Shown here piece by piece: positions 1 to 64,000 of a DNA stretch of 64,000 nt. The stretch is from Nostoc sp. UHCC 0702. GTDB lineage: Bacteria; Cyanobacteriota; Cyanobacteriia; Cyanobacteriales; Nostocaceae. Numbering within the stretch: the first letter of the stretch is position 1; every line of letters starts with the position of its first letter. Both the position numbers and the translations under genes were made by a program. The DNA lies in assembly GCA_017164015.1 (NCBI GenBank), contig CP071065.1, positions 1,764,501-1,828,500 on the forward strand, read 5' to 3'. Below the pieces are notes generated by a model. That model searched no databases. It was not told the origin of the DNA and saw only the letters and a program-made list of their open reading frames with translations.

Positions 1-175
1 TAAAAGGGTGAATGAGTAAACATAACTTTAATTATTTTCATCCACTAACTTTTACTTCCAAACTGCTATTAACTGTATACGGAAATTTCTAATACATCTT
101 TAATATTAGCAAATTTTCTGCCTCATCATTTAATGCTTATTAAGCAGCAATCAACCATCTACGAGGATTTGAACT

Positions 176-424
176 ATGGCTGGACAAATGTGTTGGCTCC
201 CCACAAAAGGAAGTAATGGCGAAATGATTTTGCACTTAAGGACAGCGCCAAATCAACCTTGGCAACCTTACAGAAGCCATCGGGAGGCTGTACCAGACTA
301 TGATATTCCCCACGGTTCCAAGGGATGGGCGACTTATCATAAATTGCGTCAGTTAGGTTGGACTTTAATTCCAACAGCCCAAGCTAAAACCATTACATTC
401 GGACAGGAATTGAAAACTGCCTAA
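176..424 (+). CDS. Small hypothetical protein, 82 aa
   Basis: I do not recognise this family. The protein is soluble, with no signal peptide or membrane segment, and is rich in Trp, Pro and His. A GAGGA ribosome binding site at about 163-167 lies 8 bases before the ATG, and the frame closes cleanly at TAA. It lies just upstream of and codirectional with the nitrogenase C-terminal-domain gene, but 50 bp separates them and no functional link can be claimed. It is probably a real small cyanobacterial gene. Confidence 0.6.
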   Translation: MAGQMCWLPTKGSNGEMILHLRTAPNQPWQPYRSHREAVPDYDIPHGSKGWATYHKLRQLGWTLIPTAQAKTITFGQELKTA

Positions 425-475
425 CTTCTTGAAGCGATAAACCTTAATCATCTAACAAGTGTGTGGAGTGTAAAG

Positions 476-748
476 ATGTTTAGTCAAACTCAAGACATTA
501 GCTATTTTGATTTATTGGATTACCTGCGCCAAAAGCTTGACTCAATTGAAATTACTAATTCTAGAGTTGCTCGATTCTTCTGTTGGCTGATTCCATCTTC
601 TTGCCCATTTGAACGAACTATCAAAGTTTTTGAGCGAACACTATTTCATATTCCGCCATTGTGTAAGCTAAACCCACTTTATGAGCAACTCATTGGAATC
701 CGTTTTCGCTCACTTACTTACCTTGCAAGCCAAGGTAATGAAATTTAA
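476..748 (+). CDS. Mo-dependent nitrogenase C-terminal-domain protein
   Basis: The 90-aa product resembles the short Mo-nitrogenase C-terminal domain family (PF06967 type) found as stand-alone proteins in cyanobacteria. The diagnostic stretches are RQKLDSIEI, CPFERTIKVF and the run FHIPPLCKLNPLYEQL, followed by GIRFRSLTYLA. An in-frame GTG lies at 461, but a GGAG at 465-468 sits 7 bases before the ATG at 476, so 476 is the better start. The family's biochemical role is unknown; the name comes from similarity to the tail of a nitrogenase component in some species and does not show nitrogenase activity. Confidence 0.75.
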   Translation: MFSQTQDISYFDLLDYLRQKLDSIEITNSRVARFFCWLIPSSCPFERTIKVFERTLFHIPPLCKLNPLYEQLIGIRFRSLTYLASQGNEI

Positions 749-962
749 ACTCTTATAAGCTGTTCCACATTTAACTTGCATATAATGGGCGGGCAAGATG
801 CCCACCCCACAAGAATTTCAAAAATTTAGTTATGCAAACTAAATGTGCTTTATCTTATCATGTTCGGTTAAAGATTTATCATTAAGACGGCAGGGGAGAG
901 GGGGATGTGGTTCGACTTCGCGGTAGTTGAGCGTAGTCGAAACTCACCAACCGGGGGATGAG

Positions 963-1106
963 GGAGAAATAACTAACTCCAAACTCCAAACTCCAAACTC
1001 CAAACTCCAAACTCCAAACTCCTAACTCCAAACTCCAAACTCCTAACTCCAAACTCCAAACTCCAAACTCCTAACTCCTAACTCCTAACTCCTAACTCCT
1101 AACTCT
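963..1106. repeat. 7-bp tandem repeat, AACTCCA/AACTCCT type
   Basis: About twenty head-to-tail heptamers AACTCCA or AACTCCT fill the space downstream of the hydrolase gene. The order of the two variants is irregular. The preceding stretch (about 780-960) has no gene. It holds dispersed repeat pieces, including the palindromic unit TTCGACTTCGCGGTAGTTGA at 911, which recurs at about 18,559. Confidence 0.9.
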
Positions 1107-1115
1107 TTATAGGAG

Positions 1116-2900
1116 TTAAATAAAAATTGTGACATGCAGCAGTGCAACACCAACATCTAACATCCAAAAACCAAAATTAAGTATAGAGTTAGGGATTTTT
1201 AGTTTAAAGGATTTCGGTTTGTTGAAGTCAGTATCAAGCGCTTGTGCTAGTTCGGTTGTACTTAGGGACTGGACAAGACTTAAACCAAGGGACTGACTAG
1301 AAATGGTTTTAGCATAAGCAGCATTGAGGTAAGGTCTATATTGTGACTTTCCCGCAACATAAGTTTGGAAGAAAGGCAAACTCAAAACATTCATGTATAG
1401 ACGCGCTTGGGAAGCATTACCAACTACATCGGCTGGTAATGACACTTGTTGGCTTGTAGGGTTACTGTTGCCTATGGTGGAAAAGTGAGTTCCACCTAAA
1501 AGCATGACAAGATACTTTGGTGAATTCCCGAACCATGAGAAAGGCAGAATTTGCTCGTATAAAGCTGGTGCAACAGTATCGTCACTACTACCAACGACCA
1601 TTACAGGAGTTTTGATTTGGCTTAAGCCGACTTTGCCGAAAATAGAACTTGTAACTGGGTTAACTGCGATCGCAGCTTTTACTCTTTCATCCCGTAAGTT
1701 ATACTCAGTACTAAACTTGCTGCTATTCAAAGCCAAAGCACTACATTGAAATAGTAAAGACATATTCCAGGTTTTATGTAGCGCCTGTGGTTTACAGTCT
1801 TGTTTGAGTTGCTCAAAGTTAATCTTAGCGCCAGCCAAAGCTAAGGCTGTGTAGCCGCCTAAAGATTGACCATAGACACCAACTTGTTGCAGATTTAGCC
1901 GACCTTTAAACCGTGAATCAGACTGATTACTCTTCTCTAGTTGATTCAATACATATTTGACATCTAGAGGTCTGTCTTTAAATTCATCAGGTTCTACTAC
2001 TTCATCAGTGTGTCCATTCAAGGATAGTTGCAATTGTTTGGCATCACTACCTGGATGATTGGGCACAACTACAGCAAATCCGTAAGAAGCTAGATGAGTG
2101 GCTAAATATTGAAAGTTACTGCTGTCTAGACCTAGACCGTGAGAAATCACAATTACAGGTGCAGAATAGACATTGGGAAGATAAACATCGGTTAATAAAA
2201 GTCGGTTGCGTGTCGAGTCGAAAAACTTCAAAATATATTTTTGCGACTTAAAGTTTCCTTGACCCCGTAATTCTGGTAACTCTGAAGATATATGCTGAGG
2301 AATGTTAGCAGCTTCTATATTAGACTTTTTGGCCACAGTAGCGATCGCTTGCTGGGTTTCATTGACTACTTTCTCTAGTTCTCCAGCGATGGCGAAACTA
2401 TGTGCTAAATCAATCTGGATGCTGCTGCTGGGATACTTGCGTAACAAATTTAATAACGTTAAACCTCCCGGTTCAGCAGAGGCGGAAATTAGCGCCGACC
2501 GTAAGGCATCAAATTCAGGTTTTGGTTGACGAAATTTAGTTTTAATCGCTTCTCCTAAACGGTGTACTAGAGTTTCTCCTTGAGGTGTATGGAGAAATTG
2601 AGAAGCTACTACCGGACTGACTTTTACACGAGTCAGTAAAACCTGTTGTAATTCCTGAAACTTTTGTGGTGGCAAATATTTTTGATAAACTGCCAATTCA
2701 TGATCAAGTGTGCCCTTTTCAGCATAGTTTTCTAAAGCAGCAACTGAAATGGACATTTCTATTGCTGAATAAGAAGCATAAATTCGCTCTGCTGCCATTG
2801 CAGAATTACTAATTCCAAAAGTTGGCAGCAGCATTGAAAGAACCAGCAAGAGCGAGTTTTTTCTCAGGGTGCTAGTCCAATTACTAAACAAACTATTCAT
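1116..2900 (-). CDS. Alpha/beta hydrolase with DUF1400-type N-terminus
   Basis: This 594-aa protein has a signal peptide (hydrophobic residues about 16-36 ending SAMA) and is probably exported or periplasmic. Residues about 37-130 match the cyanobacterial DUF1400 region (ERIYASYSAIEMSISVAAL). The second half is an alpha/beta-hydrolase fold: an oxyanion-region HGLGLDSSNF, a nucleophile elbow GQSLGG, an acid region VVGSSDDTVAP, and a candidate catalytic His in LLGGTHFS. It resembles secreted lipases, dienelactone hydrolases or PAF-acetylhydrolases, but the substrate is unknown. The final 25 residues are hydrophobic and border the heptamer repeat, so the C-terminus may have drifted. Confidence 0.85.
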   Translation of the reverse strand: MNSLFSNWTSTLRKNSLLLVLSMLLPTFGISNSAMAAERIYASYSAIEMSISVAALENYAEKGTLDHELAVYQKYLPPQKFQELQQVLLTRVKVSPVVASQFLHTPQGETLVHRLGEAIKTKFRQPKPEFDALRSALISASAEPGGLTLLNLLRKYPSSSIQIDLAHSFAIAGELEKVVNETQQAIATVAKKSNIEAANIPQHISSELPELRGQGNFKSQKYILKFFDSTRNRLLLTDVYLPNVYSAPVIVISHGLGLDSSNFQYLATHLASYGFAVVVPNHPGSDAKQLQLSLNGHTDEVVEPDEFKDRPLDVKYVLNQLEKSNQSDSRFKGRLNLQQVGVYGQSLGGYTALALAGAKINFEQLKQDCKPQALHKTWNMSLLFQCSALALNSSKFSTEYNLRDERVKAAIAVNPVTSSIFGKVGLSQIKTPVMVVGSSDDTVAPALYEQILPFSWFGNSPKYLVMLLGGTHFSTIGNSNPTSQQVSLPADVVGNASQARLYMNVLSLPFFQTYVAGKSQYRPYLNAAYAKTISSQSLGLSLVQSLSTTELAQALDTDFNKPKSFKLKIPNSILNFGFWMLDVGVALLHVTIFI

Positions 2901-3225
2901 CGCTCAACTGTTTCGGTGATGTTGTTTCACGAGGCGTTGGCTTTGGTAGTTATTCAGACACCCTAGTTTACTTAATATTATTCGCCTCAATGGTTATGGA
3001 TTTTCTTGATTTTTTTCTCTTGAATCAAAGGTGAAAATTTAAATTTGATAGAGAAGCGCACATAGAAAAAGTATCCACCTAACAAGAGATTTATTTCCAT
3101 GTGTTGCACTTACGGTAAAATCATAACAAATGAAAAATTGCCCTGCCTCAGTAGCTATTATGTAACTTTAAATATGTAATTATTTATGATTTTCTAGCCA
3201 CGTAATAACTATGAAAATCTCTATG
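2901..3225. other. Intergenic, no gene seen
   Basis: This AT-rich spacer separates two minus-strand genes. It should contain the promoter of the hydrolase gene, but I cannot point to convincing -35/-10 boxes. No repeat of the 7-bp type is present. Confidence 0.5.
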
Positions 3226-4152
3226 TTAATTATGATTTTTCCAGGCGATCGCTACTGAACCACCTACTACTAAACATGCTCCTAAAATTGCCATTATTGT
3301 CAGGTGTTCTCCTTTGAGCATAGAAGGTGCAATTACTGATAAAAGCTCAACTGATAGGATTGTCACAATGGGTGCTAAAGCTATGACTGCACTTACTTTT
3401 GATGCCTCCCAATGTTCTAATGATTCTGCAAAAGCACCATAAGCGATGAGAGTATTAAAAGCACAAAAAATTAGTATTAGTAAATGCATAGTATCTAATG
3501 TAAAAATTGTTTTTACACTAGTAAAGGGAGTGAATAATAAAGCACATACTGCATAAATAACCAACATGATGTGAGCAGAAGATAAAGATTGCAACAATTG
3601 CTTTTGTGCCAAAGCATAAACAGCCCATGCAGCAGAAGCTAGCGCAATCAAACCACTGCCAAAAAGATATATAGTACGACTTGTAAGTAAATTAGTTATT
3701 TGTTCATTAAAAAACAAAACATAACCAAAAATTAGCACAATGACGCCAAGCCATTGATATAGCGTATAACGTTCCTTAAAAACAACTAAACCTCCTAAAC
3801 CTAATAATAGAGTTGATAATTGAATGACAACTTCAGCGTTAGCAGGTGTTGTTAACGCTAAACCTTGTATAAACAAGAAGTAATTCATCGCTAACATGAA
3901 AATAGCGATCGCTAATAGTTTCCCAGAAGCAGAACGCAATTGTTCTAACTTTGGTAATTGACCGCGCACCCCTAAATACACAGCAAGCAATGCAAACGAT
4001 GTCAAAAAGCGAAACCAAATAATCGTGTAAACATCAAGCGCTTGCAGTGTTATCGTCAGTGCAATAGGTAGAATTCCCCACAATAAAACAGTCAACAGCG
4101 ATAACGCCAGCCCTAAACGCCAGCGGCCGGAACTGTGGTGCATAGTATGCAT
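3226..4152 (-). CDS. EamA/DMT-family transporter
   Basis: The 308-aa integral membrane protein has about ten hydrophobic segments arranged as two EamA repeats of five, the usual architecture and length for the drug/metabolite transporter superfamily. The first repeat includes the loop ITLQALDVYTIIWFRF and the helix LTTPANAEVVIQLSTLLLGLGG. It probably exports an amino acid, nucleobase or other small metabolite through the plasma membrane; the substrate cannot be read from the sequence. It appears monocistronic and is separated from the upstream GNAT gene by a repeat-filled gap. Confidence 0.85.
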   Translation of the reverse strand: MHTMHHSSGRWRLGLALSLLTVLLWGILPIALTITLQALDVYTIIWFRFLTSFALLAVYLGVRGQLPKLEQLRSASGKLLAIAIFMLAMNYFLFIQGLALTTPANAEVVIQLSTLLLGLGGLVVFKERYTLYQWLGVIVLIFGYVLFFNEQITNLLTSRTIYLFGSGLIALASAAWAVYALAQKQLLQSLSSAHIMLVIYAVCALLFTPFTSVKTIFTLDTMHLLILIFCAFNTLIAYGAFAESLEHWEASKVSAVIALAPIVTILSVELLSVIAPSMLKGEHLTIMAILGACLVVGGSVAIAWKNHN

Positions 4153-4195
4153 AATAAATTAATTAAAGTTTTCAGGATCAAGGGTCGAGACACCT

Positions 4196-4342
4196 CAGGG
4201 GGAGCGGGGGAGCTGGGGAGATGAGGGAGATGAGGGGGATGAGGGGGATGAGGGAGAAATTTTTACCTCAATTCCCCATTCCCAATGCCCTATGCCCTAT
4301 GCCCAATTCCCCATTCCTCATTCCCCATTCCCAATTCCCCAG
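4196..4342. repeat. G-rich and ATTCCCC-type short tandem repeats
   Basis: Two blocks adjoin here: GATGAGGGG-like units (4217-4257) and ATTCCCCATTCCC-like units (about 4268-4340). The second block lies inside the 3' end of the GNAT reading frame and codes for its last residues. Confidence 0.75.
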
Positions 4343-4966
4343 ATTAAAAGTAATTAGCCATCCAAGGAGAATTACCTGCGAATATTTGCGTGGCTTTAAA
4401 AATAGCTGCTTGTGTAGCATCGAGTTTTCCTGCAAGCTGCAAATGGTGACTTTTGCTTGCTGTTGATATAGGTTATGAAAGATTTCATGATTGCTGGCAA
4501 TTACAGATTGTAGAGTTAGTGGTTGCTCTCGCAGTTGGATACTTTGACTGTTGATTTCCCAAATGCAAAAACTACCTGCTTGCTCGTACCCTGCTTTGCG
4601 GTATAGCCGTTGAGTGGCTGGATAAAGAACAGAGATAGGTACTCCTTGATTGTAGAGTTCTTGGAGGGTGTGCTGCATTAATGCGATCGCAGCTCTACCT
4701 CCACGATATTCTGGAGCAATGCCCACTGCGGAAATTCCTGTCATTGGTACACGCTCGCCACCCCACCACTGACCCATTGAAATAATACCCAGTCCACCTA
4801 CAACTTGCTTGTCTCGATAAATAATGCGAAAGTTTTCTGAGCCGATGCGATTGATGTATCTTTCACTCTCACCCGCCCGCATGACAAAACACTGTTCAAG
4901 GATATATCCCAGTTGCTGAAGCTCTTCTGTATGTACAAAAGTACTGTACTCAAATTGAGATGCCAT
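4268..4966 (-). CDS. GNAT-family N-acetyltransferase
   Basis: The protein (232 aa) carries an N-terminal GNAT fold like that of Eis-type acetyltransferases: VVGGLGIISMGQWWGGERVPMTGISAVGIAPEYRGGRAAIALMQ includes the acetyl-CoA pyrophosphate-binding pattern (R/Q-x-x-G-x-A). The acceptor substrate is unknown. It is much shorter than full Eis proteins (about 400 aa), so the C-terminal sterol-carrier-like domain is missing. The last about 25 residues (from NLGNWEWGMRNG) are encoded by intergenic-type ATTCCCC repeats, which suggests the original stop codon was lost and the frame now runs into repeat DNA. Confidence 0.75.
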   Translation of the reverse strand: MASQFEYSTFVHTEELQQLGYILEQCFVMRAGESERYINRIGSENFRIIYRDKQVVGGLGIISMGQWWGGERVPMTGISAVGIAPEYRGGRAAIALMQHTLQELYNQGVPISVLYPATQRLYRKAGYEQAGSFCIWEINSQSIQLREQPLTLQSVIASNHEIFHNLYQQQAKVTICSLQENSMLHKQLFLKPRKYSQVILLGWLITFNLGNWEWGMRNGELGIGHRALGMGN

Positions 4967-5139
4967 ACTAATTCGTAATTGGTAATTGGTAATTCAGACC
5001 CATTTCAGAAAGACCTGATACAGCCGCTTTCCAACCCGTTATCCTGTTTTTGAATTTGGTGTCATCACTTGTATTCTTAGTAGTACAAAAAAACATCATA
5101 CTACAAAATCCAATACTTTTAGCACTTCACGCTATTGGG

Positions 5140-5272
5140 AGCAGGGTAGTAGGGGAGTAGCGGAGTAGGGGAGCAGGGGAGATAAGGGAGATGAGGGGGA
5201 GAATAACTAAACCAATGCCCAATTACCAATTCCCAATTACCAATTACCAATTACCAATTCCCAATTCCCCTA
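5140..5272. repeat. Short tandem repeats (GGGGAGTAG; CCAATTA/CCAATTC)
   Basis: The gap 4967-5276 contains no gene. It holds G-rich units at 5148-5200 and CCAATTACCAATTCC-type heptamers at 5215-5270, next to the stop codon of the GGDEF-EAL gene. A short TTGGTAATTGGTAATT block also lies just upstream of the GNAT start. Confidence 0.8.
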
Positions 5273-5276
5273 ACTC

Positions 5277-7673
5277 TTACCACTGAGGATTCGCCACAAT
5301 TAAAGCCTCTGCCGCAGATTTTTCTAAAGGCTTCGAGAAAAAATATCCCTGGCCATATTGACATTTCATTGCCCTCAGAAATGCTAGCTGTTCTGCTGTT
5401 TCTATTCCTTCGGCTGTCACATCTACACCGAGTTTTTTGGATAGGGTGACAATTGTTTCAACAATATCTAAATTACCTTTATCTATACCGTTACCACTCA
5501 CAAAAGTGCGGTCAATCTTCAACTCATTAATGGGAAAATTTTGCAGCCGACCTAATGAAGAATAGCCTGTACCGAAGTCATCAATTGCCAACTGAATTCC
5601 TAAATTTCTGAGTTGCTTGAGCATAAAAGTGGCTTTTTCGCCATTTTGCATAATTACGCTTTCTGTAATCTCTAGTTTTAAACTGTGTGCATCTAGTTCA
5701 GTTTCTTCTAGTACTTGATTGATATGCCACAACAGCTTGTTTTGACTAAATCGAGAGCTACAAAGATTAACGCTAGTGGTCAAAGGCCGCTCACCCAGAT
5801 TCGCTGAGTCGGGGGGGAAACGCTCTTGCCACTGTTTTGCCTGACGACATGCTTCATGCAGCACCCACTCATCAATTGGGATGCTTAGCCCAGCTTCTTG
5901 GGCTGTTGGCATGAATTGTTCTGGAAAAATAATCCCACGTTCTGGATGCAGCCAACGCACAAGTGCTTCAAAACCAGTTAATTTACCGGTAATGAGTGAG
6001 ACAATCGGTTGATAATAAATCCGAAACTCTTGACGTTCAATAGCTCGGCGCAAAGCAGTTTCTAATTGCAAGCGTGCTACTGCTTGAACATGCATCTCAG
6101 TGTTAAAAAGCTCATAGCGTAACTTGCCTTGTGCCTTAGCTCGATACATTGCCAGGTCGGCGTTGCGTAGAAGGTCTTCTGGTTGGTCATAACCTGTGAC
6201 GCTTAAGGCAACGCCAATACTCGCTGTGGTAAATACTTCTTGCCCACCTAGAGTGATTGGAAGTGCTAGTTTTTCTTGAATCCGCTCAACAACACGCACC
6301 ACATCGCTGACATCCTTAATCCCCTCCAGCAAGACTGTAAACTCGTCTCCTCCCAACCGTGCAGCTAGATCTATGGAACGCAAGCATTCCTTAAGTCTTT
6401 GAGCAACAGTCAGTAGTAATTGGTCGCCACATGTGTGTCCCAGACTATCGTTGATAAACTTGAAGCGGTCTAAGTCTAGAAACAGCACAGCAAATAGATA
6501 ATCTGAATGCCGCTTGGAATAATCTACCGCATGTTTGAGGCGATCCATAAATAAAGCGCGGTTGGGCAAACCTGTAAGTCCATCATGATACGCAAGGTGC
6601 AGCAGCTCTGACTCGACTCGCTTGCGTTCTGTGATTTCAATTACTAATTCCTGATTTGCTTTGGCCAGTTCTGCTGTCCGTTCGATTACACGCATTTCTA
6701 GCTCGCTATGAGCTATTCGTAGCGCTTCCTCTGTTTGCTGTAGTTTTTGATTCTTTTGTGAAAGTTTTTCGATGTAGACTGCTATTGTTTTGATCAGATT
6801 GTTAAAAGATGTTGACAATACACCAATTTCATCTGAAGTGGTGACGGGAACTTGCAGAGTAAAATCCGATGAAGAGCTGACTATCTGAGCCACTTTAGTC
6901 ACAGCTTCTATGGGTCGGGCGATCGCCCGACTGGTAGAAAAGGCCAAGACCGCGGCGAACAGAACTGAGAGCAGCATACTGATAGCAATAATCTGGTTTC
7001 GCAGATTCTCTGCTTCTAGCAAATCTTGCTTTGCTTGGTACTCTTGCTCTCGAGCTGTTTTAATGTAAGCTGTAAGTTCATATGCACGGCTGACAATTGT
7101 ACGGAATTCATTACCACTTGTAAAGTCTGTAATTAATTTCTGAGCTGCATCAGTTGATTGTGCTGATTGTGCCTCTAATATCAGCGGCTCTGCCCGATTC
7201 AACACTACTACTATCTGTTGATAGAATTTTTCTGTTGCCTGATGAGCCTTATGTAACAAAGGCTTCAAGTCTTTTGTCGCTGTGGTTTGTGACGAGGACT
7301 GTAGTTTCCAGATCAGTGTCTTAATTTCTACTGCTCGAATAGGCAGTTGTGACTTGTGTTGCTCAAATTCTGTAGGCTTTCGCAACAGAGGAACGAACTC
7401 TCTGGTCGGTAGAGTCTGAAGCATGGCAACTTGCAAGTCACTCAAAAGCCGACCTTGCTGATTAGCACTGTCTCGAATAGCACTCGCTTGTTGCTGGTAT
7501 AAATTGCCAATGGTCAACCCAACTGTTGTCCCTCCTATGGCAATGCTAAGAGCTAAAGCATAGCCACCAATAATTTTGTTTCTCAGACTGAACAAAGGCG
7601 GAACAGACGATAGCCTATTGGAAGACGGTTGTAATAGGCTAAATTCATAGGCTGAATTGGGTTGACTCTTCAC
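5277..7673 (-). CDS. Membrane GGDEF-EAL cyclic-di-GMP protein with HAMP domain
   Basis: This 798-aa protein is a putative c-di-GMP turnover enzyme. An N-terminal membrane helix (about 33-58) and a second (about 228-250) bracket an extracytoplasmic helical sensor region. HAMP (about 250-302), a coiled coil (about 303-350), GGDEF (about 355-520) and EAL (about 535-785) follow. The GGDEF motif is intact in ARLGGDEFTVLL (near residue 443). The EAL motif is intact in GFEALVRW (near 569), with IDDFGTGYSS and AEGIET also present. Both synthesis and hydrolysis are therefore possible, and which dominates cannot be told. It is monocistronic, with repeats downstream. The sensed signal is unknown. Confidence 0.93.
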   Translation of the reverse strand: MKSQPNSAYEFSLLQPSSNRLSSVPPLFSLRNKIIGGYALALSIAIGGTTVGLTIGNLYQQQASAIRDSANQQGRLLSDLQVAMLQTLPTREFVPLLRKPTEFEQHKSQLPIRAVEIKTLIWKLQSSSQTTATKDLKPLLHKAHQATEKFYQQIVVVLNRAEPLILEAQSAQSTDAAQKLITDFTSGNEFRTIVSRAYELTAYIKTAREQEYQAKQDLLEAENLRNQIIAISMLLSVLFAAVLAFSTSRAIARPIEAVTKVAQIVSSSSDFTLQVPVTTSDEIGVLSTSFNNLIKTIAVYIEKLSQKNQKLQQTEEALRIAHSELEMRVIERTAELAKANQELVIEITERKRVESELLHLAYHDGLTGLPNRALFMDRLKHAVDYSKRHSDYLFAVLFLDLDRFKFINDSLGHTCGDQLLLTVAQRLKECLRSIDLAARLGGDEFTVLLEGIKDVSDVVRVVERIQEKLALPITLGGQEVFTTASIGVALSVTGYDQPEDLLRNADLAMYRAKAQGKLRYELFNTEMHVQAVARLQLETALRRAIERQEFRIYYQPIVSLITGKLTGFEALVRWLHPERGIIFPEQFMPTAQEAGLSIPIDEWVLHEACRQAKQWQERFPPDSANLGERPLTTSVNLCSSRFSQNKLLWHINQVLEETELDAHSLKLEITESVIMQNGEKATFMLKQLRNLGIQLAIDDFGTGYSSLGRLQNFPINELKIDRTFVSGNGIDKGNLDIVETIVTLSKKLGVDVTAEGIETAEQLAFLRAMKCQYGQGYFFSKPLEKSAAEALIVANPQW

Positions 7674-8277
7674 AATACTCTGGCTTTTAGAGGAATGTTT
7701 CTACAGCAGATTACATAAACTAAACAGTATATGGCAATCGTATCTGAGTTGTGAAAATTACTTTGTTTTAACAAACGCTCAAAAATAGGCAGCGTGTTGT
7801 AGTGAGTCTAGCACTGCTCTGGGTATTCCAACCAGGGTGGCAGGTTATTTTTCCTGCGTTTCCAACTGACAACGCTAATTGTACTTAGATTGTGCTTGGA
7901 ACCTAGATTATTGATACTTTTCAAACAACCTCTAAGGATTTGTAAACTCGCTAAAAAACTTTCGTGAGCAAGCTTTGAGAAATTGAACGCCTGAACTGCC
8001 TAGAGATTGAAAGCCATACAGAGTAAAGGTTGAAGCGTCATTCAGATTTTTTACGAATCAGTTCTCAGCTCGACTTTATCCAAAATTAAGAATTTGGTTG
8101 TCCTTGTAGTGCTTGGCAACAACTTTTTACACTTCACTGATTCGATTCATCATGAAATCGAAAAAGTAAAACTACCGCCCTATACTAGGTTTCAACAAAC
8201 CGCGATCGCGTTGCTAGAAAATGGATAAAGTCCAGCTCAGGCCATTCCTCATCCCAAATCCAAAAACTAAAATGGTA
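7674..8277. other. Intergenic, no gene seen
   Basis: About 600 bp without a credible reading frame on either strand. It should carry the promoter of the GGDEF-EAL gene. One HIP1-like site (CGCGATCGCG) lies at about 8201. I see no RNA gene or inverted-repeat element. Confidence 0.5.
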
Positions 8278-8982
8278 TTAGTTCTCGACGGACTTGACAA
8301 CGGCAGGCAGTATTATATCCGGTGAACTCATCCACCACTTAATAATTCTTTCTTCTTTGACGCTACATTTTACGGCACCTCCTGCTGCTCTGAGATAGGT
8401 AATAACCTTTGGCAAAATTTGCCGTATCGTTTGGCATGTTCCTTGAGCAGTAAATATTTCTACTTCCCCAAATTTTTTTTCCATAAATACTGAATAAAAT
8501 CCCATATTTCTCAAGGAATTAATTAACCTGGGGTCTGATTCTGCTCGTGACAAGGTAATGTGGAGTTCGTCTTGACGAAATGCCCCAGGTGGAAGAGATG
8601 ACAATTGTAATTTAAAAGGAATTTCAATTTCTGGATTAAAAGGTGTTTCCTCAATCTCTATATCAACAGGAACATATTCTGCTTCTATATATCCTTCTAT
8701 ATCTTCAGAATTATCCTGCAAATAATCGATAATCGCATCAAAGCTTCCTCGAAATTCTTGGACATTCTTGGTTTTTTTGGTTAGATGCTTTTTCGGAGGA
8801 CAATGAGCAAGTCCTTCGGGATGACCTGAAAAGTCAGAATTCCAAAATTGTTGCCCTATGAGAAATTCCTCAAAAGGATTTGCAAGTGTTTGAGCATCTA
8901 TATGAATGTGGAATTCACCTAATACTGTTAACAGGTTAGATTCACGTTTAAATGTATTTTGTTGTGTTTTTGAATTCTTCAT
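8278..8982 (-). CDS. Hypothetical protein, 234 aa
   Basis: I do not recognise this family. It is soluble and acidic in the middle (residues about 75-115 are Glu/Asp-rich) with a mixed alpha/beta C-terminal half (about 130-225). It has no signal peptide or membrane segment. The phrase LAHCPPKKH is the only Cys/His-rich spot in the N-terminal half. The N-terminus mentions no recognisable motif, and the gene stands alone between two gene-free stretches. Confidence 0.65.
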   Translation of the reverse strand: MKNSKTQQNTFKRESNLLTVLGEFHIHIDAQTLANPFEEFLIGQQFWNSDFSGHPEGLAHCPPKKHLTKKTKNVQEFRGSFDAIIDYLQDNSEDIEGYIEAEYVPVDIEIEETPFNPEIEIPFKLQLSSLPPGAFRQDELHITLSRAESDPRLINSLRNMGFYSVFMEKKFGEVEIFTAQGTCQTIRQILPKVITYLRAAGGAVKCSVKEERIIKWWMSSPDIILPAVVKSVEN

Positions 8983-9465
8983 TTTGTTTAAGTAAGCCTT
9001 CTTAAGGATTGCCCTACTTTATACTCAGATTTTGGTTTTCCTAACCGTGGTTACACTTAAAGTTTTCCCCCTAACTCATTTGAACCCGTAATTTGACTGA
9101 AAAAAGATGATACTAAAATGACTGAATTGCAGGCAAATTCAGGTTTTTTTGGGTATCCCAAGTGTCAAATTAGAGAAAGCAAAAAATACTGTTTTACCAA
9201 AACATTAAAATTTTCTATAGAATTCTTTATCCTTAATGCAAGTTTGTGCGAAAATTGTATTGGTGGATTTAATTTCCAAGTTAATTTATAAAGAAATTAT
9301 TAAATTTTTGATTAATACCAACAGCACTTACGCGCTTTGTCATAAATTTTTAGTTGAGGCTGTCAATACTGACAGGATTTACGCAACTGGCACAATAAAT
9401 AAACCTGATGAAATAAGGGCGTACATCTGTACGCCCCTACAAAGTATCTGTTAGTTGCAGGCTGG
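8983..9465. other. Intergenic, dispersed repeat only
   Basis: No convincing gene. A dispersed repeat unit (GGGCGTACATCTGTACGCCCC) with dyad symmetry lies at 9418-9438, close to the ligA stop codon, and may act as a terminator. A related unit is the target of an inverted-repeat element near 55.15 kb. A short plus-strand frame here (9236-9454) runs into this repeat and is judged spurious. Confidence 0.5.
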
Positions 9466-11514
<2,049 letters not shown>

Positions 11515-11670
11515 TTAGGAATAGAGTTTAGAGACAATGAAGCCTGCATAGGCAGGCTTTGTTTGTATAGTTCCATCATAATAAGGATGAGGATAATGAA
11601 AGAGGTTGGTTAGCAATCCCTGTCATGGACTTGATATAAAAATCCAGTTACGTCAATCAGTAAATATTAA

Positions 11671-11778
11671 GTAGGGTGTGTTACGGCTATGCAAGGATTT
11701 CGGAGTTTGAGATAGTGAAGATTAGCCGTAACGCACCGAAAAAGATGGTGCGTTAAGCGTTGCTATAACGCACCCTAC
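11671..11778. repeat. Small palindromic repeat element (GTAGGGTGTGTTA ends)
   Basis: The element starts GTAGGGTGTGTTA and ends TAACGCACCCTAC, near-perfect inverted ends about 108 bp apart, with an internal repeat of the same motif (CCGTAACGCACC). The 14-base string TTACGTCAATCAGT flanks it on both sides (11,647 and 11,810), though not directly adjacent. It resembles the non-autonomous dispersed repeats of Nostoc genomes. The rest of 11,497-11,965 shows no gene. Confidence 0.65.
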
Positions 11779-11965
11779 AATTTAAGGTTTACTTTATAAA
11801 TCATCTCTTACGTCAATCAGTTTATGATTAGCACTGGATGTTTGCAGTTCGCTACACCTACAAGCGTCATTATATTTTATAAACCTTCTGTATTTATACG
11901 TTAAAATCGAAGTTACAAAGCACTATGATAAACTCAATTATTTCTTTAGTTGTTACTTTTTGTTT

Positions 11966-12469
11966 ATGTTTTTAAGTATTCCCGTCAGCAACACCACACA
12001 AGGCTTAATTATCCGTTCGATTATTGCTGTTTGTATGCCCCCCTTAAGTGTATTTCTCACACTTCTTAGTAAAGGAAGGAATCCTTTTTCAGGTCATTTT
12101 TTTCTTAACCTTGTTCTAATGCTTGTGCCAATTCCTCTTGTGGGTACTTTTCATGCAATTTGGTTTATTGTAAATCAAGAATCTGGGCAAATATTAAGTA
12201 CTCAACCATTATCACAAAGATCAAGTACTCAACAATTTTCTCAACCCAATACTATATCCAGTAGTTCACCTAGTTCATCAAATACTAGAGTACTAACCAA
12301 AAAACACATGCGTGTAGCCATTTTTGCGCTCATATTTGGTATTTTTATTAGCATTATTACTGTTGGTATTAATTTATTTAATACTTACTTAATCTGGAAA
12401 AATTCACCGCATCCAACACAAATGAACTTACCAGCAAAACCTTATCAACAAAATGACAAGTCTCGCTAA
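11966..12469 (+). CDS. YqaE/Pmp3-like membrane protein with extra C-terminal helix
   Basis: Residues about 10-65 resemble the small Pmp3/YqaE family: IIRSIIAVCMPPLSVFLTLL, then FFLNLVLMLVPIPLVGTFHAIWFI, that is, two membrane helices with the characteristic PPLSVFL turn. Family members are usually about 55 aa; here a Ser/Gln-rich linker (about 70-105) and a third membrane helix (about 112-138) are added. In other organisms Pmp3 proteins affect membrane potential and salt tolerance, but that role is only inferred here. A TTG at 11,960 is in frame; the ATG at 11,966 is preferred, although no clear ribosome binding site is visible. Confidence 0.65.
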   Translation: MFLSIPVSNTTQGLIIRSIIAVCMPPLSVFLTLLSKGRNPFSGHFFLNLVLMLVPIPLVGTFHAIWFIVNQESGQILSTQPLSQRSSTQQFSQPNTISSSSPSSSNTRVLTKKHMRVAIFALIFGIFISIITVGINLFNTYLIWKNSPHPTQMNLPAKPYQQNDKSR

Positions 12470-12593
12470 CTGTCCTTGTTGCCCAATACACAAAGTATTG
12501 TTGGCACTGAGCCGAGATAGGGCGGGCCGCCTCCAAAGGTATTTCTTCTATTTTATTGATAATTGAGGCAGCTAACTTAATTTTCTTTCCCCG

Positions 12594-12636
12594 TGTATTA
12601 CATGGAAAAGAGGGCTGTGCTTTACCATGTAATACA
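12594..12636. terminator. Perfect 12-bp hairpin
   Basis: TGTATTACATGG at 12,594 is perfectly complementary to CCATGTAATACA at 12,625, with a 19-base loop. It lies between two plus-strand genes. There is no long T tract, so it could be either a terminator of the membrane-protein gene or a regulator binding site ahead of the phosphodiesterase gene. Confidence 0.45.
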
Positions 12637-12733
12637 TTAATCCGCCGTTTTTATGTGAAGTCATATTTCGCCAACGGTATCGGGGGGTTACTAGGTTTAA
12701 TGTGAATCGTCGCATTTAATTGCACACCCAGTC

Positions 12734-13762
12734 ATGGTTAAAACTTTCACAGGTACACGCCCTATTGTCATTGCCCACAGAGGTGCTAGCGGCTACCGTC
12801 CAGAACATACTTTGGCAGCTTATGAATTAGCGATCGCGCTAGGATGTGACTATATTGAACCAGATTTAGTTTCCACTAAAGATGGTGTTTTAATTGCTCG
12901 TCATGAAAACGAAATTTCCCAAACCACCGACGTTGCAGACCGTCCAGAATTTGCTCACCGTCAAACCACCAAAATTATAGATGGAGAATCAAAAACTGGT
13001 TGGTTTACAGAAGATTTTACGCTTGCAGAACTGAAAAGACTACGAGCAAAAGAACGTATTCCCCAGCTGCGTCCACAAAATACAGCGTATGATGGACTGT
13101 TTGAAATTCCCACATTGCAAGAAATTATTGATTTAGCCAAAAGTAAAAGTACTGAAAGTAATCGTACCATTGGTATTTATCCTGAAACCAAACATCCGAC
13201 TTACTTCCAGTCTATAAATTTATCATTAGAAGAACCCCTATTGGCAACTCTGCAAGCAAACAATTATCAGGGACGTAACGCACCAGTATTCATTCAGTCT
13301 TTTGAAGTGAGTAACTTGCAATATTTATCGACAAAAACTGATTTACCTTTAGTGCAATTGATCAACGCTGGTGGTAAACCTTATGATTTTGTAGTTACTG
13401 GTGATGTTCGCACCTATGCAGACTTAATTACAACATCAGGCTTAGAAGAGATTAGTAAATATGCACAGGCGATCGGAGTTCATAAAAATCTAGTTATTCC
13501 TAGAGATAGTAATAATAAATTGCTGTCACCAACATCTTTAGCCACTGATGCACATGCAGTTTCTTTGCTAGTTCATGTTTGGACTTTCCGCAATGAAGAC
13601 ATCTTTTTGCCACTAGACTTTCAAGGAAATCCTCAAGGGGAATATGAACTGTTTTTCAGCTTAGGGATTGATGGCGTATTTAGTGATTATCCAGATTGGG
13701 GAATGGGGGATGGGGGAGATGGGGGAGATGAGGGAGATGAGGGAGATGAGGGAGGAGAATAA
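12734..13762 (+). CDS. Glycerophosphodiester phosphodiesterase (GlpQ/GDPD family)
   Basis: This 342-aa protein opens with the GDPD signature IVIAHRGASGYRPEHTLAAY and continues with the metal-site GCDYIEPDLVSTKDG and a further IGIYPETKHP. These carry the conserved His, Glu and Asp of the TIM-barrel active site. It would hydrolyse glycerophosphodiesters to glycerol-3-phosphate plus alcohol, supplying phosphate and glycerol. No signal peptide is evident, unlike periplasmic GlpQ. The last about 20 residues (MGDGGDGGDEGDEGDEGGE) are encoded by a GATGAGGGA-type repeat, so the C-terminus runs into repeat DNA. Confidence 0.9.
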   Translation: MVKTFTGTRPIVIAHRGASGYRPEHTLAAYELAIALGCDYIEPDLVSTKDGVLIARHENEISQTTDVADRPEFAHRQTTKIIDGESKTGWFTEDFTLAELKRLRAKERIPQLRPQNTAYDGLFEIPTLQEIIDLAKSKSTESNRTIGIYPETKHPTYFQSINLSLEEPLLATLQANNYQGRNAPVFIQSFEVSNLQYLSTKTDLPLVQLINAGGKPYDFVVTGDVRTYADLITTSGLEEISKYAQAIGVHKNLVIPRDSNNKLLSPTSLATDAHAVSLLVHVWTFRNEDIFLPLDFQGNPQGEYELFFSLGIDGVFSDYPDWGMGDGGDGGDEGDEGDEGGE

Positions 13763-13891
13763 CTACTCCCTTCCCGCTGTAAGATTACCGATGCAAATTT
13801 TTCTCCCCTACTCCCCTGCTCCCCTGCTCCCCTGCTGTTTAAACGGTAATCTTGAGGTGGGAAAGGAGTAATACCCAATGCCCAATCCCTT

Positions 13892-15109
13892 CTAATACAG
13901 CGATGCCAATACCTTATCTGCTGCTACCCGGAATGCAGTTGCAGCACCCGCACTCATATCACGGGGCGCACAGATGCGATTTCTCACATAGGCGAGTGTG
14001 ATGGCCCCTACAGCAGCCACAAGTGGGTCGGCATTGTCCTTACCGCCTACGCGCCCCCACGGTAATGCTGTGCCATTGCCATTGATGAGATAGTCAGCTA
14101 ATAGTCGCAGGTGAAAATCAACTGCTTCTTTGACTGCTGAAGTGTCGCCATTTACCGCCAATGCTTGCACTCCAGAGTTTTTCAGGATGTCTCCAATGGC
14201 AACTTCTCGGTTATCAGTCAATCTTTCAGCCGCTTCTGCTCGAAATTGAATTTCCTGGCTAATTACTGGGTCGGGGGGTAAAAGATTACCAATTGGTGTT
14301 ATGCCCCATCTGCGACGTAGCAGTAAATTGTTAGTAATATCATCCGATTTAACGCGGTGATAAGCAGGACGCTGCTTAAGTGCTTCAAACCAGGCGTTGA
14401 TGCGAGGATAACGTGGATTTCCCTTGAGGTGATATCCTCGATAAACGGGTAAGTTAGCTGCTAAGCGGTCTAGATGAGGACTATAACTAATATCTACAAT
14501 ACTAAAAGTTGACAAAAAGTAGGGGCCAGGATACTTTCCTAAAGTTTGTTCAAGTTCGTCTAATTTAGCTTCAAAAGCTGCCTGTAGGTTGGCTAACTCA
14601 TTAGCATCTTCAGGAGGTTGTCTGAGGAATTTGTAGGCAACATCCCTAAAACCATTGGTTTCAGCATCTTCAAGCCACTGCCTCGCAATGGCGTTTTCTT
14701 CTGGGTCTTCAGGGAGTAAGGTTGGCCCAAATCGTTCTTCCAATGCTAAAAGAATGTCTTTAGATTCATAGACTAACTTGCCCTCAATTTTCGCAGCGGG
14801 GACAAGAGTTGTAGGAACTAAATCGGTATACCATTTAGGCTTGTTACTTAAGTCGATGAACTCCGTTGCAAACGGAATTTCCTTTTCTTCCAGAGCAAAC
14901 CAAACCCTTTCACAAAAAGGACACCAAGAGTTGGTATCACGGTAAAGTAATACTGGTGGTTCTATATCTGGTGGCAGCTTGTGAAGACTGCTAGGGATGG
15001 GAGCGGTAGAAGGCGATTGTCCTGGTCTACGCACGCGTCGAGCAGGGGTATTTTTTTGAGCAGTTTCTAATAGTTCTTCCCAACTGGATATTGTGTTTTG
15101 ATCTGACAT
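13892..15109 (-). CDS. Glutathione S-transferase family protein, 405 aa
   Basis: An N-terminal thioredoxin-fold GST domain (about 50-130) contains SWCPFCERVWFALEEKEIPF with a CPFC redox-type motif, and LVPTTLVPAAKIEGKLVYES with the cis-Pro and glutathione-contact region. An all-helical GST-C domain follows (about 150-260), then a further about 140-residue extension not found in ordinary 200-aa GSTs. The long form with CPFC resembles plastid/cyanobacterial GSTs. It likely conjugates or reduces with glutathione in the cytosol; the substrate is unknown. A second, shorter GST lies 0.8 kb away on the same strand. Confidence 0.85.
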   Translation of the reverse strand: MSDQNTISSWEELLETAQKNTPARRVRRPGQSPSTAPIPSSLHKLPPDIEPPVLLYRDTNSWCPFCERVWFALEEKEIPFATEFIDLSNKPKWYTDLVPTTLVPAAKIEGKLVYESKDILLALEERFGPTLLPEDPEENAIARQWLEDAETNGFRDVAYKFLRQPPEDANELANLQAAFEAKLDELEQTLGKYPGPYFLSTFSIVDISYSPHLDRLAANLPVYRGYHLKGNPRYPRINAWFEALKQRPAYHRVKSDDITNNLLLRRRWGITPIGNLLPPDPVISQEIQFRAEAAERLTDNREVAIGDILKNSGVQALAVNGDTSAVKEAVDFHLRLLADYLINGNGTALPWGRVGGKDNADPLVAAVGAITLAYVRNRICAPRDMSAGAATAFRVAADKVLASLY

Positions 15110-15200
15110 ATTGCACCTTGTTTCAACTAATTTCTATTTCTTTTAAAAATGCACCTAGAGATTGTATTTTTTGCCAATTTCAACATTTTTCCTGTGTCTT

Positions 15201-15224
15201 ACTCATTTGTAAACACAAATGAGT
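15201..15224. promoter_or_regulatory. Perfect inverted repeat between GST and phosphatase genes
   Basis: ACTCATTTGT and ACAAATGAGT are perfect 10-base arms around AAAC. The repeat lies about 92 bp upstream of the GST start and downstream of the phosphatase stop. It could be a dimeric regulator's operator or a weak terminator; there is no T tract. Confidence 0.45.
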
Positions 15225-15295
15225 AATCAATGCTCTATATGCATTGAAAAAGTAAGCATCATCTTGCTTTGTCTTACATATAAAATTGCTGTCAA

Positions 15296-15745
15296 TTAAC
15301 TTTTTTCTGCCTGCTTAGCAATATACTTATCAAGTAGGAATTGCTTGAAATGCGGTTGTTCTAAATTAAGACCGAGTTCTGTAGCTTTTTGAGTAATTTG
15401 TTCATAAGTCAAGCCTTGATTAATAGCGGTGGCAATCAAAGCAATGCCACCAGCTCTTGCTCCAGCAGCACAATGAATTAAAACTGGTTTGGGCAAGTTA
15501 TCAATCTCTTGAATAGCTAACTCTGTTAGTTCCTGATTGGATTCTGAAGCCTTTAATGGGACGTTGGCATATTGCAAGCCAACTGCCTCTGCTTGCTGCT
15601 GTTCGTCACTTAAAAAACCTGCTTCATTGGGAGAACGTAGGTTTAGCACCGATTTAAATCCCTCTTCGGCTGCTTGTTGTAGCTGTTCAGGCGTTACTTG
15701 TCCAGTGACGCTGAGGTCGTCACTAACCTTTTTAGTATTACTCAT
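15296..15745 (-). CDS. DSP-like protein phosphatase / beta-lactamase-hydrolase-like protein
   Basis: The 149-aa protein contains the Cys-phosphatase loop HCAAGARAG (HCxxGxRA) and the early motif VTGQVTPEQLQQAAEEGFKSVLNLRSPNE, typical of the small family related to the N-terminal domain of BLH and to dual-specificity phosphatases. A nucleophilic Cys and an Arg are both present, so catalysis is plausible. Substrate unknown. It sits between two GST genes on the same strand with gaps of about 180 bp, so an operon is possible but not shown. Confidence 0.85.
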   Translation of the reverse strand: MSNTKKVSDDLSVTGQVTPEQLQQAAEEGFKSVLNLRSPNEAGFLSDEQQQAEAVGLQYANVPLKASESNQELTELAIQEIDNLPKPVLIHCAAGARAGGIALIATAINQGLTYEQITQKATELGLNLEQPHFKQFLLDKYIAKQAEKS

Positions 15746-15923
15746 GACATAAACTACACTATTTCGGTAGATTTATAGTATTTTATAGTAAACTCTGTGT
15801 AAAAATCCAGAGTCTGTAGTTAGGACTTAGGAGGGGTGCTGCCGTAGCAGTACCCGTACAGGAGTCAGAATATAGAAGACTCCTGACTCCTTTTTTCTAC
15901 AGATTTGAGTGCAGTTTCTGATG

Positions 15924-16595
15924 CTAGACAGCTACAGGAGTAGGACTAGCAAATTTAGCATATCGCTCAATGTAGAATTCTTTGGGTTTAGCGATCGCTT
16001 TTACTGAATCACGTTCTTTCAGAGCATGTTTCCACTGGCGTACACGGCTAAATTCCTCTGGTAGCCTAAAGCCACGATACTGCTTGAGTGCTGGCCAGCG
16101 TTCAAACCAAGGGTAAAAGGTGAAATCAACCAAACTGATAGATTCACCAAACCAGTAGGGGCCGTCTTTAGAGAGCTTTCCTAGAGCTTCGTTTTCGATG
16201 AATTCCAGATGTTTGTATAGTTCTTGTTTAGCTTCTTCTTGTTTTTGGGAATCTGAGCTTCGCAAAAGATTAGAAAAAGCAGGAACTAATCTGGTATTTG
16301 CAAAATCAATCCAGATGCGAGCCTGTGCCCTATCGATAGGATTTTTAGGTAACAATGAAGGTTCAGGAAATACTTCATCTAGATATTCGTTAATAACTGC
16401 CGATTCCCAAACTCGGTTGTCACCATGAGTAATTGCAGGCACTTTGCCATAGGGAGAAACCTGAGTAAATCCTTCTGGCTTATTTTGCAAATCAATCTCA
16501 ATCAAATCGAAGTCAATGCCCTTCTCTTGGAGTACCAAACGAGTACGGTGAGCATAAGGACAAGTAACTGCACTGTAGACTTTGATTTCAGCCAT
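15924..16595 (-). CDS. Glutathione S-transferase family protein, 223 aa
   Basis: A classical two-domain GST. The thioredoxin-like N-terminus reads MAEIKVYSAVTCPYAHRTRL with the active-site CPYAHR pattern of Omega/Tau/Zeta-like GSTs, followed by VSPYGKVPAI and WESAVINEYL (cis-Pro, then the Glu-Ser glutathione contact). A helical C-domain occupies about 90-210. A longer frame starts at 16,634, but AAAGGA lies 9 bases upstream of the ATG at 16,595 and the fold starts there, so 16,595 is chosen. It is probably a cytosolic detoxification or redox enzyme. Confidence 0.88.
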   Translation of the reverse strand: MAEIKVYSAVTCPYAHRTRLVLQEKGIDFDLIEIDLQNKPEGFTQVSPYGKVPAITHGDNRVWESAVINEYLDEVFPEPSLLPKNPIDRAQARIWIDFANTRLVPAFSNLLRSSDSQKQEEAKQELYKHLEFIENEALGKLSKDGPYWFGESISLVDFTFYPWFERWPALKQYRGFRLPEEFSRVRQWKHALKERDSVKAIAKPKEFYIERYAKFASPTPVAV

Positions 16596-16760
16596 GTTTA
16601 AGTTCCTTTGTGAATAGGACTTCTGAAACGGCATTGGGAATTGAATGATAATTCAAAATCCCAAATCTTATATTGTTAGTGTTACTAAAAAACTGATTTA
16701 TCAAAAATTAAGTAACTTCCCAAGCAACAATTAAGCATCTTGTGGGGAGGGCATCCTGCC

Positions 16761-16963
16761 ATTGGTGTCAAGTTAAGCTATTTCTAGCTTAACTGTTGCA
16801 TTCCTTACCTGCCTAGAAATTTATTCCCAGGCTAATAGCTAAACTATACTGAAGTAGACTAAAAATTTTTGGGGTTATTTAGTCATCTTTAGATGATTTT
16901 TGCTATTAGCAAGGAACTTAAGTTCCTTGCGGGACATCACCGTCACCTTAAGTTGACACCAAT
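16761..16963 (+). mobile_element. 203-bp inverted-repeat element (MITE-like), copy A
   Basis: It starts ATTGGTGTCAAGTTAA and ends TTAAGTTGACACCAAT, giving 16-bp inverted ends with one mismatch. It contains no gene. The string GGCATCCTGCC immediately flanks both ends (16,750-16,760 and 16,964-16,974), looking like an 11-bp target duplication. A second copy, in inverted orientation and also 203 bp, lies at 55,152-55,354. The remainder of 16,596-17,108 has no gene. Confidence 0.85.
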
Positions 16964-17108
16964 GGCATCCTGCCTGCCCTTCAGACTGGGACGGGTGAGG
17001 ACACCCATCCCACAATAAAATTGGGCATATTTTTTATTGACAAGTTCCTAATAATTGCAAAATCCCTCATTTGTAGTTGTTTAGCAACACTAACCAAACT
17101 TTTTTACA

Positions 17109-18236
17109 CTAGAGCCAAGGCACTTCTTCAGGTGCATAGCGGAAGGCTCGAAAAACTGAATTTTGTTCTCCACGAGTGACCAATGAATTTTCACCAGGAA
17201 CATTACGAAGCGCAAAATGGGGATTGATGTATTCCCAGACAATTTCTCCTTCAAATGTCACCTCGAATATGCGACCGAAAGCACCTTCTGTAATCAAAGT
17301 ATTGCCATTTGCGAGGCGCTGCGCTCCTGATATATATGAACTAAAGAAATTGTGGGGTGGGCTGTCGGTGTACTCCCAAACTATCTCTTTAGTTTCGCGG
17401 TTGACCTCAATCACACGGGAGAAATTGAGTGCAGTATGACGGCGATGTGCGCCGTTGTCGAAAATCAGGATATTGCCGTTAGGTAATTCGTTAGGGAAGT
17501 GTTGCTGTGCTAGTACGTCATCACCTAGCGTCCAGATGATCTTTCCTGTTTGGCGATCGACGATCGCAACTGTGGAGATGTTGCGAAAGCTCACTATAAT
17601 ATTGCCATCGGCGAGTTCGCCCACAGTATTACCATGAGTCCATTCGTGACGGTGATCCTGGGGAGTAATAGTAAAAATATCCGGATCTAGGTGTTCGTAG
17701 GCGTGCCAAGTCCACACAATCTCGCCACCAGGAGTCACTTCGTAAAGTACATCAGCATAGATATCTCCATCTGCTTCTGTTCCCAGTACTCCGCCTTTGA
17801 TGCGAGGGACTAAAGACTGAGGTATTTTTTCAATAGCCAGTAGAATCGTGTTGCCATTGCGGAGTCGGCGGCCATCGTGATGATGGTCTGGATGCTTATA
17901 CTCCCAGATAATATTTCCTTGGGGATCTGCTTCTAAAACAACACCACTTTTGAATGCAGGCCACAAAGGAAAACGTAGTGAATCGTCTGGTGGAGTCTTA
18001 CCGTTATAAAAGAGGTTGCCATTGGGTAAAAGATAACCATATAACCCTGGCGGATATGGTAGATTCCATTGATGTACTACTTCGCCTTCGAGGTTTAGCA
18101 GATAGACTTCTCCCTTACCTGTAAGCGGCGCAAAAAGAGTATATCCTTTGAATACTTTGTCAGGATTGTAAGCTCTTAAACCAGTACCCCGACGACGAAT
18201 AGTATTTTGGTCAACAGATTTTGTTGCAACAGTCAT
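17109..18236 (-). CDS. Arylsulfotransferase (ASST-family) protein
   Basis: This 375-aa protein has the repeated beta-propeller motifs of the ASST family: GEVVHQWNLP, GNIIWEYKHPDHHHDG, GEIVWTWHAYEHLDPD, KIIWTLGDD, KEIVWEYTDSP and GEIVWEYINP, each with NGNxL/I turns (LPNGNLFYNG, LRNGNTILL, LADGNIIV, LPNGNILIF, LANGNTLI). His-rich segments (HHHDG, HRHEWTHGN) match the region of the catalytic His in bacterial arylsulfate sulfotransferases. It has no signal peptide, whereas classical ASST is periplasmic, so its true reaction is uncertain. Its location upstream of an organosulfur cluster is suggestive only. Confidence 0.8.
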   Translation of the reverse strand: MTVATKSVDQNTIRRRGTGLRAYNPDKVFKGYTLFAPLTGKGEVYLLNLEGEVVHQWNLPYPPGLYGYLLPNGNLFYNGKTPPDDSLRFPLWPAFKSGVVLEADPQGNIIWEYKHPDHHHDGRRLRNGNTILLAIEKIPQSLVPRIKGGVLGTEADGDIYADVLYEVTPGGEIVWTWHAYEHLDPDIFTITPQDHRHEWTHGNTVGELADGNIIVSFRNISTVAIVDRQTGKIIWTLGDDVLAQQHFPNELPNGNILIFDNGAHRRHTALNFSRVIEVNRETKEIVWEYTDSPPHNFFSSYISGAQRLANGNTLITEGAFGRIFEVTFEGEIVWEYINPHFALRNVPGENSLVTRGEQNSVFRAFRYAPEEVPWL

Positions 18237-18254
18237 ATATCACCTATTAAATAT

Positions 18255-18520
18255 CTTGAATTGGGCATTGGTAATTGGTAATTGGTAATTGGGAATTGGT
18301 AATTGGGAATTGGTAATTGGGAATTGGGAATTGGGAATTGGGAATTGGGAATTGGGAATTGGGAATTGGGAATTGGGAATTGGGAATTGGGAATTGGGAA
18401 TTGGGAATTGGGAATTGGGAATTGGGAATTGGGAATTGGTAATTGGTAATTGGTAATTGGTAATTGGTAATTGGGAATTGGTAATTGGTAATTGGTAATT
18501 GGTTATTGGTTATTGTCCCC
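18255..18520. repeat. Long 7-bp tandem repeat, TTGGGAA/TTGGTAA
   Basis: About 35 head-to-tail heptamers TTGGGAA and TTGGTAA run upstream of the arylsulfotransferase gene. Blocks of one variant alternate with blocks of the other, as expected from slippage. They occupy the position where the gene's promoter would normally lie. Confidence 0.93.
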
Positions 18521-18552
18521 TTGATCCCCCCATCCCCCTCATCTCCCGGTTG

Positions 18553-18698
18553 GTGAGTTTCGACTTCGCGGTAGTTGAGCGTAGTCGAACCACGTCCCCC
18601 TCATCTCCCCTGCTCCCCTGCTCCCCTGCTCCCCTGCTCCCCTGCTCCCCTGCTCCCCTGCTCCCCCGCTCCCCCGCTCCCCTGCTCCCCTGCTCCCT
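18553..18698. repeat. Dispersed palindromic unit plus CTCCCCTG tandem repeat
   Basis: 18,553-18,592 is a second copy of the unit with TTCGACTTCGCGGTAGTTGA seen at 911. 18,606-18,698 is an 8-bp tandem repeat (CTCCCCTG, with CTCCCCCG variants) that ends exactly at the stop codon of the aldo/keto reductase gene. Confidence 0.85.
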
Positions 18699-19736
18699 TT
18701 ACGGCGCTGGGTTTGGAGATTGACCATGAACAGCATCTAACTCTTCCAAAATGTCTTTATCGAGAACGACATTGACACTTTCTAGATTCTCTTGGAGTTG
18801 TTCTAATGTTGTGGCACCGATAATTGTGCTGGTGACAAACCAACGACTCCGCACGAATGCTAAAGCCAGTTGTGCTGAACTTAGTTGATGGCGCTTAGCA
18901 ATATCAACATAAGCTGCTACTGCTTCACTAACTTTTGGTTTAAGGTAGCGCTGACCAAAACTTTCAAATAAACTGAATCTTGCTTTTTCTGGTTTGCCAT
19001 TTAGATATTTACCAGTTAATAAACCAAATGCTAAAGGACTATAAGCCAGTAAGCCAATATTTTCGTAATAAACTGCTTCTGCTAAAGCACCATCAAACAC
19101 ACGATTTAGCAAGTTGTAAGCGTTTTGAATAGAAACAACTTTGGGTAATCCTAACTGTTTAGCAGCATTACTAAATTGGGTAACTCCCCAAGGTGTCTCA
19201 TTACTCAAACCAAGATAGCGAATTTTTCCGGCTTGAATGACATCAGCAAAAGCTTCGAGTTGCTCAACTATCGGTGTTGATGGTTTAACTTGAGTCGGAT
19301 CAAATACTGTTTGTCCAAAACGTGGCACATAGCGATCTGGCCAATGGATTTGGTACAAGTCAATATAGTCTGTCTGTAGTCTTTTTAGACTATCGTCTAC
19401 AGCTTGTTTGATATTATCACGGTCAATTGCTTTTGCTCCACCACGCAACCATTGAAAGCCTCGACCAGGCCCCGCTATTTTAGTAGCAACAATCAATTTG
19501 TCTCGCTGTTGATGCTTTAACCATTCTCCAATGTATTTTTCAGTTGCACCATAAGTTTCAGCACTGGCTGGTACTGGGTACATCTCAGCCGCATCAATGA
19601 AGTTGACCCCTTGGGCAATAGCATAGTCTAGCTGTTGGTGAGCTTCTTCAATGGTATTTTGCCGCCCATAGGTCATGGTACCAAGACAAATTTCTGAAAC
19701 TTTTAGGTCACTTTCGCCAAGTTGGTTATACTGCAT
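18699..19736 (-). CDS. Aldo/keto reductase (Tas-like)
   Basis: The 345-aa protein has the aldo/keto reductase TIM-barrel motifs: LGTMTYGRQNTIEEAHQQLDYAI, GVNFIDAAEMYPV with the catalytic Asp and Tyr, KLIVATKIAGPG with the Lys, and YIDLYQIHWPDRY with the His. The PVPASAETYGATE insertion is typical of Tas-like members. It is probably NADPH-dependent; the substrate is unknown. The stop codon abuts a CTCCCCTG repeat. The gene is transcribed away from the organosulfur cluster. Confidence 0.9.
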   Translation of the reverse strand: MQYNQLGESDLKVSEICLGTMTYGRQNTIEEAHQQLDYAIAQGVNFIDAAEMYPVPASAETYGATEKYIGEWLKHQQRDKLIVATKIAGPGRGFQWLRGGAKAIDRDNIKQAVDDSLKRLQTDYIDLYQIHWPDRYVPRFGQTVFDPTQVKPSTPIVEQLEAFADVIQAGKIRYLGLSNETPWGVTQFSNAAKQLGLPKVVSIQNAYNLLNRVFDGALAEAVYYENIGLLAYSPLAFGLLTGKYLNGKPEKARFSLFESFGQRYLKPKVSEAVAAYVDIAKRHQLSSAQLALAFVRSRWFVTSTIIGATTLEQLQENLESVNVVLDKDILEELDAVHGQSPNPAP

Positions 19737-20234
19737 ATTCCGATGTTGTGATTCAGTCGAATTTCAGACGTTAATATTCTTTTAGGAAAACATTCTGTTT
19801 TTGTAAATTGCTCCTGAAATTATAAATCTGAGGTTACAGGATTAATTTCCTAGGACAAAGATTTGACAGCTTGGGCTAGCTGATAAATTTGCTTAGCAAT
19901 AGTTTTGGTTTGCTAAGTATTCGTATGCTAAGTATTTTTATATAAAGTTTCTCCAATGCAAATATTTTGTTTCAAAACAACACAAATATAGCAATCATTC
20001 AGGATCAAGTTTCCAGCCCAATCATTGATTTACTAATCCCATAGCAAATCAATTTATTGCTTGTTATTGCATAGATAAATCAGAAAAGTAAGCTGGTTTT
20101 GAGTAATAACAAATCTCCAAAACTGTAGTTAAAACACTTGCTTTTTTTTGAATTTTGTGTATACTTCCTTTTTACATAAAATACAATAAGTCGATAGACT
20201 TGTCGTAGATTATAGCAAAAAATCTTGAAATTCT

Positions 20235-20399
20235 TCAACCTAAGTTCGGCGTAAGAAAAAGTCTGAAAACTAGTCTAAACTCCAGTTCATCAGCAGCTTC
20301 CACTTGCAGGGCTTGAGGAACTCTGATGGTGCGATCGCTAAACAACGAAGCTATAATTCCAGGGAGACGCACAGGTGTCACAGCAGCAGGTGACCACTC
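20235..20399 (-). pseudogene. Possible relic of a coding sequence, 54 codons
   Basis: The frame is bounded by stop codons at both ends and has no ATG. It reads WSPAAVTPVRLPGII, then DRTIRVPQALQVEAADELEF, with a normal amino-acid mix unlike the surrounding AT-rich DNA. I do not recognise the parent protein. It lies in a 1.5-kb stretch (19,737-21,266) otherwise without genes but rich in HIP1 sites. It is either a degenerate 3' end of a lost gene or a chance frame. Confidence 0.3.
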
Positions 20400-20841
20400 T
20401 CAATGAATGTATAAATTAGAACTAAGGAAAACTTTAGTTAATTCGTGATTAATATAGACAAAAATATAACCCACATTCCGCACTTAAAGTGTCACACTAC
20501 GAATTTTCGGCTTTTGGGGTTTTGTCGATGCGCGATCGCAATCCCGATTTGAGATTTTTGTATCAAATACAACGTTAAAGTTAAATTCAGGACTTTAAAT
20601 TCAGTTAAATTCAGTTAAATTCAGGTATTTAACCTGAAATCGACTTTCTTGTCTGGCGATCGCTGTTAAAAATGCAAGGGCAGTTAAGACATTTAAAAAA
20701 TATTTAATAAAAATTTTATATTCCGAATCTGTATATTCAACGATGCGATCGCAAGCAAGTCAAGCGATCGCTCTCGAACTTTCCGAAAGCAAAGGAATTC
20801 CCTAAAGTTCGGGAATAGCTTCACTTTCTAGTCAGTTCTTA

Positions 20842-21037
20842 GCCTATTAGTGGGACTTAGACAAAAAATACCTTAAAAATAGCTTCAAATCTATATACAC
20901 AAAGACTTTGACATCGTTAAGCGTAGTTTGTTGATATATCTGGGTTTGGGCTATTTTTGAGCATTTGGTGTATTTTCCTTACCCTGCATGGGTTTGAGGC
21001 TTGTTTTTACCTCAAAAATGTTTAAGTCCCGATAGGC
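20842..21037. mobile_element. About 196-bp inverted-repeat element (MITE-like candidate)
   Basis: GCCTATTAGTGGGACTTAGA at the left and the reverse complement of TTTAAGTCCCGATAGGC at the right form imperfect inverted ends (GCCTAT..GGGACTTA shared). The interior has no gene. It lies about 230 bp upstream of the first binding-protein gene. Only one copy is seen in the window, so the mobile-element call rests on the ends alone. Confidence 0.4.
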
Positions 21038-21266
21038 ACGGAAGTAGAGGATAGAACGAGTTTTGCCAATTGAAGCGATCGCTACCTCAAAATTGACTTG
21101 CTTTTTAAATTCATCTGTGATACTTTTTGCTAGTAGCCTAACTACGGTTTTCCGAGCGGTTTACCGTTGTTTAAGCAACTGATATCACAGCTAAATGGGC
21201 GGTTATCACGAGAGTACTGGAGTTTATCTCTAGGCTCTCATCCTTATAAGTTAAGGGGTGTAAAAG

Positions 21267-22322
21267 TTGTTGAATCAGTTTAAAAAGTTCTTAGTGCGAT
21301 CGCCACAGCGTTCAACTATAGGCGTCAATACATTACTATTTACCACTTACTGGGTAGCGTTGGCAATCTCTGGCTGCGCTTCGACCAACTTGGCTAATTC
21401 TGCAAATACTGCCGCTACAAATGTGAGTAACCAAACTCAAGAGAAAACCGGTTTGATTCGCCTGGGATTTCAAAAGGGAGGTGCGGTGCCAATTGCTCGT
21501 CAAAGAGGAGAGTTAGTCAAGAAACTTGCCGCTCAAAATATCAAAGTTGAATGGGCTGGCCCTTTTGACCGTTGTGCTACTTTACTCCAAGCAATTAATG
21601 CTAATCAAGCGGATATAGGCGGGTGCGGAGATATACCTGGTTTGTCAGCGATCGCTGCTGGTCAAGAACTTTGTATTGGGGCTGTGCAACGTCCTAGACC
21701 TGAATCATTAGCTAGTGCGATCGTTGTTCGTGGCGACTCTTCAATCCGTAAACCAGCTGATCTAGTGGGTAAAAAAGTTGCTGTCAATCAAGCTGGTGCA
21801 GGTGAGTACCTGTTATTAAAAGTATTAGAAAAAGAGAAGATTCCTAAAGAGAAAGTTCAGCGTGTCTTCCTTGCCCCAACCGATGCTGCACCCGCTCTTT
21901 ACCAAGGAACTGTGGATGCTTGGGCTGTTTGGGAACCGTATATATCAGTTGCGGAATTAGAGCATGGTGCTAGGAGAATTACCACAACTCATCCAGCTCC
22001 CACCTACAGTGTCATGCTTGTCCGCAATGACGCGGCGGCAAAATCTCCTGAAGCCGTGAAGGCTGCTTTCACAGGTTTAGGTCAAGAGTATGAATGGTTG
22101 AATCTCAATAAGGAAAAATCATCTGAATTTCTGGTTAAGGAAATCAAAATCTCTCCAGCTGTGGCTAGGCGGGTAACTGAAAATCAGGGGCCACAGGAAC
22201 TTGTCATACCTAATGCTGATGATATTGCCAAAATTCAAAAGACAGCTGATTGGATGCTAGAGCAAAAGATTCTGCCGCGTAGGGTAGATGTTGCTGCTGT
22301 TGTTTGCCCGACTGCTAAGTAG
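21267..22322 (+). CDS. Sulfonate ABC transporter substrate-binding lipoprotein (SsuA-type)
   Basis: This 351-aa protein has a hydrophobic N-terminal signal ending in the lipobox AISGC (Cys near residue 38), so it is a membrane-anchored lipoprotein. The mature part has the aliphatic-sulfonate/taurine binding-protein fold: LIRLGFQKGGAVPIARQRG, ADIGGCGDIPGLSAIAAG, KVAVNQAGAGEYLLLKVLEKE and GTVDAWAVWEPY. The likely start is the rare TTG at 21,267, 6 bases after AAGGGG. It begins the organosulfur cluster. No permease or ATPase gene is seen in the window, so the membrane components must lie elsewhere. Confidence 0.88.
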   Translation: MLNQFKKFLVRSPQRSTIGVNTLLFTTYWVALAISGCASTNLANSANTAATNVSNQTQEKTGLIRLGFQKGGAVPIARQRGELVKKLAAQNIKVEWAGPFDRCATLLQAINANQADIGGCGDIPGLSAIAAGQELCIGAVQRPRPESLASAIVVRGDSSIRKPADLVGKKVAVNQAGAGEYLLLKVLEKEKIPKEKVQRVFLAPTDAAPALYQGTVDAWAVWEPYISVAELEHGARRITTTHPAPTYSVMLVRNDAAAKSPEAVKAAFTGLGQEYEWLNLNKEKSSEFLVKEIKISPAVARRVTENQGPQELVIPNADDIAKIQKTADWMLEQKILPRRVDVAAVVCPTAK

Positions 22323-22395
22323 GCAGGGGAGCAGGGGGGCAGGGGGGCAGGGGAGCAGGGGAGCAGGGGGGATGGACTCACTAATGACTAATGAC
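22321..22395. repeat. GGGGAGCA-type tandem repeat inside the operon
   Basis: An 8-bp-period G-rich repeat (GGGGAGCA/GGGGGGCA) followed by CTAATGACTAATGACTAA separates the binding-protein and monooxygenase genes. It begins at the stop codon of the first gene. Confidence 0.8.
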
Positions 22396-22409
22396 TAAGG
22401 AGGTGCGCT

Positions 22410-23531
22410 GTGCCGATTGAATTTATTGGAATGATTGGAACGCGACAAGTGTCTGAGTTGGATGGGCCGACGGTCTCTATAACTGGTGGTTCTATAGATC
22501 CAGCTTATGTCCGCAAGTTTGCTCAGGCTCATGAGGATGGCGGTTTTGACCGGGTACTCGTTGGTTATGGCTCAACTGGCCCTGATGGCTTAACGGTGGC
22601 TGCGTTTGCGGCGGCTGCAACAGAACGGTTGAAGTTTTTAATCGCCCACCGCCCAGGTTTTGTGGCTCCTACTCTCTTCGCTCGTAAGGCAGCAACTCTT
22701 GATCATTTTACTAATGGTCGGATTGCGGTACACATTATTACAGGTGGTAGTGATGCCGAACAACAACGCGATGGAGACTGGCTTGACCATGATACCCGCT
22801 ATCGCCGTACTGACGAATATCTCGATATTGTGCGTCGGGTGTGGACTTCTGCTACTCCCTTCGATTATGATGGCGAGTTCTATCGGTTGAAAAATGCTTA
22901 CTCGGATGTGAAGCCTCTGCAACAACCCCACATACCAATCTATTTTGGAGGCGCTTCTGGTGCAGCGATACCTGTTGGTGCAAAACATAGTGATGTCTAT
23001 GCTATGTGGGGGGAACCAATTGCGGCAATTAAGGAACGAATTAGTGAGGTAAAAGCTGCCACTCCTCCAGGACGTTCTCCACGGTTCAGTGTCTCGTTGC
23101 GTCCGATTCTGGGTGATACTGAAGAGAAAGCGTGGGAAAGAGCGCACTCTATCCTATCGCGGGTTAAGGAAATCCGGGCTACTAAAACAGAAAACCAGCT
23201 GCCAACAACTCCTTACTTGAATTCGGCACGTCCGCAAGCAGTGGGTTCTCACCGCTTGCTACAGTTTGCCCAAGAAAGCGAAATCTACGATAAGCGGTTG
23301 TGGACGCCAATTGCTGCTGCTACTGGTGCTTATGGCAATACTACTGCTTTGGTTGGAACTCCAGAAAAAGTAGCAGAATCTTTGGTAGATTACTACGAGG
23401 CGGGGGTAACAACTCTGCTGATTCGAGGATTCGACCCTTTGGGGGATGCGATCGCCTACGGTCGTGATGTAATTCCCTTAGTACGAGCAGAAGTGCAACG
23501 GCGAGAGCGACAAACAACTGTTGTGGCTTAA
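22410..23531 (+). CDS. ssuD: Flavin-dependent alkanesulfonate monooxygenase-like protein
   Basis: The 373-aa protein belongs to the LLM-class, FMNH2-dependent monooxygenases, with motifs GGFDRVLVGYGSTGPDG, FLIAHRPGFVAPTLFARKAATLDHFTNGR and HIITGGSDAEQQRDGDWL, and a C-terminal LVGTPEKVAESLVDYY. SsuD enzymes desulfonate alkanesulfonates to aldehyde plus sulfite using reduced flavin. Length fits the family (about 380). The GTG start at 22,410 is supported by AAGGAGG at 22,397-22,403. Pairing with an SsuA-type protein supports the assignment; the exact substrate is inferred. The reduced-flavin partner could be the downstream nitroreductase, now disrupted. Confidence 0.85.
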   Translation: MPIEFIGMIGTRQVSELDGPTVSITGGSIDPAYVRKFAQAHEDGGFDRVLVGYGSTGPDGLTVAAFAAAATERLKFLIAHRPGFVAPTLFARKAATLDHFTNGRIAVHIITGGSDAEQQRDGDWLDHDTRYRRTDEYLDIVRRVWTSATPFDYDGEFYRLKNAYSDVKPLQQPHIPIYFGGASGAAIPVGAKHSDVYAMWGEPIAAIKERISEVKAATPPGRSPRFSVSLRPILGDTEEKAWERAHSILSRVKEIRATKTENQLPTTPYLNSARPQAVGSHRLLQFAQESEIYDKRLWTPIAAATGAYGNTTALVGTPEKVAESLVDYYEAGVTTLLIRGFDPLGDAIAYGRDVIPLVRAEVQRRERQTTVVA

Positions 23532-23557
23532 TCAATCTATTTTAAGGAGTCTCATGC

Positions 23558-23815
23558 ATGACAAGGGTGATGATTTTTGATGTTAACCAACAACCCTTAT
23601 ACCCAGTACGCATCAGCCATGCCAGGATCTTATTATCACAGGGTAAAGCTGCGGTATTCCAGCGATATCCCTTTACGATTATTCTCAAGGAAGCTCTCTC
23701 ACATCCTATGTTCGAGCAACTAGGCTTTAAAATTGCTCATAGTGGTGTTGTGACTACGGGCAAGAAAACTAAAACTAATTTTATTCACTTCCCCCAGCGA
23801 GGAAGAGCAAGATAG
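23558..23815 (+). CDS. RRXRR/PLMP-domain protein, an IscB-like N-terminal fragment
   Basis: The 85-aa product matches only the first domain of IscB-type proteins (RRXRR family): MIFDVNQQPLYPVRISHARI, then LLSQGKAAVFQRYPFTIILK, where intact IscB has a PLMP motif and the KAAVFRRYPFTI stretch. The RuvC and HNH parts are absent, and the tail from residue 46 shows no RuvC-like DPGSKTTG. An AAGGAG lies 8 bases before the ATG, and the stop abuts the next ATG, so it is embedded in the operon and could be translated. It is either a relic of an IS-borne IscB or a kept single-domain RNA-binding protein. Confidence 0.7.
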   Translation: MTRVMIFDVNQQPLYPVRISHARILLSQGKAAVFQRYPFTIILKEALSHPMFEQLGFKIAHSGVVTTGKKTKTNFIHFPQRGRAR

Positions 23816-24478
23816 ATGACACACACCATCCTGGAACCACTACCGGAAGACCAATGGTTTATTGATAGTACTGAACTGCGTTCTTTTGTGGCGACGGTGC
23901 GTGAAATTAGCGCCAACACTACGGAAAACCGCACGCAAACTCTAGTTAGGCTGGAACCCTATTTTCAAGAGTTGCTGCAACAGCAGGAATGGTTAAGCGA
24001 AAAATTCATTCAAGTCAATCCGGAAAGTAGGATGGGTGGTGGTATAGGTCAATGGCTGCTTTATCGGGCACTAGACCGTTCTTTAACAGTGTTTAGCTTG
24101 GTAATTCCTCCGGGTTCAACAACTCCTGTACATGACCATCTGGCTTGGGGTTTGATTGGTTTATACAAAGGCAACCAGCAAGAGACTGTCTATCGCCGTG
24201 TAGATAGCGGTGATGCAGAAGGACATGCAGAATTAGAAGTAGTTGAAGAGCGATCGCTGCAACCAGGTGATATCTACCGCCTGTTACCTCCAGATGGAGA
24301 TATTCACGCTGTCAAAACTACATCCCAAACGCCATCTGTATCCATCCATGTGTTGGGTAATGATACCGGCTGTATCTGGCGTCACCAGTTCAGCCCTGAA
24401 TCACACAGCGTCAAATCGTTTCGTTCTGGATATTCCAATGCTCCTTGCAAAGAGGAGGAAGAAAAAGAATATGCCTAA
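23816..24478 (+). CDS. Cysteine-dioxygenase-like cupin protein
   Basis: This 220-aa protein has a cupin iron site in PVHDHLAWGLIGLYKGNQQE (HxH...E spacing) and a second cupin motif with a His in PPDGDIHAVKTT. This fits the cysteine dioxygenase/predicted metal-dependent enzyme family (PF05995 type). It would oxidise a thiol such as cysteine or 3-mercaptopropionate with O2 to a sulfinate, in line with the sulfur theme of the cluster. The ATG directly follows the previous stop codon. Its 3' end overlaps the aldolase start by 8 bp, so translational coupling is likely. Confidence 0.8.
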   Translation: MTHTILEPLPEDQWFIDSTELRSFVATVREISANTTENRTQTLVRLEPYFQELLQQQEWLSEKFIQVNPESRMGGGIGQWLLYRALDRSLTVFSLVIPPGSTTPVHDHLAWGLIGLYKGNQQETVYRRVDSGDAEGHAELEVVEERSLQPGDIYRLLPPDGDIHAVKTTSQTPSVSIHVLGNDTGCIWRHQFSPESHSVKSFRSGYSNAPCKEEEEKEYA

Positions 24479-25232
24479 ATACAATAGACCCCAACCTCCT
24501 GTATTTGACCGAGTTGAAGACGAACGCCTACAACGCAAGCAACGCCTAGCTGCGGCCTTTCGTTTGTTTGGCAAGTTTGGGTTTAGCGAAGGTACAGCAG
24601 GACATATTACAGCTCGCGATCCTGAGTTTACAGACCATTTCTGGGTAAATCCATTAGGAATGTACTTTGGTCATATTCGTGTCTCTGACTTAATATTAGT
24701 TAACAGTGAAGGCGATGTAGTTAAAGGTGATGCTGCTGTGAATCGCGCTGCCTTCGCTATCCATTCCCAACTTCACGAAGCTAGACCTGATATCATAGCT
24801 GCGGCACATGCTCACTCAGTATACGGTAAAGCTTGGTCTAGCTTAGGTCGCCTGCTTGACCCGCTAACTCAGGATTCCTGTTCTTTCTATGAAGATCATG
24901 CGTTATTTGATGATTATACAGGTGTTGTTTTAGATACCTCTGAAGGCAAGCGGCTAGCGGAAAACTTGGGCAATAAAAAGGCAATCATCCTGAAAAATCA
25001 TGGCATTCTCACCGTGGGACACACAGTGGATGAAGCTGCCTGGTGGTACATTACTTTAGAGCGATCGTGCCAAGCCCAACTTTTGGCTGAAGCTGCGGGT
25101 AGACCCCATATCATCAAACACGAAACAGCACGTCTAGCACAAACTCAAGTGGGATCTCATGTAAGTGGGTGGTTCAGCTTTCAGCCACTCTACGACAGAA
25201 TTGTACGTGAAGAACCTGATTTGCTTGATTAA
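24471..25232 (+). CDS. Class II aldolase/adducin family protein
   Basis: The 253-aa protein has the zinc-binding HAHS motif in IIAAAHAHSVYGKAW and the downstream KNHGILTVGHTVDEAAW, diagnostic for class II aldolases/adducin-head enzymes. It would cleave or decarboxylate a small sugar-phosphate-like or ketol substrate; which one is unknown. The longer in-frame extension to 24,243 overlaps the upstream dioxygenase gene and is rejected. AGAGGAGGAA at 24,451-24,460 serves the ATG at 24,471. The operon as seen ends here with a tandem repeat. Confidence 0.87.
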   Translation: MPKYNRPQPPVFDRVEDERLQRKQRLAAAFRLFGKFGFSEGTAGHITARDPEFTDHFWVNPLGMYFGHIRVSDLILVNSEGDVVKGDAAVNRAAFAIHSQLHEARPDIIAAAHAHSVYGKAWSSLGRLLDPLTQDSCSFYEDHALFDDYTGVVLDTSEGKRLAENLGNKKAIILKNHGILTVGHTVDEAAWWYITLERSCQAQLLAEAAGRPHIIKHETARLAQTQVGSHVSGWFSFQPLYDRIVREEPDLLD

Positions 25233-25326
25233 GGGACTGGGGACTGGGGACTGGGGACTGGGGACTGGGGACTGGGGACTGGGGACTGGGGACTGGGGAC
25301 TGGGGACTGGGGACTGGGGACTGGGG
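25233..25326. repeat. GGGGACT 7-bp tandem repeat
   Basis: About thirteen perfect GGGGACT heptamers directly follow the aldolase stop codon. The adjoining 25,327-25,360 unit (CACTTCGGCAAGCTCAGTGC) recurs in opposite orientation at about 52,370. The remaining gap to 25,568 has no gene and should hold the next gene's promoter. Confidence 0.93.
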
Positions 25327-25568
25327 ACACTTCGGCAAGCTCAGTGCATCGCTGGGGACTAGTATTTTTACTCAGCGCTTTCAAGGCAGGATGCAGAAGA
25401 GATACTGCTTGGAACTTATTTGTTACCGGATAGTTATTCTTCATGCTGCACAGGTCAGGTTAAAAGGAAAAAAGAATTTTTTGGCTTTTCTATTCCTAGT
25501 ATTTAAGTGTATACTACGGTAAACCTATAAGTTTATAGCCTTTTAAGCAGTTAAAAAAATTATCCCTA

Positions 25569-26681
25569 ATGATCAGCTTATTTTTTCGCCGCTTAATCTC
25601 GAAGTGGATATTTTTGATCAAGTCTACGAATATCCAATTGAGAAACAGACAGAAATTCTTCTTATCTATACCAATTACAGGGGCTTTTATTACAGGTCTT
25701 TGTCTAAGCTTGCTATTCGCAGCTTGTTCACCAACACCAACAGTTAACTCCTCTAGTTCAAATACTCAGTCAGTTAGTAATTCTGCTCCTACTAAAGCAA
25801 ATGTATTACGATTTGGGTATCAAAAATCGAATATTCTGATCAAAGCTAAGGGTGTATTAGAAAAGCGTTTGTCACCAGAAGGAGTATCTGTAAATTGGAT
25901 TGAATTTCCTGCTGGGCCGCAACTACTAGAAGCAATGAATGTAGGTAGTATTGACGTTGGACATGTAGGAGAATCACCACCAATATTTGCCCAAGCAGCA
26001 GGAGCATCACTAACTTACATTGCAGGAATTGCTGCTAGTCCTGCTGGTTCAGCGATTCTTGTACCTGAAAATTCTCCAATTCAACAATTAACTGACCTCA
26101 AAGGCAAAAAAATTGCTTTTCAAAAAGGTTCTAGCGCTCATTTATTGTTAGTCCAAGCATTAAAAAAAGCTGGATTGAAATATACTGAAATCCAACCTAT
26201 CTATTTACCTCCTGCGGATGCCCGTGCTGCGTTTGTCAAAGGCAGTGTTGATGCTTGGGTAATTTGGGATCCATTTTATGCCGCAGCACAAGAAGCAACA
26301 AAAGCCAGAGTTCTTATTGATGGTACAGGAATTAATAAACAGGGTGGTTATTATTTAGCCACCCGCAAATTTGTGACTGAAAATCCGCCAATTGTGAAGG
26401 CAGTTCTAGAGGAAATCCAAAAGCTGGAAGAATGGTCTAAACAGCATCGACAAGAAGTAGCCCAAACTCTATCACCTGTATTAGGAATTGATATAGAAAC
26501 AATGAAAAAGGCAACTAATAGACGGACTTTTGGTATTGTGCCAATTGACGATAACCTGATAAATTTACAACAAGAGGTAGCCGATACATATTATCAATTG
26601 AAATTGATTCCCAAACAGGTTAATGTTAAAGAAGCAGTGCTGACAAAAGAACAATACGCTGCATTTTCACCCAAGATTTAA
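25569..26681 (+). CDS. Second sulfonate/taurine-type binding lipoprotein
   Basis: This 370-aa paralogue of the 21.3-kb binding protein shares RFGYQKSN, GSIDVGHVGESPPIFAQAAG, KIAFQKGSSAHLLLVQALKKAG and GSVDAWVIWDPFYAAAQ with the SsuA/TauA family. The N-terminus is long (about 55 residues) and ends in a lipobox LLFAAC. The ATG at 25,569 has no obvious ribosome binding site; internal starts nearer the hydrophobic segment are possible. It probably captures a second organosulfur compound for a transporter encoded elsewhere. Confidence 0.86.
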   Translation: MISLFFRRLISKWIFLIKSTNIQLRNRQKFFLSIPITGAFITGLCLSLLFAACSPTPTVNSSSSNTQSVSNSAPTKANVLRFGYQKSNILIKAKGVLEKRLSPEGVSVNWIEFPAGPQLLEAMNVGSIDVGHVGESPPIFAQAAGASLTYIAGIAASPAGSAILVPENSPIQQLTDLKGKKIAFQKGSSAHLLLVQALKKAGLKYTEIQPIYLPPADARAAFVKGSVDAWVIWDPFYAAAQEATKARVLIDGTGINKQGGYYLATRKFVTENPPIVKAVLEEIQKLEEWSKQHRQEVAQTLSPVLGIDIETMKKATNRRTFGIVPIDDNLINLQQEVADTYYQLKLIPKQVNVKEAVLTKEQYAAFSPKI

Positions 26682-26800
26682 AGTGAATTTGATGGGTGAT
26701 GGGTGATGGCGGTCTACTGGAATCTGGTATTTACTTGGGGTAGCAGATATTGAATTGTTTTCCGGCTCTTTGACTTTATCCTTGATACTTCACACTTACT

Positions 26801-27061
26801 ATGACTCATCCTACAGAACTACTGCGATCGCGCTATGGTGAAATTCCCTTCAATTCGGAAATTGCATGGAATGAATCTTTAACAACATTGCTGTCTCACC
26901 GTTCCATCCGTGCTTATCTATCTGACCCTTTACCACCAGGAACGCTGGAATTGCTAGTTGCTGCGGCTCAATCTGCATCTACTTCTTCAAATCTGCAAAC
27001 ATGGAGTGTGGTGGCGGTAGAAGATCCACTACGAAAAGAGGATTTATCAAAGCTAGCAGGA
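26801..27061 (+). pseudogene. Nitroreductase, 5' part, interrupted by the 18.4-kb element
   Basis: Codons 1-87 of an FMN nitroreductase: LLSHRSIRAYLSDPLPPGTL, then the flavin-binding AAQSASTSSNLQTWSVV. The family resemblance ends at KLAG, after which the frame reads seven-plus unrelated residues and stops at 27,094. The missing 3' part (45,504-46,064) resumes with NQAHIRQAPLFLVWLADLAR. Joining 27,061 to 45,504 gives one frame of 273 codons with normal family spacing. As it stands the gene cannot make a whole enzyme unless the element is excised. Confidence 0.92.
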
Positions 27062-27071
27062 ATCCCCAGAG
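27050..27071 (+). other. Left junction (attL) of the 18.4-kb element
   Basis: Host sequence ends ...CTAGCAG and the element begins ATCCCCAGAGG, around a shared GA at 27,060-27,061. Only a dinucleotide is certainly common to both junctions. A two-base core is normal for IS110-type recombinases, whereas tyrosine recombinases usually leave longer repeats. Confidence 0.85.
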
Positions 27072-27167
27072 GTGTAATTGTTGTAGTGCTGTAATACGGG
27101 GAGCGATCGCCCATTCATCAGCTTGTTGTGGGTATGCTTGTATTGCCCAGTAATTATAGTTAAGCAA

Positions 27168-27455
27168 ATGAGCTTACCACCAATTGTAGAAGACCCTAAA
27201 AACTATCTACGACAAATGATGACTAGTTTTAGTGAGCGCACATGGTCAGCAGGATGGTATTCTGGTCTGGAATTCATTCTCTGGCGTCAAGTCAGAGAAT
27301 GTTCAGAGGATTTAACAATAAGAGAACTAGCTGATTTCAACTTTTGCGCTGGACTAGCCGGCGGTTGGTGGATGTGGGATAAATTTCAAAAAACAGAAGT
27401 TTTTGTGCCCATAGAAAAATGGCTAGAAGCATTTACACAGCAAGAAAATAATTAA
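27168..27455 (+). CDS. Hypothetical protein, 95 aa
   Basis: I do not recognise this family. It is the first gene inside the element. Trp-rich segments (SERTWSAGWYSGLEF, GLAGGWWMWDKF) and an acidic helix suggest a small compact soluble protein. A frame extends upstream to a TTG at 27,123, but the ATG at 27,168 gives the more natural N-terminus MSLPPIVEDP. The ribosome binding site is weak. It is transcribed toward the fibre operon, which runs the other way. Confidence 0.6.
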   Translation: MSLPPIVEDPKNYLRQMMTSFSERTWSAGWYSGLEFILWRQVRECSEDLTIRELADFNFCAGLAGGWWMWDKFQKTEVFVPIEKWLEAFTQQENN

Positions 27456-27506
27456 ACTTCTGTTGGTGGCTCCTCTTCAGGACTGTTCTGCTAGAGGTGA
27501 ATCCCC

Positions 27507-27812
27507 TTATTCCCGGTCAGTTTTAGCTTGTATGAAATAAGCTTGAATTCTGAGCAGTTCCTTATCAGTGGTATTAAAGCGCTCGTCAATGTCGTCGAAG
27601 CCATGAGTGATAGCCTCTGACATTTGCTTTAAATTGTTTTTGAGATGCTCAAAATCTCGTTGGGCTGCATACTCTTTTTTAGCAACTTCAGCTGCGTTCT
27701 GGGTAGCTATATGTTTATCGTAGCGAATCTTATTGATCCACCAGACAATCCAGCCAGAAGATGCAGAAACCGAAGCCAATAAAAAACCTGCCATATTAGC
27801 ATCGAATTTCAT
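27507..27812 (-). CDS. Small membrane protein with coiled coil, 101 aa
   Basis: An N-terminal hydrophobic segment (about 6-26, AGFLLASVSASSGWIVWWI) is followed by a charged helical region (about 40-95) predicted to form a coiled coil. This layout resembles small phage holin/spanin-like or membrane-tethered helical proteins, but there is no family motif to prove it. It is the last gene of the nine-gene minus-strand operon. Confidence 0.6.
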   Translation of the reverse strand: MKFDANMAGFLLASVSASSGWIVWWINKIRYDKHIATQNAAEVAKKEYAAQRDFEHLKNNLKQMSEAITHGFDDIDERFNTTDKELLRIQAYFIQAKTDRE

Positions 27813-27838
27813 TGTTATTAATGTCAGCTTTTATGTGA

Positions 27839-28180
27839 TTACTCAGAATCATCAATGATTCTATTAATAGATATTAAAGTCTTGCCTAAAAACTGAGAAG
27901 GGAAAAACTCTAATTGAAACCGACCCTGTTGTATAAAGTGAATTTGATAATTCTTAGCCAAATTAATCACTTGAGAACTGGCAACCAGCCTATCTGGATA
28001 ATCAATCAAAACCTGGTCTAGCTTCCCGGCAGAAGTATAATTCTTAGCTAGTTTTGACTTAGGGTCAATGGTAATAATCAAACTGGCATCATTATCAAAT
28101 AAGTAAGGAATGATTACAGAATTAACTTTTTTCAAGTCCCATCTATACTCATTCCTAAATACTAACTGAGTGTTAATCAT
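27839..28180 (-). CDS. Hypothetical protein, 113 aa
   Basis: Unrecognised, soluble, mixed alpha/beta, with several aromatic residues. The start directly abuts the stop of the upstream gene (28,181), so it is translated as part of the operon. No catalytic or binding motif is visible. Confidence 0.6.
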   Translation of the reverse strand: MINTQLVFRNEYRWDLKKVNSVIIPYLFDNDASLIITIDPKSKLAKNYTSAGKLDQVLIDYPDRLVASSQVINLAKNYQIHFIQQGRFQLEFFPSQFLGKTLISINRIIDDSE

Positions 28181-28678
28181 TTACTTAGTAGTTCTTTTTG
28201 TTGTCTTTTTGGGGTTAGTCGTTCGAGATGTAGAACTACCTTTCTTAGGACGAGTGGGATTAGTAGAAGTTTTAGGTAAACTAACACTAGTAATAGTTCC
28301 ACCTCGATACTTCTTACCTTTGAGAGTATTTTTAATCAGCAAGCTGGCTAATTTTTTCGGATCTGCAAACAACAAGTATGATTTGTGATTTGATGATTTT
28401 TTACCAGCTTTGCTGCTACCACCGCTTCCATTTTTGACATTGATGTAGACTCTAGCAGGTCTAGGTCTATTGATGCCAAAACTTAATCCTGGCTCATTAT
28501 CTTTGGCAATAGTAACGCCTAGCTCTTTAGCTATATCATCGGGATAAGCATTTTTGTTGCCAATCCAGGCAAACTTTACTTTAGTTGTTCCACTGCCTCC
28601 CTGACTTTTATTGGAGTCAGAGGTATCGGTCATGGTAATGAACAAAGTACAAGGTTCAAGTTTTTGTTTTTGCGCCAT
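28181..28678 (-). CDS. Hypothetical basic-tailed protein, 165 aa
   Basis: Unrecognised. A globular N-terminal part (about 10-125) is followed by a Lys/Arg/Thr/Ser-rich tail (about 130-165), a composition suited to binding nucleic acid or acidic polymers. The ribosome binding site is unusually strong (AGGAGGTGATT before the ATG), so high expression within the operon is expected. Confidence 0.6.
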   Translation of the reverse strand: MAQKQKLEPCTLFITMTDTSDSNKSQGGSGTTKVKFAWIGNKNAYPDDIAKELGVTIAKDNEPGLSFGINRPRPARVYINVKNGSGGSSKAGKKSSNHKSYLLFADPKKLASLLIKNTLKGKKYRGGTITSVSLPKTSTNPTRPKKGSSTSRTTNPKKTTKRTTK

Positions 28679-28710
28679 TTAATCACCTCCTGGTTATTAT
28701 TAATAAACAA

Positions 28711-29727
28711 TTAGAGATAATCAATGGCAATGATAGTGACATCACCACTAGCAGCAGCAGCAGTTGTAAAAGGAAGATTTCCAGAAATAGAAGCGTTGCC
28801 AGCTTCCAAATCAATGGTAATCTGAACATTATTTGGCTGATTTTCAACAGGTGTTACAGTTTTTTCAGCAGCAGATAATAAAGAAGCTGTTTCAAAAAAA
28901 GCTGCAATAATGTTGGACGAAGTTAAATCACCATCACCATTGTTAAAAGTAGAATAAGTACTACCTAAATAGTCACTTGCTACAAGTTTAATTGTCCCAT
29001 CTGTTTGAACACTAGGGATAACTGGAATAGTAGCAGCAACAGCAATAGTACCTGTGTCAAAGCTCACGGTGGTAGATAGATTTCTTCGTGGAGGTAAACC
29101 AGGGTTAGCGCCATTGCGGGTATTTTCCGCAGCATCTAAAGAGCGACAGATTTCAAAAAATGCTTGGGGAAGTTGGGTAGATTTTAAACTTCCATTGGTT
29201 CCAGGATCAAAAGTACTCATCTTGTTCTCGTCGTAAATAATATAGTGACCGTACTTGTAATCCGTTGTAGCTGGAAAATTGCCTAAATTGAGGGGAACAA
29301 ATCCAAAAGCATTCTTTGGGACTAGGGTCGAAGAAAGTACTGCACGCGAGGGACTCACTATGTATAAAGTTTCGCGCCACACTATAAAATTGTTTTGTAA
29401 GGTAAAAATGCGATTTACAGCTTGGGGTAAATAGTTAAGTGCAGCTTCCCAGTCTATGGTTATTTCATCGCCGCTTGGTGTTTCTACTGTATCAAGCGGA
29501 ATAGTTTTAGACCCATCAGGTTGGGTTCGTGGTTTTTTAGGTAAAAAAATATAATAATTACGTTTCCATTTGTAAGCAATATAAATCCTTTTTTTGAAGA
29601 GATTGTTGATAACCTCCAATAAATAAGTATTAGAATAATTAACTATTCTGGCAAAATCAGTTAACTTAATAGCTTGCTTGCCGTTAATTTCATAGACTAT
29701 GCTGAAGTCTTTTCTAATTTCTTTCAT
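28711..29727 (-). CDS. Hypothetical protein with duplicated C-terminal domain, 338 aa
   Basis: The N-terminal about 70 residues look like a DNA-binding or helical module (AIKLTDFARIVNYSNTYLLE). Residues about 185-255 and 268-338 are two copies of one domain: each has a helix ending FFE(I/T)...L.AAE, then beta strands, and ends (D/A)SDYL or AIDYL. I do not recognise the domain. Its start overlaps the stop of the collagen-like gene by 4 bp (ATGA), indicating coupled translation with that structural protein. Confidence 0.65.
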   Translation of the reverse strand: MKEIRKDFSIVYEINGKQAIKLTDFARIVNYSNTYLLEVINNLFKKRIYIAYKWKRNYYIFLPKKPRTQPDGSKTIPLDTVETPSGDEITIDWEAALNYLPQAVNRIFTLQNNFIVWRETLYIVSPSRAVLSSTLVPKNAFGFVPLNLGNFPATTDYKYGHYIIYDENKMSTFDPGTNGSLKSTQLPQAFFEICRSLDAAENTRNGANPGLPPRRNLSTTVSFDTGTIAVAATIPVIPSVQTDGTIKLVASDYLGSTYSTFNNGDGDLTSSNIIAAFFETASLLSAAEKTVTPVENQPNNVQITIDLEAGNASISGNLPFTTAAAASGDVTIIAIDYL

Positions 29728-32021
29728 TTGCTTCTTTTTCGCAACTTTTTACTCCATAAAGGAATTGTGTCTTTCTGTCCATTGGGAAAGAATTGACAAA
29801 ATACGGGTATTACAGTTACTTCCTTATAATTGTTATTGGTGTCTGTGCTATTGGGTGGAAGTTTACTACTTTTAATCAAAATCTCAGGATTAACATATCG
29901 TTTAAGCGCATCAATAGCACGAATGCACTCTGTTTTGTCTTTAGCGTTTACGATAATGTTGCTATTGTCAAATAGTTTATAAACCCCCATACAATTACCT
30001 CTTTTAAAAGTAGGAAATGTAGGGTTATGCTCTTTACCGTAAGCGTAGTGAGGAAGCGATACAGTCCACCTAGACCGCCCAATTTTACCGCCCCCTAAAT
30101 CTTCTGCATACTGGATTAATAACTGTGGTACTTGTGGACTTCTCCCGGGCCACCAATCAGGCACTGAAAGATATGATTCATACTCTTTATTTTTGGCTAA
30201 ACATAGCTCAGAGTTAGCCTTAAACAATTCCTCATGTTCAGAAATGATTGTGGCTGCATTACTGGCTGTACCAGCTTTATTTGTAATGGCTTTAACAGTC
30301 TCAAAACGTTTTTCTATCTTCCATTCACCGTTAGCATCCTGACTACAAACACAGACAGGCACTTGAACTGAAATAAACCTCACGTCTGCATCCTCCCCTG
30401 CTTTGCCATTCTCCCCAGGCTTTCCATCAACACCATTTTGACCATTAACGCCGTTACGCCCATCAATGCCATTTCTGCCATCAATGCCGTTTCTGCCATC
30501 AGTGCCGTTACGCCCATCGGTGCCGTTTTTGCCATCAATGCCGTTACGCCCATCAGTACCGTTTCTGCCATCAGTGCCGTTACGCCCATCGGTACCGTTT
30601 CTGCCATCAACACCATTACGCCCATCAGTGCCGTTTCTACCATCAACACCATTACGCCCATCAACACCATTACGCCCATCAACACCATTACGCCCATCAG
30701 TACCATTTCTGCCGTTAATGGCATTTCTGCCGTCAACGCCATTACGCCCATCAGTGCCATTTCTGCCGTCAACCCCGTTACGCCCATCAGTACCAGATAA
30801 ACCGCGTAATCCAGGGCGACCATCAACCCCGTTACGACCGTCAACACCGTTGCGTCCATCAGTGCCAGGTAAACCGCGTAATCCATTACGCCCATCAATG
30901 CCTGGGCGACCATCAACCCCATTGCGACCATCTCGTCCTGGGCGACCGTCAACCCCATTCCTCGGTATCGGGTAAGGTTTGAGAACAGCATCAACACCGT
31001 TACGACCATCTCGCCCAGGACGACCATCAATGCCATTTTTACCATCTTTGCCATGAATCACAATTGGCGCTGGGGCTGGTCTATAAATGTATTCAAAAGT
31101 GTTTTTTACCTCACTTTTGGTCAATTCAATGGTTGTAACCTTGCCGTCAGCGCCATTTCTACCATCAGTGCCAATTCTGCCATCACGACCATTGACACCA
31201 TTTCTTCCGTTAGCGCCATTTATACCATCACGACCATTGACACCATTCCTCCCATCAGTGCCGATTCTGCCATCACGACCATTGACACCATTTCTGCCAT
31301 CAATGCCGTTTCTACCATTACTTCCAGGTATCCCACGTTGACCAGTACTACCTGGTAAACCGCGTTGACCGTCTCTACCATTACTTCCGGGTAAACCACG
31401 TTGACCATCTCTACCCGCTAACCCGCGCTGACCATCGCGTCCAGGGTTACCTCGTTGACCGTCAACCCCGTTACGACCATCACGCCCACTTCTGCCATCT
31501 CTGCCATCTCTGCCATTTCTACCATCAGTTCCAGATCTGCCTGGGGGCCCCGACTGCGCGGCTCTGTTTCTCAATCCACCGACAATCATCTGAAGGGCAT
31601 TAACTACAGTTTCAAGTTGTAATTGACCTGCCCTAATTTCCTCAATTATTTGCTTTAAAAAAAGTAACCCATCAATTATTGATAAAACTCGATCAATTTT
31701 TTCTAGTAATCCTCCAACGGTTGCTGCAACAGCTGATATTTTTGCTGATAGTGCAGCAATCAATCCGCTCAATGCTGCCAAGGCTGCAATGGCAGCAGCT
31801 AACCCGACAAGAATAGCTTTTAACTCTTTCAATTCTCGCCGTACATCTTCAGCAATATTCATTGCTTCCCCTGCTCTGGCGTATGCATCACGTGCTAAAT
31901 GTAAAGCACCACGCGCTAATTTTCGAGCTTCTTCATCAACAGTATTCCTGTTAGAAAGCCTTGCAACTTCTGCTCTTAAGGCTGCTAATTCATTCTTGAT
32001 TTCTGCACAACAATCAGCCAC
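29724..32021 (-). CDS. Collagen-like repeat protein, 765 aa
   Basis: An N-terminal helical, coiled-coil-prone region (about 1-150) precedes about 390 residues of Gly-X-Y repeats (about 157-545; GRDGRNGVDG-type), broken once by a non-collagen segment near 295-330 (TTIELTKSEVKNTFEYIY). A C-terminal globular domain with several Cys and Trp follows (about 546-765). Such proteins form trimeric collagen-like fibres in bacteria and phages, often as tail fibres or surface filaments. There is no signal peptide, which favours a particle- or phage-derived assembly over Sec-secreted surface fibres. The DNA is a 9-bp-period repeat and prone to slippage. Confidence 0.88.
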   Translation of the reverse strand: MADCCAEIKNELAALRAEVARLSNRNTVDEEARKLARGALHLARDAYARAGEAMNIAEDVRRELKELKAILVGLAAAIAALAALSGLIAALSAKISAVAATVGGLLEKIDRVLSIIDGLLFLKQIIEEIRAGQLQLETVVNALQMIVGGLRNRAAQSGPPGRSGTDGRNGRDGRDGRSGRDGRNGVDGQRGNPGRDGQRGLAGRDGQRGLPGSNGRDGQRGLPGSTGQRGIPGSNGRNGIDGRNGVNGRDGRIGTDGRNGVNGRDGINGANGRNGVNGRDGRIGTDGRNGADGKVTTIELTKSEVKNTFEYIYRPAPAPIVIHGKDGKNGIDGRPGRDGRNGVDAVLKPYPIPRNGVDGRPGRDGRNGVDGRPGIDGRNGLRGLPGTDGRNGVDGRNGVDGRPGLRGLSGTDGRNGVDGRNGTDGRNGVDGRNAINGRNGTDGRNGVDGRNGVDGRNGVDGRNGTDGRNGVDGRNGTDGRNGTDGRNGTDGRNGIDGKNGTDGRNGTDGRNGIDGRNGIDGRNGVNGQNGVDGKPGENGKAGEDADVRFISVQVPVCVCSQDANGEWKIEKRFETVKAITNKAGTASNAATIISEHEELFKANSELCLAKNKEYESYLSVPDWWPGRSPQVPQLLIQYAEDLGGGKIGRSRWTVSLPHYAYGKEHNPTFPTFKRGNCMGVYKLFDNSNIIVNAKDKTECIRAIDALKRYVNPEILIKSSKLPPNSTDTNNNYKEVTVIPVFCQFFPNGQKDTIPLWSKKLRKRSK

Positions 32022-32544
32022 GATTTATTCCTCTTACTGCTGCTGTAATAGATGCAATTTCATTTCTAATTTCATGACAAGGAATGCAGCAGTATCCAGG
32101 ATATCCAGGGCATTCACAACGCATATAACCATCGGGGCAATCATCATCACAAGAAACCTTGTAATTCCCTGGACAATCAATATTGTCTGTAAAATTATTA
32201 CCACTACCAGTAACTTTTATCTGACAAATGGCAGTTGATTGTAGAATTTGTATACCATATCCGGAAACGTAATAATACCATTGAGGTTGGATAAACAAGC
32301 CATTCATTGTTGGTGTGACTCCACGCCCATTAAATCCTGTATTAGCTGCATAACCAGGATTTATCCCATTAGCAGTAAATTCATAAGAAACTCCATCATC
32401 TCCTACTCCGTAAAATCTATAAGTCCCAGAATCGTTTTTAACAACTTCTACATCAATCGGTATAAAGTTTGTTTCATACCTTGTTGATTGATTGTTTTTG
32501 ATGTAGGTTACTATTGCCTTGTTTTTCTCATTACAATATGTCAT
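32014..32544 (-). CDS. Cys-rich hypothetical protein, 176 aa
   Basis: Residues about 1-125 are beta-rich and aromatic. The C-terminal third holds eight to ten Cys (CDDDCPDGYMRCECPGYPGY, CCIPCHE), a pattern suited to disulfides or metal binding. No family is recognised. The gene overlaps both neighbours (4 and 8 bp) within the fibre operon, and its 3' end overlaps the collagen-like start. Confidence 0.65.
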   Translation of the reverse strand: MTYCNEKNKAIVTYIKNNQSTRYETNFIPIDVEVVKNDSGTYRFYGVGDDGVSYEFTANGINPGYAANTGFNGRGVTPTMNGLFIQPQWYYYVSGYGIQILQSTAICQIKVTGSGNNFTDNIDCPGNYKVSCDDDCPDGYMRCECPGYPGYCCIPCHEIRNEIASITAAVRGINRG

Positions 32545-33257
32545 GTGTACTGAATCGCTGTTGCTTCACTTATATCCTGATTCCAAATACGAAAGTTTTT
32601 CAATTGACCATTAAAGTTCCCATTGGCGCGAGTAGCACCTATAGAGAAAAATCCATTAAAAACTGTAATGGGGTTCGCTGAAACATCAAGGATTTTGATT
32701 TTATCAACAATAACTTTAATACTGCCATTGGCTAAAATAGCGATACATTTGTGCCAATTGTTATCTTTGAAAGTTTGAGAGCTATATCCAGAGCTAGAAG
32801 GATACCCATACACAGCTATGTTCCCCGCTGAATTCATTGTTAATGCTGGTGTAAAAGTACCACTAGATAAATCTTGGCTAGCCCTAAATTCCCATAGTCC
32901 TTGGTTAAAGTTAAAACTAGTTTTAAAATCAATTCCTATACTGAAATTTGATAATGCTGCATTTGAATTATTAAGGCTTACTCTACTACTGCCATTAAAA
33001 ATGACACCTGTACTATCTAACGTGCAATTAACGTAGGTTCCATTCCGACCATTTCCACTACTATCTATTGCTGCTGTACCTGTTGTTTCTGTTAGTAGTA
33101 GTGAACACCATGTAGAAATAGTGGAACTGCTAGATAATCCTGCTAAGAAATTAGCCTTTGTAATGCAATAAGTCTTACCAGTCCCAGGATTTTGCAAGAT
33201 TAAATAATCATCGTCATCGGACTCTTCTTGAACAGTCAGTTGTTTAATTTGGCTCAT
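32541..33257 (-). CDS. LamG/concanavalin-type domain protein, 238 aa
   Basis: Residues about 45-235 fit a LamG-like jelly-roll: IDSSGNGRNGTYVNCTLDST, FSIGIDFKTSF, NNWHKCIAILANGSIKVIVD, and the closing FNGQLKNFRIWNQDIS. Such domains bind sugars or act as receptor-binding tips. The N-terminal leader (KQLTVQEESDDDDYLILQNP) resembles short adaptor segments of phage tail-associated proteins. The gene overlaps the upstream frame by 14 bp. Function in adhesion or fibre tipping is inferred. Confidence 0.75.
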   Translation of the reverse strand: MSQIKQLTVQEESDDDDYLILQNPGTGKTYCITKANFLAGLSSSSTISTWCSLLLTETTGTAAIDSSGNGRNGTYVNCTLDSTGVIFNGSSRVSLNNSNAALSNFSIGIDFKTSFNFNQGLWEFRASQDLSSGTFTPALTMNSAGNIAVYGYPSSSGYSSQTFKDNNWHKCIAILANGSIKVIVDKIKILDVSANPITVFNGFFSIGATRANGNFNGQLKNFRIWNQDISEATAIQYT

Positions 33258-33591
33258 ATGCGAAAACTATAATTTGATTGCTCATGTATGGCTTGTTGCT
33301 TCTTCTGATTTGAAATGGCTGCCAACCGATTATCTTCAATAGTTCAAAAACTTCGGAGTTATCAAAAGTAATCGGTTGATTGTTCTCGTTGGTTATCGGT
33401 TGATTATTCTCATCGGTAATAATGCCTTGAAAATTATCCAAGGCAGTAATTACAATAGCTGCCATCAGACTGGCAGCCGTGTTATTGGGGGAGGGAGTCA
33501 ATCTTAAAAGGGAAGATTTTTGAATTACTAAAATATTCTCATCTTGGAATGCTCCTTCACCAAATATCTGAGTCAGGGAAAGCTGTTCCAT
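33244..33591 (-). CDS. Hypothetical protein, paralogue of its upstream neighbour, 115 aa
   Basis: Shares the pattern LTQIFGEGAFQ....L.I.KSSLLRLTP...N.A.SLMAAIV with the 33,591-33,920 product, so the two arose by duplication. A short internal duplication (ENNQPITNENNQPIT) lies at about 60-75. Unknown fold and role; it probably encodes a small structural component. Confidence 0.65.
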   Translation of the reverse strand: MEQLSLTQIFGEGAFQDENILVIQKSSLLRLTPSPNNTAASLMAAIVITALDNFQGIITDENNQPITNENNQPITFDNSEVFELLKIIGWQPFQIRRSNKPYMSNQIIVFAYEPN

Positions 33592-33920
33592 TAGTAATTG
33601 TCAGGGTCTATCTCTGCATTTGTGTCAGGTTTTGATAAATTGACAGTTAATTGGTCAACTCGATAGGAATCGTTGTTGGTTCCCCTAAAGGTGAATGACG
33701 GGTAGCCCTGGTCAATGTAAATACTTTGGTCAAGGTTGTTATCAAAGCCTGTTTTTGATAATTCTGACTGCGCTTTCAACACAATGCCAGCGAAAAGACT
33801 TTCAGCTCTATTTAAAGCTGCTGGTGTCAGTCTTGGTAAGTCTGCTTTGACAATTGTGATTGTATCAGCTGTTTGAGTTGCGCCAGGGCCAAAGACCTCT
33901 GTAAGTGTTGGTTCCGCCAT
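33591..33920 (-). CDS. Hypothetical protein, first gene of the fibre operon, 109 aa
   Basis: The N-terminus LTEVFGPGATQTADTITIVK and RLTPAALNRAESLFAGIVLKAQ define a small repeated family also seen in the next gene. The C-terminal half is beta-rich (SFTFRGTNNDSYRVDQLTV). No known function. As the most upstream gene of the nine-gene operon its promoter should lie in 33,921-34,141, shared with the divergent tyrosine recombinase gene. Confidence 0.65.
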   Translation of the reverse strand: MAEPTLTEVFGPGATQTADTITIVKADLPRLTPAALNRAESLFAGIVLKAQSELSKTGFDNNLDQSIYIDQGYPSFTFRGTNNDSYRVDQLTVNLSKPDTNAEIDPDNY

Positions 33921-33995
33921 AGAAACGAATTTTTTGTGAAGTGAATAAATCCGTTTTAGTCCCTAATTCCAAAATGGTAAATGTTCTTCTTTTAT

Positions 33996-34119
33996 GTAAA
34001 ACCGGAAGTATTACTGATGGCGTGAAACTATTGCTGTGAATAGTATTGATGCATATTTAGCTATTAGCTAAATACAAAAAACTTCCGGATTAACCTCTCA
34101 TTTAGGTAAAACCGGAAGT
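33996..34119. promoter_or_regulatory. Three CCGGAAGT repeats between divergent genes
   Basis: GTAAAACCGGAAGT occurs at 33,996 and again at 34,106, each followed by A/C-x-x-ACTGA. An inverted, slightly diverged copy ACTTCCGGATTAACC lies at 34,081. They sit in the divergent promoter region of the fibre operon and the recombinase. They could be operators or recombinase arm sites. Confidence 0.6.
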
Positions 34120-34141
34120 CACTGACATCAAAAATTAATCT

Positions 34142-34747
34142 ATGAAAAACAACCGCAATGGTCAAGCAGCTGTTTTCACGCTTGCCGAATATTCTAAAAT
34201 CCGTAAGAATATCCGCGCTCAAAAATACAAATTGCTTTTAGATTTGGCTTGGTTCACCGGTGAGCGCTGGGGGGCACTGGTACAGATGAAGGTTAGCGAT
34301 GTTTACGATTCTGATGGCAATCCGCGCAAGTCAGTTACTTTTCGGGCCAGAACTCGCAAGGCTTGCGGGGGAAAACAGAAAACTAAGAAAACCAGGGAAG
34401 TGCCAGTACACTCGACTCTTCGTGAAGTATTGAGCGCGTACACCCCAGATTCAGACTCAGAGTGGTTGTTTCCAGCCAGGAGGAACTACACCCAAGGGGA
34501 AACCAGCAAGCATATTACTCTGCGCTATGCGGATCTGGTGTTCCGTGAAGCTGTTGAAAGGGCCGGTCTAGCAAGTCGCGGGTTTAGTACCCACAGCAGC
34601 CGCCGCAGCTTCGTAACCCATCTGGCCAAAAAAGGCATTTCCCTGAGAATTATTCAAAAGCTTATGGGCTATGCGGATTTGAAAATGCTGTCACTGTACA
34701 TCGATGTGACTGATGAGGATTTGGAGGGTGCGATCGCTACACTATGA
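34142..34747 (+). CDS. Tyrosine-type site-specific recombinase, 201 aa
   Basis: A short catalytic-domain-only tyrosine recombinase (XerC/D-like). Arg I is in TGERWGAL (Arg42), the HxxR box is HSSR (His151, Arg154), and the nucleophile is Tyr186 in LSLYIDV. The usual His/Trp at the LGH position is Tyr177 (LMGYADL), a departure that still occurs in some family members. It lacks the N-terminal core-binding domain, so it may need a partner. The 2-bp junction of the large element does not look like its product; it may act on the CCGGAAGT repeats. Confidence 0.85.
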   Translation: MKNNRNGQAAVFTLAEYSKIRKNIRAQKYKLLLDLAWFTGERWGALVQMKVSDVYDSDGNPRKSVTFRARTRKACGGKQKTKKTREVPVHSTLREVLSAYTPDSDSEWLFPARRNYTQGETSKHITLRYADLVFREAVERAGLASRGFSTHSSRRSFVTHLAKKGISLRIIQKLMGYADLKMLSLYIDVTDEDLEGAIATL

Positions 34748-34896
34748 CCCAAGAACTATACCAGAAAATTGAGCAGCTTTATGTCAAAGCCACCCAAGAC
34801 TTGTACACGCCGCTGCAACTTGCTTAAACTTTAGAAGCAATGGCTAATCAAGCGTGGGAGGCAGTAGACAAACTCCTAGACTATGAAAAAAACTAA
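34744..34896 (+). pseudogene. Small gene with an in-frame stop
   Basis: An ATG overlapping the recombinase stop opens MTQELYQKIEQLYVKATQDL up to a TAA at 34,825. The same frame then continues TLEAMANQAWEAVDKLLDYEKN to a second TAA. Both parts are amphipathic helices, so this looks like one 50-residue gene with a nonsense mutation, or a 27-aa peptide. Confidence 0.4.
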
Positions 34897-34935
34897 CCAC
34901 AGGGAATACTAAATCCACACTTACATCAACCAAGT

Positions 34936-35406
34936 ATGGGATTACAGCTATTTTTCTCAATGCAACTTGATGAGACTCCCCAGTTGAACCGGGGGCGAAT
35001 ATTTTTAATTGACGACAACAGGGGCATTATTGGACGGTGGATTGCCACCAGCGGCGTGGGCACATTTCAAGATGTGGGCAACTGGAGCAAGCAAGGTGGT
35101 GGAGTTATCCCGCCGCTGTATGAGGTGAAGGATGCACCTAGTTTTTACACCGTCGCTACCAAGCCTGTAGATTTGCGCCATGTCAAAGGGGTAGAAGGCA
35201 ATGGCTATGCCATCACCCCATTTGAGGTTGTTACCAAAGCTGGGGTTAAGCGTTCTGACCTGCTGATTCATAAGGATGCAAACGCCCCAGGCTCACTAGG
35301 CTGCATTGTGTTGCCACCCCAGGAGTTTGAGGATTTTGAGAAAGTGTTTGTACGAGAAGCTAAGGGATTGAGTGACGTTAAGTTAAGCGTCGGTTATACT
35401 TATTGA
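34936..35406 (+). CDS. L,D-transpeptidase-like (YkuD/DUF2778-type) protein, 156 aa
   Basis: The C-terminal half has LLIHKDANAPGSLGCIVLPP, with His112 and Cys123 in the H...SxGC arrangement of YkuD-type L,D-transpeptidases and related cell-wall hydrolases. The usual Arg after the Cys is replaced by Ile-Val, as in DUF2778-like members. The N-terminal half is beta-rich. There is no signal peptide, so delivery by a particle or lysis system is possible. Within the element it could modify peptidoglycan, or be a toxin or lysin; which is unknown. Confidence 0.65.
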   Translation: MGLQLFFSMQLDETPQLNRGRIFLIDDNRGIIGRWIATSGVGTFQDVGNWSKQGGGVIPPLYEVKDAPSFYTVATKPVDLRHVKGVEGNGYAITPFEVVTKAGVKRSDLLIHKDANAPGSLGCIVLPPQEFEDFEKVFVREAKGLSDVKLSVGYTY

Positions 35407-35549
35407 CCTAGCAAAATAATTAATAGGTTAAAGTGCGATCGCGGCCTAGAGAAACGCGATCGCTATTTTCTTCTAGGCTTATTGCAACTTCTTCTCATTC
35501 CTGCATTGATGCAAATCCTCTAAGAAAATCAGCTATTGGAAATCACATC

Positions 35550-35687
35550 ATGGCTGATTCAAATAAAAAGCTTGATTTATCAATACTTTCAACCTCTACT
35601 CCGACCCCCGCGCAGCCGGGAAGCTGTCCTGGGCTGCGGCTGCTCCTGGTGGCCCCCGCTGCTGATTTCATTATTGAGAATGCTTGA
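35550..35687 (+). CDS. Possible small protein, 45 aa
   Basis: MADSNKKLDLSILSTSTPTP begins after a weak GGAAA at about 35,537. The C-terminus is hydrophobic (LRLLLVAPAADFIIENA). The composition is peptide-like and I do not recognise it. The following 35,690-35,747 is a GGGAGTA tandem repeat. A longer upstream frame from 35,433 is translated HIP1-rich noncoding DNA. Confidence 0.3.
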   Translation: MADSNKKLDLSILSTSTPTPAQPGSCPGLRLLLVAPAADFIIENA

Positions 35688-35747
35688 GAATATGGGTGTA
35701 GGAGAGTAGGGAGTAGGGAGTAGGGAGTAGGGAGTAGGGAGTAGGGG

Positions 35748-36467
35748 CTAATGTGACGAGTGAATCAACTTTTCAATCTCACTTGGGGTTTGACCATCTG
35801 CTAGAGCAAACTCCACCGCCGCCTTTCTCTGTTGCGCCAGGCGTGATTTCACATTGCCACCCCCAATGTGACAGTGCCGGATCTTCCTGCCCTCCATCCA
35901 GCAGTAGCGAAAGTATTTATGCTTTTTGGTGCCGCGCTGCACCCAGTACTCCTCTACCCAGTGAGTGTGTTCGGGAGCAACTTGAATAACTGGTTTTTGC
36001 TCCCGAACACTAGGTGTAACAGGTGTAGCTGATTTTACTTGCTCCCGAACATAATAATTTTGTTCGGGAGCATCGACGGTATCAGTTTGCTCCCGAACAG
36101 TATCGCAAGTATCTGCTGTTACCTGCTCCCGAACACTGTTATCGGGGGTTGCAGCGTCAGCTGTATCAGTCGGCTCTAGTTTTGGTTGGGATTGTTCGGG
36201 AGCAACTTGGGTGTCAATCAAATCGCTAATCAATTGATCGATAGTATCGTGAAAATCGCGCTCTATCTCTTCAATGGAGTAAGCAGTCGTTTCACAAGAA
36301 TAAGCATACTGACCTTCTGGAGAAAATAGATGATACTTGCACTGATATTTAGTTAACTTGCCGTGAGTAGTTTGACTAATCAGGCTAAACTCACCACGCC
36401 ATAACCAATAGAATTTGACCCAGGTTGTTGGTATTGTTGAGAGCGAAAATAAAGTCAGATGTTGCAT
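35748..36467 (-). CDS. Hypothetical protein with VREQ/APEQ repeats, 239 aa
   Basis: The N-terminal part (1-85) has a Trp/Tyr-rich segment. The middle (about 88-165) contains eight or so short repeats of the form VREQ or APEQ. The DNA of these repeats is TGCTCCCGAACA in one orientation and TGTTCGGGAGCA in the other, so the linker was built from a palindromic 12-mer. The C-terminal domain (KHKYFRYCWMEGRKIRHCHI, then GGNVKSRLAQQRKAAVEFAL) resembles a small domain common in cyanobacterial plasmid proteins. Function unknown. Confidence 0.65.
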   Translation of the reverse strand: MQHLTLFSLSTIPTTWVKFYWLWRGEFSLISQTTHGKLTKYQCKYHLFSPEGQYAYSCETTAYSIEEIERDFHDTIDQLISDLIDTQVAPEQSQPKLEPTDTADAATPDNSVREQVTADTCDTVREQTDTVDAPEQNYYVREQVKSATPVTPSVREQKPVIQVAPEHTHWVEEYWVQRGTKKHKYFRYCWMEGRKIRHCHIGGGNVKSRLAQQRKAAVEFALADGQTPSEIEKLIHSSH

Positions 36468-36521
36468 AATGTTAATTCACAAGTAAAATTGCTCCTGCCA
36501 ATAAACGGCAGGTTTTTTTAT

Positions 36522-36848
36522 TCAGACAATTGGATTATTCCCAAGTATCTGCTCACGTCTGTGACAAACTTGTTGGAAGTATTCAAACTGTCGCTTGGCT
36601 TGTTCAGTTATTTGATGGGCATTACTTGTTACTTGAGTAATTGCCTTATCGAAAGTACGAGGGGCACTCATGCCATCAGCGTTATAGATGTAATGGAATT
36701 TGTCGATAAGCACCTGTTCGCATTGATTATTTAGTTCAAGCATTTGTAAGAGTCTTTCATGGTCAATTAGCCAGTTGTACTTATTTTTGAAGTAGTTTTT
36801 GTAATAATCCTCCTTTGATGTAAGAGCGTAAAATCGACACCTCTCCAA
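36522..36848 (-). CDS. Hypothetical helical protein, 108 aa
   Basis: Mostly helical and charged, rich in Tyr, Asn and Gln (ERLLQMLELNNQCEQVLIDKF). No motif recognised. It precedes the VREQ-repeat gene on the same strand, separated by about 55 bp. Confidence 0.5.
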   Translation of the reverse strand: MERCRFYALTSKEDYYKNYFKNKYNWLIDHERLLQMLELNNQCEQVLIDKFHYIYNADGMSAPRTFDKAITQVTSNAHQITEQAKRQFEYFQQVCHRREQILGNNPIV

Positions 36849-36944
36849 AATGCCCTTAAGCTTTTCGGCGGTTTTGGCTGAAGCATAACGGCGAACTCCT
36901 TCAAAGAGTTCGCAAGTTATGGCTTCTTTCTTCTCAGGAACTTC

Positions 36945-37520
36945 TCATAGAAGTTCCTGAGAAGTTACTGAAGAGTTACTGAGGGGTGCTGAAATGCTTG
37001 TATTTTCAGGGGTTTCAGGTAAGATATCCGGCATTTTTTGACCGTCATTCGGTAAATTTATGCTGTTATTCGGTTCATTTATGCCGGATATAGGTTCAAG
37101 AATTGCCTCTGTTTTTTCAACGGGTTCCGGTTGGCTGTCGTTTAACCAATATTCTTTAATTCTTCTTGCACCATGCAGGTTAATTACTAGCCAACACGCT
37201 GTTTTACGACTGTCTTCAATTGCCGTTTCTCGTTTGAATTCAAATAGTCCTGCTTTGTATAAAAGTTGTCTGGCTAACCTAAATGCTTTCTCACCCAAGG
37301 ATGTTGTTAGCTTCATCCATCTACTACCATATTGGTCTGAAGCCCAGCATTCATTCCAGAGTGTTTGTATTGTTTTGGTTTGATTAATTACCCAGTGCAG
37401 GTCATCGACTGGGATGATACAGTGGGGTTTATTGTATTTGGTTGATGATTTTTTCTCTCTGTGGCGATTGAGAGAAATTACAGCAGATGGAGGATTGTTT
37501 TTTAAACTATGTTCTGGCAT
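36945..37520 (-). CDS. Plasmid-type hypothetical protein, possible winged helix, 191 aa
   Basis: Residues about 30-125 read like a winged-helix domain (AFRLARQLLYKAGLFEFKRE, then TACWLVINLHGARRIKEYWL). Residues about 130-191 form a low-complexity Pro/Asn/Ser tail. Similar arrangements occur in replication- or partition-related proteins of cyanobacterial plasmids, but I cannot name the family. If so, the excised circle might replicate or regulate itself. Confidence 0.55.
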   Translation of the reverse strand: MPEHSLKNNPPSAVISLNRHREKKSSTKYNKPHCIIPVDDLHWVINQTKTIQTLWNECWASDQYGSRWMKLTTSLGEKAFRLARQLLYKAGLFEFKRETAIEDSRKTACWLVINLHGARRIKEYWLNDSQPEPVEKTEAILEPISGINEPNNSINLPNDGQKMPDILPETPENTSISAPLSNSSVTSQELL

Positions 37521-37600
37521 AATTGTATTAGTTGATAACTATCAAAAGCCACCCTTGAAGCGAATCTATTGGTGGCTTTTTGATTTTTTTACGTAGTCGT

Positions 37601-37780
37601 CTATTTTGAGAACGAGTAGCCTCTAAACAAAATTGTGCAAATCACAATCAGTCCGATCGCTTGCAGAAAGCCAATTGGCCGAACTGTTGGGAATATGCCT
37701 GGCATTACTGCATTCTTTGTCAGCATCAGTGGTAGTGCTGTAGCTACAGCTACAAGTATTGTGGTTGCAACGATTAGCAA
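37601..37780 (-). CDS. Small two-helix membrane protein, 59 aa
   Basis: From a TTG at 37,780 the frame reads LLLIVATTILVAVATALPLM and later GFLQAIGLIVICTILF, two clear membrane helices joined by a Pro/Gly loop. No ATG is in frame, and the ribosome binding site is weak. The hydrophobic pattern makes chance unlikely. Its role is unknown. Confidence 0.45.
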   Translation of the reverse strand: MLIVATTILVAVATALPLMLTKNAVMPGIFPTVRPIGFLQAIGLIVICTILFRGYSFSK

Positions 37781-37867
37781 TAAAGGACATTTTTCATAGT
37801 GGTTAGTGGTCAGTTGTCAGTTGTCAGTGACGAGTAGAGTTACTTACGCAATGCCTTGAAAGACTTA

Positions 37868-37948
37868 CGACAATGTACCCTTTTGTACTTCTTCCAGCGA
37901 CAATGTACCCTTTTGTACTTCCAGCGACAATGTACCGTTTTGTACTTC
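37868..37948. repeat. Three iteron-like 24-bp repeats with GTAC motifs
   Basis: CGACAATGTACCCTTTTGTA begins each copy at 37,868, 37,898 and 37,925 (the third has CCG for CCC). Within each, GTAC occurs twice, 6 bases apart. Regular 27-30-bp spacing in an element with plasmid-like genes suggests iterons or an operator array. Confidence 0.7.
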
Positions 37949-38103
37949 CAGTAATTTCGGCAAGCAAAATACAAATAATACTTATACGTCCGCTTGCGCG
38001 TCTTGGTGTTTGGAGATTCTCTGTTCATGGGTTTGGGTGTTCGGGAGCAGGGGAGATGGGGGGCATTGGGAGCAGGGGGGCAGGGGAGCAGGGGAGAGGG
38101 GGA

Positions 38104-38171
38104 GAGGGGGACAAGTCAAGTAAGTCACTCGATTTTGTACAAAATCATCCACCGCCGCAATTGCTCGCTCA
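38104..38171 (+). repeat. 68-bp perfect direct repeat, copy 1
   Basis: Identical to 38,541-38,608. It contains the perfect palindrome ATTTTGTACAAAAT, echoing the TTTTGTAC core of the nearby iteron-like repeats. G-rich tandem repeats flank it on the left. Confidence 0.85.
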
Positions 38172-38224
38172 CGTCAAATTGGCTATTGGGCATTGGGAGC
38201 AGGGGAGCAGGGGGGAGTCATCTG

Positions 38225-38458
38225 TCAGCCCACGCGGTTTTGCTTGAGTACAAGACAGGCTTGCTGTATTGATGTGATGAGATTTGGATTGGACTGAAAT
38301 ATCTGTGGCAGTCTGTCTAAGATTTCGGCTGCCAATAATACAGCCTCAATCTCATTTAGTTCAGGGTCAACGCTTTTGATGAACTCTATGAATTTATCTA
38401 ATCTCTGGGTTGCCAGTAGAGCAACATTTATTGTTTGTGTTTCTTGTGGATTGGTCAT
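38225..38458 (-). CDS. Hypothetical protein, 77 aa
   Basis: A compact helical protein (LLATQRLDKFIEFIKSVDPE, LNEIEAVLLAAEILDRLPQI) without known motif. It lies exactly between two copies of a 68-bp direct repeat, so it could be a cassette that was inserted or could be deleted by recombination between them. Confidence 0.55.
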   Translation of the reverse strand: MTNPQETQTINVALLATQRLDKFIEFIKSVDPELNEIEAVLLAAEILDRLPQIFQSNPNLITSIQQACLVLKQNRVG

Positions 38459-38540
38459 TTGTCATTAGTTGTCAGTTGTCAGTAGGGAATTGGTAATTGG
38501 TAATTGGGCATTGGGTGTTGGGGAGATGGGGAGCAGGGGA

Positions 38541-38608
38541 GAGGGGGACAAGTCAAGTAAGTCACTCGATTTTGTACAAAATCATCCACCGCCGCAATTG
38601 CTCGCTCA
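38541..38608 (+). repeat. 68-bp perfect direct repeat, copy 2
   Basis: Second copy of the repeat at 38,104, with the same palindrome ATTTTGTACAAAAT at 38,570-38,583. The gap 38,459-38,853 otherwise holds TTGGTAA- and GGGGAGATG-type short repeats and no gene. Confidence 0.85.
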
Positions 38609-38853
38609 TGAAATTGGGCATTGGGTATTGGGTATTGGGGATTGGGGACTGGGGAGATGGGGAGTACTTGCCACACCCAAGGGCGCGGGTTATAATGTGC
38701 CGCCCGGTCATTAATTAACAGTTGACTGTGATCACAGTGTCCTGTTACTGGCATAATGCTTTTAGATGCGTATTCCTCATCCACCCAGCCATGAAAGCTG
38801 GGTGGTTATCGCACCTATGCAAAACCGCCCTCACCCATACGAGTAAGGACGGT

Positions 38854-39083
38854 TTATGGTTCTTCGGAATTTTCTTCTAGTTCTTCGTCGCCTTCATCTT
38901 CTAGTTCTTCATCTTCTTGAGCGGCTAAATCATAGATTTCTTGTCTGATCAGCTTCATCTCTTGCTCAAAGGAAGCTGTAAAGCTCTCGTTATCGTCAAG
39001 CCGCGCCTTTAAGCGTTGACGGTGAGAACCAACGTAATCATTGAAACCTTTCTCTAATATCTCCAGGCGCTTTAGGATTTTCC
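38854..39083 (-). CDS. Coiled-coil acidic domain, probable -1 frameshift extension of the RHH gene
   Basis: This reading frame carries ILKRLEILEKGFNDYVGSHR, a coiled coil and a Glu/Asp-rich tail (EDEELEDEGDEELEENSEEP). In its own frame the upstream part (back to 39,291) looks like translated shadow of the RHH gene. A slippery heptamer GGGAAAA (plus-strand 39,078-39,084) lies in the RHH frame as G_GGA_AAA, two codons before its stop, and a -1 slip there enters this frame. The joined product would be about 143 residues: RHH domain, coiled coil, acidic tail. Confidence 0.55.
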
Positions 39084-39275
39084 CAAGAGCATCGCTTGTG
39101 GTTTTGACGATGACATTTGTCCCAGTGGTATCTCTCCCCTGGCTATCTTGGCTACTAAATCCGCCCTGCTTAATCCCATCGCTTCGGCCCTGGAGCGAAA
39201 CATCTCCCAATCCTTTTGGCTGAGGAACAGCGACACATTTTTTGCGTCGTCCGCTAATTTTTTTGGTCTGGCCAT
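39072..39275 (-). CDS. Ribbon-helix-helix-like DNA-binding protein, 67 aa
   Basis: MARPKKLADDAKNVSLFLSQ is followed by KDWEMFRSRAEAMGLSRADL, a beta strand plus two helices, as in RHH/CopG or MobC-like proteins of plasmids and integrative elements. It ends at TAA two codons after a GGGAAAA heptamer, so a longer frameshift product is possible. Four copies of CATAyAGAAAA lie upstream, two forming a perfect palindrome, which fits autoregulation. Confidence 0.75.
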   Translation of the reverse strand: MARPKKLADDAKNVSLFLSQKDWEMFRSRAEAMGLSRADLVAKIARGEIPLGQMSSSKPQAMLLGKS

Positions 39276-39309
39276 CTATAAATTCATTCACAACAGTAAA
39301 CCCATTTTA

Positions 39310-39398
39310 CATACAGAAAATAAAATCTCATATAGAAAACTATTGACAGGAAGTTTTCTATATGATTAACATAACATTAGTTTCTCATACAGAAAACT
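39310..39398. promoter_or_regulatory. Operator cluster upstream of the RHH gene
   Basis: CATACAGAAAAT (39,310), CATATAGAAAACT (39,329), its exact reverse complement AGTTTTCTATATG (39,352) and CATACAGAAAACT (39,386). The middle pair forms 13-bp perfect arms with a 10-bp spacer containing TTGACA. Arrays of half-sites like this are typical RHH operators. Confidence 0.75.
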
Positions 39399-39631
39399 AA
39401 ATTCTTGAGTTTTCTCTTTCTCACCCATCGCCAACCGGGAACCAATGCAGTTAGCACCTTGGCAGAGAACAGCAATGAATTCAGCCAAACTTGTCCCGCG
39501 TTGAGCGATCGCGTGAGTGATGAGTGATGAGAGCAACAAGTCGCGGAGATTAAAAAAATCTGGTGACTGTAATCTGTACTGCGGCCGCAGTCTGTAACTG
39601 ACCTGAGAGGTGAATTCTACTTTTAGCCAGG

Positions 39632-39718
39632 GGCGATAGTGACAACATCGCCATAGGAGGCGGGTAGATGTACCTGGGTGAAAATCCCTTGGAGGCAGGC
39701 GTGTCAAATTCGACACGC
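39632..39718. other. Two hairpins in a gene-free stretch
   Basis: GGCGAT (39,632)/ATCGCC (39,647) and GCGTGTC (39,699)/GACACGC (39,712) form two short perfect hairpins. The stretch 39,400-39,820 has no convincing gene on either strand. It could be an origin, an oriT or an RNA leader; nothing decides among these. Confidence 0.35.
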
Positions 39719-39821
39719 ACAGATTACAGCCATGAAGTAGCACGCCATACATGGCACTGCAACGGATAACAGTTTTTAAAAACACGCGCAAACCCCTGCG
39801 GCCGGTCGCAATTTATTAACC

Positions 39822-39995
39822 ATGAAACCAAAATATGTAACCAGAGAAAAACGCATTCGGCAGTTAGAAAAAGAAGTCCAACAACTCAAGCAGCAAGTGC
39901 AAACACTCACAGAACTGCTCGACTTTACAACGGCGATGGTTTACCGCTCTCGCTCAATTGAACGCGCCAAACTTGGGCGAGATTTCCATGACTAA
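39822..39995 (+). CDS. Small coiled-coil protein, 57 aa
   Basis: KRIRQLEKEVQQLKQQVQTL is a perfect leucine-zipper-like heptad stretch (about 10-35), followed by AMVYRSRSIERAKLGRDFHD. It is too short for most gene callers. It opens a run of small plus-strand genes that leads to the recombinase at the right end. Confidence 0.55.
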   Translation: MKPKYVTREKRIRQLEKEVQQLKQQVQTLTELLDFTTAMVYRSRSIERAKLGRDFHD

Positions 39996-40102
39996 CTACT
40001 ACCGTCACAACTGCCAGCAAAACCAGTTCACTTATACAAACGGCGTAGGTTGCCACTGCTACCACGTCCCGATTTGGTGATTTTAAGTAAGGAAACAACA
40101 AC

Positions 40103-40264
40103 ATGACAGTCCAAGAACTAATTGAACAATTGCAACTTATTGAATCTGGATTTGAGGTAGTTGCTTTTGACTTCAGCAGCTGCTCGTCGTATGTAATCAC
40201 AAGAGTCAGTGAGAATGAGTTTGGTGAGGGCCCACTCTTACTTGTGTTTGATAGTGACGAATAA
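40103..40264 (+). CDS. Small hypothetical protein, 53 aa (family 1, copy 1)
   Basis: MTVQELIEQLQLIESGFEVV aligns with MRLTIEQLIEKLKRYPADST at 40,438. AAGGA at 40,089 gives a good ribosome binding site. With the following remnant at 40,278 it forms one half of a duplicated two-gene unit. Confidence 0.55.
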   Translation: MTVQELIEQLQLIESGFEVVAFDFSSCSSYVITRVSENEFGEGPLLLVFDSDE

Positions 40265-40277
40265 AAGAAATCTACAC

Positions 40278-40343
40278 ATGGACAGAATCAAAATTCGCTT
40301 GATTGGCTCACCAAAAGGTGTAAACGCTTTTGCTGAATTCTGA
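40278..40343 (+). pseudogene. Truncated copy of the family 2 small gene
   Basis: MDRIKIRLIGSPKGVNAFAE matches MGRIEIRLIGTDSDVEAFAA at 40,650, then meets a stop after 21 codons. It is therefore a 3'-truncated duplicate. Confidence 0.5.
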
Positions 40344-40437
40344 ATTCTTCAGTAAAGTAGCCCTTACTGTTCCCAGTGCTTTGGAAATGGTCAATAGGAC
40401 TAAAAAACAAGTAAAACGAAACGACGGGAAACTCATC

Positions 40438-40650
40438 ATGAGATTAACAATCGAACAACTAATTGAAAAGTTAAAACGATATCCAGCCGACTCTACGGTC
40501 TTTGTTGACGATAGCGATGGTTACTGTTTTGATATTTCAGAAATCTATGTTTCACCAGACGACAACGTGATATTAAGCATAGATTCAGCTTCCAAATATA
40601 AAGAAAAAAAAGTCGTTGTTGAGCCAATCGATCCTCGCTACCTGAAGTAA
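40438..40650 (+). CDS. Small hypothetical protein, 70 aa (family 1, copy 2)
   Basis: MRLTIEQLIEKLKRYPADST continues VFVDDSDGYCFDISEIYVSP, a small alpha-beta protein like those many cyanobacterial mobile elements carry. An in-frame extension upstream to 40,330 has no support. Its stop overlaps the next ATG by one base. Confidence 0.6.
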   Translation: MRLTIEQLIEKLKRYPADSTVFVDDSDGYCFDISEIYVSPDDNVILSIDSASKYKEKKVVVEPIDPRYLK

Positions 40651-40847
40651 TGGGACGAATCGAAATCCGACTAATAGGAACTGACTCTGATGTAGAAGCT
40701 TTTGCGGCTTTTCTAGTCAAAACATCTGGCTACATCACTCCACTGAAAATCATCAGCGAGGGTGAAAATCGATCATCGCGCAAAAGCACCGACAAACTCC
40801 GCTATATGGAAGTTGATTTTGATAGCAGTGCAATGCAAGGTGAGTAA
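40650..40847 (+). CDS. Small hypothetical protein, 65 aa (family 2)
   Basis: MGRIEIRLIGTDSDVEAFAA continues as a basic region with SRKSTDKLRYMEVDFD at the end. Translationally coupled to the preceding gene. Family unknown; a truncated sister copy lies 0.4 kb upstream. Confidence 0.6.
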   Translation: MGRIEIRLIGTDSDVEAFAAFLVKTSGYITPLKIISEGENRSSRKSTDKLRYMEVDFDSSAMQGE

Positions 40848-41063
40848 TAACTTATACATCATCTCCCTCATCTCCCCTTCCCCCCCTATCCCCAGAGGGG
40901 GCCCCGAGTCCCCCCTGCTCCCCTGCTCAAAATTGGCGCGCCCATACAGTTATGCCCTTTCACTCCTTGGTAAAGCTAGACGAAACACTAACTAACAACC
41001 ATGAAAAACTCTTAAGTTTCACACGATTTTAGTCGCCAAAGTCGAGAAAACGCGACATTTCCT

Positions 41064-41145
41064 GGGGATAAAACTAGCGGACTAGTGCAGCACTGCGGTG
41101 TTGTAAGGCACTCCTCGCCTTGGGTTCAACTCCCTTTTATCCCCA
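41064..41145 (+). tRNA. tRNA-like gene with extended acceptor stem and long variable arm
   Basis: 82 nt. GGGGATAAAA pairs perfectly with TTTTATCCCC (acceptor of 9-10 bp). A 3-bp D-stem (ACT/AGT) holds an AGCGGACT loop. The anticodon stem CAGCA/TGTTG (one G-T) closes a 6-nt loop CTGCGG with GCG after the T. A variable arm AAGGC/GCCTT has 7 loop bases, and the T-arm is GGG-TTCAACT-CCC. The T-loop and D-loop signatures are tRNA-like. The 9-10/3 acceptor/T layout with long variable arm recalls allo-tRNAs. The 6-nt anticodon loop is abnormal, so it may be a pseudo-tRNA. The surrounding 40,848-41,465 has no other gene. Confidence 0.5.
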
Positions 41146-41465
41146 CCCTTAAGAAGATCAGCCAGTAGCAATCACTGGCTACTGGCTTTCCCTAAACGGA
41201 GGTATAAAACTAGACGCAAATCAACCACAACATCACAACAAAATGCACTTTTAACCATCGCCAGTAGAGCTACTGGCGCTTTCTTCCCATCACCAATGCC
41301 ATCAACAAAGTTCGTAGGAGGTTTTGCCTATGCCTACGTAGAGCATGTAGTAACTGCTTCATTAAACCTTTTTAAATTTATAGGGATGACACACCAGGAC
41401 GCTCGTCCGCTTGTGTGGGCTGGCCCTGGTGTTTTTTTGAAACTTTGGATGCAAGGAATTTGAAT

Positions 41466-41654
41466 ATGCAAGTCATACTCACTGATAAACCGTGGGCGAT
41501 TTACTGCACGTCTAAAACCTGTCAATACCAGTGTGTTGGGCGCTACCGCAACCGCCAAGACGCTGAAGACCAGCTAACATTTTTACGCAAACATGTACCA
41601 CAAGCCAAATTTGTACTTTTGTCAGACATCGAGGAGCAAAGTTTACATGTCTAA
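41466..41654 (+). CDS. Small Cys-containing hypothetical protein, 62 aa
   Basis: AIYCTSKTCQYQCVGRYRNR carries three Cys, then a helix QDAEDQLTFLRKHVPQAKFV. AAGGAA lies 8 bases upstream of the ATG. Unknown; it overlaps the next gene by 8 bp. Confidence 0.6.
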   Translation: MQVILTDKPWAIYCTSKTCQYQCVGRYRNRQDAEDQLTFLRKHVPQAKFVLLSDIEEQSLHV

Positions 41655-42108
41655 CCCACTTCGGTACTACACTGCTGACATAAAGAGCGACGACGGCATA
41701 CTCGACGAGCTAGAACTACGTTATGGCAGCTACTTTGAGCTGATGATTGACCGTGACAAGTGGTTCTTGCTCAACAGCATAAGTATCAGCTTGTGTGTTC
41801 AGGCACTAGGTCAAACCAGCAATGAAGTTATCGCCCTTGGTGCTAGGTTACAAACCCTAGATGCTAGTACCAGAAAAGCCATTATCAAGTTTTTGATTGA
41901 TCAGCTAATCCCACCAGTATTACCTGAACCTTCTTTTAGCTATTTTGTCATAGCCTATGCACTGATGAGCGAGGAGTTAACTAAGTACAAAGTCGATACC
42001 ACCGCCCAAGATTTGCGCCATTCATTTTTCGACCAAGCTGAACAAAAGTTTAAGCAGATGTCCCCTAACGAGTTGGAGGGTTTTCTACAACAAAATTACC
42101 CAGCGTGA
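41647..42108 (+). CDS. Hypothetical protein, 153 aa
   Basis: Unrecognised helical protein. The ATG at 41,647 overlaps the previous stop; an upstream extension to 41,593 is out of place inside that gene. Segments ALGQTSNEVIALGARLQTLD and RKAIIKFLIDQLIPP are amphipathic helices. It is probably cytosolic. Confidence 0.6.
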   Translation: MSNPLRYYTADIKSDDGILDELELRYGSYFELMIDRDKWFLLNSISISLCVQALGQTSNEVIALGARLQTLDASTRKAIIKFLIDQLIPPVLPEPSFSYFVIAYALMSEELTKYKVDTTAQDLRHSFFDQAEQKFKQMSPNELEGFLQQNYPA

Positions 42109-42185
42109 TTATGGAGCGATCGCTGTGCCTTTGGAGGAGAGCGATCGCGTGTCATCTACCTTGTCAAAAATAGCACAGTTTAAAA

Positions 42186-42581
42186 ATGTATGACTCATTA
42201 AACCTTGAAGATTTTCGCCATATTTTATACATCATCAGGGACAACGATAAACAGCATGACTGGTTAACCCACAAAGAAATTCGAGTTTACTTGCATTGTT
42301 TGCGCGAACTGTGGACAGAACTTAACATTTCTGATTCTTACTGGTTGCCAAGCATCAAGTTTCATTTTCATGCAATGGCGCTACGGATTTCTCACGAGAA
42401 ACGGGCAATTCTTGCAGCACGATTACTTGATTTGCTGGTTCGCCTAGAACAACCCAACAAATCAAAACAATTTGATAAATCTACTGAAGAGGCGAAAAAT
42501 AACTCTACTGAACCAAAGGAGGCTGACACGGACGATATCCCTTTTGAATCTGGGGAATTGCTCCCCTTAAACCCAAGTTAA
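42186..42581 (+). CDS. Hypothetical protein, 131 aa
   Basis: Helical N-terminal domain (about 1-95; ALRISHEKRAILAARLLDLL) and a charged tail ending EADTDDIPFESGELLPLNPS. The DNA of that tail recurs, diverged, outside the element at 52,150-52,220, which shows that a related element once lay there. Function unknown. Confidence 0.6.
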   Translation: MYDSLNLEDFRHILYIIRDNDKQHDWLTHKEIRVYLHCLRELWTELNISDSYWLPSIKFHFHAMALRISHEKRAILAARLLDLLVRLEQPNKSKQFDKSTEEAKNNSTEPKEADTDDIPFESGELLPLNPS

Positions 42582-42652
42582 CTAAATTACAAGTGCGATA
42601 TGTTTTACGACTACCAACAGAAAGACGAAATTATTGACGAGGACATTTTGAT

Positions 42653-42991
42653 ATGACTCAACAATCAGCTACTTATTACCGAATTTTAAATTTAGGTAAT
42701 TACGAAAATAAGCGTTTAGAGCGCTTTCGTGAAATTAAAGAACACGAAGATCCAACTACTGTTCCTCGCCAACTAATGCTAGAAGTTGAGCAATTAATCA
42801 GGGAGGATGTTGAAAAAGAAATAGTTCAACACATTGAGAATCTCAAGGCTCAAGAAAGAGAATTTCGGCAAGAAGTAACAAGACTGAAAACCGAAATTGA
42901 GCAACTGAGAGCAGAAAAAGCTCAATTACAAGTTGAACCTAACTCAATTCAAGACACTTCCGCCGACGATACATCATCAACAGCTTTTTAA
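42653..42991 (+). CDS. Coiled-coil hypothetical protein, 112 aa
   Basis: Residues about 35-95 form a long coiled coil (AQEREFRQEVTRLKTEIEQL). The N-terminus is YYRILNLGNYENKRLERFRE, a motif seen in small cyanobacterial mobile-element proteins whose function I cannot name. It is followed closely by three overlapping small genes. Confidence 0.6.
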   Translation: MTQQSATYYRILNLGNYENKRLERFREIKEHEDPTTVPRQLMLEVEQLIREDVEKEIVQHIENLKAQEREFRQEVTRLKTEIEQLRAEKAQLQVEPNSIQDTSADDTSSTAF

Positions 42992-43001
42992 GGTTCAACT
43001 T

Positions 43002-43289
43002 ATGACGACAGAAGAATCTGATTTTTTGATGGACAAAGAAAATTATGTACTCAATAGCATCATGAGTGGGATTGCAATTCAGTATTTATGCAATCTCACA
43101 GGTAAATCCTTGAACTATTGGGTTACAAGGTTGAGCAAGGAAGCCAATGAACAGTGTGACCAATTAACCAAAGAACAAGTCGAGCAAACTGTCCAAGACT
43201 ACCTAAAAAACAAATACAAGAATGATTCAATTGTGAGTTTAAGCTATGACAACAGAACAAAGAATCAGGGCAATAGAAAGGACGATTGA
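43002..43289 (+). CDS. Hypothetical protein, 95 aa
   Basis: Starts MTTEESDFLMDKENYVLNSI; AAGG lies 8 bases before this ATG, which is preferred over a frame extending to 42,933. Helical, unknown. Its 3' end overlaps the next gene by 44 bp. Confidence 0.55.
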   Translation: MTTEESDFLMDKENYVLNSIMSGIAIQYLCNLTGKSLNYWVTRLSKEANEQCDQLTKEQVEQTVQDYLKNKYKNDSIVSLSYDNRTKNQGNRKDD

Positions 43290-43443
43290 TATATTGTGCC
43301 GACATCAGCTGTCAATTGCAATCAGCTTTAGTGAGTTGGTTGAACAACTCGAACATGGAATTAGTGACTATTCCTTAATTAAAACAAAAGTCAACAATGA
43401 TGTTGGACTACTTCAACAAGTCAAACCATTGAGTAAACAATGA
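43246..43443 (+). CDS. Small hypothetical protein, 65 aa
   Basis: MTTEQRIRAIERTIDILCRH is a regular helix; the rest is also helical. Overlaps upstream by 44 bp and the next gene by 4 bp (ATGA). Unknown. Confidence 0.5.
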   Translation: MTTEQRIRAIERTIDILCRHQLSIAISFSELVEQLEHGISDYSLIKTKVNNDVGLLQQVKPLSKQ

Positions 43444-43694
43444 CTGAAAACAACACTAATACCGAAAACATTCCCCAACCGGCTTTAAGTTCTGATTACT
43501 ATCCAGTTTGGCACTCACTTGAATACGTCAAGGGGAAAATTATTAGCGCTCAAAGATATATGAGTGCTTATAGTAATGGGAATTACCAAAGCTCCCAACA
43601 AATTAAGGATTTTCTAGTACCAGCTTCTGAAAAGTTAATCCAAATTATCGACAACGATTTGGATTATGAGGAGGAGGAGGAAGAGTCAGAATAA
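43440..43694 (+). CDS. Acidic-tailed hypothetical protein, 84 aa
   Basis: Starts at an ATGA overlap. Central helix SLEYVKGKIISAQRYMSAYS, acidic end DYEEEEEESE. It is the last gene before the structured non-coding region, so that RNA could be transcribed from this operon's promoter. Unknown function. Confidence 0.55.
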   Translation: MTENNTNTENIPQPALSSDYYPVWHSLEYVKGKIISAQRYMSAYSNGNYQSSQQIKDFLVPASEKLIQIIDNDLDYEEEEEESE

Positions 43695-43699
43695 CCGCC

Positions 43700-43965
43700 T
43701 GATGATGGCTACGCCGACCCCGTAGCCGAAACTAGGGCAGTTTGCCCTAGTCGCGGGTTGGGTCGCTACCAATTCGCCCCTGGTGCAAGCCAGGGAGGGA
43801 ATGAGCGGTGGTACGGGTTTTTAGCAGGAAATGACCGTAAGGTTTCTTGATTTCATGAATCCACCACCGCAATTTATTCCCTGTCCGTGCTGGTTTAAGA
43901 GTGAATTGTTAACACTAATTTGGGAGATTCGTGACCATTTTAGCACGGTTTAAGCTGTCAAAAAA
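43700..43965 (+). ncRNA. Candidate IS110-type bridge RNA
   Basis: The region has four 5' hairpins (GGCTACG/CGTAGCC 43,707-43,727; CTAGGGCA/TGCCCTAG 43,732-43,750; TTGG/CCAA about 43,758-43,772; CCCTGG/CCAGGG 43,778-43,795). Two larger stem-closed loops follow. Loop 1 (stem GCGGTGG/CCACCGC, 43,805-43,870) carries TAGCAGGAAAT and CTTGATTTC, matching the two halves of the rebuilt target. Loop 2 (stem CCGTGCT/AGCACGG, 43,885-43,948) carries AGAGTGAAT and GATTC, matching the joined ends of the element. Order and strand of the guides are those of IS110 bridge RNAs. Exact RNA ends are unknown. Confidence 0.82.
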
Positions 43966-43989
43966 TAGCTCCCGTTACCGAACCATGAC

Positions 43990-45429
43990 ATGAAAATATT
44001 AGGTTTAGACGTGTGTAAAAACAGCGTCGTAGCTTGGGAATTAATATCAATTCCCCGCAACTTTAGAGCCTATTTTCGAGATAATAAACGCCCGAAAGAT
44101 GATGACCCTTTAACATTTAAAGCTGACGCTACTGGGGTCACAAATTTATTAGCTCTAAAGCCTGACGCTGTTGTTTTAGAACCTACTGGCATCCATTACA
44201 GCTGGATTTGGGCCCATATTTGTGCTGCTGAAGGGATACAAGTTTTGTGGGTAGGTCATGCTGAGGCGACGTACTACCGAAAACAAAATAAACTCCCTGA
44301 CAAAAACGACCAAGCCGACGCCCTAGCACTTGCAGCCTACGCGCTGCTGCATTGGGGTGATGATGAATTCTTCCTTCAGTTCGAGCCAGGCAAGGTGGCG
44401 CAGGTGCGAATCTTGTGGTTGCAATTGCAATCAGTTAATAAGATACAAAGCCCAATTATCAACCGCGCTCGTCAACAGCTAGCACGGGAATTTCCCGAAG
44501 CGGCACTACTGCCGAGCAAGCCAGCTCTTAGTGATGGTATGTTGCCCCTGTGGTCGTGGCTGGCTGGGCGCGATCGCAATACCAAACGCAAAACCACGTA
44601 TTACGACAAACTGCATGAAAAGTCCATCGCCAAAAAGTACGGCGTTGAGATATCAACGTTCACCAGGCGATTATCGAATATGCTGTGTGATCTGCGTGAT
44701 TGGGAAATCGAAATCCAAGATGAGATGGTACATTTTCTCAACGCCCCCGAATTCGCCCCTTACCGTAAGGTGATGGGAGATTTCGGCATTGGTATCAGGC
44801 CCCAAGCTTTACTTATCAGCCAAATTTACCCAATTACCAAGTTTGAATCTTTGGGACGATTTAAGCGCCGGTTGGGATTGGCGAAGGATGAAGAGAGCAG
44901 CGGCGATAAGGAATCCATGAAAACCGGCTCAGGTTCAAAAATGTGCCGCAGTCAATTGTTTTTGTGGATCTTAGACATGATTGCTCCAGAACACGCTCGT
45001 CCCAAAAACGAGTGGGGGCGGAAGCTGGGGGAATTCTACGACGCTCGAAAGTCCCGATTTCAGGATAATCCAGAACTTTGGAAACAGAAAACCGTGGCTC
45101 GTCTCCAAAGGCAAGCACTCGCAGAACTCAAGCGATCGCTCTCACAAAATCTGTTGTCAATGGTCAGTAAAGAACTTCAGCCGCAAATGCAAGCTACCCT
45201 TGATGCCACGCTGCAAGCGATGCAGCTGACCTTAGCTACTTCCATGTCCGCGGGGGATGTTGCTCCAGGGGTGAAGGAGAAGGAAGTTAAGCGAGGGTTC
45301 GGCAATCTAGTAATTTCACAAACCGCAGCCTACGGACTGCGGTTGATGTTCAAGGAGTTGAAAAAGGCTGTTGTCAAGTCCAGTAGTCATGATAGCTTAG
45401 CTATCGTCTGTTGCGAAAGGGGCGATTAG
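43990..45429 (+). CDS. IS110/Piv-type DEDD recombinase, 479 aa
   Basis: The N-terminal RuvC-like domain has Asp7 (LGLDVCKN), Glu64 (VLEPTGIHY), Asp107 and Asp110 (DKNDQADALA), the DEDD set of IS110-family enzymes. The C-terminal Transposase_20-like domain has GIGIRPQALLISQIYPITKF, then RFKRRLGLAKDEESSGDKES with the Ser-Gly (Ser303/304) expected for the nucleophile. Longer than typical IS110 proteins (300-450 aa). It directly follows the candidate bridge RNA and is the last gene before the element's right end, so it is the likely agent of insertion and excision. Confidence 0.88.
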   Translation: MKILGLDVCKNSVVAWELISIPRNFRAYFRDNKRPKDDDPLTFKADATGVTNLLALKPDAVVLEPTGIHYSWIWAHICAAEGIQVLWVGHAEATYYRKQNKLPDKNDQADALALAAYALLHWGDDEFFLQFEPGKVAQVRILWLQLQSVNKIQSPIINRARQQLAREFPEAALLPSKPALSDGMLPLWSWLAGRDRNTKRKTTYYDKLHEKSIAKKYGVEISTFTRRLSNMLCDLRDWEIEIQDEMVHFLNAPEFAPYRKVMGDFGIGIRPQALLISQIYPITKFESLGRFKRRLGLAKDEESSGDKESMKTGSGSKMCRSQLFLWILDMIAPEHARPKNEWGRKLGEFYDARKSRFQDNPELWKQKTVARLQRQALAELKRSLSQNLLSMVSKELQPQMQATLDATLQAMQLTLATSMSAGDVAPGVKEKEVKRGFGNLVISQTAAYGLRLMFKELKKAVVKSSSHDSLAIVCCERGD

Positions 45430-45440
45430 CATTTAAAACC

Positions 45441-45470
45441 GAGGGGATGAGTAGAGATACTCATCCCCTC
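45441..45470 (+). terminator. Perfect 13-bp hairpin after the recombinase
   Basis: GAGGGGATGAGTA and TACTCATCCCCTC are exact complements around GAGA, 11 bp after the recombinase stop and 32 bp before the element end. No T tract follows. It may terminate transcription or mark the right end. Confidence 0.65.
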
Positions 45471-45491
45471 AACTATCAGTGAAACTTTGTT

Positions 45492-45513
45492 AACCTAGAG
45501 TGAAATCAAGCAC
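45492..45513 (+). other. Right junction (attR) of the 18.4-kb element
   Basis: The element ends AACCTAGAGT-GA and host coding sequence resumes AATCAAGCACAC. GA at 45,502-45,503 is the core shared with attL. The last 7 bases AGAGTGA are repeated in loop 2 of the candidate bridge RNA. Confidence 0.85.
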
Positions 45514-46064
45514 ACATCAGGCAAGCTCCTTTATTTTTGGTTTGGTTAGCAGATTTGGCTCGTATAGCTCACGTTGCTGACAGTCGTGGCATATCTCATG
45601 ATGCTTTAGAATACTTGGAAATGTTTGTGATGGCAACCGTTGATGCCACGTTGGCGGCGCAAAATGCAGCGGTAGCCGCTGAGTCTCTGGGGTTGGGAAC
45701 AGTATATATCGGTGGTATCCGCAACAAGCCGGAAGAGGTCGCCAGGGTGATCAATTTGCCTACTTCCGTGTATGCTGTGTTTGGGTTGTGTGTAGGCTAT
45801 CCTAATCCCGATGCGGCGGCTGCGGTGAAGCCACGTTTACCCCAGTCTGCTGTGTTGCACCGCGAAACTTATAAATTAGCAGACCAAGATGAAGCGATCG
45901 CTCACTACAACAACATCATCAAAGAGTTCTATACTGAACAAAAGATGAATATTCCTGGCGATTGGTCAGAACACTCAGCCCAAAGGATTGCAACTGTGGA
46001 GTCTTTGAGAGGACGCGATCGCTTGCGTGAAGCTCTCAATAACCTCGGCTTTGGGTTACGATAA
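45504..46064 (+). pseudogene. Nitroreductase, 3' part
   Basis: Begins NQAHIRQAPLFLVWLADLAR and continues with AAQNAAVAAESLGLGTVYIG, the conserved central and C-terminal nitroreductase motifs, ending GLR. It completes the 87-codon start at 26,801. A TGA directly upstream (45,501-45,503) belongs to the element. A TTG at 45,537 could allow translation of a useless fragment. In restored form it would be an FMN enzyme using NADPH, perhaps delivering reduced flavin to the SsuD-like enzyme. Confidence 0.9.
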
Positions 46065-46199
46065 AAGGGACTGGGTATTGGTGATTAGGGATTGGGGATT
46101 GGGTAAGAGCAAACAAAAAATTATGGAAGGCTACCCCAACCACAGTAAATTTTGTCCCAATTCCCCAGTACCCAGTCCCCAGTACCCAGTACCCAGTCT

Positions 46200-46502
46200 A
46201 TGGATTTGCAACTCACTGGCAAAATAGTCTTAGTCACAGCTGCTAGCAAAGGTCTAGGCAAAGCTACAGCACGCCAATTTGCCCGTGAGGGTGCAAAAGT
46301 TGCTATCTGCGCCCGCAGTGAATTAGTTGACAAAGCTGCTGCAAAGATAGAAAACGAAACAGGTACAGAAGTGTTGGCAGTACGTGCAGATGTCACCCAA
46401 CAAGCAGATATTGAGCGGGTGATTAATGCTACTGTGGATAAGTTTGGCGGCTTGGATATCCTCGTCACCAATGCGGGTGGCCCCCCTGCTGGCACTTTTG
46501 AT
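46200..46502 (+). pseudogene. SDR oxidoreductase, 5' part, interrupted by IS200/IS605
   Basis: Codons 1-101 give MDLQLTGKIVLVTAASKGLG with the TGxxxGxG-type NAD(P) motif (TAASKGLG) and LDILVTNAGGPPAGTFD. The family match stops after GAT at 46,502 and resumes at 48,222. The joined frame is 262 codons. The upstream 46,065-46,199 is mainly GGGATTGG/CCCAGTA short repeats. Confidence 0.9.
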
Positions 46503-46602
46503 TTCTGCAAGCCGCACACTCGTGACTAGAAGTCATGAGTTAGGCGCTCCATATTTCCATATTTTTTTTCTTTTTATGGTCATGCACATGGTAAGATAAA
46601 TT

Positions 46603-47007
46603 ATGGAAGTAAAACAGTGCAGAGGCTACGTTTACGCAATTGAATATCATATTGTATGGTGTGTTAAGTATAGACACAAGGTACTGAAGGATGAAATAGC
46701 TGAGTTCCTGAAAGAGGTTCTAATTGAGACGGCAATTATCTATAAATTTAAAGTCGAGAGTCTTGAGGTAGTAGAGGATCATGTTCATGTTTTAGTATCT
46801 GCAACGCCTCAGCACACTATTCCGAATATAGTCAAAATGCTAAAAGGAATATCAGCTAGAAAGCTATTTTTAAAATTTCCCGAACTCAAAAAAAAGTTGT
46901 GGGGAGGTCATCTTTGGAATCCTTCATATTTTGTAAGCACTGTTTCAGAAAATACAGAAGCACAAGTGAAGAAATACATAGAGAACCAAAATGCAGAAAG
47001 CGTTTAA
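46603..47007 (+). CDS. tnpA: Y1 HUH transposase of IS200/IS605
   Basis: The 134-aa protein has HIVWCVKYRHKVL, the HUH pair His60/His62 in EDHVHVLVS, and the catalytic Tyr125 in VKKYIENQ. It cuts single-stranded DNA at TTGAT-like sites and needs no duplication. All key residues are present. It overlaps tnpB by 17 bp. Confidence 0.95.
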   Translation: MEVKQCRGYVYAIEYHIVWCVKYRHKVLKDEIAEFLKEVLIETAIIYKFKVESLEVVEDHVHVLVSATPQHTIPNIVKMLKGISARKLFLKFPELKKKLWGGHLWNPSYFVSTVSENTEAQVKKYIENQNAESV

Positions 47008-48199
47008 AGTTACACTCATTCTTAACCACAACCAAGAAGTCTTAATTAATAAGAGTATTGGTTGTGCAAGGTTTGTGTATAACCACTTCCTAGCATTAAA
47101 ACAAGAGTTATACCTCACCGAGCAAAAAACGTTAAACTATAATGCTTGTAGTCAGCGACTAACTCTACTCAAAAAAGAAGTCGAATGGCTCCAAGAGGTA
47201 GATAAGTTTGCCTTACAAAACTCACTTAGGAATTTAGAGACAGCATACAAAAACTTTTTTGCTGACTTCAAGAAAATTAAAGGTAGAAAAAACGTATGCT
47301 TTCCTAAATTCAAAAAGAAGCATGGGTGCAAGCAGTCTTACAAAACCAACCTGACTAATGGCAACATTCAGGTAATTGAGAATCGTTTAAAGCTTCCCAA
47401 GCTAGGATGGGTGAAGTTTCATAAATCTCAGGAAATTACTGGAAAACTTGTAAATGTTACTGTAACTCGTACTTCATCAGATAAATATATTGCTAGTATT
47501 CTGTGTGAAACAGAGATGGAGAGACACTCAATAGTGGCTCAAAATATTGGTTTAGACCTGGGAATTAATTCTTATCTTGTTACAAGCAATGGTGAAGTTG
47601 TAGATAATCCCAAATATTACCGGACTCAAAAAAGGAAGTTACGTAAAGCACACAAAAAACTATCCCGCACTGTAAAAGGTAGTAGTAATAGAGTCAAAGC
47701 AAAAATCAAGCTGGCTCGTACCTACGAACGTATTACGAATTTGAGAGATGACTTTCTACACAAACTTTCAACTCGCCTAATTAAAGAAAATAGTATTATC
47801 TGTATCGAAGATTTGCGAGTCACCAACATGGTTAAGAATCATAAATTATCTTTGAGTATTTCAGACGCTAGTTGGTCTAAGTTCGTTACCATGCTCGAAT
47901 ATAAAGCTTTATGGCATGACAGAATTGTGCAGAAAGTTGGTACGTTTTATCCTTCGTCTCAGACCTGTAATTGTTGTCGTTTTGTTAACCCATTAGTTAA
48001 AGATTTAAAGCTGCGCGAATGGTCTTGTCCACAATGTAGTAGTTACAACCTAAGAGACAATAATGCAGCTTTGAACATATTGGATGAGGGATTGAGATTA
48101 ATAGCCGCCGTGGGTATCCCGGAGGCTCTAAACGCCTGTAGAGAACTTGTAAGTCCTGGATCTTTTCAGGCAGAGATCGTTGAAGCAGGAATCGCGTGA
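46991..48199 (+). CDS. tnpB: TnpB RNA-guided nuclease of IS200/IS605
   Basis: The 402-aa protein has the three RuvC acids: Asp189 in GLDLGINSYL, Glu273 in CIEDLRVTN and Asp356 in RDNNAALNIL. A zinc finger (CNCC...CPQC, about 318-348) is intact. TnpB proteins use a right-end RNA to cut DNA next to the insertion target motif, helping the element persist. It appears intact and active. Length is typical. Confidence 0.95.
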   Translation: MQKAFKVTLILNHNQEVLINKSIGCARFVYNHFLALKQELYLTEQKTLNYNACSQRLTLLKKEVEWLQEVDKFALQNSLRNLETAYKNFFADFKKIKGRKNVCFPKFKKKHGCKQSYKTNLTNGNIQVIENRLKLPKLGWVKFHKSQEITGKLVNVTVTRTSSDKYIASILCETEMERHSIVAQNIGLDLGINSYLVTSNGEVVDNPKYYRTQKRKLRKAHKKLSRTVKGSSNRVKAKIKLARTYERITNLRDDFLHKLSTRLIKENSIICIEDLRVTNMVKNHKLSLSISDASWSKFVTMLEYKALWHDRIVQKVGTFYPSSQTCNCCRFVNPLVKDLKLREWSCPQCSSYNLRDNNAALNILDEGLRLIAAVGIPEALNACRELVSPGSFQAEIVEAGIA

Positions 48200-48237
48200 C
48201 TTCTAGTCATGCGAGGTTCAAGAGACTGATTTAGCAG
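48090..48237 (+). ncRNA. Predicted TnpB guide (omega/re) RNA with flanking guide
   Basis: By analogy with ISDra2-like elements the RNA scaffold covers the 3' end of tnpB and the right end, and the guide is the first about 16 bases of host DNA, GAGACTGATTTAGCAG (48,222-48,237). The hairpin TGACT-TCT-AGTCA lies inside. The 5' end is not visible from sequence alone. Confidence 0.55.
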
Positions 48238-48707
48238 CTTGGGAAGCCGCAGTTAATTTAAATTTGCTCAGTGTGGTTCGCTTGATTCAGTACGCCTTAC
48301 CTCACTTGAGGAAATCTACAGCATCAGCAATTTTAACCATCACCTCAACCTCAACCAAACAACCAGTTAAAAATCTCGTGTTGTCGAATTCAATTCGACT
48401 CGCAGTCATTGGTTTAACCAAAACCCTTAGTCAAGAATTAGGTAGCGATCGCATTCGTGTCAACAGCATCTTACCAGGCTGGACATATACAGAACGAGTG
48501 GAAGAATTAATCACCGCCCGCACTGCTAAAAGTGGTCAGCCCAAAGCAGCAGAAATCGCCAGTATCAATGCAGCAATTCCTTTAGGGCGCATGGGGACAC
48601 CAGAAGAGTTTGCCAATGTCGCTGTATTTCTCTGTTCCCCAGCCGCCTCATTTGTGAATGGAGTCATGTTGCAAGTAGATGGCGGACTCAACCAAGGAAC
48701 CTTTTAA
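48222..48707 (+). pseudogene. SDR oxidoreductase, 3' part
   Basis: Resumes ETDLAAWEAAVNLNLLSVVR and ends with GMLQVDGGLN-like FVNGVMLQVDGGLNQGTF. It contains TSTSTKQPVKNLVLSNSIRL where classical SDRs have Ser...YxxxK; no YxxxK is present, so this belongs to an SDR subgroup with a changed active site. Out of action while the IS is present. Confidence 0.88.
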
Positions 48708-48842
48708 TCGGCAACTTTGATGCAACCTCTGTGGGGATTTTCAAGCCTTGCTGAAATTAAGTATAAAGCCGTTGACGGATGACGGATGAATGATTACTAT
48801 CATCAGTCATCCGTCATCAGTCAACTCAATTGCTAAATGAAT

Positions 48843-49178
48843 CTATTTGTCTTTGTTCTTGTGGCTTTGGCGTCCGGCTTCGGCATGTTGCTCTCGTGTA
48901 CCACCTTGGGTACCCTTTTCTTCAGTATCGTCATCATCATTGTCTTGCTTTTGAGAGCCACGGTGAGAATTTTTGCCGCCTTCACGACCGATTTCAGCCA
49001 TATGTTCTCTATCTTGACTTACAGTCTCGCCCCCCTTTCTTCCAGCTTCACGAGCTTCTTCAGATGTAAATTCATGGGCAGTACCCTTTTCATGAGCAGC
49101 TTGTCCGCCCTTACTAGCAATTTCACGTTGCTTATCTTCATCCATAGAAGCAAAGCCACGGTTGCTTGTATCTGACAT
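48843..49178 (-). CDS. KGG-repeat stress protein
   Basis: The 111-aa hydrophilic protein has several KGG-type repeats: ASMDEDKQREIASKGGQAAH, EAREAGRKGGETVSQD, MAEIGREGGKNSH. This matches the Con-10/YciG-like stress-induced protein family. It lacks hydrophobic segments and is likely disordered and protective under dehydration or osmotic stress. A dyad (GACGGATGA...TCATCCGTC, about 48,775-48,820) between it and the converging SDR gene may terminate both. Confidence 0.88.
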   Translation of the reverse strand: MSDTSNRGFASMDEDKQREIASKGGQAAHEKGTAHEFTSEEAREAGRKGGETVSQDREHMAEIGREGGKNSHRGSQKQDNDDDDTEEKGTQGGTREQHAEAGRQSHKNKDK

Positions 49179-50220
49179 GATATTACTCCTTGTAACTAAC
49201 TAAAGCTTTGGTATTTTTTAAATTGCAAAAAGCTTGCTCGGTTTCTAATTTGTTCCGTGCAGTCACGTTCTCAATTTAGCTATTCAAATGAGTGCATTCA
49301 TGGCCCTTTAGGAAGAATATTCTAAGCTGGGTCATAACTTCAGACATATAACTTTTAAGTTAGTGTGTAAAAATACCTGCTTCAAGGAAAAAAGCAGGCT
49401 TTGTAGAATCACATAAAAAAATCCACCCACAAGTGGATGGAAATGATCTCTCAAGTGTTCTTCAAACACTTTAGGGAACTCCAACAAGATGACTGTGAAC
49501 AGAGGGATATTTTTTATTGGGAAGTCTTTTAGATTTTTTCAAAAATCAAGCTTTTTTGGTCTATTGACTATTGACTGCCTCAACTCAAAATTTATGGCAA
49601 TGGGTGTCAGTCTTGTTTATCTTTTGTACATCTTGATTTTTAGGATCGCCAAGATTAATTCTAAATACTTAAAAATACTAACTGTGGTAAAATACCTATC
49701 AAAAACTTGATTTAAATCTGTTATAGTAGCAATTTGTATGATTTTACTCACCTTTTTATGAGCCATGAAGGCGCAGCAGCTTTGAGCGTTCCCACCTGAT
49801 AGCCACTACTTTGCATTGTCTACAATTAGGGATTACCAAGAAATAAATTATCCAATCTTGTGGGGTGGGTCAGAAAGCCCACCCCACAAGAAAAATTGTA
49901 TATTTTTTTATTTGTCAGTCCCTTAATTCAAAATTCACAAACTTTCTTAATATTAAATTGTCCCAAAACGAGTTATCAGCTACTAGCTGACAACACAGCA
50001 ACAAATATTTAGGTAGCCGCTTGATTATTTGGGGTTATCTGTGATAAATTTCTCTCTACATCCCATAAAATACGGTAAATACATCGATTTAAAGTATTTT
50101 ATGTTAAATACTATGAACGTAGTTGTAGAGATTTGGAGTTAAAAAGGACGATGTAAACTAACAGCATTACATCCTAGACCACCGAATCTAGAAACTCATC
50201 TCTAAGGCAGGACATTCTGT
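49179..50220. other. Gene-poor stretch with a dispersed hairpin
   Basis: About 1 kb with no convincing gene. CTTGTGGGGTGGG (49,857) and CCCACCCCACAAG (about 49,878) form a strong hairpin, a dispersed type also present near 785-810. A short plus-strand frame (49,489-49,710) has no features of a real gene. The 3' part should hold the promoter of the next gene. Confidence 0.5.
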
Positions 50221-51168
50221 ATGAGCAAAATACGTGCTGTGATTGTTGACCCCAATGTGCCAGGGCGTTTGGCACTGAGTGAAGTGGCTGCACCAAAGCC
50301 TGCTTTAAATGAAGCTCTGGTGCGGGTTCAAGCAATTTCTCTCAATCGGGGAGAAGTGCGACGTTCAACCTCAGCAGAGGCAGGTTGGCAACCTGGTTGG
50401 GACTTGGCTGGTATAGTAGAAACCCCTGCTGCTGATGGCTCTGGCCCTGGCCAAGGAGCGAGGGTAGTGGGCTTACGCCGTGCCGGTGCTTGGGCGGAAC
50501 TCGTCTGTGTTCCTACCAACGCTCTAGCAGAAATCCCAGCGTCAGTATCGTTTGCTCAAGCTGCCACATTACCAGTGGCGGGTCTAACGGCGTACCATGC
50601 TTTACTTAAAGGTGGTTCTGTTTTGGGTCGCCCAGTTCTAGTTACAGGTGCATCGGGAGGCGTTGGTTACTTTGCTATTCAGTTGGCAAGGTTATCAGGA
50701 GCGCAGGTTACAGCACACATTCGTCAACCTGGCTATGAGACTTTTGTCACAGAAGCGGGGGCGCAAAATGTGGTTATAAGTGAAGACCTTTCACCGGCAA
50801 AGGAGTACGGCCCTTATCATTTGATTTTCGAGTCAGTAGGCGGCAAAACGCTGGGAATAGCCCTCAGCTTACTGGCACAAGATGGAAAAACAGTGTTGTA
50901 TGGAATTTCTGGAGGGGCAGAAGTCACATTTAACGCTGCCGAATTCTTCGGGACTGGTGGCGTGAGTTTGTATGGTCTACGCCTATTCGATGAGCTGAGA
51001 TTTGAATCAGCCGCAGTCGGTCTAAAACGGCTTTTAACTTTAGTAGAAGCAGGCCAGTTGCGTCCTCATATTGATGTGGAAGCATCTTGGACGCAAATAG
51101 CTGATGTGGCGCAACAGTTGCTCGACAGGCGCTTTCCTGGTAAAGCTGTATTGCACATTTCCAACTGA
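50221..51168 (+). CDS. Zinc-binding-dehydrogenase/quinone-oxidoreductase-like protein
   Basis: This 315-aa MDR-superfamily protein has a GroES-like N-terminal domain (EALVRVQAISLNRGEVRRST) and a Rossmann domain with the NADPH loop TGASGGVGYFAIQLAR. Zinc-ligand Cys residues are lacking, which points to the quinone-oxidoreductase branch. It probably reduces an enone or quinone with NADPH. It forms a unit with the pyrophosphatase-like gene starting 2 bp later. Confidence 0.88.
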   Translation: MSKIRAVIVDPNVPGRLALSEVAAPKPALNEALVRVQAISLNRGEVRRSTSAEAGWQPGWDLAGIVETPAADGSGPGQGARVVGLRRAGAWAELVCVPTNALAEIPASVSFAQAATLPVAGLTAYHALLKGGSVLGRPVLVTGASGGVGYFAIQLARLSGAQVTAHIRQPGYETFVTEAGAQNVVISEDLSPAKEYGPYHLIFESVGGKTLGIALSLLAQDGKTVLYGISGGAEVTFNAAEFFGTGGVSLYGLRLFDELRFESAAVGLKRLLTLVEAGQLRPHIDVEASWTQIADVAQQLLDRRFPGKAVLHISN

Positions 51169-51170
51169 GC

Positions 51171-51524
51171 ATGAGCAACAATGAAGACTTCTGGCTGAAA
51201 CTAGAGCAGCTTGTAGCCACTAGTAATCTTAAGATCAATCGCCCGCGAGGAACATCACATCCACGGTATCCAAGCTTTGTTTATCCCTTGGATTATGGAT
51301 ATTTGCAAGACACTCAAGCAGGAGATGGAGCGGGTATTGATGTTTGGATAGGAAGTTTATCTGGGAAAACAGTGACTGCCGTCATTTGTAGTGTTGATTT
51401 AGAAAAGCGGGATACAGAAATCAAGATACTTTTAGGTTGCACATCTGATGAAACTCAAACCATCTTGAACATCCACAATACAGGCTCTCAATCAGCTACA
51501 TTATTGCTTCGCAATCACAACTGA
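51171..51524 (+). CDS. Inorganic-pyrophosphatase-like protein, 117 aa
   Basis: SFVYPLDYGYLQDTQAGDGA carries the YPxxYGY...DGxxxD-like pattern of family I pyrophosphatases (GDGAGIDVWIGS). At 117 aa it is shorter than standard family I enzymes (about 170 aa), so it belongs to a short divergent branch and activity is not certain. It begins 2 bp after the oxidoreductase stop. Confidence 0.75.
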   Translation: MSNNEDFWLKLEQLVATSNLKINRPRGTSHPRYPSFVYPLDYGYLQDTQAGDGAGIDVWIGSLSGKTVTAVICSVDLEKRDTEIKILLGCTSDETQTILNIHNTGSQSATLLLRNHN

Positions 51525-52069
51525 ATTACAGGTAGCGTCTGGGTTAGGAGAAGGTCGTTGACTGATAACTGTCATCAGTCATCAGTCAACACAATTAAAT
51601 ATGCAATCTTTATATAAGTAGGTCGGTGCGAATAAAGTTAAAGCTTCGACTTCGCTCAGCTTTAACATCGAGCGAAGCCGAGATGTTAACTAGTGAGGGT
51701 CGTCAGTTGTCAGCGATGCACTGACTTGTACTGAGCTTGTCCTGAATTTCGACTTCGCTCAATTGCCGCGTAGCCGACTTGTGCCGAGCGAAGCCGAGGT
51801 AAGGGCGCAGTCGAAGTAGCGTGGTCGTTGTGTTGTTAGTTGTGAGCCAGCGCGGCCAAGAGGGGGTTCCCACGCCACTTGCTCCACTTGGCCAGACCCC
51901 AAGACCCAACGGGAAAGGCACTTTGCTATCGACGGAAACCGCCAAGACAGCAAGTGCCTCACCGCAGTGGCTCCCCATGAGCGACTGGCGATCTTCGCAG
52001 CGTTAGCGAGCTTGCGAGCGTCACCCGTAAGGGTCAGTAGTAAGGGTTTCAGGTATATTTACCTTTCGT
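51525..52069. repeat. Dispersed and palindromic repeats, no gene
   Basis: The stretch contains several Nostoc-type units: TCGACTTCGCTCAG-like palindromes at 51,646-51,690 and 51,748-51,815, and GCGAGCTTGCGAGCGTCACC at 52,005. Minus-strand frames here only translate the repeats. Confidence 0.65.
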
Positions 52070-52200
52070 AACATAGTCATCAAGAAACAGAAAAGAGAGC
52101 TTTACGAAGAAGTAGAAAAACTCAAAGCTACTAAGGACAAACTCACGGGGGTGGAGGCCGACCCGGAGGATATCCCTTTTAACTCCCCTGATGGTTTTTA
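52070..52200 (+). pseudogene. Relic related to an element-borne gene
   Basis: An open frame without start codon reads KKQKRELYEEVEKLKATKDK, then GVEADPEDIPFNSPDGF and stops. Its end matches the 3' end of the gene at 42,186 in DNA (GATATCCCTTTT plus flanks, about 25 of 29) and protein (EADxxDIPF). The remaining 52,201-52,522 has only short G-rich and CCCCAGT repeats. Confidence 0.6.
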
Positions 52201-52522
52201 ACTAAATTGTGAATTGCGATCGCGCGGCTAATGAAATGACGCGATCGCAAAAAACTGAATCACTGGGCATTGCAACAAAAAGCCAATAAAATCAAACCCT
52301 GACAGAGGCGGAAGGTAAACCTTTGCATTTATCAGGGGTAATTTTATCTTAGCTCCTAGTCCCCAGCGATGCACTGAGCTTGTCGAAGTGTCCCCAGTCC
52401 CCAGTAACTTGTTAGAGTGAAAGGGAGTAGGGAAAGATGAGGGAGTGGGGGAAGATGAGGGAGCAAAATCTTCCTCATCCTCCTCATCTCCCTCATCCTC
52501 TTGTGCCTATCTTACCTCGCCC

Positions 52523-52993
52523 TTAGCTTGCTTCTCCTGACAAAGTGCTTGTATCAGGAAGCAGTTCTAGGAATTTGTCAATGTCGTCAAAAATAGCTTG
52601 GTAGTTATTCAAAGCAACTAAATTGTTGCTATCTTTAGCAGCGCGATCGATTTTAATCAGGTGATTAAAGAAATCTTTTGTTATCTGACGTGCTGCGGGT
52701 TGAACCTTGGGTAAAAGATTGGGAGTGACATAACTCATACTCAACTTAGCTTCCGTAATGGGGCCATGTATAAAATTACTCACAAATATCCAGTCTTTTT
52801 TATCGATCAGGTCTCTCAATTCGTCAGCGCGATCGCGCACTGCTTTAATTTCAGGCACGTATGTCTGAATTTTTTGAAGTTGAGCTGTTGTATAAGTCGG
52901 AGGTGGAGCTGCGACGTTAGGGCCGCCACAACTGATGAGGAATGTGGCCAATAATACCAGGATTACCGAAAATATCGAGCGTTGACGCGCCAT
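52523..52993 (-). CDS. psbQ: Photosystem II protein PsbQ (CyanoQ) lipoprotein
   Basis: The 156-aa protein has a lipoprotein signal ending FLISCGG (Cys22) and a four-helix bundle, with helices LQKIQTYVPEIKAVRDRADE, LRDLIDKKDWIFVSNFIHGP and later KDFFNHLIKIDRAAKDSNNL, typical of CyanoQ. It binds the lumenal side of photosystem II and stabilises the oxygen-evolving complex. Length is normal. It anchors the window to an oxygenic phototroph. Confidence 0.92.
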   Translation of the reverse strand: MARQRSIFSVILVLLATFLISCGGPNVAAPPPTYTTAQLQKIQTYVPEIKAVRDRADELRDLIDKKDWIFVSNFIHGPITEAKLSMSYVTPNLLPKVQPAARQITKDFFNHLIKIDRAAKDSNNLVALNNYQAIFDDIDKFLELLPDTSTLSGEAS

Positions 52994-53565
52994 AAACAGA
53001 ATTTATTTGTTTGCCGATTACCAGTGTCATTTTAGATCGCTAGGGTAATTGTTCGTTCCTGTCAGCAAGAGAATTTGCCGAAAATCTTGTACTATACCGA
53101 ATATTTTTGAGAAAGTACAGAGTTAGGGGTGATTTTTGGAAAATTTTTAAGTATAATTACTTAAATACCTTTTTCCTATACATAAACCTTCGATGAGCAG
53201 TTTTTTAGCAGCTTTTAGTACGAATAATTGTCAGGGAAGTGTGATTTATGGTTGCGAAATCCAAAAGGGATTGATAAGCTGAAACACCAAGATTATAAGC
53301 CTTCTGGCGGTTTTTCTGTCGTCACATTTGAAAGCCGATATCATGTCTTGCCCATCGCTGATCAAAAAAACCTCACCCCCTTCCCCTCTCCTTGGTAAGG
53401 AGGGGGGTGCTGAAGGAGTTTGAATGTTTTAGTTACTGGATAAATTTTCTGTCCTTCCCCTTTTCTTGGTAAGGAGAGGGGTGCCGAAGGCGGGGTGAGG
53501 TTCAACGTCAATTATAAGTAATCATGCAGACTTGATATAACACCACAATTAGGAGTTTTTTTGTC
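52994..53565. other. Intergenic with inverted Nostoc-type repeats
   Basis: No gene. Two related units (CTCTCCTTGGTAAGGAGGGG at about 53,385 and TTTTCTTGGTAAGGAGAGGG at about 53,462) each form a small hairpin. The promoter of psbQ should lie near 53,000-53,100 but is not clear. Confidence 0.5.
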
Positions 53566-53994
53566 GTGAACGCATCTGAACAGGCAACTAACCTTGAACT
53601 CGCCAGCAAGATTGCTACGGTAGTTAATCTATTCAAATTCGAGTTTCCTGATGCCAAATCGGATCTCAAGCCTTGGAAGAATGACCCAGAAACAAGGGAA
53701 TTGGTTGATCCAGATTCCATAGATATTGGCTTTCACTTTCCTGGGATCAGTAAATCATGGCGTAGTCGCAGTGTTTTAATTCAAATCCGGTTTTATCAAG
53801 ATCCTATCAATAATTTACGCCGGGCGATCGGTATAGAGGTGGCTGGATTTGACCATCGCGGAGAGGCTTGGCGACTTTCTACGGTGGAAAACTGGAGCTT
53901 TTTCGGCGAATCTTTGCCTTCTCGTGAAGTGGGGGATAAGCTTAAGCAAGTTTGCCGGCAGATTTTAGAGGTATTTAATAAACAGAATAGTTAG
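53566..53994 (+). CDS. Conserved-looking hypothetical protein, 142 aa
   Basis: Starts GTG, 8 bases after AGGAG. Mixed alpha/beta, soluble, with DIGFHFPGISKSWRSRSVLI and AIGIEVAGFDHRGEAWRLST. I do not know the family. It stands alone upstream of the CRISPR array. Confidence 0.65.
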   Translation: MNASEQATNLELASKIATVVNLFKFEFPDAKSDLKPWKNDPETRELVDPDSIDIGFHFPGISKSWRSRSVLIQIRFYQDPINNLRRAIGIEVAGFDHRGEAWRLSTVENWSFFGESLPSREVGDKLKQVCRQILEVFNKQNS

Positions 53995-54131
53995 GAAATT
54001 TCAATTGCTGAATGTTGACTGATGATTGTGAACAGTAGAATATTTTTTATTTGGAAGTTCCTAAAACTTTGGCGTTACTAATTAATGCTATCGTACCCAA
54101 AAGCTTTTTGCAGGGCTGGTTTTATGGTTTG

Positions 54132-54830
54132 TTTTCAATCCCCTTGCGGGGTAGTAGGAAGTTGAAACTTAAAAGTCTGTCATCAAAAAGTAGCGAATAA
54201 AAGCGTTTCAATCCCCTTGCGGGGTAGTAGGAAGTTGAAACAGTAGCCAGGGTTTCAACTGTTCGGGAGCTTTTAGTTTCAATCCCCTTGCGGGGTAGTA
54301 GGAAGTTGAAACTTAAAAAATACTTGAACAAAATATCTAGTATAAACCGTTTCAATCCCCTTGCGGGGTAGTAGGAAGTTGAAACCTGGATGCGCTTTTC
54401 GTTTTCAGCAATTTGTTTTTGCAGGTTTCAATCCCCTTGCGGGGTAGTAGGAAGTTGAAACTCAAAGCATTTTATGGAAACAAGTGTACACGCTAAGTTT
54501 CAATCCCCTTGCGGGGTAGTAGGAAGTTGAAACTTTTCAACATCTATAGACCAAAAAGGCAATTCGCAGTTTCAATCCCCTTGCGGGGTAGTAGGAAGTT
54601 GAAACACGGTGAAATACCCATCCCTAACGTAGTTGTGAACGGTTGTTTCAATCCCCTTGCGGGGTAGTAGGAAGTTGAAACTTGATAAGCAGCTACAACA
54701 TGGTGACAGAAGATTTTCTGTTTCAATCCCCTTGCGGGGTAGTAGGAAGTTGAAACATTTACCATTTTTTTTTCTTTCATTCAAGCAAGATTTGTTTCAA
54801 TCCCCTTGCGGGGTAGTAGGAAGTTGAAAC
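54132..54830 (-). CRISPR. CRISPR array, 10 repeats and 9 spacers
   Basis: The 37-bp repeat starts GTTTCAATCCCC and ends GGAAGTTGAAAC on the plus strand. Spacers are 34-39 bp. All repeats are identical except the first (54,132), whose first base is T. Read on the minus strand the repeat has a CCCCGCAAGGGG hairpin followed by ATTGAAAC, the usual cyanobacterial 8-nt tag, so the crRNA strand is probably minus and the leader lies above 54,830. The degenerate repeat then sits at the old, leader-distal end. No cas gene is in the window. Confidence 0.97.
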
Positions 54831-55151
54831 TCTTTAGCCTGAAACTGTTACAGAACAAGGTTCCTGTAAGGGATTTTGGCGGGGGAGAAATTTTGGTTAT
54901 TTTCAGCCGCTGTTATTGCAAAATACTTGCATTTACTCTCACAACTGAAACGCTGTAATTATTGATTTGTCAAGGTTCTGGCGATTTTGGCGGGACTCCA
55001 GGGATTTTGCCCCCGCTTCGCCCTGCCAAACATCAAGCTGATTACATAATCATATAATGATTGTTAGTGATTGTCGAGTTTCTATGAACTAATGTAATAC
55101 CAATTTAAATAATCTTTGCCACACATGGATTAGTAGGGGCGTACAACTGTC
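54831..55151 (-). promoter_or_regulatory. Candidate CRISPR leader region
   Basis: The side of the array next to the newest repeat in the inferred orientation. It has no gene. GATTTTGGCGGG occurs twice (about 54,873 and 54,983) and may be part of the leader or of a duplicated repeat. Promoter boxes are not clear. Confidence 0.4.
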
Positions 55152-55354
55152 ATTGGTGTCAACTTAACGTAATAGTGATGTCCCGCAAGGAACTTAAGTT
55201 CCTTGCTAATAGCTAAAGTCATCTAATAGATGACTGAATATCCCCAAAAATCTTAGTCTACTTCAGTAGACCTTAGCTATGAGCCGCTTAATTTATTCCT
55301 AGGCGGGTAAGGAAGCGAACAGTTAAGCTATTTCTAGCTTAAGTTGACACCAAT
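55152..55354 (-). mobile_element. 203-bp inverted-repeat element (MITE-like), copy B
   Basis: Same family, length and ends as 16,761-16,963, opposite orientation. Flanks GTACAACTGTC and GTACAGCTGTA look like a diverged target duplication within a dispersed palindrome. The interior shares GGAACTTAAGTTCC and the GAAGTAGACTAA-like segment with copy A. The remaining 55,355-55,591 has no gene. Confidence 0.85.
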
Positions 55355-55591
55355 GTACAGCTGTACGCCCCTACAAGGTATCTGTTGCATTCTTTTTTCA
55401 AATTGGTATAACTTTTTCTCGTAAGAGGCTTCCAAATAAAAAAATACCCCACTGTCCACAGTCATCAGGAGCCAGTGCGTTGGGGAGCCAGCGCCGTGGG
55501 CGGGTTTCCCGACAGCCGCGCGACTGGCGTCCGGCGAGCCGCTCTTGTTGCAACTGGCGTTCATCAGTCATCAGTCATCAGTCATCGGTCA

Positions 55592-56968
55592 TCAGTTAAA
55601 TGTTAAATGTTTAAGAATCAAAGAGCAAACATCAGTCGCTGCAATTGAGTTTTGCTCGACTAAATGAGTTTGATGAGTGATAAATAAAGGCCCTTCCGCT
55701 GGAGAATTGGTAATGTGTCCGTGAGAACCACGCACTAGGGAAGCATCTAGAGGAATCACATCCATTAAATAGCGAAAACCCAATTGTTTCTTCAGCAATT
55801 TCAAAGCAACTTTTACCTGGGGAATTTTTAACTGGGGATCTAGGAAAAGTTCTACAGGATCGTAACCAGGTTTGCGGTGGATATCTACAGTTCTAGCAAA
55901 ATCAGGTGCTTTCGCATCATCAAGCCAATAATAATAGGTAAACCAAGCATCAGGCTGAGCGATCGCAACTAATTCACCTGCTCTATCATGATTAAGATGG
56001 TAGGCTTTCTTCCCCTCTTCATCTAATACCTGCGCTACCCCTTCAATTCCTGCTAAAATAGAGCGAACTTTGGGAATATACGCCGGATCATTCACATATA
56101 CATGAGCAATCTGATGATCGGCCACAGCAAAGGCAATGCTAGCACCAAAATCGAGCAATTCTCGCCCTAATTCTTCTCGCACAGCAATTAAATTATTTGC
56201 CCGTAGTACACGGTTTAAATCCACTGCTTTGGAGACTGGGGTAATACCATATTCAGAAAGAATAATTACTTGAGTATTACGTGCTTGATAATATTGAATT
56301 AATTCACCACAGACAGCATCAATTTCTTTTAAATCGGTTTGGATCTGTTTTTCCTCGTGACCAAATTTTTGCAGACAGTAATCTAAATGAGGCAGATAAA
56401 CTAATGATAATGTAGGGCTATAACGTTCTGAAATCCATTTGGCTGAATTGGCAATCCATTGGGTAGAAACAATTGAAGTATTTGGCCCCCAAAAGTTGAA
56501 TAAAGGGAATTCTCCTAAATCAGATTGTATTTGCGATCGCACATCACCAGGCTGTGTATAAATATCAGGTAATTTTCTGCCATCTGCCGGATACATCGGG
56601 CGTGGTGTAATGGCATAATCTGCTGAAGAATACATATTGTACCACCAAAAAAGGTTGGCACAAGTAAAGTTTGGATCGATAGATTTAGCAATTTCCCAAA
56701 CTTTTGTAGCCTGTACTAGTTTATTAGATTGCCGCCAAAACTTCACTTCACATTCATCACGAAAATACCAACCATTAGCAACAATTCCATGTTCATCAGG
56801 CAATTTTCCTGTTAAATAAGTAGCCTGAACAGAACAAGTTACAGCAGGTAATACTGGTGCAATGGGTACTACTCGCCCTTTAGCAGCCCAAGAAGATAAA
56901 AACGGCGTGTTTTTTCCTAGTAAACTGGGTGTTAATCCTACAACATTGAGAACAACCGTTTTCTGCAT
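55592..56968 (-). CDS. eboF: EboF-type nucleotide pyrophosphatase/phosphodiesterase-like protein
   Basis: This 458-aa protein belongs to the alkaline-phosphatase/NPP superfamily: LNVVGLTPSLLGKNTPFLSS, PAVTCSVQATYLTGKLPDEH (nucleophile Thr), SLVYLPHLDYCLQKFG (metal Asp/His), VIILSEYGITPV and RGSHGH. In the ebo cluster this protein accompanies EboE and EboC, which help move scytonemin-like precursors to the periplasm. It has no signal peptide. It starts 15 bp after the eboE stop, so the two are cotranscribed. Catalysis is inferred from the motifs. Confidence 0.85.
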   Translation of the reverse strand: MQKTVVLNVVGLTPSLLGKNTPFLSSWAAKGRVVPIAPVLPAVTCSVQATYLTGKLPDEHGIVANGWYFRDECEVKFWRQSNKLVQATKVWEIAKSIDPNFTCANLFWWYNMYSSADYAITPRPMYPADGRKLPDIYTQPGDVRSQIQSDLGEFPLFNFWGPNTSIVSTQWIANSAKWISERYSPTLSLVYLPHLDYCLQKFGHEEKQIQTDLKEIDAVCGELIQYYQARNTQVIILSEYGITPVSKAVDLNRVLRANNLIAVREELGRELLDFGASIAFAVADHQIAHVYVNDPAYIPKVRSILAGIEGVAQVLDEEGKKAYHLNHDRAGELVAIAQPDAWFTYYYWLDDAKAPDFARTVDIHRKPGYDPVELFLDPQLKIPQVKVALKLLKKQLGFRYLMDVIPLDASLVRGSHGHITNSPAEGPLFITHQTHLVEQNSIAATDVCSLILKHLTFN

Positions 56969-56983
56969 AAACTTAATCTCCTT

Positions 56984-58210
56984 TTAATTGGCTGCTAGCG
57001 TTGTTAATACCCACTCATATTCTCGCTGAATTGAAGTTAGTAAATCTATCTTCATTTCTGGTGGTAAGACATCCCAGGTGTAAGTCTCAATTTCTAGATG
57101 TTGGCAAGCATTATTTGTCTGGAGTAAATGTAAAACAGTCGCAATATCATCTTGGGTAGATTCCAAAATCTGATAATCACGAATAAAAATTGGTACATGA
57201 AAGTGAGTACGCCATTCTTCAGCTACAGATTGTTCTAAATGTGGTAGTGCAGTGACTAAATCAGGATAGTGATGTAGTGTCCCGTCGCTTTGACGTTCTA
57301 TTACTTGGTGAAGATAAGTAGATTCAGCAAAAGGATGTAAGCGTTCAACTATTAAGCTACGTTTTTCAACTTCAGCAGGTAGTTTTACTTGAATGGCTGC
57401 ACTGATTTGAATCTTGCCAATTTTGATTCCTGCTGATTGCAAACGCGCAAATACAGACTTTGGTTCTTCATATTCAACTGAGAAATGACATGTATCATAG
57501 CAAATACGCACATGTTCTAGCAATTTAGTTTCTGCTAAAGTCTGTTGAATATTTAATTTTTCTGATAAGTAATTACCACCAATTAGTAATAACCAATTTT
57601 GATAAAAATCAATGACTTCCGATGTCTTCTCAATTAATCCGTCTGGTTCAGGTTCTAAATCAATATGGAGTAACTTGCCTGTTTCATCGCGGATGCGAAT
57701 CATTTCAGCTACAACTAATGCTAGGTTAATACAGCTATTTTTGAAAACGGTTTCAGAAGTTGCTTGGTCTGCTTGCCACCAAGGTTTATAAGATAGAGGC
57801 AGTGTAGAAATTCCACCAGTTAGCCCTGTTGGTAAGAGAGTTGCTAAAATTTGTGTCAAGTTTAATGTATAATCCAGCCGTTCTTGTTTTGACCAATCTG
57901 GTGCATAAACTTGGTCTTTTACTACCTGCCGATGAAATCCCCCATAAGGAAAGCCATTTAGGGTAAAAACATATAAATCTTGCTCAGTTAGCCACTCTTG
58001 AAATTGAGCTAAGTTATTACTTTCTAAAAGTTCTTTTGCAGCTACATCTGCTAATCTCAAGCCAATGCCAAAGGGTGCTTCTGGTGATAAACGTGATTTG
58101 AGATTGGGAAGATATTTTTTTAAGTTGGCAAAAACTTCTGACCAGGTTTCTCCTGGGTGAATGTTGGTACAATATGTTAAGTGAATGTTGCTGTCTGTTG
58201 TAATTTTCAT
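56984..58210 (-). CDS. eboE: Metabolite traffic protein EboE
   Basis: The 408-aa TIM-barrel protein of the xylose-isomerase-like fold has HLTYCTNIHPGETWSEVFAN and VFTLNGFPYGGFHRQVVKDQ, with the metal-type segments LLHIDLEPEPDGL, VRICYDTCHFSVEYEEP and IGKIQISAAIQV. These patterns are characteristic of EboE. Required with other Ebo proteins for precursor export in scytonemin producers; the reaction is unknown. Overlapping frames in the region are shadows. Confidence 0.88.
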   Translation of the reverse strand: MKITTDSNIHLTYCTNIHPGETWSEVFANLKKYLPNLKSRLSPEAPFGIGLRLADVAAKELLESNNLAQFQEWLTEQDLYVFTLNGFPYGGFHRQVVKDQVYAPDWSKQERLDYTLNLTQILATLLPTGLTGGISTLPLSYKPWWQADQATSETVFKNSCINLALVVAEMIRIRDETGKLLHIDLEPEPDGLIEKTSEVIDFYQNWLLLIGGNYLSEKLNIQQTLAETKLLEHVRICYDTCHFSVEYEEPKSVFARLQSAGIKIGKIQISAAIQVKLPAEVEKRSLIVERLHPFAESTYLHQVIERQSDGTLHHYPDLVTALPHLEQSVAEEWRTHFHVPIFIRDYQILESTQDDIATVLHLLQTNNACQHLEIETYTWDVLPPEMKIDLLTSIQREYEWVLTTLAAN

Positions 58211-58283
58211 GATTAATTTTCACGCAGAGGCGCGGAGGCGCAGAGAGGATATGAGTTTTATTAGAGGATGTTTAAAAAGTATT

Positions 58284-58403
58284 AGGCGAATAGAATTCGC
58301 TACTACACAAACGCGCGTCCGCCTACGCGGACTAATGAAAAATCAAGGTTTTTAAACCCACGAAGGTGGGTTTTGTCTGTGTAGCTGCGACTTATAGTCG
58401 CCA
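58284..58403. mobile_element. Small inverted-repeat element, copy 1
   Basis: AGGCGAATAGAATTCGCTAC at the left pairs with the end TGCGACTTATAGTCGCC at the right; both ends are themselves near-palindromes. The interior has AAACCCACGAAGGTGGGTTT. A longer relative lies at 62,932. It sits between eboC and eboE. Confidence 0.65.
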
Positions 58404-58422
58404 AGGCTTTCTTAGGGTGATT

Positions 58423-59352
58423 TTAAGTAACTGCGAATAATTGTGCTAATTTCATGGAAACTGGGAGTAAAATTAGCACTAATAAACCGTAATATAAACC
58501 AGCGAAACCTGCTGCAATTGTTGCATCTAAAATAATTAGAGATAACACGCCTACTTTCACCGCAGTTCGGATTTTTTCGGGTATCGGTTCACGCGCAGCT
58601 TTCACAAAATTAGGTAAGACTCGGATAGCTAATAAAACCGCAAATGGTAAGGCTGTAATTACTGCATAGTCTGCTATAAATCCCAAGGCTAAAACTGCTG
58701 TCAACACCATCCCAATTAAGAGTAGTGCTAGTACTCCTGTAATCTTTTTGCCTCCATGAACTTCTCCTTGACTAATTGCGGTGATTGCAGCAATATAAAG
58801 AACAGGAATCAGGGCTAAATACCAACGTTCTGAAACGATCGCAGGTACTGCACTGACACCCAATAATAAGTTACAACCACGACACAAACCCATATTCAGC
58901 GGCCCAAAAAAAGCATGATGCTTGGCGATCGCGTCATAAAATAAAGCTGCAAAAGTAATAACTATAGCTATGGTGGCGCTCAACCAAGATACTTGAAAAG
59001 CTGCAAAAATGCCGATGGCAAACAGCAAACTACCCAATAAAGTAGCATTCTGACGAGACACGCGATCGCTGGGAATTGGTCTATTTGGTCGCTCTTTTGC
59101 ATCCAATTCTGCGTCGAAAACATCGTTAAAAACGATACCACCACCGTATAAACCAGTTGTCGCCAATAATAACCAGCCTAAAGGAATTAAAGTGGCAAAA
59201 CTTCCTTGTCCATTGATTAATTCATCAAAAATAATTCCACCAGAAGCAGCAAAACCAACAAGAATATCTGCCCAAGCGGTAACAATATTAGCAGGACGCA
59301 TCAATTCTAAATAACCGCGCCAGTGTTGAAAATTCCAGCTTGTAATATTCAC
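58423..59352 (-). CDS. eboC: UbiA-like membrane prenyltransferase EboC
   Basis: The 309-aa protein has eight to nine membrane helices. The first Asp-rich motif is NDVFDAELDAKERPNRPI and the second region is YDAIAKHHAFFGPLNMGLCR. This fits the UbiA superfamily, and the CRGCNLLLG stretch is typical of the EboC branch. It may prenylate an aromatic carrier used in metabolite export. Upstream gap to the ferritin-like gene is 264 bp and gene-free. Confidence 0.88.
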   Translation of the reverse strand: MNITSWNFQHWRGYLELMRPANIVTAWADILVGFAASGGIIFDELINGQGSFATLIPLGWLLLATTGLYGGGIVFNDVFDAELDAKERPNRPIPSDRVSRQNATLLGSLLFAIGIFAAFQVSWLSATIAIVITFAALFYDAIAKHHAFFGPLNMGLCRGCNLLLGVSAVPAIVSERWYLALIPVLYIAAITAISQGEVHGGKKITGVLALLLIGMVLTAVLALGFIADYAVITALPFAVLLAIRVLPNFVKAAREPIPEKIRTAVKVGVLSLIILDATIAAGFAGLYYGLLVLILLPVSMKLAQLFAVT

Positions 59353-59616
59353 TGGTCTATCTCCTTTAGTATTTACGCCTACCTGATTTAAAATACTTAG
59401 TGCCTTAGTGCCTTGGTGGTAAAATTATTGAACCACAAAAGACACTAAGACACAAAGAGTTTTCATTGATTCTGAGTACGTAGTTAATGATGCTTACTTA
59501 TATAGTTACACATCATCTCTTGAATTTTAGGAACTCCCAAAAAAAAATATCCCTCTATTCACAGTCATCGGTCAGCAACTTCAACCGAAATAATTGATCT
59601 TTTGGAGTTCCCTTAA

Positions 59617-60669
59617 CTAAACATTCACCGCTGCGTATTCAAATGCAGGTGCTACTTGCTTGCCTAAACTAGGATCTGTAATTTCCACCATTTCCTGTGC
59701 TTGCAGCTTCAGTTCATACATTAAACCCATGACAGTGTTCAAGTACTGCGGTTCACCATTGAAGGTTCTGTGCAAACCGTTGAGGAGATTTGTGTAGGAG
59801 TAGTTAAACTGATCCACCAAGCGCAAGGCTCTACTGCCTTTTGGATAATACTGAGTTTTAGAGTTCTCCACTAACTGCCAAATCCCATCCTCTTCTAAGG
59901 GTATAGGCTCACCACTATATGAATATCCTTCCTTAACTGTGGAATCTTTTTGTAGGCGGCGACCGTGATATATCTCTGCAAAACGGTAGTAGTGAGCATA
60001 TGCCCCTTCTGGATCTAGAGGGCTATTATGTGTACCCTCACCTTGCTCTACAATGATTGTTAAAGCATTCACAGCCTCGTCTAAGTTGGTGACAGCAAAC
60101 AGTTGATCCTGGGAAAACCATTGCTCGTTGACGACTTGCCGATTGGGATTTCCTTTAATGCAATGTGTCCCCAATTCTTTAAGTTTGTCGATAATTGCTT
60201 GGTAAAATTGACCGATAGTTGCATACTCCTGTGTTCCCAGGAACATGAAATTAGGCCTAACTGGGAAATTAATCGGATCTTCTGGTTCTTCGATCCGCAT
60301 AAAGGTATTTTTCAATACTTCTTTGGAGAGCGGCTTTAGTCCCACAATCAAATCATTACCGATATTCATTGGCAAGTTACCGGGGTAGCTGGGAATGAAT
60401 TTTGGGTGGTTGAGGTCAGGATGACCGCCGATCGCATTCAGGACATTAGCAGCTATGGTCATATGTAGCATTTCTTCACGCACTATTGACAAAATAATGC
60501 GAACAACCTCTTGATTGCGACCGGGTTTGATGGAGTATAAGGCAGTCAGGTAGGGGGGAATGGTAGCATGTTCTAACCTGATGGCTGACTGGAGGTATTG
60601 GTACAGTTCAGCAGTGTTAGTTTTAGAACGGATTTCTTGAATGATTTCGGCGCGGAGTTTCAGCATCAA
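59617..60669 (-). CDS. Ferritin-like iminophenylpyruvate-dimer-synthase-type protein (VioB C-terminal half)
   Basis: The 350-aa protein has the helical ferritin-like domain of VioB/RebD/StaD: AIRLEHATIPPYLTALYSIK, SIVREEMLHMTIAANVLNAI, GGHP and, later, EGTHNSPLDP and AHYYRFAEI. VioB dimerises the imine of indole- or phenylpyruvate in violacein-type pathways. Here it is a separate gene starting 8 bp after its partner's stop. With that partner (646 aa) the total is 996 aa, matching the about 1,000 aa of single-chain VioB. Product in this organism is unknown. Confidence 0.8.
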   Translation of the reverse strand: MMLKLRAEIIQEIRSKTNTAELYQYLQSAIRLEHATIPPYLTALYSIKPGRNQEVVRIILSIVREEMLHMTIAANVLNAIGGHPDLNHPKFIPSYPGNLPMNIGNDLIVGLKPLSKEVLKNTFMRIEEPEDPINFPVRPNFMFLGTQEYATIGQFYQAIIDKLKELGTHCIKGNPNRQVVNEQWFSQDQLFAVTNLDEAVNALTIIVEQGEGTHNSPLDPEGAYAHYYRFAEIYHGRRLQKDSTVKEGYSYSGEPIPLEEDGIWQLVENSKTQYYPKGSRALRLVDQFNYSYTNLLNGLHRTFNGEPQYLNTVMGLMYELKLQAQEMVEITDPSLGKQVAPAFEYAAVNV

Positions 60670-60677
60670 ATTCTCCT

Positions 60678-62618
60678 TCAGGTGCGATCGCTGTTGATTT
60701 TTCGGGCTGCTTTAAAGCTTTGGTAGAATTGGGCCTTGGCACCAAGGTCTTCAATTTCCTCAATCTCGACAGGTGGTGCTGACACCAATGCTTCTTTTGA
60801 ATCTACCTTTGGCTGCTGCCAAGAAAGCTTCTGTTCACCGTAGACTAAGGCGTAACTACCATCTGGTGTTTTCTGACGCAACCATTTGAGAATAGTCTCT
60901 TGCTTGGGGTGGGATAAATCGCGGGTAACGGGCATAAAATTGGGATTACTGGGATCTAGAGAAAAAGCCAGTTCCAGAATGGCGCGGTGTTCCTTCACTG
61001 ACTCATAGTCACCGAGGTTCACCAATCTCTTACTCATAATCGGATAGAGATTGCTGTATTGTTGGAGGATTGGCTGAATGTGTTCGATCCATGTGGGTTG
61101 TTCGGGAACCACATACTCGTCGTGCAGCAGCAGATAGATAAAATCGAATTGCTGTTGTTGTCCTTCAATTTGCCCTTCTAGTTGGTATTGAATCATGTAG
61201 ACTTGACCATCTAGATACTTGCGGGGATTATTAGGATTAGTGGTAACGATGGTCAACTCAGCTTTGCCGTCAGCATCTGTACTCAAACTGGTAGGAAAGG
61301 AAACCGCTGAGGCTGGCGTATTAATCACAGGGATGGTGGCTTTGGGAGGTTTTGGATCTGTTGGTCGCCCGCCTCCTTGGCCTGGAAGTGGGGGTAAAAC
61401 AGCAGCCGTTATTTTGGTGTCAGTCAACGGTTTACCGTAGCCCACAGCAAACAAGTTAGTTTGCACTGTCTCTCCCGGTTCGACTCGGTGAACAAAATTA
61501 TCAGCACGAATTAGTAAACCGTTCACACTCTCTCGAATGGCTACTACCCCATTGGTTCTATTGCTCATCTTAATCAGGGCGAGGGGCTTGTTTTGAATTG
61601 ACTCAAATACCTCTGGCTGCAATTTCACAGCCCAAATTCCAGAGGTTTGACGCAGCCAGTCTTGTTCACGGTAGGGGATTGTTGTACCCAGTGCAATAAA
61701 ATCGCTATTTTTGCTGACTTGCCCAGACTCTTTGGTATTTTCGTCTGTAAGTACCGCCAACTGAAGATCGTTAATGTTTTTCAGACTTCCATAGCCATCG
61801 ATGAGGGGTAAAGCATTGGCAAAATCGGCGAATACTGTTTTTGTGTCTTCGTCTACACGACAATCGAAGAAGTTAATATTATCGGCTGTTCTTTCGCCGT
61901 TGAGAGGAACCATACGCCGACCGAGAACAAAAGAGCGGGGTTCATTGGGTCTATAGGGGGCGATCGCACCAATAACTGTACCAATGGTGAAACGATTGGA
62001 GGTACTGTTTGTACTATAGCCGAAAGTAGCCAGCCGTATTGATAGTAACCCGTCGCTAATTGCTGCCTTGAGTTCTTTTAAAAAGCGAGAGTTGTGTAAG
62101 TTATCGCCCCATTCTAAATCGGTGAGTACCGATTGGAAACTAGCCGAGGCAGTCTGATCTCCTGGAGATGCGCCTTCCTGACGACCAAATAAGATGTCTC
62201 GAAAGGCGGCTGGCTGGAAATTAGCAGTTAGCAAATGAGGTATCTTACCGTCGGTGAGTCGAATTTTCAACCCCCAAATCTGCGAGGCTAGCTGCCATTG
62301 CGGATCAAGATCTACTAACTTACCACCAACGCGATCGTTAGAACCGTCGATGAAAAGACCGACTGCTGGATCAACAGTGGCATCTGTGGTACCGCTACCA
62401 TCTTGGTAGTGAACAGATTGCACTTTGCAGTTGATTAAACGGTACGCCCCAGAGCCAATTGGATTCCACCAACCGTTGGCCACATTTCCTTGCTGGAAGT
62501 TTTGAAACCGCTCCTCAAACGTTGCATTATCGAAGTGGCGAACATCATTATTGACAGTTGAGACATCTGCTTGGAAGTCGCCTGCAAATGTCAGCCGCAG
62601 GTTATCTAAATAACTCAT
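60678..62618 (-). CDS. VioB-like N-terminal-half protein, 646 aa
   Basis: The N-terminus YLDNLRLTFAGDFQADVSTV and the blocks ASQIWGLKIRLTDGKIPHLL, LATFGYSTNSTSNRFTIGTV, and APYRPNEPRSFVLGRRM follow the pattern I recall from the first part of VioB/RebD-type proteins. The C-terminal part includes a Pro/Gly-rich linker (LPPLPGQGGGRPTDPKPPKA), an Ig-like beta segment and a helical end. There is no signal peptide. It is cotranscribed with the ferritin-like gene. The VioB relation is an inference and weaker in the middle than at the N-terminus. Confidence 0.6.
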   Translation of the reverse strand: MSYLDNLRLTFAGDFQADVSTVNNDVRHFDNATFEERFQNFQQGNVANGWWNPIGSGAYRLINCKVQSVHYQDGSGTTDATVDPAVGLFIDGSNDRVGGKLVDLDPQWQLASQIWGLKIRLTDGKIPHLLTANFQPAAFRDILFGRQEGASPGDQTASASFQSVLTDLEWGDNLHNSRFLKELKAAISDGLLSIRLATFGYSTNSTSNRFTIGTVIGAIAPYRPNEPRSFVLGRRMVPLNGERTADNINFFDCRVDEDTKTVFADFANALPLIDGYGSLKNINDLQLAVLTDENTKESGQVSKNSDFIALGTTIPYREQDWLRQTSGIWAVKLQPEVFESIQNKPLALIKMSNRTNGVVAIRESVNGLLIRADNFVHRVEPGETVQTNLFAVGYGKPLTDTKITAAVLPPLPGQGGGRPTDPKPPKATIPVINTPASAVSFPTSLSTDADGKAELTIVTTNPNNPRKYLDGQVYMIQYQLEGQIEGQQQQFDFIYLLLHDEYVVPEQPTWIEHIQPILQQYSNLYPIMSKRLVNLGDYESVKEHRAILELAFSLDPSNPNFMPVTRDLSHPKQETILKWLRQKTPDGSYALVYGEQKLSWQQPKVDSKEALVSAPPVEIEEIEDLGAKAQFYQSFKAARKINSDRT

Positions 62619-62931
62619 TATTATTCCGGTTTTTTCAGTGTGAATAACTGGTTTCTTGTTTTATAACTGGGAAAAACGCGGTTTATTAGGCTTATTTACA
62701 ATCATTTACTATTATGCTATTTCATAGCCTATTTACAAGGATTTTGCAATTTAAAATGCTTTTAAAAATCCTAATTTACTCTATTTCAGCCTTAAATAAT
62801 AGTGATTAATTTAAAATTTTACATCTCTTAAAATTCTTTAATTACTCTAGAAATAAAAAATTCAATGATTGAAAGCATTTTCACATAAAAAATGAATTTA
62901 TTAACTCTAAAATCAATGAAAGAAAAGTATT

Positions 62932-63141
62932 AGGCGAATATAATTCGCTACTACACAGGCAAAGTCCCTTCGGGTGACGCTCGCGCTTCTCGCGCTTCGC
63001 TCTTGAGATCGCCAGTCGCCTGGGTCGGGCTAACCCTACCAAGAGCGCTGGACTCACCGCCTTTGCGGACTAACACAAAATCAAGGGTTTGGAACCCACG
63101 GAGGTGGGTTTGGTCTGTGTAGCCGCGATTTATAATCGCCT
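62932..63141. mobile_element. Small inverted-repeat element, copy 2 (longer)
   Basis: Ends AGGCGAATATAATTCGCTAC and CGCGATTTATAATCGCCT match those of 58,284-58,403. The interior AACCCACGGAGGTGGGTT is also shared. It is 210 bp instead of 120 because other dispersed repeat pieces (GTGACGCTCGCGCTTCTCGC) are inserted. 62,619-63,261 holds no gene. Confidence 0.65.
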
Positions 63142-63261
63142 GGGCAAGTAACATATTAGACTTTTCAAACAACCTATTACAGCCAATTCATTTGTTGTCA
63201 AAATTTTTGGAAATGGTATTAATTGTTTGAATTTCACAAAAAAAACTACAAATGCAAATTT

Positions 63262-64000
63262 CTACTCAATCAGCGCAAAGTCAGAAACAGACTTAATCCC
63301 TGGTTCCTGTCCCCGCAATACAGAATTACCATTGAACAACTGACGCTGATCGATAGATTGGGCATTGAGCCAGTCTGATGCTTGCATCTGCCCAGTTTGA
63401 CTGTAAGCTGCTAGGGCATTTTCATAACAAACTGCTCTGACATGTTCTTCAGGAATGCCCCTGTCTAACATTAACTGAGCAGTTTTCGGAACAGCTAACG
63501 GATCGCTGATACCCCAATCAGCACTACTATCTACAATAATGCGAGTACATCCATATTGGCGGACAATCTCTACCATCCTAGCGTTACCCATCTTCGTCTG
63601 TGGGTAAATTGTGAAAGCTGCCCAAAAGCCCCTTTCTAGAACTTCCTCAACGGTTTCTTCGTTGTTGTGGTCAATAATTACTTGTGATGGATCTAAGCCA
63701 TATTCAATGCATCGATCCATGCTACGGCTAGCACCCGCCTTTTTATTGCGATGGGGAGTATGAATTAGCACTAGCATATCGAGTTCTTTAGCTAATTCTA
63801 ATTGCTGGCAGAAGTATTTATCTTCTACTTCTGTCATGTCGTCATAGCCAATTTCACCAATGGCTACAACTCCCTCTTTACAAGCATAAAGCGGTAGCAG
63901 TTCCATAACTTCTGCTGCTAGGGCTTCGTTGTTAGCTTCTTTCGGGTTTAAGCCAATTGTGCAGTAATGTTGGATGCCGAACTGTTTAGCACGAAACCTT
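63262..64000 (-). CDS. eboB: TatD-family hydrolase EboB, partial (5' end beyond the window)
   Basis: The frame stays open to the window edge; an internal ATG at 63,906 is not the start because upstream codons (QHYCTIGLNPKEANNEALAA) continue the family match. Metal and active-site segments include AIGEIGYDDMTEVEDKYFCQ, LVLIHTPHRNK, VIIDHNNEETVEEVLERGFW and IIVDSSADWG. The EboB branch of TatD hydrolases lies next to eboC in ebo clusters; here two VioB-like genes intervene. Confidence 0.88.
   Translation of the reverse strand, partial: RFRAKQFGIQHYCTIGLNPKEANNEALAAEVMELLPLYACKEGVVAIGEIGYDDMTEVEDKYFCQQLELAKELDMLVLIHTPHRNKKAGASRSMDRCIEYGLDPSQVIIDHNNEETVEEVLERGFWAAFTIYPQTKMGNARMVEIVRQYGCTRIIVDSSADWGISDPLAVPKTAQLMLDRGIPEEHVRAVCYENALAAYSQTGQMQASDWLNAQSIDQRQLFNGNSVLRGQEPGIKSVSDFALIE

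Follow-up and report, generated by a model that had tools for sequence, protein, structure and literature searches.

A nitroreductase gene of Nostoc sp. UHCC 0702 is split by an 18.4-kb stretch of DNA, and the locus raises the question of what placed this insert at that one site. The window analysed here, a stretch of 64,000 nucleotides, contains both halves of the gene together with everything between them, and an earlier note on this DNA had claimed that a short loop at 43,805-43,870 matches both halves. With a probability of about 0.93, we read this loop as the part of a predicted bridge RNA that recognises the target, and the RNA as the likely guide by which an IS110-type recombinase inserts the 18.4-kb element.

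The 5' part of the nitroreductase gene (26,801-27,061, plus strand) ends in the left target CTAGCAG followed by the core GA (27,053-27,061, CTAGCAGGA), and the 3' part (45,502-46,064, plus strand; PF00881, E=6.4e-8) begins with the core GA and the right target AATCAAG, its first nine bases being the right target half GAAATCAAG (45,502-45,510). Joining both flanks at GA yields a single open nitroreductase frame. In 14 of 59 other genomes, a 400-base query made from the joined flanks aligned across the junction, with the best match to an uninterrupted site in G002, of the same genus, at 96% identity across all 400 bases, and the same query against its own genome returned two separate halves. The rebuilding of the interrupted gene proposed in the earlier note was thus upheld. 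Both the joined frame and the empty sites indicate that the insertion is scarless at a dinucleotide core, for which GA and GAA are indistinguishable. Similar empty sites were found for relatives of the element. The site occupied in G005 was uninterrupted in three of the five genomes of its genus and occupied in two, and the site occupied in G158 was uninterrupted in eight of 11 genomes, split in one and matched by its right half alone in two. These empty sites are continuous across the junction, with a few differences in the relatives of G158.

The element itself measures 18,442 bases from core to core (27,060-45,501). Its left end is the 10-mer GAATCCCCAG (27,060-27,069, plus strand), which occurs nowhere else in the 56 kb of the window that were examined, and its right end, CTAGAGT with the core GA, lies at 45,495-45,503 on the plus strand. 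When joined, the ends read CTAGAGT-GA on the right-end side and GA-ATCCCCAG on the left-end side.

The predicted bridge RNA region (43,697-43,989, plus strand, with approximate RNA ends) lies directly upstream of the recombinase gene. The fold of a 295-nt region gave z = -5.4 and was better than that of all 200 shuffles. RNAalifold returned 42 pairs from 17 aligned sequences, 21 of them with two-sided, compensating changes. Covariation was assessed on 38 of these 42 pairs, one helix of four pairs being left out, and 97.5% of the cells in the 38 pairs were paired. These pairs show 85 two-sided changes; shuffles gave 27 +/- 3.7, and slid versions never exceeded 24. The closing stems of the target and donor loops both fall within covarying helices, and the conservation of stems among homologues that the earlier note had foreseen is borne out by this covariation. 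As judged from sequence and covariation, a structured RNA with two internal loops thus precedes the gene. The first of these, the target-binding loop (43,805-43,870, plus strand), is closed by a 7-bp stem, GCGGTGG/CCACCGC (43,805-43,811/43,864-43,870). It carries the left target guide TAGCAGGAAAT (43,822-43,832, plus strand), which occurs once in the window against 0.10 expected from shuffles, and the right target guide CTTGATTTC (43,846-43,854, plus strand), which is the reverse complement of GAAATCAAG. Every letter and coordinate that had been given earlier for guides, target and stem was confirmed in the sequence, and the match of the loop to both halves of the split gene stands.

The second loop (43,897-43,930), which lies beyond what the earlier note had found, matches the right end of the element and, less fully, its left end. 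Its left donor guide AAGAGTGAA (43,897-43,905, plus strand) matches the right end CTAGAGTGA and covaries with the right end in relatives. The last five letters of the right donor guide GGGAGATTC (43,922-43,930, plus strand), GATTC at 43,926-43,930, are complementary to the left end GAATC, and the letter preceding them is mismatched, as is this sixth base in the copies compared. Left donor guide and right end agreed in 28 of 29 cases and vary jointly, through the forms AGAGT, AAAGT, ACAGT, AGAGG, AGAAG, AGACT and AGAAT. The variety of donor guides is low, such that 243 of 812 wrong pairings also match, and none of 50,000 permutations reached the observed total. In G205 the donor-guide search landed at a wrong place, and the right end of that locus which does fit has one donor mismatch.

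The gene downstream of the RNA (43,990-45,429, plus strand) encodes an IS110-type DEDD recombinase of 479 aa. Residues D7, E64, D107, D110 and S304 are invariant in 29 aligned recombinase sequences, that of the window included, and by its position we take S304 to be the catalytic serine. The C-terminal transposase domain PF02371 was matched at 23.3 bits, above the cut-off of 21.3, and the DEDD domain PF01548 at E=1.3e-5 with a score of 25.5, below the Pfam cut-off of 29. A profile of these aligned sequences found one solved structure, that of the ISCro4 transposase (9t56, E=5.7e-4).

Relatives of the element were collected by three routes. The recombinase was found at E<=1e-60 in 15 of 217 same-family genomes, and the high-identity set included 17 loci from named genomes; Nostoc spongiaeforme FACHB-130 (L007) and Anabaena catenula FACHB-362 (L011) are among the carriers. 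In nine genomic regions that reach far upstream the left end had been located using the guide, and was re-tested guide-free through GAATCCCCAG, which occurs once in each region and is preceded by the region's own left guide in 9/9 (eight independent sites). Of seven shorter loci, L005 has GAATCCCCAG at a joined end, and the others lack it. The right flanks of 13 independent high-identity copies matched their guides at 58 of 65 letters (9/13 exact; 0/100,000 permutations as good), with one mismatch each in G157 and G166, two in G199 and three in G031. By the second route, a cargo gene (cluster 20) present in 8/217 genomes led to seven regions. Four of them hold further elements, whose recombinases are just 31-38% identical; the RNA is present in all four, and GAATCCCC is unique in each and has the left guide directly before it (4/4). 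As for the other three regions, L137 holds a partial recombinase, and L138 and L140 have no recombinase in the stretch examined.

By the third route, a phylum-wide sample, the recombinase was found at E<=1e-40 in 22 of 386 genomes. The 27 distant loci obtained carry the 5' motif of the RNA in 19 cases and the donor-loop motif in 23, and in none of them does the GAATCCCC left end occur in the 0.3-1.5 kb of sequence examined upstream of the recombinase. Upstream regions were taken from 17 of these loci. Four of these regions did not reach far enough for the left end to be tested; G053 and G076b were kept for their right ends, and G197 and G251 were dropped. Of the 13 whose upstream region extended 19.8 kb or more, all but G269 have a left end 10.0-17.8 kb away that is preceded by the left guide; these 12 left ends are 12 of 16 GAATCCCC occurrences. 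The 12 elements span five cyanobacterial families (f1, f3, f6, f20 and f24 of the tool's scheme). In 14 loci right ends were sought from the donor guide alone, and the predicted right target stood next to the right end at 6/6 letters in nine and at 5/6 in four.

Guides were then compared with flanks over 31 element sites, the window's included, of which 24 had a testable independent left flank. The left guide equals the left flank exactly in 24/24 independent sites (120/120 letters). On the right side the match was 6/6 in 22 of 31 sites, 5/6 in seven, 4/6 in one (G199) and 3/6 in one (G031), that is, 174 of 186 letters over all 31. None of 50,000 permutations of the guides was as good, either for the left or for the right, in keeping with the earlier claim that the match exceeds chance. 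Exact wrong pairings were rare. The 2/552 on the left arise from the two G301 copies, whose guides are shared; of the 2/930 on the right, one is a G301 pairing and the other a chance pairing of G053 with G031. The right end was found independently of the guide in 25 of the 31 rows and with the guide known in six, the first right-end pattern having been set after the first loci were read together with their guides; among the 25 guide-independent right ends, 17 were exact, six had one mismatch and two were worse. The guide of G167 is AAAAA and hence little informative. Left out of the counts were G007 (which shares its site with G005), L016 (same as L015), G103b/L005 (ends joined, with no target), G269 (guide unmatched), G114 (identified at a later stage and in a different way), the truncated or RNA-less loci L013, L014 and L017-L021, and the fragments in G083 and G156.

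According to the earlier note, the guides of homologous elements should co-vary with each copy's own insertion site, and homologues whose loop does not match their own target would speak against a bridge RNA programmed for its site. Most sites match, and the expectation is borne out with four exceptions. G269 has a degenerate RNA and no matching left guide; in G114, where recombinase and RNA are present, the left flank is the right-end-like CTAGAGT, which differs from the guide CTATT; and G031 and G199 match poorly on the right. A target loop programmed for its own site is thus supported, by left guides that match exactly in 24/24 sites and right guides in 22/31.

These comparisons also place the window's insert in a family of 8-19-kb elements rather than among small insertion sequences, again beyond what the earlier note had found. 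Complete elements of the family measure 7,831 to 19,017 bases, with 6.6-17.8 kb from left end to recombinase, and their gene layout is common to elements whose recombinases are 31-44% identical to that of the window. From left to right it consists of a left block, a short tyrosine recombinase-like protein, further small genes and, at the right end, the RNA followed by the recombinase. The left block combines small proteins with a large collagen-like or coiled protein and lies mostly on the minus strand, being reversed in G245 and G333. In the window it includes a 765-aa collagen-repeat protein resembling phage tail fibre proteins (29,724-32,021, minus strand; PF01391, E=1.9e-52; phrog_1806, E=2.8e-50) and a lectin-like protein (32,541-33,257, minus strand; Laminin_G_3, E=1.1e-8). 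The tyrosine recombinase-like protein of the window (34,142-34,747, plus strand; 201 aa; PF00589, E=9.3e-23) is conserved in the element family. Such a protein occurs in 12/12 distant elements with defined ends and measures 187-247 aa in 11 elements, roughly the length expected of a catalytic domain by itself. A conserved protein of cluster 1 (35,748-36,467, minus strand) has no assigned function. One element encodes an endolysin-like protein (phrog_90, E=1.2e-30) and another a protein with a weak replication-initiator match (phrog_428, E=3.7e-4); most cargo proteins scanned fall in no recognised family. A Walker-A motif is absent from the window-element ORFs kept (at least 60 aa), and thus no phage assembly ATPase is visible among them.

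Some further features of the element and its surroundings were noted in passing. Cluster 21 (L047:6595-7419 and relatives) is a conserved left-block protein of 270-370 aa with no recognised family, for which a model with pLDDT 82 gave no convincing fold match. The right part of the element has short inverted repeats around 'gccagtagc..gctactggc' (41,160-41,290), where ARAGORN found no tRNA. Just right of the element (46,603-48,199) a small transposase-like ORF is followed by a TnpB-like ORF, both named by eye, and this pair splits a short-chain dehydrogenase-like gene. The two G301 copies, L146 and L147, share 98.9% identity across their right-hand 3.7 kb; elsewhere they are 88-95% identical or unalignable, as if cargo had been exchanged.

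Joined ends were found in two settings. In an 8.8-kb contig of Nostoc calcicola FACHB-3891 (contig90, L005) the sequence CTAAAGT-GA-ATCCCCAG at 4,752-4,768 has a right end abutting a left end with the recombinase adjacent. By alignment the contig is a circular permutation of the G166 element and may be a circle or a tandem copy; no overlap of the contig ends was found, and the missing middle is unplaced. The sequence CTAGAGT-GA-ATCCCCAG, or its CTAAAGT form, also occurs in 17/217 genomes. This 17-base pattern was rejected as proof of circles, being unspecific to IS110-carrying elements. Nine of ten joined-end loci read had no recombinase in the left flank (1.5 kb in seven, less than that in L063 and L067). 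Seven regions, 40-60 kb long, have left-block genes of the family after the joined-end sequence, and just G114 among them has an IS110 recombinase and RNA in reach, with a guide that mismatches its flank. Two joined-end junctions lie 19.6 kb apart in G156, as a tandem pair, and the DNA between them encodes a VapE/DUF3854 protein and a protein of 375 aa whose phage-integrase match falls below the cut-off. This sister element has the left-block genes and the joined end CTAGAGT-GA-ATCCCCAG in common with the window's family and differs in its VapE/DUF3854 and integrase-like proteins, no IS110 recombinase having been detected in it. Taken together, the sister elements suggest, without proving it, that in some members of the element family another integrase gave way to the RNA-guided recombinase. 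Intact joined ends and left-block genes, mostly with no IS110 recombinase, were observed in L059-L063, L065-L067 and the regions L158-L172, and L058 has the 17-mer with the family genes absent.

An alternative agent of integration would be the tyrosine recombinase-like cargo protein, with the IS110 recombinase and its RNA as passengers. A phage-integrase domain protein is indeed conserved in the element family, and the sister element has an intact right-end/left-end junction and the 375-aa integrase-like match with no IS110 recombinase detected. However, the insertion sites of the first set share little beyond GAA and yet the RNA guides track each of them, the element ends match the donor loop, and the 187-247 aa of the cargo protein in 11 elements amount to about the catalytic domain alone. 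We therefore consider integration by the tyrosine recombinase-like protein very improbable. Ordinary IS110 elements are minimal and carry their RNA in the left non-coding end (PMC11208160, as far as drawn on here), from which it might be argued that the IS110-type unit is a short insertion sequence inside an unrelated larger element to which the far left end belongs. Against this, in 25 loci the far left end bears the left target that the RNA specifies, at distances of 6.6-17.8 kb; no closer GAATCCCC lies in the 0.3-1.5 kb examined upstream of the recombinase in the 27 distant loci; and the joined flanks yield uninterrupted sites, while the cargo layout is common to the family. Hardly any weight can be given to such a nested arrangement.

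That the guide matches record earlier insertions and today's copies are dead is somewhat easier to entertain, and in our estimate still unlikely. Two species, G005 and G007, carry the insertion at one and the same site, the RNA of G269 is degenerate, and the recombinase is broken into fragments in G083 and G156. In contrast, the recombinase gene of the window has an uninterrupted frame and retains the five catalytic residues, and one contig (L005) carries the abutted right-end/left-end junction. The two G301 copies, whose RNA regions differ at 1/481 bases, sit at different matching sites, with the same left target flanking both, and this too argues against dead copies.

For insertion guided by the RNA, the following order of events can be proposed. 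The predicted RNA would be transcribed and bound by the recombinase, and its target loop would pick one site, here inside the nitroreductase gene, and the joined ends of the element itself would be held likewise by the second loop. Directed strand exchange at GA would then insert the circularised element with no target bases lost, and excision would restore the nitroreductase gene. The match between loop and site holds at most of the related 8-19-kb elements tested, and the predicted RNA therefore likely steers the insertion of large elements.

The arrangement has close parallels. IS110 bridge RNAs carry left and right target guides followed by donor guides, in the order seen here (PMC11208160, in the parts consulted). 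According to the same parts of that source, the element shares with IS621 and the IS110 group a DEDD recombinase with a conserved serine, an RNA upstream with two internal loops, target guides in the same order and strand, donor guides, a dinucleotide core and scarless insertion. It differs from them in its GA core, where IS621/IS110 have CT, and in size, with 7.8-19.0 kb between ends and 6.6-17.8 kb from left end to recombinase (PMC11208160). By inference, the promoter that IS110 elements form at their circle junction would here be many kilobases from the RNA (PMC11208160). As with the seekRNAs of IS1111/IS110 elements, the guide RNA lies in a non-coding region, matches both target strands and is naturally reprogrammed; an IS1111 element has moved an added cargo gene, but in the passages drawn on seekRNA elements are short insertion sequences with artificial cargo, whereas here a large natural cargo is conserved (PMC11187229). 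The filamentous phages Nf of Neisseria and Zuza8, Zuza27 and phiOH16 of Thermus have an IS110-family transposase, the presumed integrase, at one provirus end, and thus resemble the element in having such a recombinase at one end of a larger unit; they have different genes, the window-element ORFs lack a Walker-A motif, and the sections of that report used here describe no guide RNA for the phages (PMC11437467).

The element is not a recombinase gene alone between short non-coding ends, but 18,442 bases with many genes. Given also its IS110-like working and the recombinase and RNA features found here, we regard the system as a new form of IS110 bridge-RNA recombination with a large cargo. Literature searches among open-licence PMC papers listed none whose title or abstract describes large bridge-RNA elements in cyanobacteria, which is no proof of absence. 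Bridge RNAs have been described in minimal insertion sequences, and here nature appears to move a conserved unit of 8-19 kb with them. About thirty natural guide-target pairs in several cyanobacterial families are now available to learn from, and two questions become testable. One is the size of cargo that a bridge recombinase can move unaided in its native host, the other how a large element reaches new targets through changes in its RNA. Recombinases that suit cyanobacteria and large inserts may also come from this family. For the elements themselves, we put forward, as a tentative idea that may well prove wrong, that a widespread, satellite-like lineage of cyanobacterial elements swapped a protein-specified integrase for an RNA-programmed one, in which some ten guide letters would place 8-19 kb with fibre-type genes and the drift of these letters would open new sites.
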